The notes under the pieces are model-generated. The model saw only the letters and a list, made by a program, of their open reading frames with translations, had not been told where the DNA came from and made no database searches. From a bacterium (GTDB lineage Bacteria > Zixibacteria > MSB-5A5 > GN15 > FEB-12): a DNA stretch of 49,380 nt. This document shows, one piece after another, positions 1 to 49,380 of this stretch (position 1 is the stretch's first letter; every line of letters starts with the position of its first letter). The DNA lies in the NCBI GenBank assembly GCA_030605565.1, contig JAUWIB010000138.1, positions 1 to 49,380 of the forward strand, written 5' to 3'. Made by a program: the position numbers and the translations under genes.

Positions 1-213
1 GACAAGATGTTTATCGCTGTCGAAATGATAGATGACAAACTCGGATATATCGGCGGTCATCCCGAAGTTCTTCTCAAAACCGAGGATGGCGGGCGCACCT
101 GGACAGACGAGACTCCAGAGACAAAACTTACGGTGCTCGATCTTTGTTTGATAGCAGATCGACTCTACGCCGTCGGCAGGGGCGGCGGAATCATGGTTAA
201 GAAAGAACCGTAG
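1..213 (+). CDS. C-terminal end of a BNR/Ycf48-like repeat protein (partial)
   Basis: The frame is open from the first base of the window, so the gene starts upstream and only about 70 codons are visible. The tail carries a BNR/Asp-box-like stretch (LLKTEDGGRTWTDE) followed by a short strand-rich end (GRGGGIMVKKEP). This is the usual last blade of Ycf48/Hcf136-like or sialidase-type beta-propellers, which in bacteria are often exported proteins of unknown role. The ATG at position 7 has no clear ribosome-binding site and is probably internal. The stop is followed directly by a pair of palindromes (213-264). The family call is fair; the function is unknown. Confidence 0.6.
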   Translation, partial: DKMFIAVEMIDDKLGYIGGHPEVLLKTEDGGRTWTDETPETKLTVLDLCLIADRLYAVGRGGGIMVKKEP

Positions 214-270
214 TCAGGATCCTTGTGATCCTGACAGTTCGTCGTCAGGTTCCAAGGACCTGACCTACAA
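213..270. repeat. Dispersed palindromic repeat, family 1, copy A
   Basis: Two adjacent palindromes lie here. The first is GTCAGGATC / GATCCTGAC with a 5-base spacer (213-235). The second is GTCAGGT / ACCTGAC-type (244-264), followed by CTAC. The block aligns with 47706-47754 over about 48 bases, including the shared TTGTGATCCTGA start and the CTGACCTAC end. It begins at the stop codon of the preceding gene and could stabilise that mRNA's 3' end, but no T-tract follows. The rest of 271-419 shows only a CCGTATATACGG palindrome near 345. Confidence 0.6.
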
Positions 271-419
271 GACTGTTCTGCTCATGGGTAGGGTTGCGCC
301 AATTCCTCTAAACACCGACAATGTAACCTTCGGTACGCCGGCCCGTATATACGGCAAGACAACGGCGGGTGGATTTCGCCGACCGGATCGAAAGATAACT
401 CACATACCTGGAGGATCGG

Positions 420-1382
420 ATGTCATCCTTAACAAAAGTAATCGTGGTAACCGGGCTGCTGGTCGTGGCGCTATACCTGAACGTGTTCGCCGGCCGCAAA
501 GAAGTGGTTGAGAAGACCTTTGACGCCGTCGAATCGGTTCGCATCAACACTGTCAGCGGCGACTGCATTATCAAGCAGGCTGATGGCGACAAAATACACG
601 TTCATCTTGTCTACAACTATTCGCCACGAGGTTCCTTTGAGCCGACGTTTGAAGAGCGCAGCCGAGTGCTTCGCCTCAGCGAGAATCACTACGAGTCGAA
701 CAGCGGCAGGTCGGTCTGGACCATCACTGTGCCGGAGGAAACAAGAGTACGATTCAGCACCGCCTCGGGAGATTTCGAGGCCAGTGACCTGACGGCCGAT
801 ATCGACATCGAAACAGCTTCGGGTGACATTCTGCTGGACAATTGTACCGGCAACCTTGAGGTGGAAGTGGCTTCAGGCGACATCACAGCCGAGGGATGCC
901 GCGGTGAATTCGAGTTCAGCACCGCTTCGGGCGATGTTGCTATTCGGAACTGTACCGGCGAATTCGAATTGCAGACGGCATCAGGAGATATCGAAGTCGA
1001 TGACTGCCAGGGCGAGTTCGACCTCGCAGTTGCCTCCGGCGATATCGATGCTGTCGGGATCACCCTGAATAATCCGAGCAGCTTTGAGACGGCCTCGGGT
1101 GACGTCGAAGTCACGCTGGCCGTCAGTGCCGAACACGATCTGGTTATCTCGACTGCCTCCGGATCGGCCACGCTTGATTACAACGGCAATCCCATCAAGG
1201 GTCAGTTTGAGTTAACTGCGCGTTTGCGGCGGGGCCGTATTACGGCGCCGTTTGATTTCGACGATGAAGAAGAGTATGAGCGTTGGGGTCAGGACTACGT
1301 GCGCAAGAGTTTCACCCGTGGCTCCGACAGTCCGTTAATCGCCATCGAGACTGCATCAGGACGGGCGACGTTGAAAGAGTAA
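420..1382 (+). CDS. DUF4097-family secreted beta-solenoid protein
   Basis: This 320-residue protein starts at an ATG preceded by TGGAGG. Residues 1-24 form a signal peptide (hydrophobic VIVVTGLLVVALYL, then VFAG). From about residue 40 the sequence is built from roughly ten copies of a 19-20 residue unit centred on T-A-S-G-D-[IVF]. This is the signature of DUF4097/DUF4098 putative adhesins, which fold as parallel beta-solenoids. Four consecutive central repeats carry Cys at the same place (DNC, EGC, RNC, DDC). An acidic stretch (DFDDEEEYE) precedes the last repeat. It is likely periplasmic or surface-exposed; the partner is unknown. It is the only gene between the partial propeller gene and the convergent YfiR-like gene. 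Confidence 0.85.
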   Translation: MSSLTKVIVVTGLLVVALYLNVFAGRKEVVEKTFDAVESVRINTVSGDCIIKQADGDKIHVHLVYNYSPRGSFEPTFEERSRVLRLSENHYESNSGRSVWTITVPEETRVRFSTASGDFEASDLTADIDIETASGDILLDNCTGNLEVEVASGDITAEGCRGEFEFSTASGDVAIRNCTGEFELQTASGDIEVDDCQGEFDLAVASGDIDAVGITLNNPSSFETASGDVEVTLAVSAEHDLVISTASGSATLDYNGNPIKGQFELTARLRRGRITAPFDFDDEEEYERWGQDYVRKSFTRGSDSPLIAIETASGRATLKE

Positions 1383-1450
1383 GCTTTGACAGCCGCCGGT
1401 TTCGCGATGATTTCTGGTCGGGTTTGTCGACGCTCCCAATGATGTCGGGA

Positions 1451-2005
1451 CTATCGCTTGGTCATCTCCTCAATATCCGTGGTGACGGCCAGTTTCTTGA
1501 GCTTCTGTGTGACCTCAAGGTGTTCTGCCGCCGCCAGCTTCAAGTCGAGACTCATGCGAACCTCGGTTTTTCCCTCGGTCTCGACCTGATCCACTCGCAG
1601 AATAATCGGCAGGTCGATGGCACCGGCGGTGACCGTAAGAGTTCCAGTACCCTTCAGTTTCTCCAGTTGGTGGGCATTCAGTTTGTCATTGGCAACTACG
1701 AGAATGTGAGCGTTAGACGGCAGCAGTTCGGCCCGAACAAAACGTACTTTGATTTTGCGACCGTCCGGCAGTTTCGTACGGTTCAACTCTTTCATTCGGG
1801 CAGTCAGAGACGATTCTCCCAAAACTGCCACAAAGAACGGCTTGTCCATATCCGACTTGGCGTCAGGCCATTCGACATAGCTGTCGATGTCGGCAATCAA
1901 CGAGGCTATATGTTCGTTTACCGGGTCTGCTTTGCTGCCTGGGTAGGCGGTCGATGCTGCCAATGTCAACAGTACCGAGAATGTGATTATTCGCCAGGTT
2001 GTCAT
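1451..2005 (-). CDS. YfiR-family periplasmic protein (DUF4154)
   Basis: This is a 184-residue protein. The frame is open to 2242, but the ATG at 2005 is preferred because a GGTGGAG ribosome-binding site precedes it and a signal peptide (WRIITFSVLLTLAASTAYPG) starts there. The upstream extension runs into repeat DNA. Family features are the YVEWP motif near residue 43, FFVAVLGESSL, the AHILVVAND strand, TLTVTAGA, and a C-terminal EVRMSLDLKLAAAEHL...KLKKLAV segment. In Pseudomonas, YfiR is a periplasmic repressor of the diguanylate cyclase YfiN. No GGDEF gene is visible here, so its target is unknown. It is convergent with the DUF4097 gene. Confidence 0.8.
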   Translation of the reverse strand: MTTWRIITFSVLLTLAASTAYPGSKADPVNEHIASLIADIDSYVEWPDAKSDMDKPFFVAVLGESSLTARMKELNRTKLPDGRKIKVRFVRAELLPSNAHILVVANDKLNAHQLEKLKGTGTLTVTAGAIDLPIILRVDQVETEGKTEVRMSLDLKLAAAEHLEVTQKLKKLAVTTDIEEMTKR

Positions 2006-2137
2006 ACTCTCCACCGTATTATCATCTGCACATTTGCACATTAAACCTTTGCCTAAGTATCGGCTTGCAGGCACCAAATTCTTAGCGGGCTGCCTTCTCG
2101 CTACCGGGACGATCAGCCTCGTATCAGATTCCAACGG

Positions 2138-2365
2138 GAGTGTTGATAAAGTCCCTTTGGTTGTCATTGCGGGCAACCGTAGGGAGCGCGGCAATCTCAT
2201 ACTAAACCGTGGTGTCGGGTGTCTCGGCCCGACACCTGTCAAGACGTTGTGGGAGCCGTCAGGCAGGGACGCCCGACGGCACAGAAATTGAGATTGCCGC
2301 GTCGCTACGACACGAGTGTCTTCGCTCCTCGCAATGACGGCTCTCGGAGTTTTTCAACAAGCCCC
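2138..2365. repeat. Composite inverted-repeat element, family 2 (copies A and B)
   Basis: Two outer arms face each other. The left arm (2163-2199) runs from GTCATTGC to GGCAATCTCA, and the right arm (2289-2338) from TGAGATTGCCGCG to CGCAATGAC. Each is flanked outside by a related AT-rich tail (TTGATAAAGTCC on the left, TTTTTCAACAAGCC on the right). Between them lie two strong hairpins: a 9-bp stem GGTGTCGGG/CCCGACACC (2211-2236) and GCCGTC/GACGGC (2255-2280). A third arm of the same family lies at 34375-34438. This fills most of the gap between the YfiR gene and the barrel gene; no gene is seen in it. Confidence 0.7.
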
Positions 2366-2518
2366 AACATAACGGGCCACGAGTTACTTGATCTTACGGC
2401 GCCGATACCCTATACTGAGAACCAGACGTGAAATATCACGACGGTGGCAACGGCCTGCACAGATTGTGAGTCGAAGTTGGTGTCAGCCGACCATCGCGCC
2501 ACGGAAGTAAAGGGCGCC

Positions 2519-3190
2519 GTGTTTTATAACCGCTGTTTTTTGGTACTTATTCCGACTTTTCTGTTGTTGTCGGCCTCGGCTCGAACGCAGGGGGTTGAAC
2601 CTGAATCGCCTGGGGACTCGGTTCGATTCCGGACATACCTCGCCATCGAGTATGTGCAGCAGTCTATGCCGGATGGGTTTGACGGTTGGAGCTTTTACAG
2701 CGACGGAATCAACCTCTTTACCATGCCCAAGCTTGAGGCCGGCAGCGGTCTTCGCGTTTCTCTTGGATTCCGGAAGCGCCACCTCGGAGGGGAGGTGTCG
2801 TACACAACCACCTCTCATCAAACCACCTGGCTGGGCATTCAGGACCGAGCACGCCACCACGAGGTTGGAGCCAATGCAAAAGGCTACTTGAATCCGGACG
2901 GGTTGCTTCAGCCCTATGGCACGGTCGGTTTGTTGCTTCATTTCCTGGTGGCCAGGAACGGAGGTCTCGACCTGGAAACGGAGTTGCCGGTTAGGGAGAC
3001 ATTTGGCGGAGGGATAGGCCTCCGTGCTGGTGGGGGACTCAGGTTAAGAATCAGTTCCACGCTGGCCTTGCGTGGCGAGGCCGGTTATCGGATAGGTCGA
3101 TTCCGGACACTGGCGGGACGCAGTATCAACTCCTTCTCGGCCGGCGGCTGGAATGTTTCAGCCGGAGTGATTCACACCTTCAAACGGTAA
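2519..3190 (+). CDS. Outer-membrane beta-barrel protein, porin-like
   Basis: The frame is open from a GTG at 2444, but that start leaves about 25 extra residues before the hydrophobic signal segment. The in-frame GTG at 2519, after GGAAGTAAAGG, gives a normal signal peptide ([23 protein letters not shown]) and a 223-residue protein. The mature part is rich in Gly and alternating hydrophobic residues and reads as about eight beta strands. It ends in [10 protein letters not shown], typical of small OmpA- or OmpW-like barrels (Phe near the C-terminus). No specific family or ligand can be named. It is followed by the dCMP deaminase gene 38 bp downstream, possibly on the same transcript. Confidence 0.6.
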
Positions 3191-3228
3191 CTGCCGAACA
3201 CTTCGACTGTGATCCGCCGAAGCCGAGA

Positions 3229-3765
3229 ATGTCATCACTTGACCGCAAGAGCATCATTCTCTATTTTGATCGCATGAATAGTAAGCGCGAAGACTACATA
3301 AGCTGGGAAGAGTACTTTATGGCAATCGCCCAGCTTTCGGCCAGACGATCCAAGGACCCCAATACGCAGGTCGGGGCCTGTATCGTAAACGCCAACAAAC
3401 GGATCATCGGCATCGGCTACAACGGCTTCCCGATCGGCTGCTCCGACGACGAACTCCCCTGGGGACGTGAGGGAGACTTCCTCGACACCAAGTATCCCTA
3501 CGTCTGCCATGCTGAGATGAACGCTATCACGAACGCCGCCAACAAACCGGATTTGGACGGAGCTTCTATGTATGTCTCGCTCTTCCCATGCAATGAGTGC
3601 GCCAAGCTAATTGTCCAGGTCGGAATCACTGAGGTGGTGTACCTGTCGGATAAGTACTACGACTCCGATGTCTTTGTCGCGGCCCGGAAGATCTTCGAGA
3701 TGGCAGGCGTCAGGTACCGCCAGATGATTCCGGAGCATAAGCGTATCAATCTACTACTCGAGTAG
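3229..3765 (+). CDS. dCMP deaminase (ComEB family)
   Basis: This is a zinc-dependent cytidine/deoxycytidylate deaminase that converts dCMP to dUMP for dTTP synthesis. The catalytic signature is complete: HAEMNAI (His94, Glu96) and PCNECA (Cys121 and Cys124). It also has the family's WEEYFMAIA start, the [11 protein letters not shown] strand, and a [11 protein letters not shown] loop that binds nucleotide. Most homologues begin at the equivalent of [11 protein letters not shown], so the ATG at 3274 is an alternative start; neither ATG has a strong ribosome-binding site. Its length (178, or 163 from the inner start) fits the family. It is a housekeeping gene with no functional link to its neighbours. 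Confidence 0.93.
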
Positions 3766-3785
3766 TGCAGCCAATCGAATTTATT

Positions 3786-3806
3786 GCGGCGACAATGGGT
3801 CGCTGC
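3786..3806. terminator. Hairpin between convergent genes, possible terminator
   Basis: An 8-bp stem (GCGGCGAC / GTCGCTGC, one G-U pair) has a 5-base loop. It sits between the end of the dCMP deaminase gene and the convergent GYD-domain gene. No T-tract follows on the plus strand; on the minus strand an AATAAATT stretch follows. Its position suits a bidirectional terminator, but the lack of a clean T-run keeps this tentative. Confidence 0.3.
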
Positions 3807-3838
3807 CTAAGGCGATTCAGCAACGAACCGACGCGCTG

Positions 3839-4171
3839 TCAGCCTTCTTTCTCGACGTTTATTTCATCGGCTAGTTGCTTCAGACGAACCTCCGGGATGG
3901 CGGTCCAACTCTCCGTCTGAAAGGCGGCTGTAGCCCCACAAATCATCGACACTTTGGCGGCTGTTTCAGAGTCCGGCGCATTGTAAATGTCCATGAAGTC
4001 CCATCCTCCAAGCAGAGCATAGTGAGCCACAAACTTGACTTCCGGACACTGCCTTGCCACCTGATCAAGCCAGGCCTGGCGGGACCTGGGCCCTTTTTTC
4101 ATAGTCGAAGCAACCTCTACAACGCTCGGTCCCTGCATCGTCAGCTTTGACATCAGTATGTAGGTTTTCAT
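3839..4171 (-). CDS. GYD-domain protein
   Basis: This is a small 110-residue cytosolic protein. It starts at an ATG preceded by a good AGGAGG. It matches the GYD-domain family, a dimeric ferredoxin-like alpha/beta fold. The sequence opens MKTYILMSKLT, has a central GGWDFMDIYNAPDSETAAKV (the family's name motif is G-Y-D; here it is GWD), and ends with a typical AIPEVRLKQL helix. The biochemical role of the family is not established. It is separated from the CDF transporter gene by 237 bp that hold a short CTCACG/CGTGAG hairpin (4220-4236) and nothing else recognisable. Confidence 0.8.
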   Translation of the reverse strand: MKTYILMSKLTMQGPSVVEVASTMKKGPRSRQAWLDQVARQCPEVKFVAHYALLGGWDFMDIYNAPDSETAAKVSMICGATAAFQTESWTAIPEVRLKQLADEINVEKEG

Positions 4172-4408
4172 GGCGGCCTCCTGCTGATTGCGTTCCGTTC
4201 AACCGGTTCTGATTGCACTCACGTGCTTCGTGAGCCATCGTTATCGGGTTCGAGGAATTACATACTTAGCTGTCGGCTCGACGATCTATTGATTCAGTAA
4301 TAAGATAACGGGCTGTGCTCTCGATGCAAACAGTTTTTGGAGAACTTGTAGTGAGCAGTAAAAGCAGGCAGGCGCAAGGCGCGGCGAAACGAACTTGTGA
4401 GACAGTCC

Positions 4409-5320
4409 CTACAGGTCGGGCTCCGGATCGACATGGACGATAACCCGAGCCATCCCGGCCACATCATCGAGGAGAGAATGCTTGACGGCGTCGGCGATCT
4501 CGTGCCCGGCTCGGACGGTAAGGTCGGGATCGACAACAATGTGAATTTCCGCGAAAATCCGCCCACCTGAAAGACGGGCGCGGATGTCGTGCGTCTGCCG
4601 GACGCCGGGGACTCTTAAGGCTGTCTCTTTCACCTGGTCCATGGCGGCCTGATCCGGAGCTGTGTCGATCACTTCTTTGGCGGCGCTCCAGATCAGTCCC
4701 GCGCCGATCTTTACTACAAAAAAAGTTACGACCAGGGCGGCGTAGGCGTCAGCCATGGCCCAGGCCGGAGAGAGGTAGGCGGCGGTCACACCGACCAGCA
4801 CCGCGATGGAACTGAGAGCATCGCTGCGGTGATGCCAGGCGTTGGCGATTACGGCCAGGCTCCTGATGCGACAGCCCACCTTCACCGTGTACCAATAGAG
4901 CCACTCCTTGAGGCCGATACTGATCAAGGCAGCTATGATCGCCATAAGTCCCGGTGATGATTCGACGCGGTTGGAGATGGCGGAAACCGAATTGTAAGCC
5001 AGTCCGACACCGGTGCCGATGAGCACCAGCCCGATAAACATACCGGCGATCGTCTCAATGCGAGCATGTCCGAACGGATGTGATTCGTCTTCTTCTTTGC
5101 GACCCCACTTCAAACCCAGCAGCACTACGACGTCGCTGAGAAGATCGGACAGCGAATGCACCCCGTCTGCAATCAACGCTTGTGACCGCCCAAACCACCC
5201 GGCCGTAATCTTAATGACAAAAAGAGCGAAGTTGACCAGCATTCCCACCCGAGTAACAGTCAGCCCGGAGGTCAATTCTTCGCGATTCCGGCTGGTATTA
5301 TTATCCACGTCTTCTTCCAT
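4409..5320 (-). CDS. Cation diffusion facilitator (CDF) family metal transporter
   Basis: This 303-residue inner-membrane protein exports divalent metals (Zn, Fe, Mn or Co) in exchange for protons. It has the six-helix CDF core with both metal-site motifs: ADGVHSLSD (His55, Asp59) in helix 2 and HHRSD (His163, Asp167) in helix 5. It also has the HPFGH motif (81-85) before helix 3. The cytoplasmic C-terminal domain (about 215-303) carries family residues such as GVRQTHDIRARLSGG and EIHIVVDPDL. The His/Asp set is compatible with Zn, but specificity cannot be read with confidence. It lies 130 bp after bshB1 on the same strand, and metal export may be linked to thiol metabolism; that link is inference. 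Confidence 0.9.
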   Translation of the reverse strand: MEEDVDNNTSRNREELTSGLTVTRVGMLVNFALFVIKITAGWFGRSQALIADGVHSLSDLLSDVVVLLGLKWGRKEEDESHPFGHARIETIAGMFIGLVLIGTGVGLAYNSVSAISNRVESSPGLMAIIAALISIGLKEWLYWYTVKVGCRIRSLAVIANAWHHRSDALSSIAVLVGVTAAYLSPAWAMADAYAALVVTFFVVKIGAGLIWSAAKEVIDTAPDQAAMDQVKETALRVPGVRQTHDIRARLSGGRIFAEIHIVVDPDLTVRAGHEIADAVKHSLLDDVAGMARVIVHVDPEPDL

Positions 5321-5450
5321 GACAATGTCTCACATCGGCGGCAATTGCCGACGGCCCTACACTCCCAGTTATTTATTGGGGAAACGAACGGGAGACATCA
5401 ACAAAAACCACCAGCTTTCACTCGTCCGGGGCATAACCGGGTCGGCGTCC

Positions 5451-6176
5451 TCAGACCGACTGACCCGGCATTTTCTGAGGGTCGTCGTATAAGATCGGTT
5501 CTTTGAGCGTAAACGCCTCGGCGTATTGGACGCCGACCTGTTGACCAAGGGCGGCAGCGCGCACCCGCATCATCTCATAGATATCCACGCCCGGCATGAA
5601 AATTCGCCTGACCGTTACTTCCTCGGCAAACTGTGACTGATATGCCGCCACGGCCCGGCACTTGGTTTCAAACCAATCGGAGATATCGACCAGAAAGGAG
5701 TTGTCCTTGTTTCGGAAATAGGAAGCGTAGATAATCTTGCGCGGCCGAAACGGCTCACCGTCGACATCCAGCTTCTTGAGACCGGCCAGAAAGCAGGCGT
5801 CGAAAGCAAGACGAGAGCAGGCGGCGTGGTCCGGGTGACGTTGCTCCCAGTGGGGGATGATGACCAACTCCGGTTGTGTCCGGCGGATGACGTCGGCGAT
5901 CTTCAGTTTGTTATGTTGGTTTACCTCGATGGCCGAGTCCGGCAGGCCGAGATTGTGACGATAGGCCAGCCCCAAAATCTCCCCGGCGGCAGCGGCCTCG
6001 GCGATGCGATCAGTCTCACTGCCGAATGTTCCCATCTCTCCGGCGGCCAGATCCAGGGCTCCGGTCTTACGACCGACATTGGCCATCTTGATCATGAACC
6101 CGCCACAGGTTATTTCAATATCGTCGGGGTGGGCGGCGATAGCCAGAACATCAAGCCTTGCAAGCTCAGGCATCAT
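5451..6176 (-). CDS. bshB1: Bacillithiol biosynthesis deacetylase BshB1
   Basis: This PIG-L/LmbE-family zinc deacetylase removes the acetyl group from GlcNAc-malate, the second step of bacillithiol synthesis. The ATGATG at 6176/6173 overlaps the end of bshA by about 11 bp and is preferred to the upstream frame start (6200). Zinc ligands are visible in AHPDD near residues 15-19 and in HPDH near 114-117. The LAAGEMGTFGS segment and the C-terminal VGVQYAEAF...EPIL end are typical of BshB1. Its length is about 241. Its position after bshC and bshA makes it the biosynthetic deacetylase; it might also act as a conjugate amidase, as BshB enzymes can. Confidence 0.93.
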   Translation of the reverse strand: MMPELARLDVLAIAAHPDDIEITCGGFMIKMANVGRKTGALDLAAGEMGTFGSETDRIAEAAAAGEILGLAYRHNLGLPDSAIEVNQHNKLKIADVIRRTQPELVIIPHWEQRHPDHAACSRLAFDACFLAGLKKLDVDGEPFRPRKIIYASYFRNKDNSFLVDISDWFETKCRAVAAYQSQFAEEVTVRRIFMPGVDIYEMMRVRAAALGQQVGVQYAEAFTLKEPILYDDPQKMPGQSV

Positions 6177-7299
6177 AGACTTCCTGGTAGTAGTTTTCAT
6201 ACTGTGTCACAATCCGGTCGGCGCTGAACTTGGCCTTGGCGCCTTCGCCGGCAGCTTTCTTGAACTGAGCCAGACGGTTTGGATCCTTCAACAGTGACAA
6301 AGCGGCGCGAGCCATCGAGGCAGTGTCACCGACCGGTAGCAGAAACCCATTCCGGAAATCATCAACCACTTCTGTCAGGCCGGTTCCGGAGGTGCCGATG
6401 ACCGGTACTCCGCAGGCCAGCGCTTCGAGTGCGGCCAGCCCGAAAGACTCTTCCTCCGATGGCACCAGAAATAGATCGGCGCACGGCAGCACCGCCTCGA
6501 CCCGACTCTGGTTGCCAAGGAGGATGACGCGGTCGTTAAGTCCCCTCTTCTTGATCTGCCTCCGAGCCAGAATAGTCTCAGGTCCCTCGCCAATCATCAC
6601 CAGGCGCGCGGGCAATTCCTGCCGAATCTTATCGAACGTATCGATCACATCCATGATCCGCTTGACCGGACGAAAATTCGAGACATGAGCCAGCAGGAAC
6701 TCATCTTCAGCCACGAACTCACTTCGTTGACACCCCCTGGCGCCGGGCTTAAAGCGTTTGTCGTCGAAGAAATTGTGAATAACGCGGATATCTTTATCCA
6801 ATTTGAACACCTCAATGGTCTCTTTGGCAAGGTAATCAGAAACCGCGGTAACGCCGTCGGAGGCCATGATAGAGAAGCGCGTGATGTCGAAATACGACGG
6901 ATCGGCCCCCACCAGGGTTATGTCGGTTCCGTGCAGCGTAGTGATGATCTTAGCGTGATTAACGCCGCCGTTGGTCTCAAGTAACTGTTTGGCCAGATAG
7001 GCGCAGATCGCATGGGGAATGGCGTAGTGCACGTGCATAATATCCAGCTTGAAATTACGCGCAACTTCGGCCATCTTAGCCGCCAGCGTCAGAGTGTACG
7101 GGGGGTACTTGAACAACGGGTAGGCGGTCATCTCGACCCCATGAAACATCAGGTTAGCCTGATATGTATCCAGCCGAAAGGGCAGAGCATACGAAACAAA
7201 ATGCACCTGGTGCCCGCGCGAAGCCAATTGCTGACCGAGTTCAGTGGCGACGATACCGGAACCGCCGGCCGAGGGATAACATGTAATACCGATCACCAT
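6166..7299 (-). CDS. bshA: N-acetyl-alpha-D-glucosaminyl L-malate synthase BshA
   Basis: This 377-residue GT4 glycosyltransferase joins UDP-GlcNAc and L-malate, the first step of bacillithiol synthesis. It opens MVIGITCYPSAGGSGIVATE, the BshA-specific Gly-rich loop, after a GGAAGGTGAG ribosome-binding site. Further marks are HVHYAIPHA, the TTLHGTDITLVG strand, VSNFRPVKR before the nucleotide-sugar site, and the GT4 E-x7-E site in EESFGLAALE. The C-terminal domain has the usual VPVIGTSGTGLTEVV. It begins 45 bp after bshC and overlaps bshB1. Full length, with no missing key residue seen. Confidence 0.95.
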   Translation of the reverse strand: MVIGITCYPSAGGSGIVATELGQQLASRGHQVHFVSYALPFRLDTYQANLMFHGVEMTAYPLFKYPPYTLTLAAKMAEVARNFKLDIMHVHYAIPHAICAYLAKQLLETNGGVNHAKIITTLHGTDITLVGADPSYFDITRFSIMASDGVTAVSDYLAKETIEVFKLDKDIRVIHNFFDDKRFKPGARGCQRSEFVAEDEFLLAHVSNFRPVKRIMDVIDTFDKIRQELPARLVMIGEGPETILARRQIKKRGLNDRVILLGNQSRVEAVLPCADLFLVPSEEESFGLAALEALACGVPVIGTSGTGLTEVVDDFRNGFLLPVGDTASMARAALSLLKDPNRLAQFKKAAGEGAKAKFSADRIVTQYENYYQEVYDA

Positions 7300-7344
7300 G
7301 CCTGGCTCACCTTCCGCTCTTTTCTTTTTCTGAGTATGGCTTTC

Positions 7345-9009
7345 TTAACTCGCATCCGATGATGCCGCCGGCGTTGATGGCGACGCCTGAGTTTCATACT
7401 CCATCAAATCGATCAATTGGTGCGCCTTTTCCTCACTGTCGAGAGAATCATACAGGAATCGGATGAATCCGAATCCATAGCGACTGAGGAAGTAAGAGAT
7501 ATTTATGCAACGCTCCTGCAAACCTCGATTGGGGTAGAGGGCGCGGTGAAGACGGTAGATGCGGTCCCGCACCTCCTGTGACTTCTTCTTGTGCGATGCA
7601 AATACTTTGCTTTCAAAGTTCTTCAGCGCGAAATCTATTTTGCCGTGCGTTTGCCTGGCGAACTTATCCAGCCCAGGGTCGAACCGCAATGTCTCGGCGG
7701 CAAACTTGTTGACGTGAAAATTAACATCCCGTCGCAGCAAGGCAAACTCCTTCTCCAAACTTGCGGGGAAAGTCTGCGCCATGACGCGGTTAATCACCTG
7801 TTCGATATCCCCGGTCAGTTCACCGAACTCTATATGGTTGTCATGCAAAAGCTGTTCAAACCGGTTCTCGACGATCGTCGCTGAGGCCCGCGCCATGTGG
7901 TATGGTGTGGCCAAATCGAACAGTTCAAAGAGCGGGTTGATCTGGGCCAGGTACGCGATTTCAGCCGGTCCGCCTTTTTGGCTGAGGACCGGGAAGAGGT
8001 AGGACTGCAGAATCGGACGGGTCAGTACATCGGGTGAGAACTTCTCCGGCTCGCTATCGATGCGTGCCAACAGCTCCTCTTCTGTAAAGACCTGGTCACC
8101 CACGGTAAACCGATCGCCGTCGCGAAGCAGAGGCTTGCGACCATTAGAATTGTAGAACAGATGAGCGGAGTTTTCCTTTTTCTCAACCTGAATATGGTAA
8201 CCGTTTTCCGAGATCGCATGGTTCCGTTCGCTCAGTATCCGGTGCAGGTCGTCCTGACGTGACACGATCGCCTTGAACAGTGGCGCCGCCAGTCGCTTGG
8301 CTTCGGCATCTCCCGGGGAAAACAAAGCCAACCCGTAGTCACGCGTCAGGGCCGCCATGAATTTGCCGAAGGCAGATACCATACTGTCCCGAGGAGTATA
8401 GCATCGGTCGATCAACTCATACAATTCGTCGGTGAAATCTGATTGACCCAGTGTCTCACGCAAAAGGGTCTTAGCCTGATCCAACTGTTGAGCATTGTCA
8501 AAGAGGATCTCGGCCGTCGGCAGTTCTTCAGGCGGCGCCGAAGCATACTCCAGCCGCACCGGCTCCGTCTGTCGGTTCAGAACGAAAGTGTGATTGGCCT
8601 CTTCGAAATCATGATCATCGCCGGCAATCCAGAAGACTGGGATAACCGGCCTTTTCAACTGCTGTGAGTATAGTCGAGCGGCCTTCACAATGGCCAGCGC
8701 CTTGATCATCACCAACATGGGACCGCCAAACAAACCGGCCTGTTGGCCTGCAAACACGCACAGCGCGTCGTTTTCCCTAAGGCGCTCGATATTAGCCAGC
8801 GTTTGATCCGAGGAATGATAAGCTCGGTTCTGTCGGGTAAGGATAGCCGCGATCTTCTCACGATCGTGCTGCCGACCGTCGAGTTGCGCCGCGGCCTCAT
8901 CGATACTGCCGGCCCGATAGAAACTTCCCGCTGAGCCACAGCCGCACAGGTAGTCAAGATAGATATCGGAATAACCCATCGCCTTGGTGGCGGTAATCAA
9001 ACATCTCAT
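7345..9009 (-). CDS. bshC: Bacillithiol biosynthesis cysteine-adding enzyme BshC
   Basis: This 554-residue protein catalyses the last step, adding cysteine to GlcN-malate. Family marks are FAGQQAGLFGGP (86-97) and PVFWIAGDDHDFEE (about 124-137) in the Rossmann-like core. A long helical coiled-coil region follows, with LLRRDVNFHVNKF and the C-terminal LYPNRGLQER...FLSRYGF element. The ATG at 9009 overlaps the RND pump stop codon as ATGA; an alternative ATG lies 10 codons in. The overlap implies translational coupling to the pump gene. Length and motifs are normal for the family. Confidence 0.94.
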   Translation of the reverse strand: MRCLITATKAMGYSDIYLDYLCGCGSAGSFYRAGSIDEAAAQLDGRQHDREKIAAILTRQNRAYHSSDQTLANIERLRENDALCVFAGQQAGLFGGPMLVMIKALAIVKAARLYSQQLKRPVIPVFWIAGDDHDFEEANHTFVLNRQTEPVRLEYASAPPEELPTAEILFDNAQQLDQAKTLLRETLGQSDFTDELYELIDRCYTPRDSMVSAFGKFMAALTRDYGLALFSPGDAEAKRLAAPLFKAIVSRQDDLHRILSERNHAISENGYHIQVEKKENSAHLFYNSNGRKPLLRDGDRFTVGDQVFTEEELLARIDSEPEKFSPDVLTRPILQSYLFPVLSQKGGPAEIAYLAQINPLFELFDLATPYHMARASATIVENRFEQLLHDNHIEFGELTGDIEQVINRVMAQTFPASLEKEFALLRRDVNFHVNKFAAETLRFDPGLDKFARQTHGKIDFALKNFESKVFASHKKKSQEVRDRIYRLHRALYPNRGLQERCINISYFLSRYGFGFIRFLYDSLDSEEKAHQLIDLMEYETQASPSTPAASSDAS

Positions 9010-12000
9010 GCCATGATGTTCCCAGTGGCCTCGAGGGCGTCGCCTTTCTTCTTGCGGCGAAACAGTCCTATAAAATCATCAATCAATGTATACACAACCG
9101 GAACCACGACCAGGGTCAACATAGTCGACGAAATCATTCCGCCGATCACCGCGCGTGCCATGCCGGAGCGAAATTCCGCTCCCGGACCGATCCCCAACGC
9201 CAGCGGAAGCATACCAAACACAGTGGCAAAGGTCGTCATCAGAATCGGTCGCAAACGAACCGGTCCGGCGATCAAGATAGCATCGGTTCTTGAAACACCT
9301 TTGGCCCGTTGTTGTTTCACGAAATCGATCAATAGGATTGCGTTCTTTGTCACCAAACCCATCAGCATCACGATTCCAATCATGGACATGATGGACAGCG
9401 ACGATTGGAAGATCAGCAAGCCGAGAACGGCGCCGACCAGCGACAGCGGCAGTGAGAACATGATTGAGAAAGGATCAAAGAACGATTCGTACTGAGACGC
9501 CAGCAACAGGTATATGAATATAATGGCCAGCAGCAGCGCCTTGAAGATATTGGTGAACGACTCGACCATGATTTCCTGAGTGCCAACGGCCCCGATTTCA
9601 TAACCGGGAGGGAGTTGCATCGTCGCTACCGAATCGAGAATCTGCTGAGCGATACTGCCTGAAAACGATCCGGCCAGAGCGTTGGCGCTTACCCGCACCT
9701 CTCGCTTCCGATCGTACCGGTTGTGCTCACCGATGTCGACGCCTCTGACCAAGGTTGCCGTTCTGTCAAGCGGCACAAGTAGCGTACCGTTGCCCGGCAT
9801 GTCCTTGTCGCTCTCGATGAGGATGCGTCCGAGATCGGCCACCGTGTTGCGGTACGGTTCGTCAAGCTGGATGCGAACGTCGTACTCCTCGTCCCCCTCC
9901 TTGAAGCGCGTGACTACATCTCCTTCGACAAGGGAACGAATAGTCATCGAAATGCCGGACAGGTTGAGACCCAGGTCGTCAGCAGCCTTGCGGTCGACCT
10001 CTATTCGGACTTCCGGCTTGCCTTCTTCCATGGTGTTGTCGATATCGGTGCAACCCGGCACGGTGCGGGCGATATTCTGCACCTTGTGCGCCAGCAGCGC
10101 CAGTTCATCCAAATCATCACCGCGGATAGAGAATTCGATCGGTTTGCCGCGCCCGCCCTCGCCGCTCTCCCTGGAGACCGAGTACTTGACACCGGGCAGT
10201 GAGGCCATCAGAATTCGCACTGAGTCCATCAGTTGAATTGCCGATAGTTCGCGCTCGTCGGCATCAATCAGCTGCACCAGGATGGATCCTTCAGTCACCG
10301 GCGAGTTGCCGCCACCGATAGTGACATAAGTAGCCGTCACTTCACCAAGAGTTCCAACCAGTCGCTCGACCTGCTCAAACCGTTCCGAAGTCTGGTCGAG
10401 ATCAGTGCCGGGCGGGGTGGTAACAGTTATGTACATGCGACCTTCGTCCGCCTCCGGCATAAACTCGGACCCCAACATACTTGCAAGCACGGCCGCCGAA
10501 CCCAAGGCTGCCGTCGCCACCAGCACCACCACCCAGCGATATCTCAACGAAAGGGCCAGGAGTGATTTGTAGCTCGGCTTCAACCTGTCGAACGCCCGGT
10601 TCCATAGATTCAGTACCCGTCGCACCGGTATCCAGACTCGTTTGAACAGTGACGGTCGAACTGAAAGGTCCGCTGCCTGATTGTTGTTATGTCGCTTTAG
10701 CATGCGCGATGACAGCATCGGCGTCAGACTAAAGGCCACGAACAGCGAGATCAGAACAGCGAACGCCACCGTCATTCCGAACTGATAGAAAAAGCGCCCA
10801 ACGATCCCTTCCATGAATGCAACCGGCAGGAACACCACCATGATGGCGAAGGTGGTTGCCATCACGGCCAGTCCGATTTCTTTGGTCCCGCCAAGCGCTG
10901 CCTCTACAGGCGACTTTCCTTCATCCAAGTGTCGATAGATATTCTCCACGACCACGATAGCATCATCAATAAGAATACCCACCGCCAACGACAACCCGAG
11001 CAGAGTCATAAAGTTGATGGAAAACCCGAGGAATTTCATGGCGGTAAAGGTGCCAATAATAGAAATGGGAATCGACAGACCGGTTATCAAGGTCGGTCGG
11101 CCGTCCAGAAGGAACAGGAAAATCACGAGTACGGCCAGGATGGTGCCGATTACCATGTTAATCTCGATTTCGTGAATCGAATCTTCGATATAGGTCGAGT
11201 TGTCCTTGACGATGCTTATGTCTATATCGGGTGGCAGTTCCTCTTGCAGTCCGGCAATCGCTTCTCTGGTGAGTTCAGCCATCTGAACAACATTGGCGCC
11301 GGATTGCTTGATGATATTAATGCCGATAGCGCTCCGACCATTGAAGCGTGTCAGCGATCGTTGTTCGGCTATGGTGTCGACCACGCGAGCCAGATCACTC
11401 AGATAGATCGGGGTGCCGTTCTTGTTCTTGACGATAACACTGTCGAACTGTGCGACGCGCGTCAGTCGACCCTTCAGGCGTACGAGGTATTCACGCGAGG
11501 CTTCTTCAACACGACCTCCGGGAATCTCCAGGTTGGAACTCCTTACCGAGCGCTGCACGTCATCGACCGTCACGCCGTAGGCTTCCATCTTCACCGGGTT
11601 AAGAAAGACTCTGATCTCGCGTTCCGATTCACCGATTAGTCGGACCGCACCGACACCGGATATCGGCTCCAGACGTGGCTTGATCACATCGTTGGCTAGT
11701 TGTGTGATCTCTCTGGCGGAACGGCTGCCCGACAGAGCAAGCGATATGACCGCCAGGGCGTTAGGGTCGAACTGACTGACGATCGGCTCCTCGATTGCAT
11801 CCGGCAGCGCCGACCGAATCCCCGACACTTTCTCACGCACGTCCTGCGATGCTATGACGCCTTCGATTTCCAGTTGGAATTCCACCACCAACAGCGAGTA
11901 ACCTTCACTGGAACTGGATTGTATATGCCGCACACCATTGATCTGATTGACGGCCTCCTCCAGCTTCTCGGTGACTTCGGTTTCGACCGCCTCGGCCGAT

Positions 12001-12161
12001 GCTCCCGGATAGATCGTCTGCACTACCACAAACGGGAAATCGATTTCGGGAAACATCTCCACCGGCAGCTCGGTGTATGAGAACGCGCCGAGTACCAACA
12101 ACGCCCCAATCATCATGGTGGCAAATACCGGACGCTTGACGGATATTTCAGATAGCTTCAT
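9006..12161 (-). CDS. RND efflux pump inner-membrane transporter (AcrB/HAE-1 type)
   Basis: This 1051-residue proton-driven exporter of the AcrB/MexB family takes up hydrophobic drugs from the periplasm or inner membrane and passes them to TolC. It has twelve transmembrane helices in two homologous halves, each with a large periplasmic porter loop. It opens MKLSEISVKRPVFATMM. The proton-relay pair is present in helix 4 (LAVGILIDDAIVVVENI), and the partner Lys is in helix 10 (LMGLVTKNAILLIDF). The porter domain carries FPEIDFPFVVVQTIYPGAS. The start overlaps the adaptor stop (ATGA), and the stop overlaps bshC. The substrate cannot be read from sequence; the link to bshCAB hints at electrophile or thiol-conjugate export. 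Confidence 0.95.
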   Translation of the reverse strand: MKLSEISVKRPVFATMMIGALLVLGAFSYTELPVEMFPEIDFPFVVVQTIYPGASAEAVETEVTEKLEEAVNQINGVRHIQSSSSEGYSLLVVEFQLEIEGVIASQDVREKVSGIRSALPDAIEEPIVSQFDPNALAVISLALSGSRSAREITQLANDVIKPRLEPISGVGAVRLIGESEREIRVFLNPVKMEAYGVTVDDVQRSVRSSNLEIPGGRVEEASREYLVRLKGRLTRVAQFDSVIVKNKNGTPIYLSDLARVVDTIAEQRSLTRFNGRSAIGINIIKQSGANVVQMAELTREAIAGLQEELPPDIDISIVKDNSTYIEDSIHEIEINMVIGTILAVLVIFLFLLDGRPTLITGLSIPISIIGTFTAMKFLGFSINFMTLLGLSLAVGILIDDAIVVVENIYRHLDEGKSPVEAALGGTKEIGLAVMATTFAIMVVFLPVAFMEGIVGRFFYQFGMTVAFAVLISLFVAFSLTPMLSSRMLKRHNNNQAADLSVRPSLFKRVWIPVRRVLNLWNRAFDRLKPSYKSLLALSLRYRWVVVLVATAALGSAAVLASMLGSEFMPEADEGRMYITVTTPPGTDLDQTSERFEQVERLVGTLGEVTATYVTIGGGNSPVTEGSILVQLIDADERELSAIQLMDSVRILMASLPGVKYSVSRESGEGGRGKPIEFSIRGDDLDELALLAHKVQNIARTVPGCTDIDNTMEEGKPEVRIEVDRKAADDLGLNLSGISMTIRSLVEGDVVTRFKEGDEEYDVRIQLDEPYRNTVADLGRILIESDKDMPGNGTLLVPLDRTATLVRGVDIGEHNRYDRKREVRVSANALAGSFSGSIAQQILDSVATMQLPPGYEIGAVGTQEIMVESFTNIFKALLLAIIFIYLLLASQYESFFDPFSIMFSLPLSLVGAVLGLLIFQSSLSIMSMIGIVMLMGLVTKNAILLIDFVKQQRAKGVSRTDAILIAGPVRLRPILMTTFATVFGMLPLALGIGPGAEFRSGMARAVIGGMISSTMLTLVVVPVVYTLIDDFIGLFRRKKKGDALEATGNIMA

Positions 12162-13201
12162 CGGTCGTTACTCTCCAAAGCTGTGATTTCCACCGTGAAG
12201 CCATCGTTGAGATAGGTCTGACCGAGCGTTACCAAGGTATCACCGACTTGCAATCCTTCACTGATTACGACACCTGCCTCGATCTCTGCCGCCACTGTTA
12301 CGATCCGTTTGTGGGCCAGATCGCCGTTGATCACAAAGGCTGTCTGCTTGTTGTCCAGTTCCACCACGGCGGCGTGCGGCACAACAATCACGTTCTCGAA
12401 TCGATCCAGTATTATCGAGACGCGCACGAACATACCCGGATGCAGCGATGACTGATTATTGTCAAGGCGTACTTCCACGTCGAAAGCTCGGGTCTCGGGA
12501 TCAGCCGAACGAGCGACCGATGTCACCAGCCCAGGTACGGATGCCGCGACCCCGGAGGACGAGACGATAACAGTATCACCCTCCCTTATCCCGGCGACGT
12601 CACGAGCGTTAACTCCAAAAGTCACTCTCAACCGGTGCAGGGATGCTATGGTGGCCAGCTTCTGACCGAGGTGAAGGTAATCGCCTTCCGCGACATCGAG
12701 TGAGGTGACCACACCGGTGATAGGGGAACGAACTTCGACTAATTGGGCGGCCGCTTCAAATGATGTCCTGGTGACTTCATACTCGGTGCGGGCGGCGTCG
12801 TACTGGGATTCGGAGATAGCTCCCTCTTTGTAAAGATATTCCATCTTCTGATGGTTTTTCTCGGCATTGCGGTATAACGATTCCGCGTTGCGATAATTTG
12901 ACGTCGGACCACTCTTGTCCAGTTGCAGTATCACCTGTCCCTCAGTAACGTGCGTGCCCTCATGGACCCTCACCTGTTCCACCGCCTCGGCGATTCTGGC
13001 ATAGATGTCGGCCTGCTTCTCACCCTCAAGCGTCCCCGTGAAACTGCGGGTGACCGTGTGGCTGGACCTTTGAAGAACGGTTGCCTTGACGCGTAGCGCC
13101 TTGGGTCCCTGCTGCTCGACGACATCGTTATTGTTACAGGATACCAGCAGCACAGCAGCGGCCAATACGGACAGCATCCACATTCGTGACATTCTTTGCA
13201 T
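12158..13201 (-). CDS. RND efflux periplasmic adaptor (membrane-fusion) lipoprotein
   Basis: This 347-residue HlyD/AcrA-type adaptor bridges the RND transporter and TolC. The N-terminus is a lipoprotein signal with lipobox LLVSC (Cys22). The order is lipoyl half-motif (YARIAEAVEQVRVHEGTHVTEGQVILQLD), a short helical hairpin (about 100-150), the second lipoyl half (VRSPITGVVTSLDVAEGDYLHLGQ), a beta-barrel (about 190-270) and a membrane-proximal domain. It starts 4 bp after the tolC-like stop and ends in a 4-bp overlap with the pump gene, so the three components are made together. Confidence 0.94.
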   Translation of the reverse strand: MQRMSRMWMLSVLAAAVLLVSCNNNDVVEQQGPKALRVKATVLQRSSHTVTRSFTGTLEGEKQADIYARIAEAVEQVRVHEGTHVTEGQVILQLDKSGPTSNYRNAESLYRNAEKNHQKMEYLYKEGAISESQYDAARTEYEVTRTSFEAAAQLVEVRSPITGVVTSLDVAEGDYLHLGQKLATIASLHRLRVTFGVNARDVAGIREGDTVIVSSSGVAASVPGLVTSVARSADPETRAFDVEVRLDNNQSSLHPGMFVRVSIILDRFENVIVVPHAAVVELDNKQTAFVINGDLAHKRIVTVAAEIEAGVVISEGLQVGDTLVTLGQTYLNDGFTVEITALESNDR

Positions 13202-13205
13202 CTTA

Positions 13206-14576
13206 CTAATTCCCCGTAATATCGATTGTGGTCGCCAGCTTGAGACCGGCCAAAGACCGGCGCAATGCGAAGCGCGCCTGAGCCAGCGAGGTGCGGGCGT
13301 CGGTCAGCGCCGTCTGGGCCGAGAGCACTTCGAGCAAAGTGCCTTCGCCGGCTTCGTAGCGCAATTCGGCAATCCGCAACCCCTCCTCCGCCTGGGCAAT
13401 GGTCTCACTGTGAATCTCAACTGTCTTTATCGTTTGCAGCAACTCGTCATAGGTCTGTTCCACTTCGAGTCGAATCCGGTCCTCAAGCTCCCGTTGATTG
13501 AGAAGCGTCTGCCGATGCTCGGCCTTCATCCGTCCAACCTCGCTACGAGTGACGCCACCGTCAAAAATCGGAAAGGACAAGGTTATCCCGGCGGTAAAGG
13601 ACGTGGACGTGTTCTTGCTCAGGCTGAACTCATCCGATTGTGACTGCCAGTCATATCGCGACACGGCGGCCAGACTTGGAAAATACCCGGCTCGAGCCAC
13701 CCGGACAGCCCGGCGCCTCATGTCAACCATCAGATCAGCCTGCCTGATCTCCTGTCGCGAGGCCAGTGCGGTATCGATGAGGAAAGCAAGGGACGGCAAA
13801 TCACCCAAAGCAGTGTCGTCCGACGGTTCTATCAGCGAGACCGATTGATCGAGTTCCATATCCAGGTAAGACAATAGCCGTTTCTCGGAGAGGCGCACCT
13901 CGGATTGAGCCGCCAGGAGTTGGGGGAGAATGTTGGACCGCTCCACCTGCGAGCGCAACAACTCAAAACGAGAAACCATGCCCTGCGAATACAGTTTGGT
14001 AACCACGTCCAGGCTGTGTTCGGCCGTCTTAAGGGCCTGTTCTAATACTTCCTGGCGCGCTTTGTCGAAAATAGCTTTGAAGAACAACAGTTCGCCGGCG
14101 TGCACGGTCGCCGCGGCCACTTGTTCGACGCCTGCCTGGGCGTACTGGTGGTACTGCTTGGCGATTGAGTAGGCCGTATAGACCTTGCCTCCCTCCCAGA
14201 GCGGCTGACGAAGGGATATCGAAGCTCCGAAATTATTCTCGAACCCGAATTTCAACTGTTGAACCTCGCCATCCGCCTCGAAAAAGACCGGGGCGATTGA
14301 GAAATTGCGATTATAGTATCCGTGCAGATTGATTTCCGGAAATGCTCCCGCGCGGGCCTTGACGATATCAGAACGCGCCTTGACCACCTCCTCGCCGGCC
14401 GACAGATACTGCCGGTTGGATTCAAGCACGCGCTGTCGTATATCCTGTAGCGACAGTTGCAACTCTTGCGATACTGCCGGACCAGGTGTCACCGTGCCCG
14501 CTCCGATCAGGAGCAATAGAGTCAGCCCCCATGGCCGGAAAGAGAAGAGCCGTCGGTAGATCGAAACTGAGATCAT
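13206..14576 (-). CDS. TolC-family outer-membrane efflux channel
   Basis: This 456-residue protein has a signal peptide (RPWGLTLLLLIGAGTVTPGPAVSQ) and two outer-membrane-efflux (OEP) repeats made of long amphipathic helices. Typical stretches are LSLQDIRQRVLESNRQYLSAGEEVVKA in the first repeat and AEEGLRIAELRYEAGEGTLLEVLSAQ in the second, with the conserved GLKLATTIDITG end. It trimerises to form the exit duct for the RND pump encoded next. The start overlaps the TetR gene stop as ATGA, with GGAAGGGGAAG as ribosome-binding site. Confidence 0.94.
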   Translation of the reverse strand: MISVSIYRRLFSFRPWGLTLLLLIGAGTVTPGPAVSQELQLSLQDIRQRVLESNRQYLSAGEEVVKARSDIVKARAGAFPEINLHGYYNRNFSIAPVFFEADGEVQQLKFGFENNFGASISLRQPLWEGGKVYTAYSIAKQYHQYAQAGVEQVAAATVHAGELLFFKAIFDKARQEVLEQALKTAEHSLDVVTKLYSQGMVSRFELLRSQVERSNILPQLLAAQSEVRLSEKRLLSYLDMELDQSVSLIEPSDDTALGDLPSLAFLIDTALASRQEIRQADLMVDMRRRAVRVARAGYFPSLAAVSRYDWQSQSDEFSLSKNTSTSFTAGITLSFPIFDGGVTRSEVGRMKAEHRQTLLNQRELEDRIRLEVEQTYDELLQTIKTVEIHSETIAQAEEGLRIAELRYEAGEGTLLEVLSAQTALTDARTSLAQARFALRRSLAGLKLATTIDITGN

Positions 14577-15202
14577 TTCTTCCCCTTCCGGACATTGCCT
14601 GAACTCGTTCGCTCGAACAACGTTTCAAGCAGTTTGACCTGGGCTTCCAGATCAACTTCGCGAGGCGCCAGCATGCGCAAGCCGGACAGTCCGTGAACGA
14701 GAGCGAAAACAAACATGGCCAGGTCGGCAACTTCCTTCGAAGAACACTTGCGACCTGCATCGACATGTTTGCCGAACAGTTCCACCGTCGACCGCATACG
14801 CTTTCTGATATACCGTCTGATACTCGGCACCCGCCAGGCCTGTGTCCAGATATCGACCAGGTCGCCAAACTCGTTGACGTCGCACTTGCAGTGCAGCCTC
14901 AACAGAATGCCGAAAAACCGGGGCGGGCTGACGCGTCCGGTGAGTTCGGCTTCGAGGGTGGCGCGGTTTCGGTCCATGATCGACTTGACCAACTCCAGAA
15001 AGATGTCCTCTTTTGATTTGAAATGATGGTAGAGCGCGCCCTTGGTCAGCTTGGCGTTGCGGGCGATCTCCTCGGTCGTCGTTGCGCGAAAGCCCTTCTT
15101 GACAAAGAGCTTGCGCGCCGAGGCCAATAATTGCCTGCGCCTCTTTTCCGGCGGCAGCTTGGGGCTCTGTTTTATCTTACTCACTCTTGCAATAACCTCC
15201 AT
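14573..15202 (-). CDS. TetR/AcrR-family transcriptional regulator
   Basis: This is a 209-residue repressor-type protein. The N-terminal HTH is clear (ATTTEEIARNAKLTKGALYHHFKSKEDIFLEL), and the all-helical C-terminal half serves for ligand binding and dimerisation. The ATG at 15202 lacks an upstream ribosome-binding site, while GGAGG lies just inside it, so the GTG at 15184 (11-base spacing) is an equally good start. It is the first gene of the efflux-bacillithiol run and overlaps the tolC-like gene. A palindrome overlapping the probable transcription start (15227-15248) is the likely autoregulatory operator. The inducer is unknown. Confidence 0.92.
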   Translation of the reverse strand: MEVIARVSKIKQSPKLPPEKRRRQLLASARKLFVKKGFRATTTEEIARNAKLTKGALYHHFKSKEDIFLELVKSIMDRNRATLEAELTGRVSPPRFFGILLRLHCKCDVNEFGDLVDIWTQAWRVPSIRRYIRKRMRSTVELFGKHVDAGRKCSSKEVADLAMFVFALVHGLSGLRMLAPREVDLEAQVKLLETLFERTSSGNVRKGKK

Positions 15203-15226
15203 GACACGTCTTCGTCAGTCGGCTGT

Positions 15227-15248
15227 ACATACCTACCGGTCAGTATCT
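15227..15248. promoter_or_regulatory. Probable TetR operator palindrome
   Basis: Two 11-base half-sites (ACATACCTACC and, on the other strand, AGATACTGACC) match at 8 of 11 positions about a CC|GG centre. TetR/AcrR repressors commonly bind palindromes of this size. It lies immediately downstream of the -10 element and covers the expected transcription start, an ideal place for repression. No other TetR-type regulator is encoded nearby. Confidence 0.6.
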
Positions 15249-15276
15249 AAAATAAAGACACCGACTAATCTGTCAA
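15249..15276 (-). promoter_or_regulatory. Sigma70-type promoter of the efflux-bacillithiol operon
   Basis: On the minus strand a perfect -35 TTGACA (15276-15271) is followed after 16 bases by a -10-like TATTTT (15254-15249). Transcription would start inside the palindrome at 15227-15248 and give a leader of about 35-55 bases before the TetR gene. This is the only good promoter seen ahead of the seven-gene run. Confidence 0.55.
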
Positions 15277-15322
15277 TAGATTTCTACGCCGGGGGCTAAA
15301 GAATGTTTCGGGAGGCTTTCGA

Positions 15323-16291
15323 TCAAAGCCATTTTTTCTTGCGAAAGAAGAAGATCAGCCCAAGAACCACGATAGCCATTAAGACCAGCGAAAACAGATA
15401 GCCGTACTCCCAGTCACGCTCCGGCATGAACTTGAAATTCATCCCCCAGAGGCCGACGAGAAAGGTCGGCGGAATGAACAGCACGGTGAAAATGGTCAAT
15501 ACCTTGATAATCTGATTGGTCTTGGTCGACACCGTTGAGTAGTAAACCTCCAATGAGGAGTTGAGCGTCTCACGGTGGGAGTCGGCAACATCACTGATCC
15601 GGACCAGGTGATCGTGGATATCAGAGAAGTACAGGGCCGCCTTTTCGCTGACCAGCTTATAGTGTTGTCGCGACAACTGGCTGACGACCTCTTTCTGCGG
15701 CAGCACGGTACGTTTCAACTGCAGGATATCCCTTCGCAGGGTGAAGATCGATTTGACAGTATCCTCATCCGGTTCACCGAGGACATCGTCCTCTACCTGA
15801 TCGATCTCATACTCAAGAATGTCCAGAGTGGTGTTGTAGTTGTCGACGATAGTGTCAATTACGGCGTGAAACAGAAAGTCGATCCCGCGCATCATCAGTC
15901 GTTCATCGCGTTCCGTGCGGCTGTAAAGGTAATCGAAGATGCGGTGATCATCGTAGTGCACCGTTACGAGCGAATTGCGGCTCAGGAACAGGTCGATCTC
16001 GGTGAGTTTGAGACCTTCCTCCCGACCAACATAGTCCACGGCCTGAAAGACCAGAAACAGATAGCGCTCGTAGTCGTCGATCTTAGTCCTCGGTTTCTCG
16101 GCGATTACATCCTCAATGGCCAGCGGATGGAATTGGAAATCATTGGTGAGGACGAACGATTCCTCGTCGGTCGGCTTGCACATATCCACCCACAGCAGGG
16201 CGTCGTCCCTGGCGCACCAGGAGTCGAAATCTCCGATGCCCTTGTGAATCTTGACCCCGGAGTCAGGCAGGTACAGAAAAGACCGGATCAT
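15323..16291 (-). CDS. corA: CorA-family magnesium/cobalt transporter
   Basis: This 322-residue pentameric Mg2+/Co2+ channel has a large cytoplasmic N-terminal domain (about 1-255) with the acidic and helical stalk segments. Two C-terminal membrane helices follow (about 262-285 and 297-318). The signature selectivity loop is present as GLWGMNFKFMPE, containing the invariant GMN. The C-terminus is basic (FFFRKKKWL), as expected. The start overlaps the upstream flippase-like gene stop as ATGA, with coupled translation. Full length. Confidence 0.94.
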   Translation of the reverse strand: MIRSFLYLPDSGVKIHKGIGDFDSWCARDDALLWVDMCKPTDEESFVLTNDFQFHPLAIEDVIAEKPRTKIDDYERYLFLVFQAVDYVGREEGLKLTEIDLFLSRNSLVTVHYDDHRIFDYLYSRTERDERLMMRGIDFLFHAVIDTIVDNYNTTLDILEYEIDQVEDDVLGEPDEDTVKSIFTLRRDILQLKRTVLPQKEVVSQLSRQHYKLVSEKAALYFSDIHDHLVRISDVADSHRETLNSSLEVYYSTVSTKTNQIIKVLTIFTVLFIPPTFLVGLWGMNFKFMPERDWEYGYLFSLVLMAIVVLGLIFFFRKKKWL

Positions 16292-17328
16292 ACCTGCTCC
16301 TCACTCTCAATCAGCGTACCGTTCTCGGATACCCGGTCGAGAATCATATCGTCTTCATGCTGCGATTTGATCTCTCTTATCGACAGTTTTTCCATGTGCA
16401 GGAACGAGAGACCAAACGCAAACACCGGCAAGAGATCCAGGATATGCAGAGCCACCGCAAACAGCACGGCATCGCTGCGGCCGACCGCAAAGGCGGTTAA
16501 TGACGTACTCACGGCTACCTCGAAGGTGCCGGCGTTTCCCGGCGTAACAGGGATCATCAGGGCGAGTGTGTTTATGATCATGACCGTTGCCGCCGCCGCA
16601 TACGGCAACTCAAACCCGAACGCCATAAACATAAAGTATATGGCCAGCGTGTGAGCTGTCCACGACACCAACGAGTAACCAAAAGTACCAATAAAGTGCT
16701 GGGTGGATCGAAGCGTCTCGATTCCCTTGGCGAATGAACGCATGAACTTCAGCACACCGACGTACAGGCTTGGCCATCGGTTGCGAAGACGGCGACGACC
16801 GACATCCTCCAGCCGTCCCTGGAATTGCAACATCATATAAAACAGAATCAGCACCGTCACCGTAGCTACGGCAATGACTATTCCGGCCGAGCGGTAGCTG
16901 TCGGGAACCACAAAGGCCAGAGATGTGAACAACAGGAAGATCACCAGGCTGAGGGCATCAAAAAGAACTTCAAGAACGATCGTAGAGAAGACGAATGTCT
17001 TTCTGAGTCCTTCTTTCCTGGCAAACAGAAAAAGCCGTCCCACCTGCCCGGTCAATACGGGCATTACGATGTTCAGAACCTGTCCGGCCGAATAGAGAGC
17101 GATAGCTCGAGACGGCTTTATCCTCTTGTGCTGAGACACCATCAACTGCCACCGAAGGGCTCTGAAGATGATGAACAGAAAAGTGCAGACGAGGGCAGGG
17201 GCCAGGTACAAGAAGTTTACTCGCTGTGACAAGGCGCGAAGCTCCTCAAGAGAGACATCCTTGACACAGTAGGCAAGCAGAGCGATGGCTATGAGCGTTC
17301 CCCAGAACTGTTTGCTCTTCAAAATCAT
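16288..17328 (-). CDS. Flippase-like / lysylphosphatidylglycerol-synthase TM-domain membrane protein
   Basis: This polytopic inner-membrane protein has about eight helices. The frame extends to a TTG at 17388, but the ATG at 17328 (MILKSKQF, preceded by GGAG) gives a more natural N-terminus and 346 residues. Family marks are FRALRWQLMVSQHKRI after helix 2, LNIVMPVLTGQVGRLFLF, and the C-terminal NTLALMIPVTPGNAGTFEV motif of the UPF0104/AglD-like superfamily. Members act in lipid or polyprenyl-linked transfer, but the substrate here is unknown. It is translationally coupled to corA. Two overlapping TTGACA motifs lie just upstream (about 17439-17459) with no good -10. Confidence 0.82.
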   Translation of the reverse strand: MILKSKQFWGTLIAIALLAYCVKDVSLEELRALSQRVNFLYLAPALVCTFLFIIFRALRWQLMVSQHKRIKPSRAIALYSAGQVLNIVMPVLTGQVGRLFLFARKEGLRKTFVFSTIVLEVLFDALSLVIFLLFTSLAFVVPDSYRSAGIVIAVATVTVLILFYMMLQFQGRLEDVGRRRLRNRWPSLYVGVLKFMRSFAKGIETLRSTQHFIGTFGYSLVSWTAHTLAIYFMFMAFGFELPYAAAATVMIINTLALMIPVTPGNAGTFEVAVSTSLTAFAVGRSDAVLFAVALHILDLLPVFAFGLSFLHMEKLSIREIKSQHEDDMILDRVSENGTLIESEEQV

Positions 17329-17497
17329 CAGACTCAAATCTCCGATAAAGTCGGCGGGTAAGATAGAACTTGAGGCAAACAGTGTCAATTAAAGAGTCGC
17401 CGCCACCTTGAGGCGAGCAGCCGGGTAGCTGAGTGTTGACGTTGTGTCAATAGTGTCAAACGAATGCCCTGCTAAAGGGGGGACCAGTTCCCGATGA

Positions 17498-18259
17498 TTA
17501 GATCCGAGCCACCAGATCCGTCTTGATCCAGCCGCGCCGCTTATTCTCGAACAGCACGTTGAGATAATCGCCGGATTCAGACAGGATCTCCACAACCAGT
17601 CCGGGCGCGCCATTAAGTTCGATTTCGGACTGCTCCGAAGCGCCGGTGTACACCGGGCTCTCCTCGGAGATGATAACAGCTCGGGGAGTCAGGAAATCGT
17701 GTCGATACTTGAAGGTCGTCAGACTGCCGACTGCCACCAGTAGAACCAGGCCGACGGCGGTAACAATGCGCAGCCATGAAGCACCGCGACCAAGGCTGAT
17801 GCGGATGGTCAGGGCGCCAAGCAACATGAAGAACAAGGCCGAGGTGATCCAACCCAGTTGATGGAGTTGATAAGGTCTGACCAAAGTTTCAAAGAAGGTG
17901 CGTATCGGATTGAGTTGTACGCCCTCCATTTGAACGCGCGAAAACTGTTTGGCGAAGTCCAGATTGAAGGCGATATCTTCGTCAGCCGGCGCCAGCCGCT
18001 GGGCTCTGGTGTAGTAAAGAACCGCGTGACCCAGATCACCGGATTTGAAATAGGCGTTAGCGAGGTTGAAATGGAGTGTGGCCGATTCCTCGCCGCGATC
18101 GAGAATACTATGATAAAGCCTGATGGCACTGCCGAAGTCTTTGTCCTCGTAGAAACTGTTGGCCATGGCAAACTCCTCGGACTGGGCCGACGCCGGCGGA
18201 ACAACGAGAATAGCTGCCAGCAGCATGACAGGTAACCATATCACAAGTGGCTTAGCCAA
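17498..18259 (-). CDS. batE: BatE: TPR and SH3-like aerotolerance protein
   Basis: This is the last gene of the aerotolerance operon. The frame is open to 18355, but the likely start is TTG at 18259, with GGAGGAGG six bases upstream. That gives a signal segment (KPLVIWLPVMLLAAILVVPPASAQ) and 253 residues, and overlaps the batD stop. It has TPR-like repeats (about 28-110: EEFAMANSFYEDKDFGSAIRLY, ATLHFNLANAYFKSGD), then two membrane helices (about 140-205). A C-terminal bacterial SH3-like domain ends GWIKTDLVARI. Its role in the Bat envelope complex is structural by inference. Confidence 0.85.
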   Translation of the reverse strand: MAKPLVIWLPVMLLAAILVVPPASAQSEEFAMANSFYEDKDFGSAIRLYHSILDRGEESATLHFNLANAYFKSGDLGHAVLYYTRAQRLAPADEDIAFNLDFAKQFSRVQMEGVQLNPIRTFFETLVRPYQLHQLGWITSALFFMLLGALTIRISLGRGASWLRIVTAVGLVLLVAVGSLTTFKYRHDFLTPRAVIISEESPVYTGASEQSEIELNGAPGLVVEILSESGDYLNVLFENKRRGWIKTDLVARI

Positions 18260-20075
18260 ACTTGACCTCCTCCATCCGGATGATGACTTCCTCCGAGTCC
18301 TTGAGAGTCTGGTCGATATCGGACTGTAACAGCGACGCCGGCGCAAAACGAGCATAGTCGCAGGCTGTGATGATACCGGTGACGGCGTCGGTCAGTCCCT
18401 CCGGAGTTGAACGCTGGTTCAGAATCTGTCTGATACTGTCGGTGGTCAGGCCGTGCGGGGAGGTGTTGAGTTTGTCAGCGATGTACGACGTCAAGGCGCG
18501 ATAGATCTCGGCATAGAACTCGCTACGAGTTTCAACTCGGGCCAGCGCTCTGGCTTGTGCCATACGTTTGCGCGCGATCTTGGCGGCGCCCCGCGCCCGA
18601 GCCAGACCGGTGTCGGCTGCCAACTTCTCTCGCCGTCGCCGAATCATAATGGACCCAACCAGGGCCAGTATCGGCACGGCATTGAACAACAGAAAGCCTA
18701 CGGACAGCAAAGGCATACGACCGACCGGTTGCATCTTGCCCAAGTCTGCCTTGATATGCCTGATGTCGTGGGCGCGACTGTCGATCGTCATCCCCGGCGG
18801 CGAATAGGGAACAGGAGAATCGCTGCTATAGCCCTCCGGCGCTGTCACCATGATTCGGATCGGTTTCGTTGTGACCGTCCGGAACCGTTCCTGCTCCGGG
18901 TCGAAATAGTTAAAGCTCAGGCCGGGAATCTCAAGATCGCCGGGTAGGCGGGGAATAAAGACTTCTTCAAACAGTTTGGCGCCGCCCAACTTGTCGTTCT
19001 GCTGTGATACTTCTTCGGACGAGGAGGCCCGATAGATGCGGAACTCATCCAACTCAGGCAACGCAGGCTCAGCCACCGACTTGATGTTACCGGTGCCTGA
19101 AATTCTTATGGTCAGCGTGACCGGTTGGTTCAACTCCACCTGCTGTTTGTCTGCTTTGGCGCTGATATTGAAACGACCGATCGTCCCGGTGAAGTCGGAC
19201 GGTCGATTCTCCTGCGGAATCGGTCTTACATTCACCCGCAAGGAGCGACTCGAGGCGCGTGCCTCAACACCGCGCCCGAAGAAATCATCGAAACCGAACG
19301 GATCGCGAGACCGCTTTCGCTTCCCCGCAACGGTAGCGCGGATAGTTGCCCGTCCGATCGTCAGTTCACCTGTCTGCGTCGGAAACAGCGCGTACTTGCG
19401 TTCGATAACCTTGTAGCGACGGTTGTTGATGCGCTGATAATAGGGGGCCTTGTTTCCCAGCACCTCGTTCCAGAATCCGGTCGTAGCCGGTTCCGTCAAC
19501 TCCGGACTGCCGTAATACTGGACTGCAATGTAGAACTTCAGAGTCAGGGTGACCTGTTCGTTGACGAAGGGGTTCTTGTTGTCGACCACCGCCTCAAGGA
19601 AGTAATCTTTGCTTTCCCCTTCGGTGTCCACCGCGCGTTCATTAAGATCATCAGGCGCGCTGCTGCCGCGGCTGAGGACCTTCAGCGTGACGACGTTGCC
19701 TTTGTAGCGTTTGTTATTGTGTACAACGGCAATCTGGTCGATGGGGAACTCACCCGGCTTGCGCGGGATTACCAGATAACGATAGGTCACCGATGATGAC
19801 ACCACGCCATTCACGATGCTGATGTTACTGGAGCGACCCTGCGAGTAGATTTCAAAGGCCGGCAAACTGGGGATATGCGGCTTCGGCAAATCCTGTGAGC
19901 TGCCGGATACCTCTACCTGAAGTAGCGCCTGTTCATCCAGACCGATACTGTTCCGGTCGAGCGTGACACTGACCGTGATGGCATCCCGGGCCTGAGCCAT
20001 CGGAGCCACCAGCATGGCCACCAGGAGAAGCGTCGGCAGCCAAAACAGCTTTTTGTTACCAATCCTTACCGGCAT
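18252..20075 (-). CDS. batD: BatD: BatD-family aerotolerance protein
   Basis: This is a 607-residue membrane-anchored protein. The ATG at 20075, preceded by CAGGAG and lying inside the end of batC, is preferred to the frame start at 20129, because the signal peptide (KKLFWLPTLLLVAMLVAPMAQA) then sits at the N-terminus. The periplasmic part consists of Ig-like repeats starting ITVSVTLDRNSIGLDEQALLQVEVSG, as in BatD (DUF BatD). Further marks are TYRYLVIPRKPGEFPI and FTGTIGRFNISAKADK. One membrane helix (about 445-465) precedes a basic cytoplasmic helical tail. It probably links the VWA proteins BatA/BatB to the periplasm. Confidence 0.92.
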   Translation of the reverse strand: MPVRIGNKKLFWLPTLLLVAMLVAPMAQARDAITVSVTLDRNSIGLDEQALLQVEVSGSSQDLPKPHIPSLPAFEIYSQGRSSNISIVNGVVSSSVTYRYLVIPRKPGEFPIDQIAVVHNNKRYKGNVVTLKVLSRGSSAPDDLNERAVDTEGESKDYFLEAVVDNKNPFVNEQVTLTLKFYIAVQYYGSPELTEPATTGFWNEVLGNKAPYYQRINNRRYKVIERKYALFPTQTGELTIGRATIRATVAGKRKRSRDPFGFDDFFGRGVEARASSRSLRVNVRPIPQENRPSDFTGTIGRFNISAKADKQQVELNQPVTLTIRISGTGNIKSVAEPALPELDEFRIYRASSSEEVSQQNDKLGGAKLFEEVFIPRLPGDLEIPGLSFNYFDPEQERFRTVTTKPIRIMVTAPEGYSSDSPVPYSPPGMTIDSRAHDIRHIKADLGKMQPVGRMPLLSVGFLLFNAVPILALVGSIMIRRRREKLAADTGLARARGAAKIARKRMAQARALARVETRSEFYAEIYRALTSYIADKLNTSPHGLTTDSIRQILNQRSTPEGLTDAVTGIITACDYARFAPASLLQSDIDQTLKDSEEVIIRMEEVKFG

Positions 20076-20814
20076 AATCTCCTGCAACCTGGCGTCGCTT
20101 GAGTTTCTTCTGGATTTCCTTTTCATCATCGCGCAAAGCGTTCAGGATTCGTTTCGCGTCTTCTTTGGACATCTCGTCCTCATCCTGTGGTTGTGGCTGA
20201 GGTTCTTGCTGTTGATCTTGCTGATCCTGCTCTTGATCCTGTTGCTGCTGCTGGTCCTGTTCCTGCTCCTGATCTTCTTTCTCCTGCTCTTCCTGTTGCT
20301 GTTGCTGCTGATCCTGCTGTTGCTGGTCTTCCTGCTGCTCCTGCTTTTGCTGCGGATCCTTTTCTTGCTGTTGCATCTGTTCTTTGAGCTTGCGGCGCGC
20401 CAGTTCAAGATTGAACTTCGCATCCATATCATCAGAATTGATCTCCAGCGCTTGCTGGTAGCTCTGGATCGCTTTCTGGTAGTCCTGCATTCTGAAGAGC
20501 GTGTTGCCCAGGTTATAGTGAGCCTGAGCTTCAGTATTGATATCGGTGCTGTTCAGCGCTCGCGCATACTTGTCAACAGCTTCTTCATAGCCACCATCAT
20601 AATGCAAGGCGCCGGCCATATTATACTCAAGTTCGGGAGATTCCGGAAGATCGGTCTCAGCATCGTGATAGTACTCCAGAGCTTTCCTGTAATCGCCGCC
20701 GGCCATAGCCTCATTGCCTTTTTTCACTTTGTCGAATAGACCCTCACCAGCCACCGAACCGGTGAGAATCAGCACCAGGAGAACACCTCTTACCATGATA
20801 ACTGATTTACGCAT
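20056..20814 (-). CDS. batC: BatC: TPR protein with Gln-rich tail
   Basis: This 252-residue protein starts at an ATG overlapping the batB stop by 8 bp; the longer frame start at 20868 lies within batB. It has a signal peptide (MVRGVLLVLILTGSVAGEG) and about three TPR motifs (about 25-140; for example AQAHYNLGNTLFRMQDYQKAIQSYQQAL). A Gln/Glu/Asp-rich low-complexity stretch of about 70 residues follows, then a charged helix (EDAKRILNALRDDEKEIQKKLKRR). This TPR plus acidic/Q-rich linker is typical of BatC. It probably scaffolds the Bat complex on the periplasmic side. Confidence 0.88.
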   Translation of the reverse strand: MRKSVIMVRGVLLVLILTGSVAGEGLFDKVKKGNEAMAGGDYRKALEYYHDAETDLPESPELEYNMAGALHYDGGYEEAVDKYARALNSTDINTEAQAHYNLGNTLFRMQDYQKAIQSYQQALEINSDDMDAKFNLELARRKLKEQMQQQEKDPQQKQEQQEDQQQQDQQQQQQEEQEKEDQEQEQDQQQQQDQEQDQQDQQQEPQPQPQDEDEMSKEDAKRILNALRDDEKEIQKKLKRRQVAGDYAGKDW

Positions 20815-21829
20815 CGCTCTCACTCGCAGTTCGCTTTTTTCGTTCCGAAATGAAAAACTCGCCCACAATAAGGAATATCGCCAGCATCAGCGGCCATTGA
20901 AAACGGTCGTCGTACCTGGTCACCAGCGCACCTTCCAGCTCTTTCTTCTCCATCTTTGAGATATCGTCAAAGATGCGATCCAGCTCAATCTCACCGGCTG
21001 TGGCATGGTAGTACTTGCCGCCGGTAGCCAGCGATATTTTTTGGAGGGTGGTCTCATCCAGACGGGACACGATCACCTCGCCGTTCTGATCCTTCTTGAA
21101 GCCTACTTGCTTGCCGTCACGATCGAGAATCGGGATCGGTTCGCCAGCGGGATTGCCGATCCCAACTGTGTAGATCTTGATCCCTTGCTGTCTGGCCTGG
21201 TCGGCCATCTCTTCAGCGCCACCCTCGTGATCCTCACCGTCGGTCAACAGCAGCAGCACTTTGTGTTTCTTCTCCTGCTTTGTGAAGGCTCGCGATGCCA
21301 TACTGATGGCTGCCGTCAACGACGTGCCCTGCACGCTGACCGAACTGTTGTCCACCGCCTCGAGCAGGAATCCCGCCGTCGAATAATCCAGCGTAAGGGG
21401 GCACTGGATAAACGCCTCGCCGGCAAAGACCACCAGCCCGATACGATCCCCCTTGAGTCGATCGATCACGCCGCGAATTTCCTGCTTGGCTTTGGCCAGA
21501 CGGTTCGGCTTCATGTCTCGCACCGACATCGAATTGGAAACATCCAGCGCCACCACAATGTCGATCCCCTGTCGCTTCAACAGTTCGAGATGGGTTCCGA
21601 ACTGCAATCGGGCCAGGGCGATGGCTACCAGCACCAACCCGGCCAGGACCAACATCGCCTTGCTCCGCTGACGGGCCAGGGAGATGTACGGCGCATTTTT
21701 CATTATCAGCGGCAGGTCCCCGAATCGCTGCATCAACTTTTTCTTGCGCGACAAGGCAAGGAAGACAAAAACACCCAGCAGCAAAACGGCCAGAAAAATC
21801 AGAAAGTTTGTCGGTTCAGCAAATCGCAT
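20807..21829 (-). CDS. batB: BatB: VWA-domain membrane protein
   Basis: This 340-residue protein has two N-terminal membrane helices (about 8-27 and 58-75), a von Willebrand A domain with an intact MIDAS metal site (Asp96-x-Ser98-x-Ser100 in LDVSNSMS, plus LLLTDGEDHEGG) and a C-terminal membrane helix (WPLMLAIFLIVGEFFIS). It lies 20 bp after batA and overlaps batC, and is paralogous to BatA. MoxR-type ATPases remodel VWA proteins of this kind. The Bat system supports oxidative or envelope stress resistance in Bacteroides and Leptospira, with an unknown molecular target. Confidence 0.92.
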   Translation of the reverse strand: MRFAEPTNFLIFLAVLLLGVFVFLALSRKKKLMQRFGDLPLIMKNAPYISLARQRSKAMLVLAGLVLVAIALARLQFGTHLELLKRQGIDIVVALDVSNSMSVRDMKPNRLAKAKQEIRGVIDRLKGDRIGLVVFAGEAFIQCPLTLDYSTAGFLLEAVDNSSVSVQGTSLTAAISMASRAFTKQEKKHKVLLLLTDGEDHEGGAEEMADQARQQGIKIYTVGIGNPAGEPIPILDRDGKQVGFKKDQNGEVIVSRLDETTLQKISLATGGKYYHATAGEIELDRIFDDISKMEKKELEGALVTRYDDRFQWPLMLAIFLIVGEFFISERKKRTASESDA

Positions 21830-21848
21830 AGGTCATTCACACTCACTG

Positions 21849-22892
21849 CTACGGCAGTTTCCGGAAATAGGTGTTGGCCAGAATCACCTCAAGCACCAAA
21901 AGCAGCAGTCCGGCATAAGTGAAAAAGTGAAACAACTCCTGATACTGTATGTGCGAGGCGATGTTGATTTCCGTCTTCTCCATTGCATCGATTTCTCCAT
22001 AGATCGCTTCCAACTCCTCGCCGGAGCGAGCGCGGAAGTACTTGCCGTCGGTCTTGGCGGCAATCTCCTTGAGCGTTTCTTCATCGATACGTGTTGGCTG
22101 GTAGACGTACCGTTTGCCGAACAACGGATCCTGCACCGGGTACATGGCATTGCCCTGCTTGCCGGCGCCGATGGTGTAAATTTTGATGTCCATAGCTTTG
22201 GCCAGAGAGGCCGCCGTGACCGGATCTATCTCTCCCGCATTGTTGTCGCCGTCGGTCAACAGAACCATAATGCGACTTTTGGATTCGGATTCGCGCAGAC
22301 GGTTTACGCCATTGGCGATAGCCATGCCGATCGCCGTACCGTCCTCGACCAGTCCGAAATTGACCTGGTCGACGAAATTCAGGAGCACGCCGTAGTCGGT
22401 GGTCAACGGACACTGCGTGAACGAATAGCGCGCAAAGACCACCAACCCGATACGGTCGTTCACGCGGCGGTGGATAAATTTCTTGATTTCTTCCTTGGCT
22501 ACATAGAGACGATTATGCGGTTTGAAATCCTCGGCCTGCATGGACGAAGACACATCGAGAGCCAGCATGATGTCGATACCCTCGGAGGTCACTTCGGTGT
22601 ACTCGGTGCCGCTGCGCGGTCGGGCAAGAGCGACGATGAACAACAGCACCGCCGTCATACGAAGAAAGGTCAACAGAAAACGATAGCGCTGACGCGAAGT
22701 TCGCGCCGCCCGCTTGATAATCCGCACGTCGGAATACTTGATGGTGGCTGACTTGAACCGCTTGCATTTCAAATGATGATACGCCATATACGCAAGCACA
22801 AATCCACCGACGATGAATATCACCAACGCCGGCACGGTAGTGTCGATGACATCGAACAGATTCAGGCTGAGTCCGGCAAACTCGATGTTCAT
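21849..22892 (-). CDS. batA: BatA: VWA-domain membrane protein
   Basis: This 347-residue protein starts at an ATG overlapping the preceding stop (ATGA), with AGAGGTGG upstream. Its layout matches BatB: helices about 20-38 and 72-90, then a VWA domain with intact MIDAS (Asp113, Ser115, Ser117 in LDVSSSM; LLTDGDNNAGEIDP). A membrane helix at the C-terminus (about 322-340) completes it. The motif VVFARYSFTQCPLTTDY is typical of BatA. It is the first VWA gene of the batABCDE run and probably forms a complex with BatB. Confidence 0.92.
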   Translation of the reverse strand: MNIEFAGLSLNLFDVIDTTVPALVIFIVGGFVLAYMAYHHLKCKRFKSATIKYSDVRIIKRAARTSRQRYRFLLTFLRMTAVLLFIVALARPRSGTEYTEVTSEGIDIMLALDVSSSMQAEDFKPHNRLYVAKEEIKKFIHRRVNDRIGLVVFARYSFTQCPLTTDYGVLLNFVDQVNFGLVEDGTAIGMAIANGVNRLRESESKSRIMVLLTDGDNNAGEIDPVTAASLAKAMDIKIYTIGAGKQGNAMYPVQDPLFGKRYVYQPTRIDEETLKEIAAKTDGKYFRARSGEELEAIYGEIDAMEKTEINIASHIQYQELFHFFTYAGLLLLVLEVILANTYFRKLP

Positions 22893-23977
22893 CCGGCCAC
22901 CTCTGTCATTGTGTCCTGCTTATTGTGGTCGTCGGTTGTGATGGCGATCTCGGTCTGTCTTCTTCGTTCGTGATCGACCCGGACCGCTTCGACGAGATCG
23001 TGGACGACATCGAAATCCGCTTCGGCCCGGGCGCGTTCAGGAATGAATTTCGCAAACTTGACCAGATCGGCATGATCGAAGAAGCTGGTCATGGCGCCGT
23101 ACAACTGGTCGGGGAGGGAAATCTCATGAAACGCCCGAAGGAACTCATCGGTGGTCATTTCAAGAACGTCCACAGCATACATCCGACCGAGATACTCTCG
23201 TGCTATCTCGGTCAACTCAATATAGTATTGTTTATATAGCTCCTGAGATACCAGGTTCTGCTCTTTCAGCAGGGCGAGACGCTCGAAAGCGATCTCCCAT
23301 TTGGTTCGCCGGTCAATTGGATCACTCGAACTCTTCCTGCGCCGGAATCTGCGCCACAACAACAACGCTGCGATCAGAATGAACAACAGTGCAATGCCGC
23401 CATAGATAAACTTCTCCCTGGGATCGCGAGCAAACACCTCGGGCGGCTTCGGCGGTTTCAGAGGACGTATGTCGGCTGAGTCGGACTCACTGCCCAACAG
23501 AGAGTTCACAGTGATTGGCACTGCCTCCGAAAGAACCATTTTCCTGCCGCCGTCGGGCAGGTTGAAGAGGGCCGGAATGGGTGGGATAGTATAGTCACCG
23601 GTAGTGAACGTGCTCAGGGTGAAGATATTCTCGCTGCGAATGCGTCCATCGTCGAGCCGAGTAATGATATCCGTCTGGTAGTCTTTGACATCGAAAGCAC
23701 CAAGATTGGCACCCAACGGCGGCGGCACCAGTTCATAGATGGAGTCGTAAGTGATGGTCAACCGGTAGGTGATGAGATCCCCTATGAACATCTCGGCGCG
23801 ATCAACCGAGGTCTCGACAGTGATGCCGGGCAGGTTGGCCACAGTGTCGACCTGGGCAACGGCTGATCCGGCCAGGCAGAACAACAGGCAGCATCCGACA
23901 ATCAGCGCCGCCGGAACCGTTGTCCATCTCTTGTGTCGACCGATGCTATCCATACTCATGCCGTTACCATAAGTCAC
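22889..23977 (-). CDS. Signal-anchored membrane protein of the Bat cluster (BatD-like Ig domain plus cytoplasmic helical domain)
   Basis: This is a 362-residue protein from a GTG that overlaps the preceding stop; the ATG at 23959 is an alternative. It has a signal peptide (about 18-41), a periplasmic Ig-like region (LPGITVETSVDRAEMFIGDLITYRLTI...), one membrane helix (FIYGGIALLFILIAALLLW, about 190-208), a basic stop (RRFRRRK) and a cytoplasmic helical domain (YKQYYIELTEIAREYLGRMY). The same layout occurs in the gene at 27356-28213, so they look like distant paralogues. Proteins of this kind commonly sit just before batA. No molecular function is established. Confidence 0.72.
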   Translation of the reverse strand: MTYGNGMSMDSIGRHKRWTTVPAALIVGCCLLFCLAGSAVAQVDTVANLPGITVETSVDRAEMFIGDLITYRLTITYDSIYELVPPPLGANLGAFDVKDYQTDIITRLDDGRIRSENIFTLSTFTTGDYTIPPIPALFNLPDGGRKMVLSEAVPITVNSLLGSESDSADIRPLKPPKPPEVFARDPREKFIYGGIALLFILIAALLLWRRFRRRKSSSDPIDRRTKWEIAFERLALLKEQNLVSQELYKQYYIELTEIAREYLGRMYAVDVLEMTTDEFLRAFHEISLPDQLYGAMTSFFDHADLVKFAKFIPERARAEADFDVVHDLVEAVRVDHERRRQTEIAITTDDHNKQDTMTEVAG

Positions 23978-24924
23978 TTGACGTTCTGGTCGTAGAACTC
24001 CACTTTCTCAACTCTTGACAACTTCGCAATGTAATCCGAAAACGCCGCGTTCGCTTTTTGCGCCTGGTAGTCCAGGAACACCTGGGCTTTGACCGAATCG
24101 TAGGGAGCTTGGTGGTACTTGTCATCTTTATTGGCGAGGTAGAAATTCCGCACATCGTTGGTGTCGATACTGACCTGCGGCATCACCTTGTCGAGAACAT
24201 ATTTGTCAACCAGCAGTCGGCGCAGAAGCAGCCGCTGCTGACTCTTTATCTCAGGGTCGTCGTCGTACGCTTCTCGAAGAGCGGCGCGATACAGAAGTTC
24301 GACCGCTACGTACTGGTGCACGTATTCTATCTTTGCCAGTTGGTTGGTGAACTGCTTCTGTACTTCGACCGGCAGCGACTGCAACTCCTCTTCGACTTGA
24401 GACAACCAGATCGGAACCCCACCTACACGAGCCACCGCTATGTCGCCGTCCTGTCGGGGCGCCGCGGTCAGATCGGTGGCCCCGTTCAGTTGCCTCTTGG
24501 CATCCAGCAGTCGACCCATTTTTTCCAAGGACGCTACTAAGTTCTTAGACGCTTCGTTTATGTATGAACCGTCCGGGTCGATGGCGCGCGCGCGAATGTA
24601 ATACGCGGCTGCCTGGTCGTAGTCGGCCAAGTTCTCAAAGTAAACTTTTCCAATCAGGTAGTTAACGTTGCCTCTCGTTTTCATGTCGACGTCGGGATAA
24701 GCAAGCAGCTTCTCATACTCTTCAATGGCGGCAGTATACAGTTTGCTGTCACGCAACTCACCGGCCAGTTTCTTGTGTCGCTCGATGGCGACCGAGTTGT
24801 CGGCCACTCCGCCGCACGATGCGAGGAACAACAAGGCTGCAACAATGCCGATAACTGTAAGCGTTGCAATGGCGCCAACATGGAACGAGGCGCGCGAAGC
24901 GCGAAGAGCGGGCTTGCCTGTCAT
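23974..24924 (-). CDS. Lipoprotein with TPRs and a SurA-N-like chaperone domain
   Basis: This is a 316-residue protein from the ATG at 24924. The longer frame (to 25077) runs through repeat DNA, and even the chosen start lies close to a repeat. The lipobox is LFLASC (Cys37). Residues about 50-135 are TPR-like (KKLAGELRDSKLYTAAIEEYEKLL; AAAYYIRARAIDPDGS). Residues about 150-316 resemble the N-terminal helical chaperone part of SurA/parvulin proteins (ARVGGVPIWLSQVEEELQSLP; LVDKYVLDKVMPQ; VRNFYLANKDDKYHQAP), but no PPIC catalytic domain is seen. It sits in the Bat cluster and overlaps the next gene; a holdase role is inference. Confidence 0.65.
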   Translation of the reverse strand: MTGKPALRASRASFHVGAIATLTVIGIVAALLFLASCGGVADNSVAIERHKKLAGELRDSKLYTAAIEEYEKLLAYPDVDMKTRGNVNYLIGKVYFENLADYDQAAAYYIRARAIDPDGSYINEASKNLVASLEKMGRLLDAKRQLNGATDLTAAPRQDGDIAVARVGGVPIWLSQVEEELQSLPVEVQKQFTNQLAKIEYVHQYVAVELLYRAALREAYDDDPEIKSQQRLLLRRLLVDKYVLDKVMPQVSIDTNDVRNFYLANKDDKYHQAPYDSVKAQVFLDYQAQKANAAFSDYIAKLSRVEKVEFYDQNVK

Positions 24925-25458
24925 TCCGCACCACCTGTCATTCCCGCGCAGGCGGCAATCCCTCCGTATTTGTGGGCGGCAGACGTCCTGAGGTTGTCCC
25001 ACAAGTTGCTTTTTCTGTCGCGTAGCGGCGGGGCTTGTCTCCGCCGGCCACAAGTGGCGTTCATTGGGGCGACACAAGGCCGCCCCCTACGCGGGGTTAC
25101 GTGACACTCTTGTGAATAATGTTTTTTGTCACCTTGGTTTTCGATCTTGTGGGACAGCCTCTCCTCGTCTGCCCCAGTATCCACGTGGCGCACGAGGACG
25201 TACACCACGCACAGTGATAAATCACTCCTTCGCGCTTCGCGCGCTATGCCACTCATGGCACACCCCCTATAATCCTTGTAGGGCATGATCCCTGCGATCC
25301 TACCGAAACGTCATTCTGAGCGGAGTCGAAGGGTGGCGTACCCTGCGGTCGGATACTGGATACTGGCTTTCGCCAGTATGACAATAATAGAGAAGAAAGA
25401 TGCCCCCCTTCGCGGGCCGGACGGTTCCGCAGAGTTCTTACTATACTTGCACGATTCA
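24925..25458. repeat. Repeat-filled gap inside the Bat cluster
   Basis: These 534 bp contain no convincing gene. They hold REP-like CTGTCATTCC motifs (24919-24960), the 243-bp element of family 3 (24971-25213), a TGCCA/TGGCA hairpin near 25247-25260, a GTCATTCTGAGCGGAGTCGA motif (from 25310), and a TACTGGC/GCCAGTA hairpin (25361-25378). Several of these are of types found dispersed in bacterial genomes. The block separates moxR/DUF58 from the rest of the aerotolerance genes, which share its orientation. Confidence 0.7.
24971..25213. repeat. 243-bp element with inverted arms, family 3, copy A
   Basis: The left arm (24971-25001) differs from copy B (34101-34131) at 3 of 31 positions, and the right arm (25146-25213) at 2 of 68. 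The 144-bp cores show no visible similarity, although they are the same length. Inner parts of the two arms are inverted repeats of each other (GGCAGACG...GAGG-TGTCCCACAAG), so the element could fold into a long hairpin. On the minus strand both arms read in the same open frame (VVYVL-RHVDTGADEERLSHK and WD-LRTSAAHK). Confidence 0.75.
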
Positions 25459-26334
25459 TCAATGCCGCCGCTCCCGCTTCTTAAAAAAGTTAATCAGGGG
25501 CACGATGTATGATTGGTCGGTGTGTATATTGATGAAGTCGAGGTTTATCAACTTGAACCCTTTTTCCAGAGCCGAGGTGTCTTCCTGGGCGCGGGCCGCA
25601 AACTCCCGCCGGAAAGTGCGCGAGGCCGTATCGACCATGATAACCTCGCCGGTTTCGGCATCCTCCAACTCGATCAGTCCGACATTCTCGAAACTCGTCT
25701 CACGCGGGTCGGTGATCTTGACCGCGATGATATCATGCTTTTTGTTGGCGATCTGCAGCGGCTTGTAGAATCCCTCGGACAAGAAATCCGACACCAGGAA
25801 CACCACTGACTTGCGCTTGATCACTTTGGTGAAATACTCCAGAGCGCCGCCGATATCGGTCTGGACCCCTTGCGGTCGGAAATACAGTATCTCACGGATC
25901 AATCTCAAGACATGACCACGGCCCTTTTGGGGTGGAACGAATTTCTCGATACTGTCCGTGAAAATTATCAGTCCGACTTTGTCGTTGTTCTTGATGGCGG
26001 AAAAAGCCAGCAGCGCGCACAGTTCGGCCGCCGTCTCGCTCTTGAACTGTTTGCGAGTACCGAACTGACCGGATGATGAGGCATCCACCAACAGCACCAC
26101 CGACAGTTCCCGCTCCTCCTTGAACTTCTTAATGTGTGGATAGCCGGTTCGCGCCGTGACGTTCCAGTCGATCAAACGTATATCATCACCCGGTTCATAC
26201 TGACGCACCTCCTCAAACTCCATACCCTGCCCCTTGAAGGTGGAGTGATACTCGCCGGAGAACAGGTCGTTGACCAGTTTCTTGGTCCGTATCTCGATCC
26301 GACGGATTTTCTTGAGTACTTCCTTGGGAATCAT
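25459..26334 (-). CDS. DUF58-domain protein of the MoxR/Bat system
   Basis: This 291-residue cytosolic protein lies 9 bp after moxR. It has the DUF58 signature G-E-Y-H-S-T-F-K-G-Q-G-M-E-F near residues 27-40 and EVRQYEPGDDIRLIDWNVTART (about 42-63). A VWA-like fold follows, with a MIDAS-type VDASSSG (about 88-94). DUF58 proteins are the usual partner of MoxR AAA ATPases and are thought to be remodelled by them. The end (INFFKKRERRH) abuts the repeat block at 25458. Confidence 0.92.
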   Translation of the reverse strand: MIPKEVLKKIRRIEIRTKKLVNDLFSGEYHSTFKGQGMEFEEVRQYEPGDDIRLIDWNVTARTGYPHIKKFKEERELSVVLLVDASSSGQFGTRKQFKSETAAELCALLAFSAIKNNDKVGLIIFTDSIEKFVPPQKGRGHVLRLIREILYFRPQGVQTDIGGALEYFTKVIKRKSVVFLVSDFLSEGFYKPLQIANKKHDIIAVKITDPRETSFENVGLIELEDAETGEVIMVDTASRTFRREFAARAQEDTSALEKGFKLINLDFINIHTDQSYIVPLINFFKKRERRH

Positions 26335-26343
26335 ACTGATTGA

Positions 26344-27333
26344 TTAAGGCACTTCGATGGTGTCAAAGATCTTCGCAACGATCTTGTCGCTGTCGATCTC
26401 CTCCGCCTCCGCTTCATAAGTTATAATGATCCGGTGCCTGAGCACGTCGTAGCCGATCGCCTTGATGTCCTCCGGGGTGATGTAGCCGCGTCCCTTAAGA
26501 AAGGCGTGCGCCTTGGCGGCCAGGTTCAGATAGATCGAGGCACGCGGAGACGCGCCATAGGCGATGAGGTCGGTCAGGTCGCTCAGACCATATTTGGCCG
26601 GTTCACGCGAGGCGAAAACGATGTTGATAATGTAGTCCTTGACTTTTTCATCGACATAAATGGAACGCAGAACCTCTCGTGCCCTGATAATGTCGGCCGT
26701 CGTCACCACGCGCGTTACCTCGGCTATCTCGGCGCCGGTATTGCGATCCATAATCTCGCGCTCCTCGGTCGGCGAGGGATATCCAATCCTGAGCATCAGC
26801 ATGAACCGATCGACCTGCGCTTCCGGCAGCGGATAGGTCCCTTCCTGTTCAATCGGGTTCTGCGTCGCCAGCACGAGAAACGGTTCGTCGAGTTTGAAGG
26901 TGGTGTCACTGATAGTGACCTGTCGCTCCTGCATCGCCTCCAGAAGCGCCGACTGCACCTTGGCCGGCGCGCGGTTGATTTCGTCGGCCAGAATGATGTT
27001 GGCGAATATCGGACCCTTCTTGACCGAAAACTCCGAGGTCTGCGGGTTGTAAATCATCGTTCCGATCAAATCAGCCGGCAAGAGATCGGGTGTGAACTGA
27101 AGCCGCTGGAATTTGGCATCGATAGCATCCGAGAGCGTCTTGACCGAAAGCGTCTTGGCCAGTCCCGGCACGCCCTCAATTAGAATGTGCCCGTTGGCCA
27201 GAATGCCGATCAGGAGTCGATCTATCAGATACTGTTGTCCCACGATGACCTTGCTGATTTGCTCGGTCAGCCGCTCAACAAATGAAGACTCCTGTTCTAC
27301 TCGGGCCTGGATTTCCTGGATATCGGTGTGCAT
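26344..27333 (-). CDS. moxR: MoxR-family AAA ATPase
   Basis: This is a 329-residue AAA+ ATPase. A TTG at 27336 precedes the ATG at 27333; GGAGG lies 4 bases before the ATG, so the ATG is chosen. Walker A is GVPGLAKT (about 54-61), Walker B is IILADEINRAP (about 114-124), and sensor 1 is VLATQNPIEQEGTYPLPEAQ with the arginine-finger region FMLMLRIGYP. MoxR proteins act as chaperones for VWA-domain complexes; here the likely clients are the DUF58, BatA and BatB proteins. It comes just before the DUF58 gene in the same direction. Confidence 0.95.
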   Translation of the reverse strand: MHTDIQEIQARVEQESSFVERLTEQISKVIVGQQYLIDRLLIGILANGHILIEGVPGLAKTLSVKTLSDAIDAKFQRLQFTPDLLPADLIGTMIYNPQTSEFSVKKGPIFANIILADEINRAPAKVQSALLEAMQERQVTISDTTFKLDEPFLVLATQNPIEQEGTYPLPEAQVDRFMLMLRIGYPSPTEEREIMDRNTGAEIAEVTRVVTTADIIRAREVLRSIYVDEKVKDYIINIVFASREPAKYGLSDLTDLIAYGASPRASIYLNLAAKAHAFLKGRGYITPEDIKAIGYDVLRHRIIITYEAEAEEIDSDKIVAKIFDTIEVP

Positions 27334-27355
27334 CAATCCTCCATATCAAACTAAA

Positions 27356-28213
27356 CTAAAGTTTTTCAAACAGTTCACGTATCTCCGCCTCAAGACGAAT
27401 CGTCTCACCCGGCCCCGCCGTGACGGGGCTGAACTTATCTCGCTTCGCCTGGAAAAACCAGGCGGTAATCTTCTGTTGGGCCTGTTCGCTCAAACCGGCA
27501 TCGAGAAGCTCCCTGGCCAACTGCTCCTCGGAGTATTCACCGGCCTTCAAGCCGTACTGCCCTTTGAAGAACTCCGCCAGAATTCGGTACAACCCGGTCT
27601 GGAACTTCTTGTGGTTGTCTCCCGAATCCGCTTTCAAGACTTGCAGGTCGTCGAGAAACTGTTCCACCACCGTTCTTACCGACTCGGCCGGTCGTTGGCT
27701 GAGTGAACGTCGCCACAGCACGATCGTTCCCACTGTCCCTACTACTAAAAAAGCGCTGACCAGCCAGTACAATAATGACCAATCGCGCTTCGGCGGCGGC
27801 GGCAATGGTTCTGCAATCACCACCGTCATCGGCTCGGTCGACAGTTCCCCCGGAAGCGAGTCCGGCCAAGTGACGTAGCTGATATTCACCGACGCGATTT
27901 GCCCCGGCCCGGATGAGATCGGCGCCAACACGTAACGGTATTGTTTGGTGGTGATTTCTGCGCTGCCGTCACCGGTTGAGGATATCGAGGAACTGAAGCC
28001 ACGGATAATCATCCCATCGATAGCCGGGCTGAGCGGTCTCCCGAACAGATAGGTCGATTGAGACCCCTCCCATTTCAATTCAATCTCAAAGAGAACGCTG
28101 TCCTCAAAGGCGATATTGAAACTGCTCAGGGATTGAGACACCGAGATACCCTGGGCCATTGCCGACGGAACCAGGACACACAGGCAGATTATCAGGATCA
28201 GAACCTTTATCAT
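27356..28213 (-). CDS. Signal-anchored membrane protein upstream of moxR (Bat cluster)
   Basis: This 285-residue protein starts at the ATG 28213 (GGGTGAA upstream), which places the signal peptide (MIKVLILIICLCVLVPSAMAQ) at the N-terminus; the frame start at 28270 is rejected. A periplasmic Ig-like region (about 21-165) follows, with SYVTWPDSLPGELSTEP. One membrane helix (YWLVSAFLVVGTVGTIVLW) precedes a cytoplasmic helical domain (KFQTGLYRILAEFFKGQYGLKAGEYSEEQL). The architecture matches the protein at 22889-23977. Its place at the head of the moxR-DUF58-bat run suggests a partner in the same complex. No catalytic motif is seen. Confidence 0.68.
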   Translation of the reverse strand: MIKVLILIICLCVLVPSAMAQGISVSQSLSSFNIAFEDSVLFEIELKWEGSQSTYLFGRPLSPAIDGMIIRGFSSSISSTGDGSAEITTKQYRYVLAPISSGPGQIASVNISYVTWPDSLPGELSTEPMTVVIAEPLPPPPKRDWSLLYWLVSAFLVVGTVGTIVLWRRSLSQRPAESVRTVVEQFLDDLQVLKADSGDNHKKFQTGLYRILAEFFKGQYGLKAGEYSEEQLARELLDAGLSEQAQQKITAWFFQAKRDKFSPVTAGPGETIRLEAEIRELFEKL

Positions 28214-28338
28214 TTCACCCAGACCGTTGTCATTCTCTCCTCTGGCGTGCCGGTTGTCAACCGGTGTCATTCATTGGCGGGTTGTCCGCCTCACAACTGG
28301 ATTTATACGCTCAAGCGAGCCAATCGTTTCCCAAAAGC

Positions 28339-29184
28339 TCACGCGGCCGCCAGCGCCACGACGCCCATGACCATGCCCACCTTCAAGGCGGTCGAACCGA
28401 TTCGTAGCAGGCGGTCGCCTGGATTGAGGCATATTAATAGCAATAGAGCCGTCAAGGGCAAGTCTATAATGAACACTGTGATCACGCCATACCAAAGGCC
28501 GTACCATCCGGCTATGATCGGCGCCAGAGTGGCCGCCACCAGAATCAGGAACAGGACCAGGGCCAATACAAGTGACTGACGGACACCGATCAGTTGTGGC
28601 AGAGTCGTCACGCCGAGCTTCTTGTCCCCTTCGAGATCTTGGACATCCTTGACGATTTCTCGCACGATATGAAACAGAAAAGCGAAAACAGCCGGGATCA
28701 ACGGACCCGGCAGATGGAAACTGCCGGCCACATCCACGGCCAGACCTCCGGTTATGAAAGTCATGGCGCCCAACAGGGCGATGACGGCATTGCCCAGAAG
28801 GGGAACCTGTTTGAGCCGGAAGTTGTACGCCATCAGCAGGCCGATGGCGATCAGGCCGGTGGCCGTAACGGCCGGGCTGACCGTGAGCGCAATCGCTACC
28901 GCCGCCAGGTTCAGGATTACGGAAGTGATTACGGCGTAGCGGCGCGACAGTGCCCGTCGAACCATGACGCGCTGCGGTCGATTGATGCGGTCGATCTCGG
29001 TGTCGATCAGATCGTTTACAATGTTCCCGGCAGCGCAAACCAGGAAGGCGCACAACGCCGACATGACCGGACCATAATAGCCGGGTTCTGCCTCGACCAG
29101 GTGAGCGCCGAGCGCGACGCCTAACATGGCCATCACACAATTAATGATCCGAATCAGTCGGAGTGTTTCGATCAGCTTGTGCAC
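28339..29184 (-). CDS. UbiA-family prenyltransferase, geranylgeranylglycerol-phosphate geranylgeranyltransferase-like
   Basis: This 281-residue polytopic enzyme starts at a GTG without a clear ribosome-binding site. Both Asp-rich prenyl-diphosphate motifs are intact: NDLIDTEID (Asn57, Asp58, Asp61, Asp65) and DVQDLEGD (Asp180, Asp183, Asp187). The start (LRLIRIINCVMAMLGVALGA) and the DRINRPQR segment resemble archaeal-type DGGGP synthases more than MenA, UbiA or haem O synthase. If so, it would add a second geranylgeranyl chain to a glycerol-phosphate ether lipid. A quinone, chlorophyll-like or other aromatic prenyltransferase remains possible. It lies 37 bp after the BamA-like gene. The 125 bp after its stop hold nothing recognisable. 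Confidence 0.75.
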   Translation of the reverse strand: MHKLIETLRLIRIINCVMAMLGVALGAHLVEAEPGYYGPVMSALCAFLVCAAGNIVNDLIDTEIDRINRPQRVMVRRALSRRYAVITSVILNLAAVAIALTVSPAVTATGLIAIGLLMAYNFRLKQVPLLGNAVIALLGAMTFITGGLAVDVAGSFHLPGPLIPAVFAFLFHIVREIVKDVQDLEGDKKLGVTTLPQLIGVRQSLVLALVLFLILVAATLAPIIAGWYGLWYGVITVFIIDLPLTALLLLICLNPGDRLLRIGSTALKVGMVMGVVALAAA

Positions 29185-29221
29185 TCAGGACGATAGGCCC
29201 GTCAGTGGTCGGTCGTCAAGT

Positions 29222-30859
29222 TTATATGTCAGCGGTGAATTCGACCGAAAGTCGCGGTTGATCGAACGGTAGGTCCGGATTCCAGCCCAGCGAGAGTCTC
29301 AGGACCCGGCCCGGTTCCATCACGGCCAACCCTAAGCCGTAGCCATAGCGATATTGTTCGTTGGTGTCGATGCTGTTGTCGTTACCATGTACGCGGTTGT
29401 TCAGGTAGGCGCCATCATAGAAAAAGAAAAGGTAACCCTGGTCAAACCGCAACCTCGGCTCCGCGGATACAGTCGCCATGTGGATGGCGGCAAACTGCTC
29501 GTTACGATAGCCCCGCAGGGAACCGGGTCCGCCGACCAGGTAAAGTTCCGACACCGGCGGCAGCGATTCGGTTGTCCGATAGCCCTGGTAACCAGTCTTC
29601 AACTGCATTACCACGCGACGATATATGCTTTGTGCTGCTTGCAGTGATACGGTGGCGCGGGTGTCGTTAAGAACCTGCTGGTCGAGATCGCCGAAGAGAC
29701 TGTCACCGGAATAGCGCCGGTGGGCATAGGCTACCGACCAGGCCAGCGACCAACCTCGGATCGGGTTACTTCGCGGCAGGAGTTCTCCGTGCAACATCGA
29801 CACCCTCGCGGTGTACCGTCGAAACGACAGTTGCCCGTCGGCCGGAGTCACCGACTTGAAGGCCAATCCGAAAGTGCCTTCCCAGTCCGATAGGAAACTG
29901 GAGGAGTATTGGGATGACGCGGTAAACTCATAAAACTGATCACGGTAGTCCCGGGTCGCCGCGCTCACGGTCAACTCACCCATGCCCACCAGGAACAACG
30001 GCTGGCGATACTCCAGGGCCAGACTGTTGCGCCCTTTTTCACGGCGTTCCGAGAGCATTCTGGCCTGTCGACCATCTCCGAACATGTTAGTGAAGCCCAT
30101 CTGCAGCGACCAGACCAGCCCAGTCGAATTGTCCGGGATGTAGCCACCGGTTCCCTCGATCCGGAACTGTTTCTTCTCATCGAATTGCAGTTCGAGCACC
30201 GCGGCCTGGTAGCCCGGCTGCGATTGCACTTTGATCGGTGGCCGGAAGGTGACGTGGCCGATTCTATCGGCTGCTGCTTCGGTTGCCTGCAAAGCCTCAT
30301 TGGTCAGCGTATCGCCGCGGCGAATCGGCAGGAGCCTTGCAATCTGTTCCGGACGGCTTCGGTCCAAACCGAGATAGCGCACATCCGCTACCATGACTAC
30401 CGGCCCACGGTTAAGAGTCACTTCGACCTCGATTGACAGACCGTCCCGACGCACGCCGGTGATCTGTATCGATGCATAGTGGTATCCATGATCGTAGAGA
30501 TGCCGTAGCCGATTCTCGATTCGGTCCTCTAAGTTGTCACGGTTGAAGCAACCCTGAACTTTGATATCGAAAGTCGAATCACCACTGACGACTATGCGCG
30601 CCAGTCGCGAACGTGCGCCACTATCTACAATAAGGCTATCGCCGGATCTTTCCGCCCGGGCATCCAGGTATCCCTCGCCGCTCAATATGGTCAGTACGGT
30701 GTCGACCAGATTTCCGTCAAACGAACGATTTGCTGCCAAACGTCCGATCTGTTTTGCAGTCACCGGTTTCTCACCTCGGTAGACTACTTGCGTCGCGACC
30801 GCATCCACGGCCAACCATTCAACCAGAAGTATGTACAGTATGATTCTACCCATACCCAT
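29222..30859 (-). CDS. BamA/TamA-family outer-membrane protein with POTRA-like domains
   Basis: This is a 545-residue Omp85-like protein. The ATG at 30859 shares one base with the upstream stop (TGATG); a TTG at 30862 also reads in frame. It has a signal peptide (IILYILLVEWLAVDAVATQ) and two or three POTRA-like units (about 25-210; for example RHLYDHGYHYASIQITGVRRDGLSIEVEV). A 16-strand-type barrel follows (about 230-545), with the family's VGGPGSLRGYRNEQF motif (Omp85 VRGF/Y-like loop) and LRFDQGYLFFFYDGAYL. Omp85 proteins insert or translocate outer-membrane proteins. Coupling to the large barrel gene before it suggests a dedicated client. Confidence 0.88.
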   Translation of the reverse strand: MGMGRIILYILLVEWLAVDAVATQVVYRGEKPVTAKQIGRLAANRSFDGNLVDTVLTILSGEGYLDARAERSGDSLIVDSGARSRLARIVVSGDSTFDIKVQGCFNRDNLEDRIENRLRHLYDHGYHYASIQITGVRRDGLSIEVEVTLNRGPVVMVADVRYLGLDRSRPEQIARLLPIRRGDTLTNEALQATEAAADRIGHVTFRPPIKVQSQPGYQAAVLELQFDEKKQFRIEGTGGYIPDNSTGLVWSLQMGFTNMFGDGRQARMLSERREKGRNSLALEYRQPLFLVGMGELTVSAATRDYRDQFYEFTASSQYSSSFLSDWEGTFGLAFKSVTPADGQLSFRRYTARVSMLHGELLPRSNPIRGWSLAWSVAYAHRRYSGDSLFGDLDQQVLNDTRATVSLQAAQSIYRRVVMQLKTGYQGYRTTESLPPVSELYLVGGPGSLRGYRNEQFAAIHMATVSAEPRLRFDQGYLFFFYDGAYLNNRVHGNDNSIDTNEQYRYGYGLGLAVMEPGRVLRLSLGWNPDLPFDQPRLSVEFTADI

Positions 30860-33800
30860 CAAAACCCAGCCACCAGTTCGCCGCGTCCGGTGAGACGAGC
30901 CCTGCGATTATCGGCGTGTCTTCCGGTGAGCGAGAAATTGAGGCGGAGTTCGCCCTTCAGACCATAGTTCAGGCGTACCGACCAAATGGCTCCACGTTTC
31001 CCCGGCTTGTTGTCGGTCAGGAAGTAAGATGGCGTCGCCCCCATATCCGTGAGTCGCTGCGTGTACAACTCAATCAGGGTGCGTAGCTCTCCCTTGCGGG
31101 CCAGTTGCCGGCGCGCGCCCAGCGATGCCAGGTAGATCCGTGAAAGTTCACCCTGCGATGATTCAGCGCGGCGATAGGCTCCACCGACAGTCAGTTCCAA
31201 AGCTGAGAAGCGTCGTCGGGCCGACAACCCGACTTTGAAGCCGGCAACATCACCGCCCCCCCCGTACGACCGGTCGCGATCGATTTGAAAGAGATCGAGC
31301 GTCTCCTCAAGGAACAGTTCGTTGACCACCTGTTTCAAACTGACTGATTCCTTACGGTGCGAACGCTGTCGGACCTCACCGGCCGCCAACCGCTGCTGCA
31401 TGTCCTCGCTGTACGACAAGTTGACTACATGAAAACTGTGTATCCTGGCCAACCGTAAATCGGCGTCGTATCGTCGGTCGTAGAACAGGAACGGTTGTGA
31501 CTTGTCCGAGAGAAAGGGAACGATCCAGTACCATTCTCGTGTGCCCTCATCGAGCAGTTCCTCTTCGATGCGTGAATCGAAACGAATGTACACCTGGCTG
31601 AATTCCCGCCTGAGGTGAAAACTTCTTTCGCCGCGCCGCACGCGGGAACGGTCGGAAAGAAGTTCTTCGACCTGGATGTAATCGCCGTCCGGGTCGGGCA
31701 GGTAGGTTCCGTCTTGAAAGATGAAGTTCCCTCGGCCCGGCTCCACTTCCAGATAGGTCAGGCCACGGGCATTGCGGGTCTCGGTGGAAACAACATAAGC
31801 GCCGTCGACCGTTAGATTTCGTTTGCCGTTATGATAGCGATAGCCCAAACGTCCGAGAAAACTCTTCTCCGAGGACAAAACTCTGTCCAACCACTGGTGT
31901 GTCACCATGAACTGGTAGCTGAGATCGCCGAGCCGCCGATTTGATGTCAGTGAGGTGCGTCGGTGCTGAAATGTCTGAAGCCACCGCCCGGTCAGGCTGT
32001 CCTCGTGGTACTGTTCGTATCGGAGGCTCTCATTCCGGCCACTCAAACCCAGTTCGTAACGCTGGTAACGGGTCCCTTGCCCGGCCCCACGGTAGTCATG
32101 TTTGCGATTGTCAGACTCAAGCAAGGACGATAGGGTAATACCATCGGCCAACAGTAATCGCACTTGTCCCATAGCGTACTCACCGTTGCCGCGCTGTGTA
32201 CTATCCCCGGACGTGAACCTCGATCTCATCTCTTCAAACCCGGCAACAGCCTCGACGCGATGATGGGGCTTCATTTCAGTTCTCACGTTGACTTTGTTCG
32301 AGCTAAAGGCGTGCTCATACTCAAGACGTGAGAGTCCCGTGCGCACGGTCACAAATCGGCTCGGCGTTACCGTCCCCTGCCAACGGTACAGGGTCTCATC
32401 CGATGTTGGCGCGTACTTTTCCGGGAGTAAAAACTCGCGTTGGAACTCCGGAGCGTTCAAGCGTTCATGCGTTCGGTACTCCGTTTGGCGATGACGGACT
32501 TCGAGTGACAGCTCATTGGCGCTCGATGACTTTCCGAACTTCCTGTCCAGTCGCAGAAGGTAGTACAGCCCGTCGTTGTCGCTGTCATCGAGAGATGAAA
32601 ACAAGTTGCGGTCATAAACGCTTTGTCGTATGTCAGCGCTGATTTGTCCCAGCACACGGCTTTTCAAGCGGGCGCGCAGGCGGTAATGATCGGCACGCTC
32701 CGGGGCAATCGGCGCGACGACCGGAAGGTAATCGCCGCCCCCGTCACCGACGAATTCGTACTGGTCGGCGCCGAGGAATCGATAACTGCCCGCGGCGACG
32801 CCGACGAAACTGAAGGTAATGCTATAATCGCCACTCTCCCGACCCACGTACTGGTAAACCGAGTCCGGCAGACTGTCGGTTACCAGAAGGTACGACCCGG
32901 TCGAGTCCGGTCGCACGCCGGTGCGCACGGCCAGCGCTGTGCTGTCACCAACCTCGGCGAGCAGCCGGCGATCTTCGGCGGTCGGTTCGCCCCACAGCGG
33001 CTGATCCTTATCGTCACCGTCCCGACGCAACTCCAGAGCTATTGTCAGCAATGAGTCCCCGAATACGGCGCTCCCCCCGGTTGACAACAGTTCGCCCTTG
33101 TAACCGCTTGCCAGTGGTTGGAAATCGACCTCGATACGTCGACGGCTGTCGATTGGGTGGTTGACGTTGAAGGTGATGCGGCCGGTTGGGTAATCGACGG
33201 TGTAGTCCTTGTTGGCGCCGCGTTCGAGTTGCTCGCCGTCGAGCCACACTTGTTCTGAGCGCGGCGCCACCGGCTGCGGTCGTCCGGACTCACTGATCGC
33301 GTAGGGTCCCTGCAAACCGTCATGCCCCATGAAGCGCACCGAGGCATACCTGCCTTTGGGGCGCGCTGCCAATGCGTCGACATGCCAACGCTCCCTTTGC
33401 ACAACGAACATGGCGCCGGATGCTGCGCGCGACGTGGGCGCGACCAATGACAGACGGTCGACCGTTTCGATGTCGCCAACCTGCGCCGTGACAGATGGCG
33501 AGGTCAGCCTCAGGTTGACTTTGTCCAGTTCATTGAGGCGGCTGTTGGCCGTGCCGTAGGAAGGGTCGTAGCCTCGATCCGACACGGCGCCGCTTATCAG
33601 TACTCCCGGCGCCAGTTCGCCAGAGATCGTCAGGTCCAACGACTGGCTGAACTCCGATGATCCGGCGGTGCGGGCTGAGAACCGAAACGATTTGGCGCCG
33701 CTGATGGATACACTAGATGCGGATGTTGTCGACGTCATGCCAACCGGCCGTTGCTGTGGCCGGGGAGTCGTGACCGCAGACGTGGAGGCCGGTGGCAGTT

Positions 33801-34353
33801 CGCGTCCGTAGCTCACCTCCAGCCAGGGCGGCAGTTTCTGGTAGCAGGCGATCAGGGTATCGCTCGGTGAAATCTCAAGTGATGAAAGATCAAACGCACC
33901 CAGGTTCGTGCTGAATGAGTAGTCATCACCGCGTTGCAGTAGTCGACCATTGAGATACAGGGAATCGGACTCGTGAAAGATAAAATGCGAGCCGATAAAG
34001 AGTCGCTTGGGAATCTCATCTGAGGAAAGCACTTTGCGGATGCCGACGGCGTGAGAGCTACCAGCCAGCATGAGCAGTAGCGCCAGGCATAGATAGGTTT
34101 TGTGGGCGGCAGACGTTCTAAGGCTGTCCCATGGGTTCGTTTCGCCGGGTCCTGAGATCGACGCAGTCGAGATTGTGCCCCGGCGATCTTTCCAAACGGT
34201 TGCGGAGAGTACGCTTAAGGAACCGGCGGTTCTCACGACCTCCTCCGGATGTCGAAGGAACCACCGGAACATGTACTTGTGGGACAGCCTCTCCTCGTCT
34301 GCCCCTGTATCCACGTGGCGCCCGAGGACGTACACCACGCACAAAACCTCCAA
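30859..34353 (-). CDS. Large outer-membrane beta-barrel protein with SprA-like motifs
   Basis: The frame is open for 1164 codons, but about the first 85 are encoded by repeat DNA, and the true start is unsettled. The signal sequence (TYLCLALLLMLAGSSHA) is encoded at about 34098-34046. After it comes an N-terminal strand region (LFIGSHFIFHESDSLYLNGRLL), a Thr/Pro-rich linker, then GHDGLQGPYAISE and EQVWLDGEQLERGANKDYTV with DYPTGRITF. Those recall the repeated motif of the Bacteroidota SprA/Sov translocon, though SprA is about twice as long. The remaining 700 residues are barrel-like strands ending GRGELVAGF. It is coupled to the BamA-like gene. SprA identity is only a suggestion. Confidence 0.6.
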   Translation of the reverse strand: MEVLCVVYVLGRHVDTGADEERLSHKYMFRWFLRHPEEVVRTAGSLSVLSATVWKDRRGTISTASISGPGETNPWDSLRTSAAHKTYLCLALLLMLAGSSHAVGIRKVLSSDEIPKRLFIGSHFIFHESDSLYLNGRLLQRGDDYSFSTNLGAFDLSSLEISPSDTLIACYQKLPPWLEVSYGRELPPASTSAVTTPRPQQRPVGMTSTTSASSVSISGAKSFRFSARTAGSSEFSQSLDLTISGELAPGVLISGAVSDRGYDPSYGTANSRLNELDKVNLRLTSPSVTAQVGDIETVDRLSLVAPTSRAASGAMFVVQRERWHVDALAARPKGRYASVRFMGHDGLQGPYAISESGRPQPVAPRSEQVWLDGEQLERGANKDYTVDYPTGRITFNVNHPIDSRRRIEVDFQPLASGYKGELLSTGGSAVFGDSLLTIALELRRDGDDKDQPLWGEPTAEDRRLLAEVGDSTALAVRTGVRPDSTGSYLLVTDSLPDSVYQYVGRESGDYSITFSFVGVAAGSYRFLGADQYEFVGDGGGDYLPVVAPIAPERADHYRLRARLKSRVLGQISADIRQSVYDRNLFSSLDDSDNDGLYYLLRLDRKFGKSSSANELSLEVRHRQTEYRTHERLNAPEFQREFLLPEKYAPTSDETLYRWQGTVTPSRFVTVRTGLSRLEYEHAFSSNKVNVRTEMKPHHRVEAVAGFEEMRSRFTSGDSTQRGNGEYAMGQVRLLLADGITLSSLLESDNRKHDYRGAGQGTRYQRYELGLSGRNESLRYEQYHEDSLTGRWLQTFQHRRTSLTSNRRLGDLSYQFMVTHQWLDRVLSSEKSFLGRLGYRYHNGKRNLTVDGAYVVSTETRNARGLTYLEVEPGRGNFIFQDGTYLPDPDGDYIQVEELLSDRSRVRRGERSFHLRREFSQVYIRFDSRIEEELLDEGTREWYWIVPFLSDKSQPFLFYDRRYDADLRLARIHSFHVVNLSYSEDMQQRLAAGEVRQRSHRKESVSLKQVVNELFLEETLDLFQIDRDRSYGGGGDVAGFKVGLSARRRFSALELTVGGAYRRAESSQGELSRIYLASLGARRQLARKGELRTLIELYTQRLTDMGATPSYFLTDNKPGKRGAIWSVRLNYGLKGELRLNFSLTGRHADNRRARLTGRGELVAGF
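34101..34343. repeat. 243-bp element with inverted arms, family 3, copy B
   Basis: This is the same element as 24971-25213, in the same orientation and exactly the same length. The left arm is 34101-34131, the right arm 34276-34343, and the 144-bp core is unrelated to copy A. It lies between the NHL lipoprotein gene and the large barrel gene. Its left arm reads directly into the barrel protein's signal peptide. A GGAGG followed by GTG (34338) sits at its right end, but this may be chance. Confidence 0.75.
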
Positions 34354-34374
34354 TCGTTATGGGTCAGCCACTTA

Positions 34375-34438
34375 GAGATTGCCACGGTCGCCTGCGACGA
34401 CCTCGCAATGACGATTGCGGCGTTTCTCAACAACCTGC
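34375..34438 (+). repeat. Dispersed repeat, family 2, copy C
   Basis: GAGATTGCC...CCTCGCAATGAC (34375-34412) is followed by GCGTTTCTCAACAACCTG. It matches the right arm and AT-rich tail of the element at 2289-2365. Its tail touches the stop codon of the NHL lipoprotein gene. Confidence 0.6.
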
Positions 34439-35388
34439 TAGTCCGGTTCATCATACAGGATGCGATAGATCACCAGGCGATTATTGCCGCTGTCGGAAAT
34501 CATCAGGCGTCCATCCGGCAAGGCGGCGATATCACGAGGATTGCGCAATCCCTTCTTGTCCCCGACCAACATCGGAATCGCCACGAGAGGTCTTCGTCCG
34601 CCGATATCGAGACAGACTACTTGACCACTAGATGCTTCCAATACCCACAGGTGATTTCCGTCGAAGGTCATGGCTACCGGATCGCTCACCACTGCTCGGG
34701 TGATCTCGCGCGAGAAACTACCGTAGGGATCATAGAATACCAGGCGCGAGTTACCTTTGTCGGCTACCACGAAGTCGCCGTCGGGAATTGTCGTGACTTT
34801 TTCCGGGCTTCGAAGCTGCCCGCCGGCGTACCCGAATTCACCGATGAAGCGGCTGAATCTTCCGGCGTTGTCAAACAGAGCGATACGATCCTGGTCACGA
34901 TCGGCAACCCAGACCTCACCATAGTCGGTCACGGCGACTCCCGAGGGATGACCATACTTGAAGGGGTCATCTTCGTCGCGGAGCTCGATCTCGTCGACAA
35001 AATTGAGCCGCGCATCGTAGCGGACGATGCGGCGATTGCCTTCGTCGACCACCAGAAGGTTGAGAGCGTTATCAAGAGTGACAAAAGTGGGATTGTTGAG
35101 CAACCCGGCGCTGAAACCATAACCCCCGATTTCGTGGGTAGCGTTCAGGGTCGAGTCGAAACGTAACAGACGATTGTTGCCGTTGTCCGCAAGGTAGGTG
35201 ATTCCGTCGGGGGCAACCGCCAAACCCACCGGGTTCTGAAGTTCCTGTCCGAGTATCGTACCCGTGATCACCTGCTCCACCAACAATGCTGCGGGTGTTT
35301 GAGGATGGGTTGGTCGGACGTGTGGTCCGCGAGGCGGGCCGCTACAGGCTAAGGAAACCAGTATCAACAGAATCGAAAGTCGGTACAT
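34438..35388 (-). CDS. NHL-repeat beta-propeller lipoprotein
   Basis: This 316-residue protein starts at the ATG 35388, with GAGG seven bases upstream; the longer frame start at 35424 would overlap the next gene's end. The lipobox is LVSLAC (Cys15). The mature part has six or so NHL repeats, each with a pattern such as NPVGLAVAPDGITYLADNGN, HPSGVAVTDYGEVWVADRDQ and NPRDIAALPDGRLMISDSGN. These form a beta-propeller anchored to the membrane. NHL propellers bind proteins or ligands; some relatives are lyases, but no catalytic evidence is seen. It follows two DUF5683-like genes on the same strand. Confidence 0.85.
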   Translation of the reverse strand: MYRLSILLILVSLACSGPPRGPHVRPTHPQTPAALLVEQVITGTILGQELQNPVGLAVAPDGITYLADNGNNRLLRFDSTLNATHEIGGYGFSAGLLNNPTFVTLDNALNLLVVDEGNRRIVRYDARLNFVDEIELRDEDDPFKYGHPSGVAVTDYGEVWVADRDQDRIALFDNAGRFSRFIGEFGYAGGQLRSPEKVTTIPDGDFVVADKGNSRLVFYDPYGSFSREITRAVVSDPVAMTFDGNHLWVLEASSGQVVCLDIGGRRPLVAIPMLVGDKKGLRNPRDIAALPDGRLMISDSGNNRLVIYRILYDEPD

Positions 35389-35410
35389 ACATAGCCTCGC
35401 CCGCCGAGCG

Positions 35411-36217
35411 TCAGAAACGGGCAAACAGTGATACCTGAACCTGCCGGTCGATGCTCAGCGGATCGATATCCAGGCGATAACCGAACCGCCGCTGGTCGTC
35501 AGCCGCCGGGGTCGCGCCAAACAGTTTGCGCGTTTGTCTGGCGTCGCGAACAGCATCGATAACCGACACGATCCGATTGAGAATCATCAGACCGATTGTA
35601 TAATCTCGTCTGCGAAATGCTTCGCGACTACCGTTTTTCAACTCCCGATAGGCCGCTTTGTCGGCCGGATCACGCCAGCGCCAGTGGTTGGATTCGTTGT
35701 CGATCAGGTACGGGCGATCACGGTCCTGAACCCGACCCTGTTCGTTAAAGTGATCGATATCATCGTAAAAACCGACCCAGTCACGAAACAGGTCGTCCTT
35801 GTCCTCAAGCTCGGCGCCGGCGCGTTCGCGGGCAAAGTTGATGTAGTCGTCCTCTTTCCACGTGCCGTAGGTGTGATAGGACAAATAACCCAGCCACGAG
35901 AGAGCTTCGGCCGCGAAAAAATATCGAGCTTTTTTGCGGTTACCGACATAGTACTCTCCAAGACCGGGCAACAGCGCCGAGTAGAGCACGGCCCTGGATA
36001 CGGACTTGCGGTCGGGATGGGCCTGTTTCACGCCCCAGTCATCGCGATCACGTTGGGCGAGACTGGTCGGCATAGATGAACCGGAGACGCCAAGCGTCGG
36101 TGTCTGTAATTCGATTGCAAGTTCCGTCTGAATAGGTGTCGGCTCCAGATTCAGAACGGCGCCGGCTGGCGATCCAAAAGCCAAACTCAGTCCAATTATG
36201 ATCCAGCAATTCTTCAT
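35411..36217 (-). CDS. DUF5683-like membrane protein, copy 2
   Basis: This 268-residue protein starts at the ATG 36217, at the beginning of a signal peptide (NCWIIIGLSLAFGSPAGA); the frame extension to 36274 overlaps the preceding gene. The hallmark is SRAVLYSALLPGLGEYYVGN, then KKARYFFAAEALSWLGYLSY, a Gly/Pro membrane hairpin typical of DUF5683/TM2-like proteins. A charged region and a second membrane segment (YTIGLMILNRIVSVIDAVRDA) follow, and a barrel-like end (QVQVSLFARF). It is a paralogue of the gene at 36232-37197. Function unknown. Confidence 0.65.
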   Translation of the reverse strand: MKNCWIIIGLSLAFGSPAGAVLNLEPTPIQTELAIELQTPTLGVSGSSMPTSLAQRDRDDWGVKQAHPDRKSVSRAVLYSALLPGLGEYYVGNRKKARYFFAAEALSWLGYLSYHTYGTWKEDDYINFARERAGAELEDKDDLFRDWVGFYDDIDHFNEQGRVQDRDRPYLIDNESNHWRWRDPADKAAYRELKNGSREAFRRRDYTIGLMILNRIVSVIDAVRDARQTRKLFGATPAADDQRRFGYRLDIDPLSIDRQVQVSLFARF

Positions 36218-36231
36218 GCGTTCGTCAACTG

Positions 36232-37197
36232 CTAAAACTTGTAGCTGAATGTCACGTATGGGGTGTCCTTCCACGAAGAATACGACCGTAGCGACGGTTT
36301 GACATCCACATTCGAAAACGGCTGATTATACTTCAACCCGTGGTTGTGCCTCTTGGTGGCGAAAAAGGCCTCAAAGGCGCTGATCAGGTGATTGCCCATG
36401 ACGACAAACACCATTTTCATCCCCTTATCATACTCTTGGTTGGCATCGTCGCGCATATCTTCATAGATCAGTCGGTTGGCCGAATGCGGTATGTACTCGC
36501 CGGCCGCGACATACATGTTATTGATCGACTCCCTCAGATTCTGGTCTTCGAGCGTGGCGTCGTCCCATCCCCAGGAGAATTGGTTGTACTTGCCGGTCAT
36601 CTCGTAGTACTGCTGGTCCCTCTCATTGGGGAGGATGTGAGTAAACCCCCTTCGCATCTCCGAATCTTCCAGAGTGTCCGGTCGCAGGGTGCCGTAGGCG
36701 GACATCAGGTAGGCCTGGTAAGCCTGATAATCTTCGTCGCCAATAGTGTAAGTGACGCCGTCCACGTTCCAGTGGTCTCGGTTGAACTTCTCGAACTCCG
36801 CCGTGATGTCGTCCCCGTTGCCGTGATACTTGAAAGCCTGGGACAGTCCGAATACTTCAACGGCCAGAAAGAGCAAAGGCTTGAGCTTGCTGCCGGAATA
36901 GTATTGTCCCAGCCCCGGAACCGCCAGAGAATACAAGAACGCTCTACCCGGGGACTTGTACTCCGGTGGTCGCACATCAACCTGGGCCAGGTCGGCCAGC
37001 GTGATATCATCTTCGGCGTCGACCGACAGACCTTCGTTTGATTCAACCCCCTCGTTGCTGAGACTGTAGCGCACTTTCTGCAACTCGCGATCAAAGAGCG
37101 ACTGTCCCACATCAGCCCGCGCCGAACCGACCATCCAGCAAGTTGACAGTATACCCAGCCCGGCCAGGAAACCGACTAATCTCATTTTCTTGAACAT
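36232..37197 (-). CDS. DUF5683-like membrane protein, copy 1
   Basis: This 321-residue protein starts at an ATG with AAGGAG eight bases before. It has a signal peptide (VGFLAGLGILSTCWMVGSARA) and a paired membrane motif (RAFLYSLAVPGLGQYYSGSK...PLLFLAVEVFGLSQAF) that matches the neighbouring gene. A long acidic, aromatic-rich middle (about 120-225), a second membrane segment (MKMVFVVMGNHLISAFEAFFA) and an end DTPYVTFSYKF follow. It is probably an envelope protein. It lies 12 bp after the M6-like protease gene, so they are likely co-transcribed. Confidence 0.65.
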   Translation of the reverse strand: MFKKMRLVGFLAGLGILSTCWMVGSARADVGQSLFDRELQKVRYSLSNEGVESNEGLSVDAEDDITLADLAQVDVRPPEYKSPGRAFLYSLAVPGLGQYYSGSKLKPLLFLAVEVFGLSQAFKYHGNGDDITAEFEKFNRDHWNVDGVTYTIGDEDYQAYQAYLMSAYGTLRPDTLEDSEMRRGFTHILPNERDQQYYEMTGKYNQFSWGWDDATLEDQNLRESINNMYVAAGEYIPHSANRLIYEDMRDDANQEYDKGMKMVFVVMGNHLISAFEAFFATKRHNHGLKYNQPFSNVDVKPSLRSYSSWKDTPYVTFSYKF

Positions 37198-37209
37198 TCA
37201 ACAAGCTCC

Positions 37210-40200
37210 TTATCTGATAACGGCAATATCTGTGAAGGCGGTTTTGGTTTCTCCGCCAAAATCTACTTCAATAAGACAGCGATAAACCCCCGGCGTTGCC
37301 TCGCCACACACCCAGGTTTTTTCATTGTCGACGCCGCCTGAAGTGGGTCCAACGAATCGGGCCACCTCACGGCCGGAAAGATCATAGATGGCAAACTCTA
37401 CCCGCGATGCCTCCCGGCCCAGGAAGTATCGAATCGTAGTCGCGCCGTCGACCACCGGATTAGGGTAGTTGTAGAACTTCTCTTCCGGAAACAAATCGGA
37501 AAACTGCTTAGGCGCCGCTAGGTCGGTTGCATCAAAGGCAAAACTTCCCTCGGGATCATGGCCGCCCATAGGCCAGTGGTTGGAGACGGTGTCGGCGGCA
37601 ACCTCCCAGGCGTAGAACCATCCGTCGGCGCCGAGATAAGCCAGCCGTCCCGCCCCTGATGTGTCAGCGAAGATCAATGATGACCCCGCGCCGCGTTCAC
37701 CAGCCGGTAAGGGGAATCCGTACGACAAGTTCGGCCCGAATGAATAGATGTTACCGGCGAAAGTGGGGAAGACCAACTCCGGTTGGCCGCCTTTTTCGAT
37801 GTCTGCGATTACCGGCGCTGCTACGGGAATATCTTCATAGTATCCAAAGAAGTTGATATCATCGTACTGCAAACGGTCATTGATCTCGGCAGGATAACCG
37901 GTCAGCAAAGTCAACTCGCGGTTGAATGCGTACACGGCGTTGGCGCCGCCAATAACCAGGTCAGGATACCCATCAAGGTCGATATCCCCGGCCACCGGAT
38001 TGGTGGTGAAGGTGTAACCGGTTTCCCTGGACGCGGTCAGCGTAAAGGGAGAGGTCGACCCGGCTGTCGTCAGGTCAACCGAAAGCAGCATGGCCCGTCC
38101 ATCATACGAGAAAACCGCCACCTCCGGCGTGCCGTCCCGGCCCACATCCACCAGGATCGGACCAAGATCATAGTATCCATCCAGGGTGTATGCGACACTG
38201 TCGGATGAATTCAGAAGCCACAGCCGTGTTTGCTCAGAACTATTGTCTACCAGCGAATCGCCCGCCAGGAGTATAAGACTGGAACCGTAGCGACAGATAC
38301 CGTGGTAGGTCTCTTCGTCGAAATCATAAAGCTCCCGTTCCGGTGGTATCAGGTCTTCTTTGAGGTAGATGCTGCCGCTGTTGGTCAGAACCCACAAGCG
38401 ATCGCCAAAGGACAAAGCGATGGGCGCGCCCGAAGTGAAAAAATAAGGTTGGGCCGGGGGGATAGGCGGATCGGCCAGTCCGTCGTCGTTGGCATCCGCC
38501 GGACGATAGAATGCCACTCGTCCAGCACCGCCAACGGGATAGCCGACCGCGACAAACTTCTCCGGGAGACCCAGTCCGAAATCGCCGGTCACCGGGCCAG
38601 CCGAGATTTCCTCGGGTGTTTCTGCGAACAACGGCAAGGGATGCAGACGACCGGTGTGAACAGAGGCCAGGGCCGTGTCGTAGTATGTGCTGCAAGGGTC
38701 ACACTGCGATATCTGATGAATGAAGTTCTCGCCGTCAAGCGTGACGGCCAGAAGGTTTCGTCCCGAGGCGAAGATGATCTCGTTGGTCCCATCGAGGTTC
38801 AGATCGTCCACTATCGGCGAGAGGCCAAGAACAGGTGAACCCGCCCGCACCGGAAAACCGTCGACCAGTCCATCGGTCTGGAGGTCAAAGGTGATCACGG
38901 TGTCGATCCTTCGGCCCGGCCCGGTCGGTCTCAGCCGACCGATATGTTCGATTCTGACATGGGTGTCGTTTCCGGAGTTATCTATTGCCGGTGGGTTGGT
39001 GTTGGGTGTGAAGGAGCGCTTACGGTCGTCGCGAAACATATCTTCGGCTGATCCATAGCGCCGCCGACCGGTTTCATAGTAACCACTCATGTCCACCACA
39101 CCGTCGGCCTCCATTAGCCGGATGAAACGTCGGGAGGGCACCAACTGTAACCGGTTATCCTCGAAATTGATGACGGTATCACCGGTGAACCAGTCGTAGT
39201 TCAAGCCCGCCACACCTTCGTCAATATGGTAGATCAACAGTCCGCTTCCCGGCAGGAGAAAGTCGTACTCCCCGGTGAACTCCCGGGTGACCGTATCCAC
39301 AGGATACTGGATCACGCCGGTGGCGCTATCGGCCAGCAGTCCGGTAACGATGTCGGGGAAGAGGTCGTCGACTCGGTTTTCGATCAGGTAATATTCATTT
39401 TCGGAGATAGGGACACGGGCGATCTTGGTGGCGTCAGTGGCAATCTCCGCTGCTGCAATGTAGATATCGGTTCCGGCGCGGAAATCGACCACATCTACAA
39501 ATCCCAGAAAAGCGCGCGACCAGGCGCACGGATAGACCGGAATGGTCCCGAAAGCACCGCCGGCGTCGAAGCCGAAGTCGACGCTGGTGTGGAAGCCGTT
39601 GTGATCCATAAGGGCGAAATCGCCGAGGTTGGTGATGAAGTAATCGGTTCGGTACAGATCGAGCAACCCCAGTTGGTGACCAAACTCGTGGGCGATCACG
39701 GCATTCATTGCCGTGGCGCGGTTATCTTGATTGGCCGTTTCGGGCAGGATCAACGCATCCCAAATGGTGGTCGAATCGTTGTCGACGTGGAGGGTATCAA
39801 AGAACACGCTGTCCGGCACGAAATTTACGTAACCGGTAAACAGATCAGAACAGGTCGGCGGGAACCCAATATCGTTCTGACGGTCACTCCCGGCATGAAA
39901 CAGGAAGTACGAGTCATAGTTGTAGAACTCGATCTCCGGCGATACCGAATCAGCTACCTCGAAACAGTCGACGAAATAGTGCACCAAACCGAATATGACG
40001 GTATCGAATTGTTCCTCGGCAGGCAGGCTGGCGCCACAGATGCCATACTCGCTCATTCTTTCCGGCAACCGATAAGCAGAGTCGCGGCTGGGTGGCCAGA
40101 TATCCCAGTCGAGCGTGATTTTCCCCTCGCTGACTGTTTCCCAATAGATCTTGAGGGCCTCCAGGTGGGCATCGAAGTAAAGGGAGTCATGCGGGGGCGG

Positions 40201-40599
40201 ATCGATCCAGTGTTTGATACGGTCGTAGTAGGCGGCAGAGTCAACTGGGTTGGCCAGCGGCCGGGAAAGATCCATCTCACCGTTACCGGTGGTGTTGGGG
40301 TCATCCGTCTCTTCGGCCTGAAAGTTGAACCTCATCACCAGGATTTTGATCGTAGCCAGAGGCTCAGCCAACCCCCTGGTCGGCAGCGACCATGGTGACT
40401 TGCGCTCCAAACCAAAGTCTATCGAGCGAGCGCGTCGTTGGGCCAGCGAGTGATGCTGCACCTTGTTATCGGTCACGCTGTTCTCATCCCGCTGGCGCGT
40501 TCCGTAAAGCAAACGATCGCCCGCTTGAACCGGCAGCGCCAGTGCGGCTACCAGTATGACAGCGAAGAGTGTTCGGATTATGTCGATTCTTGATTGCAA
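37210..40599 (-). CDS. Secreted M6-like metalloprotease with propeller and C-terminal sorting domain
   Basis: This 1129-residue protein starts at a TTG preceded by AGGAG (9-base spacing), with a signal peptide (RTLFAVILVAALALPVQAG). The zinc site HEFGHQLGLLD lies near residue 303, in a domain like M6 (immune inhibitor A) peptidases, with DFALMDHNG as a possible third-ligand/Met-turn region. Residues about 580-1030 hold FG-GAP-like propeller blades (DLNLDGTNEIIF, DVGRDGTPEVAVF, DIDLDGYPDLVIG). The last about 90 residues are a sorting-type domain (NYPNPVVDGATTIRYFL, FAIYDLSGREVARF), as on type IX secretion substrates. It is encoded right after the PorV-like gene and is a natural substrate candidate. 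Confidence 0.85.
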   Translation of the reverse strand: MQSRIDIIRTLFAVILVAALALPVQAGDRLLYGTRQRDENSVTDNKVQHHSLAQRRARSIDFGLERKSPWSLPTRGLAEPLATIKILVMRFNFQAEETDDPNTTGNGEMDLSRPLANPVDSAAYYDRIKHWIDPPPHDSLYFDAHLEALKIYWETVSEGKITLDWDIWPPSRDSAYRLPERMSEYGICGASLPAEEQFDTVIFGLVHYFVDCFEVADSVSPEIEFYNYDSYFLFHAGSDRQNDIGFPPTCSDLFTGYVNFVPDSVFFDTLHVDNDSTTIWDALILPETANQDNRATAMNAVIAHEFGHQLGLLDLYRTDYFITNLGDFALMDHNGFHTSVDFGFDAGGAFGTIPVYPCAWSRAFLGFVDVVDFRAGTDIYIAAAEIATDATKIARVPISENEYYLIENRVDDLFPDIVTGLLADSATGVIQYPVDTVTREFTGEYDFLLPGSGLLIYHIDEGVAGLNYDWFTGDTVINFEDNRLQLVPSRRFIRLMEADGVVDMSGYYETGRRRYGSAEDMFRDDRKRSFTPNTNPPAIDNSGNDTHVRIEHIGRLRPTGPGRRIDTVITFDLQTDGLVDGFPVRAGSPVLGLSPIVDDLNLDGTNEIIFASGRNLLAVTLDGENFIHQISQCDPCSTYYDTALASVHTGRLHPLPLFAETPEEISAGPVTGDFGLGLPEKFVAVGYPVGGAGRVAFYRPADANDDGLADPPIPPAQPYFFTSGAPIALSFGDRLWVLTNSGSIYLKEDLIPPERELYDFDEETYHGICRYGSSLILLAGDSLVDNSSEQTRLWLLNSSDSVAYTLDGYYDLGPILVDVGRDGTPEVAVFSYDGRAMLLSVDLTTAGSTSPFTLTASRETGYTFTTNPVAGDIDLDGYPDLVIGGANAVYAFNRELTLLTGYPAEINDRLQYDDINFFGYYEDIPVAAPVIADIEKGGQPELVFPTFAGNIYSFGPNLSYGFPLPAGERGAGSSLIFADTSGAGRLAYLGADGWFYAWEVAADTVSNHWPMGGHDPEGSFAFDATDLAAPKQFSDLFPEEKFYNYPNPVVDGATTIRYFLGREASRVEFAIYDLSGREVARFVGPTSGGVDNEKTWVCGEATPGVYRCLIEVDFGGETKTAFTDIAVIR

Positions 40600-40616
40600 A
40601 CGAACGATCTCCTAAA

Positions 40617-43364
40617 CTACAGTAATACCGATACCGAGACACGCAACGTGTTTCGCAGTGACTCCGTCGATCCGCTGGGGATGTAAGAAAAGTCGAACTT
40701 GAACTTGTCGAAAAGCGACAAACCCACCCCCAGTGTCATGGTCTTGACGGCACCCTCTTCGTCATGTATATACCCGGCGCGCAGCGCAAAGATATTGGCA
40801 TACAGGAACTCCGCTCCGGAGTTGAGAATCAGTTGTTTCAACTCCTCGCTCAGGCCATCATCCACGCCGACCAGGATTTTGTTCACCTCCGAGGTCACCA
40901 GCAGTTGGTAGTACTCGGACTGAAGCAACTTGTAGGCGAAACCAACAGCCAGGTTGCGCGGCAGGTGGTCAGCCTGGGCGGCATCAATATAAGCCATCTT
41001 GGGACCGAGGTTGGTGAGAGCCATCCCCAGGGTCAGACGATGCGACAACATATACATCAACCCGAAATCCACGGCAAAGCCGGCCGATGTTCCCTTGCCC
41101 TTTTCCAGACCGGCTCCAAGATCAGACAGTTTGGAATAAAGCACCTTGGCCGACAAACCGACCTTGAGACGCGAAGTCAGAGCCGTACCGTAGGAACCGG
41201 TAAAGGAAATATCAAAACTATCGAACGAACCGAGTGTGTCGGCCGCCTCGTTGGTTCGCAGGAATTCCCCGTAGGAGATGAAAGTGATGTTACCGCCGAA
41301 GGTACCCCATTCCTCGCTCGAAGTTACGAACGACACGAATTCGTAGTATACGTCGTCGGTGAGTTCCGGCAGCCACTTTACGTGCATCAGTGTAATCTGT
41401 GACAGGGCGTTGGCCTTGGTGACGATCTTGTTGTCACCGACCAGCCACAATTCATCTTCCACTGCGTACACGTCGGCGGTCGGTCGGCGATCGAGGCCTC
41501 TGATATTGGCCCGTTCCCAGTAATAGCCGTCATAGGTCAACAGGCCGACGTCGGTCGCAAAGAAGAGCCGTTCACCACTACGGGTGATATCATAAATACG
41601 CGCCGCTGCCGGGTTGCGATACATCTTCACTCGGCGTCCCACTACGAGAGGGTCGTCATCGAGATCGTTGATATCTTTCAACAACTCAGCGTAGGCTTGG
41701 TGATCTGAGCTATCTTCGTGCTTCTTGACATCGACCAGTTGGTCAAAGGTCTCGCCCTCTTTCATGCGATAGTCTCGGTATCCCGGCATCGTCCAGGTCG
41801 ATCCGTCGAAATACAGCAGACCATAGTCGGTGCCTATCCAGACACGATTGTTGGGTCCGCCATAGATGGCATTGACCTTACCTTTGATTGAGGCCAGGTA
41901 GGGCGCCCGCACGATGTTGCCGGGCTGAAGACCGTCGGTGGGAGCAGTGTCGGGAGCGCCTGGGTTGTCGCTTACTGACGGCGTACCGGTGGTGTCAGGT
42001 ATCGCGCTGGAATCAGAGGCTGAATCGGTGTCGCTTAGGCCCTCGGCTACCATCGACATTATATTTCTGGCGCCGTCATCAGAGCCGGCTGGGTCCACCA
42101 TGCCCACACCGCCGGTAGCCTCGTTGGCCTGTATAAACTTCTCGAGATAGATCTTTCGCTCAGTGGGAGAGCCGTAGACAGCAAAGCGCTCGGCAATCGA
42201 TTCCGGGGTGTCGTCGAGGACGACCTTATAGCTCATACTGTTAGACCATCGCCGTCCGTCGAAATGGTAAAGGTCGTCGCCAACAACAATCCAGAGATCG
42301 TTCTGTGAATGACCACCGATCGCTTGTACCGGCCCGCCGGGCAATTGGTCGACACCTTCAACCGGCGCCAGCCGCCGGCCGAAGAACCGAACCGGACCGT
42401 TGCTGGTGCCGATGATAGCCATGTTCTGGACGGTATGGATGGATAGAATGGTGTCGGAGGGGAGTCCATCCTCAATCGACAGTGTCTGCCAACTATGACC
42501 GTTGTAGACTACAAGACCGTCATTGGTTCCTACCAGCAGATTCTTGTCAACCGCCGCGATTGCCGACGGCTCACCGGCATAATTGATGCCGTAGGGAACA
42601 GTGAGTTCTTCCTTGATGAACCGTGAGCGCGCCTTTTCGACGGCCACGGCGATTCGGTCGGCCTCCACCTCAGCCAGACTGCTGTCTTTCAGACCGTCCT
42701 TGAGATAACGCTCAATGTCGTTTACCCGATCCCAATTGATGCGGCACTCATTATAACCGGCCAGCAAAGTGTCCAATAATGACTGAAGATATCCCGACCC
42801 GGAGTAATCTGCTTCCACGGCTGCAATAACCCTGGATGTGATATCCTCCAGGTAGGCGTATTCCCTATTGTTATTGACGGCAGCCACTCGCTCGACCATG
42901 CCTTGCAAGCGCTCTTCGTCGGTCACGTTGAAGTAGGATGCCAGGATTTTCTTGACTGTTTGATCCGTCTTGGTGCTGAACCGCTCATGGACAAACCAAT
43001 CCTTGTTATCAAAGCGAACCAACCCAGCCGGGGTCAGGGCCCAGATTTCATACGCGGTGTAGTCACCGCCGCCACTCTGCTTAAGCGTCGCTATCGCCTT
43101 CAACGGTCGGAAGCGTTCCGGAATACGCGCCTCTATCCATGAATCGGCCAGGGGGTATGCGCCCAACCCGGCGGGATTCCAGTGAGTGGCCGTGGCATCA
43201 TCGGTAATGGCCACATACGCTTCGCCCATAGCCGCGGCGCGCGCACCCGGCGCGATTCTGAGATAAAGCACGGCGGCGTTTGATATATCCGCCCAGGCAT
43301 CCCCTGCCAGCGCCAGTGAAACCATCACCACGGCCAGCAGGAAAAATATCGGGTATCGCTTCAT
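40617..43364 (-). CDS. PorV-like outer-membrane barrel with a large beta-propeller insertion
   Basis: This 915-residue protein starts at an ATG with GAGGAGAAGGAA before it, and has a signal peptide (1-26). Residues 30-70 carry the PorV/PorQ start (IAPGARAAAMGEAYVAITDD, then ATATHWNPAGLGAYPL). The barrel then stops: residues about 80-650 hold a helical part and two-component-regulator-type propeller blades (VDKNLLVGTNDGLVVYNG, GPNNRVWIGTDYGLLYFDG, FATDVGLLTYDG). There is also an Asp/Ser/Thr/Pro-rich linker (about 435-480). The barrel resumes at HVKWLPELTDDVYYEF (about 658) and ends TLRVSVSVLL. The two barrel parts together (about 330 residues) equal a normal PorV. It lies 13 bp after the PorU-like gene. 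It probably shuttles substrates to the sortase. Confidence 0.8.
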   Translation of the reverse strand: MKRYPIFFLLAVVMVSLALAGDAWADISNAAVLYLRIAPGARAAAMGEAYVAITDDATATHWNPAGLGAYPLADSWIEARIPERFRPLKAIATLKQSGGGDYTAYEIWALTPAGLVRFDNKDWFVHERFSTKTDQTVKKILASYFNVTDEERLQGMVERVAAVNNNREYAYLEDITSRVIAAVEADYSGSGYLQSLLDTLLAGYNECRINWDRVNDIERYLKDGLKDSSLAEVEADRIAVAVEKARSRFIKEELTVPYGINYAGEPSAIAAVDKNLLVGTNDGLVVYNGHSWQTLSIEDGLPSDTILSIHTVQNMAIIGTSNGPVRFFGRRLAPVEGVDQLPGGPVQAIGGHSQNDLWIVVGDDLYHFDGRRWSNSMSYKVVLDDTPESIAERFAVYGSPTERKIYLEKFIQANEATGGVGMVDPAGSDDGARNIMSMVAEGLSDTDSASDSSAIPDTTGTPSVSDNPGAPDTAPTDGLQPGNIVRAPYLASIKGKVNAIYGGPNNRVWIGTDYGLLYFDGSTWTMPGYRDYRMKEGETFDQLVDVKKHEDSSDHQAYAELLKDINDLDDDPLVVGRRVKMYRNPAAARIYDITRSGERLFFATDVGLLTYDGYYWERANIRGLDRRPTADVYAVEDELWLVGDNKIVTKANALSQITLMHVKWLPELTDDVYYEFVSFVTSSEEWGTFGGNITFISYGEFLRTNEAADTLGSFDSFDISFTGSYGTALTSRLKVGLSAKVLYSKLSDLGAGLEKGKGTSAGFAVDFGLMYMLSHRLTLGMALTNLGPKMAYIDAAQADHLPRNLAVGFAYKLLQSEYYQLLVTSEVNKILVGVDDGLSEELKQLILNSGAEFLYANIFALRAGYIHDEEGAVKTMTLGVGLSLFDKFKFDFSYIPSGSTESLRNTLRVSVSVLL

Positions 43365-43377
43365 TTCCTTCTCCTCA

Positions 43378-46300
43378 TTAATTGACTACTACTACTTTTC
43401 CAAACATCTCGACTGGCTCACGATCATCAACAGATCGAGCCGTCGCCTTGTAAATATAGACTCCGGTGGCGACGCGGTCGCCGGTGAAGTCCTCTCCTCT
43501 CCAGATGAACTCGTCATGGTATCCGGGGGAGAGTGAGTTTTGACTATAACTCTTAATCTTTCGACCGGAAAGTGTAAAAATCTCCAGGGAAAAACTTTCC
43601 AATTGGCGCGCCGCATAAAACGAAAACCGGGTGACGTCCTGCATCGGATTCGGGTAGTTCAAAAGGTCTACTATAGCCGGCCCGTCGGCAGCGACGATCT
43701 CTGCGGCGAACTCCGTTGAGGCTGAGTTATTGGCGTTATCCCACGCCTTGATTTTGAAGTCATGGCGACCGACGGTAAGGCTGTCAAGGGCATAGCCAAC
43801 ACTTCCGCGCGTATAATTGTCGGTGTCATATTCGAACCGGCTGGTTAGGTTAACGACCTTATCGGAGCGACCGTCGATCTCCAGAGTTACGCCGTGTCCG
43901 AGGCCGCCGGCCAGGTTGATGCCGGACGAGTCGCTCAGCGTTATCTGAAGGTGATCGTCCGATTGAATCGGATCACCACTAACGAACCCCTTGCGGCTCA
44001 TGATCTGATAGCTAATCGACGGTCCAATACTGTCCGTCACATCGGCGATGGAGTCGATGACATAAATGGAATCAACGATACCGGCCGCATCGATCGTGTC
44101 GAAAGTCGCGTAAGCCATGATCCGAGCGCTCCGACCGCCAAAGCCGATATCCAGCGGCGGCATGAATTCAAAGTCGAACCGGCCAGCCTCAATGCCGGCT
44201 GTACCGCGATAGATGCCGGCGCCGTTGACAGCGTACTCAATAGTCCCCCCCGTACCACCGTGTTCAGCCGAGTTGTAGCTCCGCCGCTTGTCGGAGTCGT
44301 ACACTCTGATGCTCAGGAAGCCATTGGCAGCCACCGTGTTGCCGAAATCGTCAATTATCTCTCCGCTGACTCTTGCCGGACGCAAGGCCACCAGACTGTC
44401 CGGCGCCGTCAGATAACGAATTCCCAATTGAGGTCGCGCCAGTTTCACTAAAGGGTCACCGATGAAGATAAAAGCCCGATCGTTGTTGGTTAATGTGCTC
44501 GGCCCGCCCGCCCAAAGCTGGTGCAGAAGTTTGGCCGTGTAAATCGTCTCACACATGGATAACTCATCGGAGTTGAAAAGGACATCATAGACCGTTTGAT
44601 TAAACTGTTTGTTGGGAGTTGCCCAGACCAAACGGGTGGCCGAAACAACGGCGATCGCCCCGCCGTCCGGGCTGGTGATCAACTCTTCAGCCATCGCCTT
44701 ACCTTCCGGGCCGTCATAAGCGCCGATAGCACAGGACGCGGCCAATACCAGGGGAAGCCGATCGGCGTTGGTCAACCTCGGCAGGTCGTCGATGATCGTG
44801 AGAATCCGCTCGTGAGCCCACAGACCGGGGTTGCCGTGACCGACGTAGTTTACCACCAGGCGTCCCGCGTTGAAAGCATTCACGATTGCGTTATTGACAC
44901 TGGGCTTGCGCGAATTCACGAAAGGATGCTCGATAGCATATATCTTGTCACGCGAATATAATCGCGGCAGATGGTACATCTGCAGAGTGTCGGTTTGTCC
45001 GGTATGCACCAACTCAGAAGTGCGCGCACCGGCGAACTCGTCATCGGCCACCAACGCTATCTCAGTTCGCCAGAGACCGAAATTCGACGGTGATTCGTAA
45101 CGTCGCGTTTTGTCGATGATGGTACGTATCTCGCCCACGTCACGCACTGTCCAGCGAGCCGAAATCATGTCTACGCCGCGGTCCGCACCCGGGCTGTAAC
45201 TGGTGTCGCCGTCCAGAACACCATACTCGCCGAAATAGACGTAGTTGTCGTCGCTGTATGCGAATGAATTGTCATACGGATGTATGAACGGCGGTACGTA
45301 ATTGGGTGCATCATCTCCGAAGTGGTTCAGGAAATCATAATGCCCGTCACCAACCAGGAGCATCATCGAGGGCGCCGGCTCCGGGTAGTTCTCGTAGGCG
45401 AATTTCAGATAGTCCCTTATGGCCACCGGGTCGAACAGACCGTAGGCGAAGTTCTCGATAATATCTTCGACCGTAACCATCCGAATGGACACACCCTCCG
45501 CCTGACGGTAGTCGATGTACTCCTGCATGGCGTCGGTGAACTGATTGGCTGTAATGATTATCAAGTCAGCCTGGTTCCCGGGTGAGCGCAGGTCGGTTGT
45601 CATCGTCCTGCTGATTGATGCCGGAGCCAAGGTGCGGTTGCTTGTCGTAGCATAGAAGTGGCTGGGGTGTGACGGGGTCAAGGCAACCGCAAAGGAAATA
45701 AGACCGCCCTGTGAAACATAACCATCGATCAACTGTGGTCGCAACGGGGTGCCGATATCCAAGATCATGGGCGCCTGCGAGAAACCATCAACCAGTTCGA
45801 TCCGCGCCGGACCGTCGTAAGCGACCAGGTTGAACTCCAGTCGGTCACTCACTGGTGTCAGTTCACATTGATACATGACGTTGACGTAATCAAGGAAGGG
45901 ACTACGAGACTCGTAGGTGGAAAATGTCAGCCGGAACTGGTTGAGCCCCTCGCGCAGTGAGGCGACGGCGAAGGTGCAACTGGAGTCGTCGCATGATAGT
46001 TTCGCTGCCGTCCCACCGGAGACCAGCAGCGTGTATGAATCGCCGTAAGAGGGTAGCTCTGCCACCACTCGTACCTCGGCCGGAGGTCCCGGCACCACGT
46101 TGGTTGCGGCGATATAGAATGAAGGGCTCAGTTCGTCGGTCCAGAACCAGCGGTAGAAATCCCGGAGATGGCCCATGTTATCAATACTAAAGATAGTGTC
46201 ACGCTCGGAATGAACATGACGACGAAAAGAGGTGAAAACGGTATCTTCGAATCCGTCGGGTGTGCCATCAACGCCGGTCATGCGCAGACCGGGAGAACCC

Positions 46301-47232
46301 ACCGATTCGGATACGGTCAGCCAGTAGATATTGGACTCAGTGTAGTGGTGGTGGTGATACCTGGCGGAATCGAAGGGGCCATACAGCCAGCGGTTGACCG
46401 ACTCACCATAAAACAGAATATAATCATCGCGGTCGAAAACTCCGTCGTTGCCGTCTTCGACGATAATAGCCACCTCACGAAAATCCGGCCGGGGGCGGTC
46501 ATTAGGAACTTCCAACTGACGGCCGCCGCCGTTGAACAAATGTATGTCGTCCGATTCCAGGCCGGTGAGTATCATTCCCGCGTTCTGCAGTTGCGCTCCG
46601 GTAACTTTGTAAAGACCGCTCTGATCGACAGCCACCCGGTACCATTCGGAGACGTCCGCGAAAGAACTTGTTGCCAATTGTCTCCCAGCCCGCTTCGTCT
46701 CAGTCGGCCATCGGCTCATCTGGTCGTAATTGGCAACCACGGCCTCAAAGATACGATCGAAAAACGGGTCGGCGGCTGTCGGTACATCGCTGGAGCGACC
46801 GCCATGATAGCGGAGATGCACTTCCACTTGTCGATAAATAGTACCGCCGGACACCGGGTAGACACGTAGCGCCGCCAGTTGCCGACCACGGACTCGAAAC
46901 GAGGGCATGATACGAACCGGTTCTCCGGAGCGGGCCGAACGGTCAAGCTCGCTTGAAGCTATCGACGTTGGCCGGTGTCGTTCAGCCGATATCAACTGAA
47001 CCGATCCACCGGGCGGCATAGCGATCAGGGTTACGCTGTAGAACTGCCGAGTGGAGTCGGGGCCGGTTTCCTCAAACAGATCAGAGGGGTCACTGGGGAT
47101 ATTGAATCTGAAGCGGTACTCCGAACCGTCAGACGCGATTGTCTCAATATCCGCAGCGTTCAGCCCACACGGGTACAGCCCAGCCAGAATGCCGATGAGC
47201 AGAAAGAATGATTTACACAGAGTTCTGTCCAT
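43378..47232 (-). CDS. porU: PorU-like C25 (gingipain-type) peptidase with C-terminal sorting domain
   Basis: This is a 1284-residue protein. The frame reaches 47298, but the ATG at 47232 begins a proper signal peptide (CKSFFLLIGILAGLYPCGLNAA). N-terminal strand domains come first. The C25 catalytic domain (about 555-920) follows, with LLVGDGHYDFL, the catalytic His in VNYVGHGNPGLWAHE (near 797) and Cys in LAASCAIGAYDGPEGKAMAE (near 832). Ig-like domains come next, and a final sorting domain (NYPNPMQDVTRFSFY, LEIFTLSGRKIKSY). PorU is the type IX secretion sortase that removes substrate C-terminal domains and keeps its own. Adjacency to a PorV-like gene supports PorU over a plain gingipain. 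Confidence 0.82.
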   Translation of the reverse strand: MDRTLCKSFFLLIGILAGLYPCGLNAADIETIASDGSEYRFRFNIPSDPSDLFEETGPDSTRQFYSVTLIAMPPGGSVQLISAERHRPTSIASSELDRSARSGEPVRIMPSFRVRGRQLAALRVYPVSGGTIYRQVEVHLRYHGGRSSDVPTAADPFFDRIFEAVVANYDQMSRWPTETKRAGRQLATSSFADVSEWYRVAVDQSGLYKVTGAQLQNAGMILTGLESDDIHLFNGGGRQLEVPNDRPRPDFREVAIIVEDGNDGVFDRDDYILFYGESVNRWLYGPFDSARYHHHHYTESNIYWLTVSESVGSPGLRMTGVDGTPDGFEDTVFTSFRRHVHSERDTIFSIDNMGHLRDFYRWFWTDELSPSFYIAATNVVPGPPAEVRVVAELPSYGDSYTLLVSGGTAAKLSCDDSSCTFAVASLREGLNQFRLTFSTYESRSPFLDYVNVMYQCELTPVSDRLEFNLVAYDGPARIELVDGFSQAPMILDIGTPLRPQLIDGYVSQGGLISFAVALTPSHPSHFYATTSNRTLAPASISRTMTTDLRSPGNQADLIIITANQFTDAMQEYIDYRQAEGVSIRMVTVEDIIENFAYGLFDPVAIRDYLKFAYENYPEPAPSMMLLVGDGHYDFLNHFGDDAPNYVPPFIHPYDNSFAYSDDNYVYFGEYGVLDGDTSYSPGADRGVDMISARWTVRDVGEIRTIIDKTRRYESPSNFGLWRTEIALVADDEFAGARTSELVHTGQTDTLQMYHLPRLYSRDKIYAIEHPFVNSRKPSVNNAIVNAFNAGRLVVNYVGHGNPGLWAHERILTIIDDLPRLTNADRLPLVLAASCAIGAYDGPEGKAMAEELITSPDGGAIAVVSATRLVWATPNKQFNQTVYDVLFNSDELSMCETIYTAKLLHQLWAGGPSTLTNNDRAFIFIGDPLVKLARPQLGIRYLTAPDSLVALRPARVSGEIIDDFGNTVAANGFLSIRVYDSDKRRSYNSAEHGGTGGTIEYAVNGAGIYRGTAGIEAGRFDFEFMPPLDIGFGGRSARIMAYATFDTIDAAGIVDSIYVIDSIADVTDSIGPSISYQIMSRKGFVSGDPIQSDDHLQITLSDSSGINLAGGLGHGVTLEIDGRSDKVVNLTSRFEYDTDNYTRGSVGYALDSLTVGRHDFKIKAWDNANNSASTEFAAEIVAADGPAIVDLLNYPNPMQDVTRFSFYAARQLESFSLEIFTLSGRKIKSYSQNSLSPGYHDEFIWRGEDFTGDRVATGVYIYKATARSVDDREPVEMFGKVVVVN

Positions 47233-47400
47233 ACGAAACCGGGACCTCATCCCGGCCCTGGAACCGAAGTACAAATATAGCAACGGTCTCGGGGCCACAA
47301 GTGACCTACCTTAATATTGTGCCGACCTCGCCAAGTCGGGTGAAACAACCAGATAACCGTTAAGCTATACTTATCTCCTTCATCACTGTATAATCGACAG

Positions 47401-47429
47401 ATAGTACGAAGTTCCTTAGAAAATGTCAA
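47401..47429 (-). promoter_or_regulatory. Sigma70-type promoter upstream of the PorU-like gene
   Basis: On the minus strand a perfect -35 TTGACA (47429-47424) is spaced 17 bases from TACTAT (47406-47401), 5 of 6 to the -10 consensus. Transcription would begin near 47394, leaving a leader of about 160 bases. The leader ends in a CCGGGA/TCCCGG hairpin (47240-47256) just before the chosen start codon, with GAGG in its loop. Confidence 0.6.
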
Positions 47430-47659
47430 GTCCGTAAGTATTTGCTTTGGCCAACCTGCCTGCAAAAATCTGGCCGAAACCGACGGTTTCCGACACGGCT
47501 CCGCCTACTCCCTTCTGGGTTACAGCCTTGCTTGGGGATTCAGACGCACCAAACCAGTCGATTGTTCAAGAGTTGAACAGGAGAATTGGCCTGAATGATG
47601 AAATGGGTTGCACATGATGGTTTGTTCAGCGCATAGCGCGACAATCAGGCTTACCTGTC

Positions 47660-47679
47660 ATTCCGGCGAAGGCCGGAAT
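47660..47679. repeat. REP-like hairpin
   Basis: An 8-bp perfect stem (ATTCCGGC / GCCGGAAT) with a GAAG loop is preceded by CTGTC. It is a common REP type in bacterial genomes. Related CTGTCATTCC motifs occur at 24919-24945. It lies in the 47430-47900 gap, which shows no gene. Confidence 0.6.
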
Positions 47680-47705
47680 CCAGTAGGTCAGTCCGCCGCG
47701 GCGGA

Positions 47706-47754
47706 TTGTGATCCTGATACCTATCGTCAGGAGCACAGGGCTCCTGACCTACTA
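47706..47754. repeat. Dispersed palindromic repeat, family 1, copy B
   Basis: TTGTGATCCTGA is followed by the palindrome GTCAGGAGC / GCTCCTGAC (47726-47748) and CTACT. It aligns with the block at 213-270 at the other end of the window, but the palindrome's inner bases differ in a compensatory way (GGAGC/GCTCC here against GGTCC-like there). This suggests that the fold, not the exact sequence, is kept. Confidence 0.6.
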
Positions 47755-47900
47755 CTTGTTTGGGGCGGGTTGCTCTTCGTTCATGGCCAAACAAGTTTGA
47801 CCAAGCCACCTAGCCGCACGAAGAACTGTGGAGGGAAGAGTTCACTTCTGGCTGGGAGTCACGTTGGCTATTTTCACCTTGACATGTTTTCGCATTGCAC

Positions 47901-47929
47901 TTGACGGGCGGTTTGTACGTCATTATTAT
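47901..47929 (+). promoter_or_regulatory. Sigma70-type promoter for the small ORF and secreted-protein gene
   Basis: TTGACG (47901-47906) is spaced 17 bases from TATTAT (47924-47929); each is 5 of 6 to consensus. The start of transcription would be near 47936, about 65 bases before the 21-codon ORF at 48000. No other good promoter is seen between here and the gene at 48172. Confidence 0.55.
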
Positions 47930-47999
47930 AGACACGGCACAAGATAATTGATACTGATCGGGATATTGGCTGTACGAGAAACCAAAACAAGGAGGATAT

Positions 48000-48065
48000 A
48001 TGCAACGAAAGCTGTTGGGGATATACCGTTTTTCAGGCGGACCACCGCCGGTGCCGTGCCCGTAG
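48000..48065 (+). CDS. 21-residue small ORF, possible leader peptide or paralogue remnant
   Basis: The ATG has an excellent ribosome-binding site (AAGGAGG, four bases before). The peptide is short and basic, then Gly-Gly, and ends PPPVPCP. The downstream gene shares both ends: AAGGAGGA plus ATGCA at its start and PPLPCP as its last residues. A 6-bp hairpin (GCCCGT/ACGGGC, 48058-48079) covers the stop codon. Three consecutive prolines are a known ribosome-stalling context, so a leader-peptide role is possible. It could equally be the remains of an internally deleted duplicate of the next gene. Confidence 0.4.
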   Translation: MQRKLLGIYRFSGGPPPVPCP

Positions 48066-48090
48066 ATACCTGCACGGGCCATTGCGGTGG

Positions 48091-48131
48091 CATGGGCTAA
48101 GAAGACAGCCGGTACTTAGCACCTGCCCATG
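48091..48131 (+). promoter_or_regulatory. Leader hairpins before the secreted-protein gene
   Basis: A 6-bp perfect stem GCTAAG/CTTAGC (48096-48101 with 48115-48120) overlaps a 7-bp stem CATGGGC/GCCCATG (48091-48097 with 48125-48131). The two share bases 48096-48097, so they compete or form one stem with a bulge. They lie between the small ORF and the strong ribosome-binding site at 48161-48170. A regulatory role is inference; no known riboswitch class is recognised. Confidence 0.35.
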
Positions 48132-48171
48132 GGCGTTGACAAAGTCCGGCAAACTTAATGAAGGAGGAGGC

Positions 48172-49221
48172 ATGCAAAAGTCTATATGCATACTTACCTG
48201 CTGTATCGCCGTGTTCCTAGCACTCACGGTTCCAGAGTTCTGTGATGCCAGTTCCTACGTAGTACTCCCATTTGATATCGAGTTCGAACCGGTAACTGCG
48301 CTGGAAACAGGCGAACCGATATCCATGAGGATGACGCTTCAGCGTAGTCAGGACAGTGGGAAGACCATTGAACTGGAGTTGAGCGGACATCGAGGCTTGG
48401 TTCCGCAGGGTCCTGCAAGTCGGTCGGGCACACTTGATGGGGACGGGAAGTATACGACCGAGTTTGACCTGATCATCCCGAAAGGCGATACCTCAAGTAT
48501 ATCCGTAGTTATCAGATGCGGCCTGGTTAAGATGAAGACCAAGAGGTGGTTCGTTACGACCGGAGAGACGGTACGGTACTGGAAGGCCAATCCTCTCGAG
48601 GCGAACCCGGAGGATGCGGCCGGCCCACCGCCCGGTCGGCGGGGTCGGATTATCCCGGGCGAGTTCCCGGATTTGGACAGCATTTATGGCATTCCGCCGG
48701 AGATGATCCATCCCGACTATAGGGAGCCGGATTCAACACAAACGAGAATCTATGAACCGTTGCCCACGAAGGCAGAAATGGACTCCGCAGTCCTGGAGAT
48801 GCAAAGACTCCGTCTGCGCGAGTTGGAGCAGACACCGCTGACCGGATACGGCAGACAGCTTGTTAAGGTCGGAGATACTATCTGGATCAGGAACTACGGT
48901 GAGACCAAATTCCGCGTAGCCGAGAAGATAAGGGACCTTGAAGCTCACATGCAGGCGGTGACGGATTCTATCGCTGCCATCCCTCCTGAAACGATGTTCG
49001 ACGTTCTTTACTTCGTAAAGGACTCATCACAGTTGACCAATCTTCAGTCTCTCATTAAGGACTTGCTGCTGACAAGACAGGAGGGAGTGTATCGATGTCG
49101 CATTTCAAAAGCCCTAATAAAGACTATACTTGATCGATACGGGATCGGTCCAACCTATCCGGATGATTCCCCGGAGAAATGGAGGGACCTGTTCGATTCC
49201 CCACCGCTGCCGTGTCCGTGA
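48172..49221 (+). CDS. Secreted protein of unknown function
   Basis: This 349-residue protein starts at the ATG at 48172, directly after AAGGAGGAGG; the upstream frame extension to 48082 covers leader hairpins. The signal peptide is MQKSICILTCCIAVFLALTV...CDA. An N-terminal strand-rich region follows (about 30-145: YVVLPFDIEFEPVTALETGE, ISVVIRCGLVKMKTKRWFVT), then a Pro/Gly/Arg linker (AAGPPPGRRGRI), and a charged helical region (about 220-290). The end is DSPPLPCP, like the small ORF before it. I do not recognise the family. The strand-rich part may be an Ig-like domain. The 159 bases after the stop show nothing recognisable. Confidence 0.75.
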   Translation: MQKSICILTCCIAVFLALTVPEFCDASSYVVLPFDIEFEPVTALETGEPISMRMTLQRSQDSGKTIELELSGHRGLVPQGPASRSGTLDGDGKYTTEFDLIIPKGDTSSISVVIRCGLVKMKTKRWFVTTGETVRYWKANPLEANPEDAAGPPPGRRGRIIPGEFPDLDSIYGIPPEMIHPDYREPDSTQTRIYEPLPTKAEMDSAVLEMQRLRLRELEQTPLTGYGRQLVKVGDTIWIRNYGETKFRVAEKIRDLEAHMQAVTDSIAAIPPETMFDVLYFVKDSSQLTNLQSLIKDLLLTRQEGVYRCRISKALIKTILDRYGIGPTYPDDSPEKWRDLFDSPPLPCP

Positions 49222-49380
49222 ATAGGAAACATTCGAAAAACAGGCTGTGTCATAATCTACATTGCCGTCGTACAGAGTTGTGGTATCGTAGGGCGTTTTC
49301 GTTAGTAACGTTTTTTTCCGTTCAAATCGTCGTCTGATCGGTCAATATGTCCATGATCTTACAAATATCGGCGTTATTTC

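What the first reader, a model, noticed from the sequence alone, without database searches (positions are those of the whole stretch)
40617..43364. A PorV-like barrel interrupted by a ~570-residue propeller domain
The first ~75 residues carry the PorV/PorQ signature (GARAAAMGEAY, HWNPAGLG), and the last ~258 residues continue the same barrel from HVKWLPEL. Together they make one normal-length PorV. Between them lies a helical segment plus propeller blades of the two-component-regulator type. PorV is the shuttle that hands substrates to PorU, so an inserted binding propeller could change how cargo is caught or displayed. I know of no described PorV with such an insertion.
Basis: partly seen in the sequence, partly recalled or inferred. 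Interest (0 to 1): 0.72.

Follow-up and report, generated by a model that had tools for sequence, protein, structure and literature searches.

The report
PorV with inserted periplasmic LysM propeller
[quoted passage not shown] it probably hangs into the space under the outer membrane, suggesting a carrier that holds on to the cell wall.

Summary
Window 40617-43364(-) is one intact 915-aa ORF: a PorV plug (residues ~29-70), a ~585-residue insert, then a complete 14-strand PorV barrel (656-914). It is neither a fused gene pair nor an artefact: 128 of 132 genomes of the phylum (78 of 78 good ones) carry a relative, and all 46 proteins aligned share the split, in a conserved porU-porV-M6 operon. 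Six genomes of other lineages also have a split PorV, five with this propeller. Most others have a compact PorV joining plug to barrel at exactly this point, an 'empty site'. Its place argues against 'catch or display cargo': it leads into strand beta1, whose far end (the beta1-beta2 loop) holds the equivalent of cargo-contacting PorV Asn87, so the insert should be periplasmic. A separate PorZ-like propeller protein exists, so this is not a captured PorZ. Best explanation: a PorV with a built-in periplasmic module that binds peptidoglycan and anchors or positions the carrier. Anatomy is well supported, periplasmic location likely, peptidoglycan binding inferred. No description found in the papers searched. 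A new variant of a known kind.

The parts
40617..43364 (-). split PorV, 915 aa, whole ORF
43287..43364 (-). predicted signal peptide, about residues 1-26 (by eye, ...DAWA|D)
   Evidence: sequence; not tested with a predictor
43155..43280 (-). PorV N-terminal plug with GARAAAMGEAY and HWNPAGLG, residues 29-70
   Evidence: PF19572 profile 10-47; 6h3i chain 7-64; no barrel strand here; conservation 0.85, highest of the parts compared
41400..43154 (-). inserted module, residues 71-655
   Evidence: absent from compact PorVs of other lineages, where plug and barrel are 1-13 residues apart
43005..43109 (-). propeller blade 1, residues 86-120
   Evidence: hhalign blade-to-blade, AF2 strands
42579..43004 (-). 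LysM-like domain A, residues 121-262, containing a helical segment (about 168-245) that is missing in L134, L135, L136 and in L052/L058
   Evidence: hhalign to B 96.4% and C 93.0%; beta-alpha-alpha...beta in AF2
42255..42578 (-). propeller blades 2-4, residues 263-370
41883..42254 (-). LysM-like domain B, residues 371-494
   Evidence: Pfam LysM 16.6 bits here (cut-off 20.9), 48.0 in L049 and 34.3 in L047 at the equivalent place
41937..42098 (-). disordered acidic/Ser/Pro-rich linker inside domain B, residues 423-476
   Evidence: pLDDT < 50, poorly conserved, 26-61% gaps
41787..41891 (-). propeller blade 5 with the Reg_prop match, residues 492-526
   Evidence: PF07494 20.2 bits, cut-off 20.4; 37 of 46 relatives match at E<=0.1
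41595..41798 (-). LysM-like domain C, residues 523-590
   Evidence: folded alone: E-H-H-E, pLDDT 71; Foldseek hits dominated by LysM proteins, prob up to 0.98 but E >= 0.15
41400..41609 (-). propeller blades 6-7, residues 586-655
40620..41399 (-). PorV barrel, 14 strands, residues 656-915
43378..47298 (-). upstream gene porU (T9SS sortase, peptidase C25 plus C-terminal sorting-type domain)
   Evidence: NF033707 661.4 bits, cut-off 420; PF01364 E 3.9e-79
37210..40599 (-). downstream gene: M6-like metalloprotease with a weak T9SS type A sorting-domain match
   Evidence: NF052323 267 bits (below cut-off 600), TIGR04183 21.0 bits (below cut-off 23); operon neighbour in relatives

Best explanation
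This is the T9SS carrier PorV of a Zixibacterium, and it should do PorV's ordinary job: receive the C-terminal domain of cargo at the SprA translocon and pass cargo to PorU on the outside of the outer membrane. It differs by a ~585-residue module spliced between plug and first barrel strand, which by barrel topology hangs into the periplasm. The module is a seven-bladed propeller with three LysM-like domains on blades 1, 4 and 5. The most likely role is periplasmic: the LysM-like domains bind peptidoglycan and the propeller acts as scaffold (or binds a partner), so that the carrier is anchored or positioned relative to the cell wall. Shown or well supported computationally: the split architecture, the barrel and plug, three mutually homologous LysM-like segments, phylum-wide conservation, the porU operon. 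Inferred from topology: periplasmic location. Inferred from family knowledge only: peptidoglycan binding and anchoring.
For: Architecture. Topology: in AF2 the even connections between strands (684-686, 729-732, 773-776, 816-818, 856-858, 884-887) are 3-4 residues, while five of the seven odd ones are 9-17 residues (705-709 and 869-872 are 5 and 4); odd-side loops are better conserved than even-side turns (0.66 vs 0.45); PorV Asn87 and Phe115, whose main chains contact the cargo lysine (PMC10994853), align in the phmmer alignment (residue-counting mine) with residue ~670 in the beta1-beta2 loop and ~698 in the outer part of beta3, so the other end of beta1, where the insert attaches, is periplasmic. 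LysM: Pfam LysM above cut-off in L049 (48.0), L047 (34.3), L135 (27.3), L053 (24.9); 24 of 46 relatives match at E<=0.1; segments A, B, C mutually homologous (93-97%, controls under 2%); beta-alpha-alpha-beta in all three; Foldseek on C alone. Conservation: 128/132 genomes have a relative; operon porU-porV-M6 in 24 of 25 phylum loci, the last cut by a contig end. Insert-free orthologues in the same operon.
Against: The window's own LysM (16.6 vs 20.9) and Reg_prop (20.2 vs 20.4) scores are just under Pfam's cut-offs. LysM folds do not always bind peptidoglycan: some are structural (phage and injection-system baseplates, among the hits) or bind other ligands. PorV is described as a shuttle that leaves the translocon; a wall-bound PorV would shuttle less freely. 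pTM 0.66 leaves the propeller-to-barrel arrangement open, and I had no coordinates to inspect. Alignment depth was only 46 sequences. Foldseek E-values for domain C are weak (0.15 and up).
Confidence: 0.6

Rival explanations
1. The periplasmic module is a docking or force-transmitting handle: the propeller binds another T9SS part (SprE/PorW-like, hub or energy chain), so PorV with cargo can be pulled off SprA; the LysM-like domains are mainly structural.
For: In F. [quoted passage not shown] PMC12635249). No GldM or GldN match, and no GldL match over cut-off, in this genome, so this lineage may couple energy differently. Propellers commonly bind partners.
Against: No partner identified. The absence calls are weak: the GldN model matched nothing in any of 68 genomes nor in the controls. 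Three copies of a carbohydrate-binding-type fold are more than a mere spacer needs.
Confidence: 0.2
2. The propeller is a surface domain that catches, displays or modifies cargo, or a PorZ fused into PorV.
For: PorZ, a surface T9SS component, has two seven-bladed propellers related to BT4663 (PMC5121618); the PorZ model gives sub-cut-off matches to the insert in relatives (up to 40.9 bits in L047, cut-off 260).
Against: Topology places the insert on the face opposite the cargo-binding loops. Zixibacteria keep a separate PorZ-like ORF (G109:C9, 727 aa, full profile length, 218 bits, cut-off 260; G000:C123, 769 aa, profile 408-756). LysM-like domains point to the periplasm.
Confidence: 0.08
3. 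The insert is a sensor: the propeller and LysM-like domains monitor peptidoglycan fragments or envelope state and gate PorV.
For: The closest solved propellers after PorV are the ligand-sensing domains BT4673, BT3049 and BT4663.
Against: No signalling output domain in the protein; no kinase or regulator among the neighbouring ORFs scanned.
Confidence: 0.1

Closest known systems
[quoted passage not shown] johnsoniae 6h3i/8gl6 and P. gingivalis
   Same: plug, 14-strand FadL-like barrel, cargo-side loops, porU neighbour
   Different: here ~585 residues lie between plug and beta1 where F. johnsoniae PorV has about 10
PorZ, surface A-LPS delivery component of the T9SS
   Same: Reg_prop-type seven-bladed propeller in a T9SS protein
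   Different: PorZ is a separate secreted protein with two propellers and a CTD on the cell surface; Zixibacteria have a separate PorZ-like ORF as well
PorE (PG1058), periplasmic T9SS lipoprotein
   Same: propeller plus peptidoglycan-binding-type domain, proposed to anchor the T9SS to the cell wall (PMC7192894; full domain make-up from my own knowledge)
   Different: separate lipoprotein with TPR and OmpA_C-like domain, not part of the carrier; no OmpA-family match in the insert
BT4663/BT4673/BT3049 periplasmic sensor domains
   Same: propeller fold
   Different: two propellers plus Y_Y_Y domain on an inner-membrane kinase; no LysM, no barrel
PorQ and other compact PorV/PorQ-family barrels
   Same: same barrel family; four compact members in this genome
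   Different: no insert; the split protein scores higher on the PorV model (168.8) than on PorQ (81.6), and it is the one next to porU

Membership tests
T9SS PorV | PorV/PorQ family profile NF033709 over cut-off | tested here: met
   229.8 bits, cut-off 90; PF19572 69.6, cut-off 27
T9SS PorV | PorV equivalog model NF033710 over cut-off | tested here: inconclusive
   168.8 bits, cut-off 250; the porU-linked compact PorVs L141 and L145 also fall short (207.9 and 213.1), so the cut-off appears tuned to Bacteroidota
T9SS PorV | 14-strand FadL-type barrel with N-terminal plug | tested here: met
   14 strands in DSSP of the model; Foldseek best hits 8gl6_F and 6h3i_F, TMt 0.61-0.62
T9SS PorV | linked to porU in a genome with SprA | tested here: met
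   porU adjacent, 661 bits; SprA_N over cut-off in the genome
T9SS PorV | binds cargo CTD and shuttles it to PorU | not testable with these tools
LysM domain | Pfam LysM PF01476 over its cut-off | tested here: inconclusive
   window protein 16.6 vs 20.9; relatives L049 48.0, L047 34.3, L135 27.3, L053 24.9
LysM domain | beta-alpha-alpha-beta fold | tested here: met
   three copies in the AF2 model; Foldseek on copy C gives mainly LysM structures, weak E-values
LysM domain | binds peptidoglycan or chitin | not testable with these tools
   needs a pull-down
Reg_prop propeller | Reg_prop PF07494 repeats over cut-off | tested here: inconclusive
   20.2 vs 20.4 in the window; over cut-off in L047 (58.0), L049 (41.0), L136 (59.6) and others; seven mutually homologous blades
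PorZ | NF052228 over cut-off, with CTD | tested here: not met
   13.0 bits, cut-off 260; protein ends in a barrel, no CTD
PorE | TPR, propeller and OmpA_C domains in a lipoprotein | tested here: not met
   no TPR or OmpA_C match; barrel protein

The most novel reading that the evidence does not exclude
In Zixibacteria and some other lineages the T9SS carrier itself holds the cell wall: PorV is tethered to peptidoglycan through LysM domains on its own periplasmic propeller, taking over the anchoring or energy-coupling role that separate proteins (PorE, the PorK/N hub) play in Bacteroidota, and so works as a fixed hand-over station rather than a free shuttle.
Probability: 0.22. Interest if true: 0.8.

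Novelty: new variant of a known kind. Interest (0 to 1): 0.6.

Why it matters
PorV's mobility and the source of force that pulls it off SprA are open mechanistic questions in the T9SS. A naturally occurring PorV with its own periplasmic, probably wall-binding module, conserved across a whole phylum, shows that the plug-beta1 junction is an insertion point used by evolution and gives a direct way to test whether tethering or a periplasmic handle controls carrier release. It also indicates that T9SS machinery (SprA, PorU, PorV, PorZ-like) is widespread well outside Bacteroidota, in a form the literature searched here does not describe.

Tried and rejected
Frameshift-fused neighbours or assembly artefact: rejected, same ORF in many independent MAGs. 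A captured PorZ: rejected, separate PorZ-like ORFs exist. Ras-like hit to 528-597 in the PDB search (E 0.34 and worse) is chance. Search for motor parts: GldM none, GldL only under cut-off, GldN none, but these searches lacked a convincing positive control, so absence is not shown. Origin of the insert: the tree of plug plus barrel puts the Zixibacteria in one group (88/98) but cannot say whether the split forms of other lineages share that origin. Ten literature searches found no T9SS paper on Zixibacteria and none linking PorV with a LysM domain.

Full report
What is there. The ORF at 40617-43364(-) is intact, 915 aa. Its ends are PorV. Pfam PorV PF19572 matches in two pieces, the PorV/PorQ family model NF033709 scores 229.8 against a cut-off of 90, and F. 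johnsoniae PorV (6h3i) aligns to residues 8-66, 657-837 and 825-911, total E 1.5e-23. The break corresponds to chain residues ~64 to ~74, between the NPA motif of the plug and the first barrel strand. Upstream is porU (NF033707, 661.4 bits, cut-off 420) and downstream an M6-like metalloprotease with a weak type A sorting-domain match. The genome has SprA. The organism belongs to Zixibacteria: two of the five nearest relatives found by name are Candidatus Zixiibacteriota MAGs.

Structure. AlphaFold2 on an alignment of 46 relatives gives mean pLDDT 81.6, pTM 0.66, with most of the insert above 90. DSSP shows helices and coil for residues 29-70 (plug), propeller strands, and 14 strands from 656 to 914. 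So the barrel is wholly C-terminal and complete; the N-terminal part is the plug. Foldseek against the PDB returns PorV first (8gl6_F, 6h3i_F), then BT4673, BT3049 and BT4663 propellers, then TodX, TbuX and FadL.

The insert. Slices of the alignment compared by hhalign show seven mutually homologous blades (blades 1 and 7 weaker) and three further segments, A (121-170 plus 244-262), B (371-412 plus 476-494) and C (523-590), homologous to each other at 93-97% probability while control pairs stay under 2%. Each has a beta-alpha-alpha-beta order in the model. LysM (PF01476) scores under its cut-off in the window protein (16.6 vs 20.9) but over it in relatives (L049 48.0 and L047 34.3 at the place of B, L135 27.3, L053 24.9), and 24 of 46 relatives match at E<=0.1. 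Domain C folded alone from 30 sequences (pLDDT 71.4) gives E-H-H-E and hits mainly LysM structures in the PDB, with probabilities up to 0.98 but E-values of 0.15 or worse. Domain A carries an extra helical segment missing in L134, L135, L136 and in L052/L058, so it looks like a later addition.

Which side of the membrane. Between barrel strands the even connections are 3-4 residues; five of the seven odd ones are 9-17 residues, the other two 5 and 4. Short periplasmic turns and long outer loops are the rule for such barrels (general knowledge). Odd-side loops are also better conserved, 0.66 against 0.45. In the F. johnsoniae structure the conserved cargo lysine contacts main-chain carbonyls of PorV Asn87 and Phe115 (PMC10994853). 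Counting along the alignment, Asn87 falls at residue ~670, inside the beta1-beta2 loop, and Phe115 at ~698, in the outer part of beta3. The loop after beta1 is therefore the cargo side, and the start of beta1, where the insert joins, is the periplasmic side. This is inference from topology, not a measurement.

How widespread. With P0001 as query, 128 of 132 genomes of the phylum have a relative, 78 of 78 of good quality. In 46 aligned members the stretch between plug and barrel is 415-730 residues. The order porU, split porV, M6 gene is kept in 24 of 25 phylum loci; the 25th starts at a contig end and keeps porV-M6. Among sampled genomes outside the phylum, 46 carry SprA. Five of these have a PorV split by a propeller (G282, G267, G134, G219, G230; the last is cut at a contig end) and one, G260, has a ~490-residue insert at the same site with no propeller match by Pfam or by the A1 profile, which reads as helical. 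About 26 have a compact PorV-family best match. In the eight compact examples read, plug and barrel are 1-13 residues apart at the site where the insert sits, all eight have the M6 gene next door and five have porU in the stretch held. The tree of plug plus barrel groups the Zixibacteria (88/98) but leaves open whether the other split forms share one origin.

Not a captured PorZ. Relatives' inserts give weak matches to the PorZ model, but Zixibacteria keep a separate PorZ-like ORF, for example G109:C9 (727 aa, whole profile, 218 bits, cut-off 260) and in this genome G000:C123 (769 aa, profile 408-756).

What it probably does. PorV carries type A cargo away from SprA, and release of the carrier-cargo complex is the energy-requiring step (PMC10994853). 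Cargo loops look untouched here. A periplasmic propeller with LysM-like domains would most simply anchor or position PorV at the cell wall, as PorE is proposed to do for the T9SS of P. gingivalis with its own peptidoglycan-binding domain (PMC7192894). A docking or pulling handle for the energy chain is the main rival. Peptidoglycan binding is untested. Absence of the Bacteroidota motor is suggested but not shown.

Novelty. Ten searches of the open-access library found no description of a T9SS in Zixibacteria, of a propeller-split PorV or of LysM in PorV; I judged most of these papers by title and abstract, and subscription papers are mostly not held. I rate it a new variant of a known kind.

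Noticed in passing
window 37210-40599 (-): M6-like metalloprotease matched best by NCBIfam NF052323, 'T9SS-dependent M6-like inactivated metalloprotease' (267 bits, cut-off 600), but here the sequence still has an HEFGH motif, so it may be active. It is the constant third gene of the porU-porV operon, inside and outside the phylum.
   Followed up: partly
L137:1762-4263 (-), genome G260: A PorV from another lineage with a different, apparently all-helical ~490-residue insert at the same plug-beta1 site and no Pfam or A1 match in it; the site may be an insertion hot spot.
   Followed up: partly
G000:C123:26174-27169 (-): Separate PorZ-like ORF (769 aa frame) in the window's own genome, under the NCBIfam cut-off.
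   Followed up: no
window 29222-37197 (-): Genes downstream of the operon: two DUF5683 proteins, an NHL-repeat propeller, a 1164-aa protein without Pfam match (only a 17-bit match to SprA TIGR04189, cut-off 200) and an Omp85/POTRA protein; looks like an envelope-biogenesis cluster.
   Followed up: partly
L050:3983-7123 and L051:4103-7261 (+): Split PorVs with the longest inserts seen (727 and 730 residues against 534-631 in most others).
   Followed up: no
L002-L005 (genome G000): Four further compact PorV/PorQ-family barrels in the same genome; L005 is nearest to PorQ (173.6 bits, cut-off 220).
   Followed up: partly
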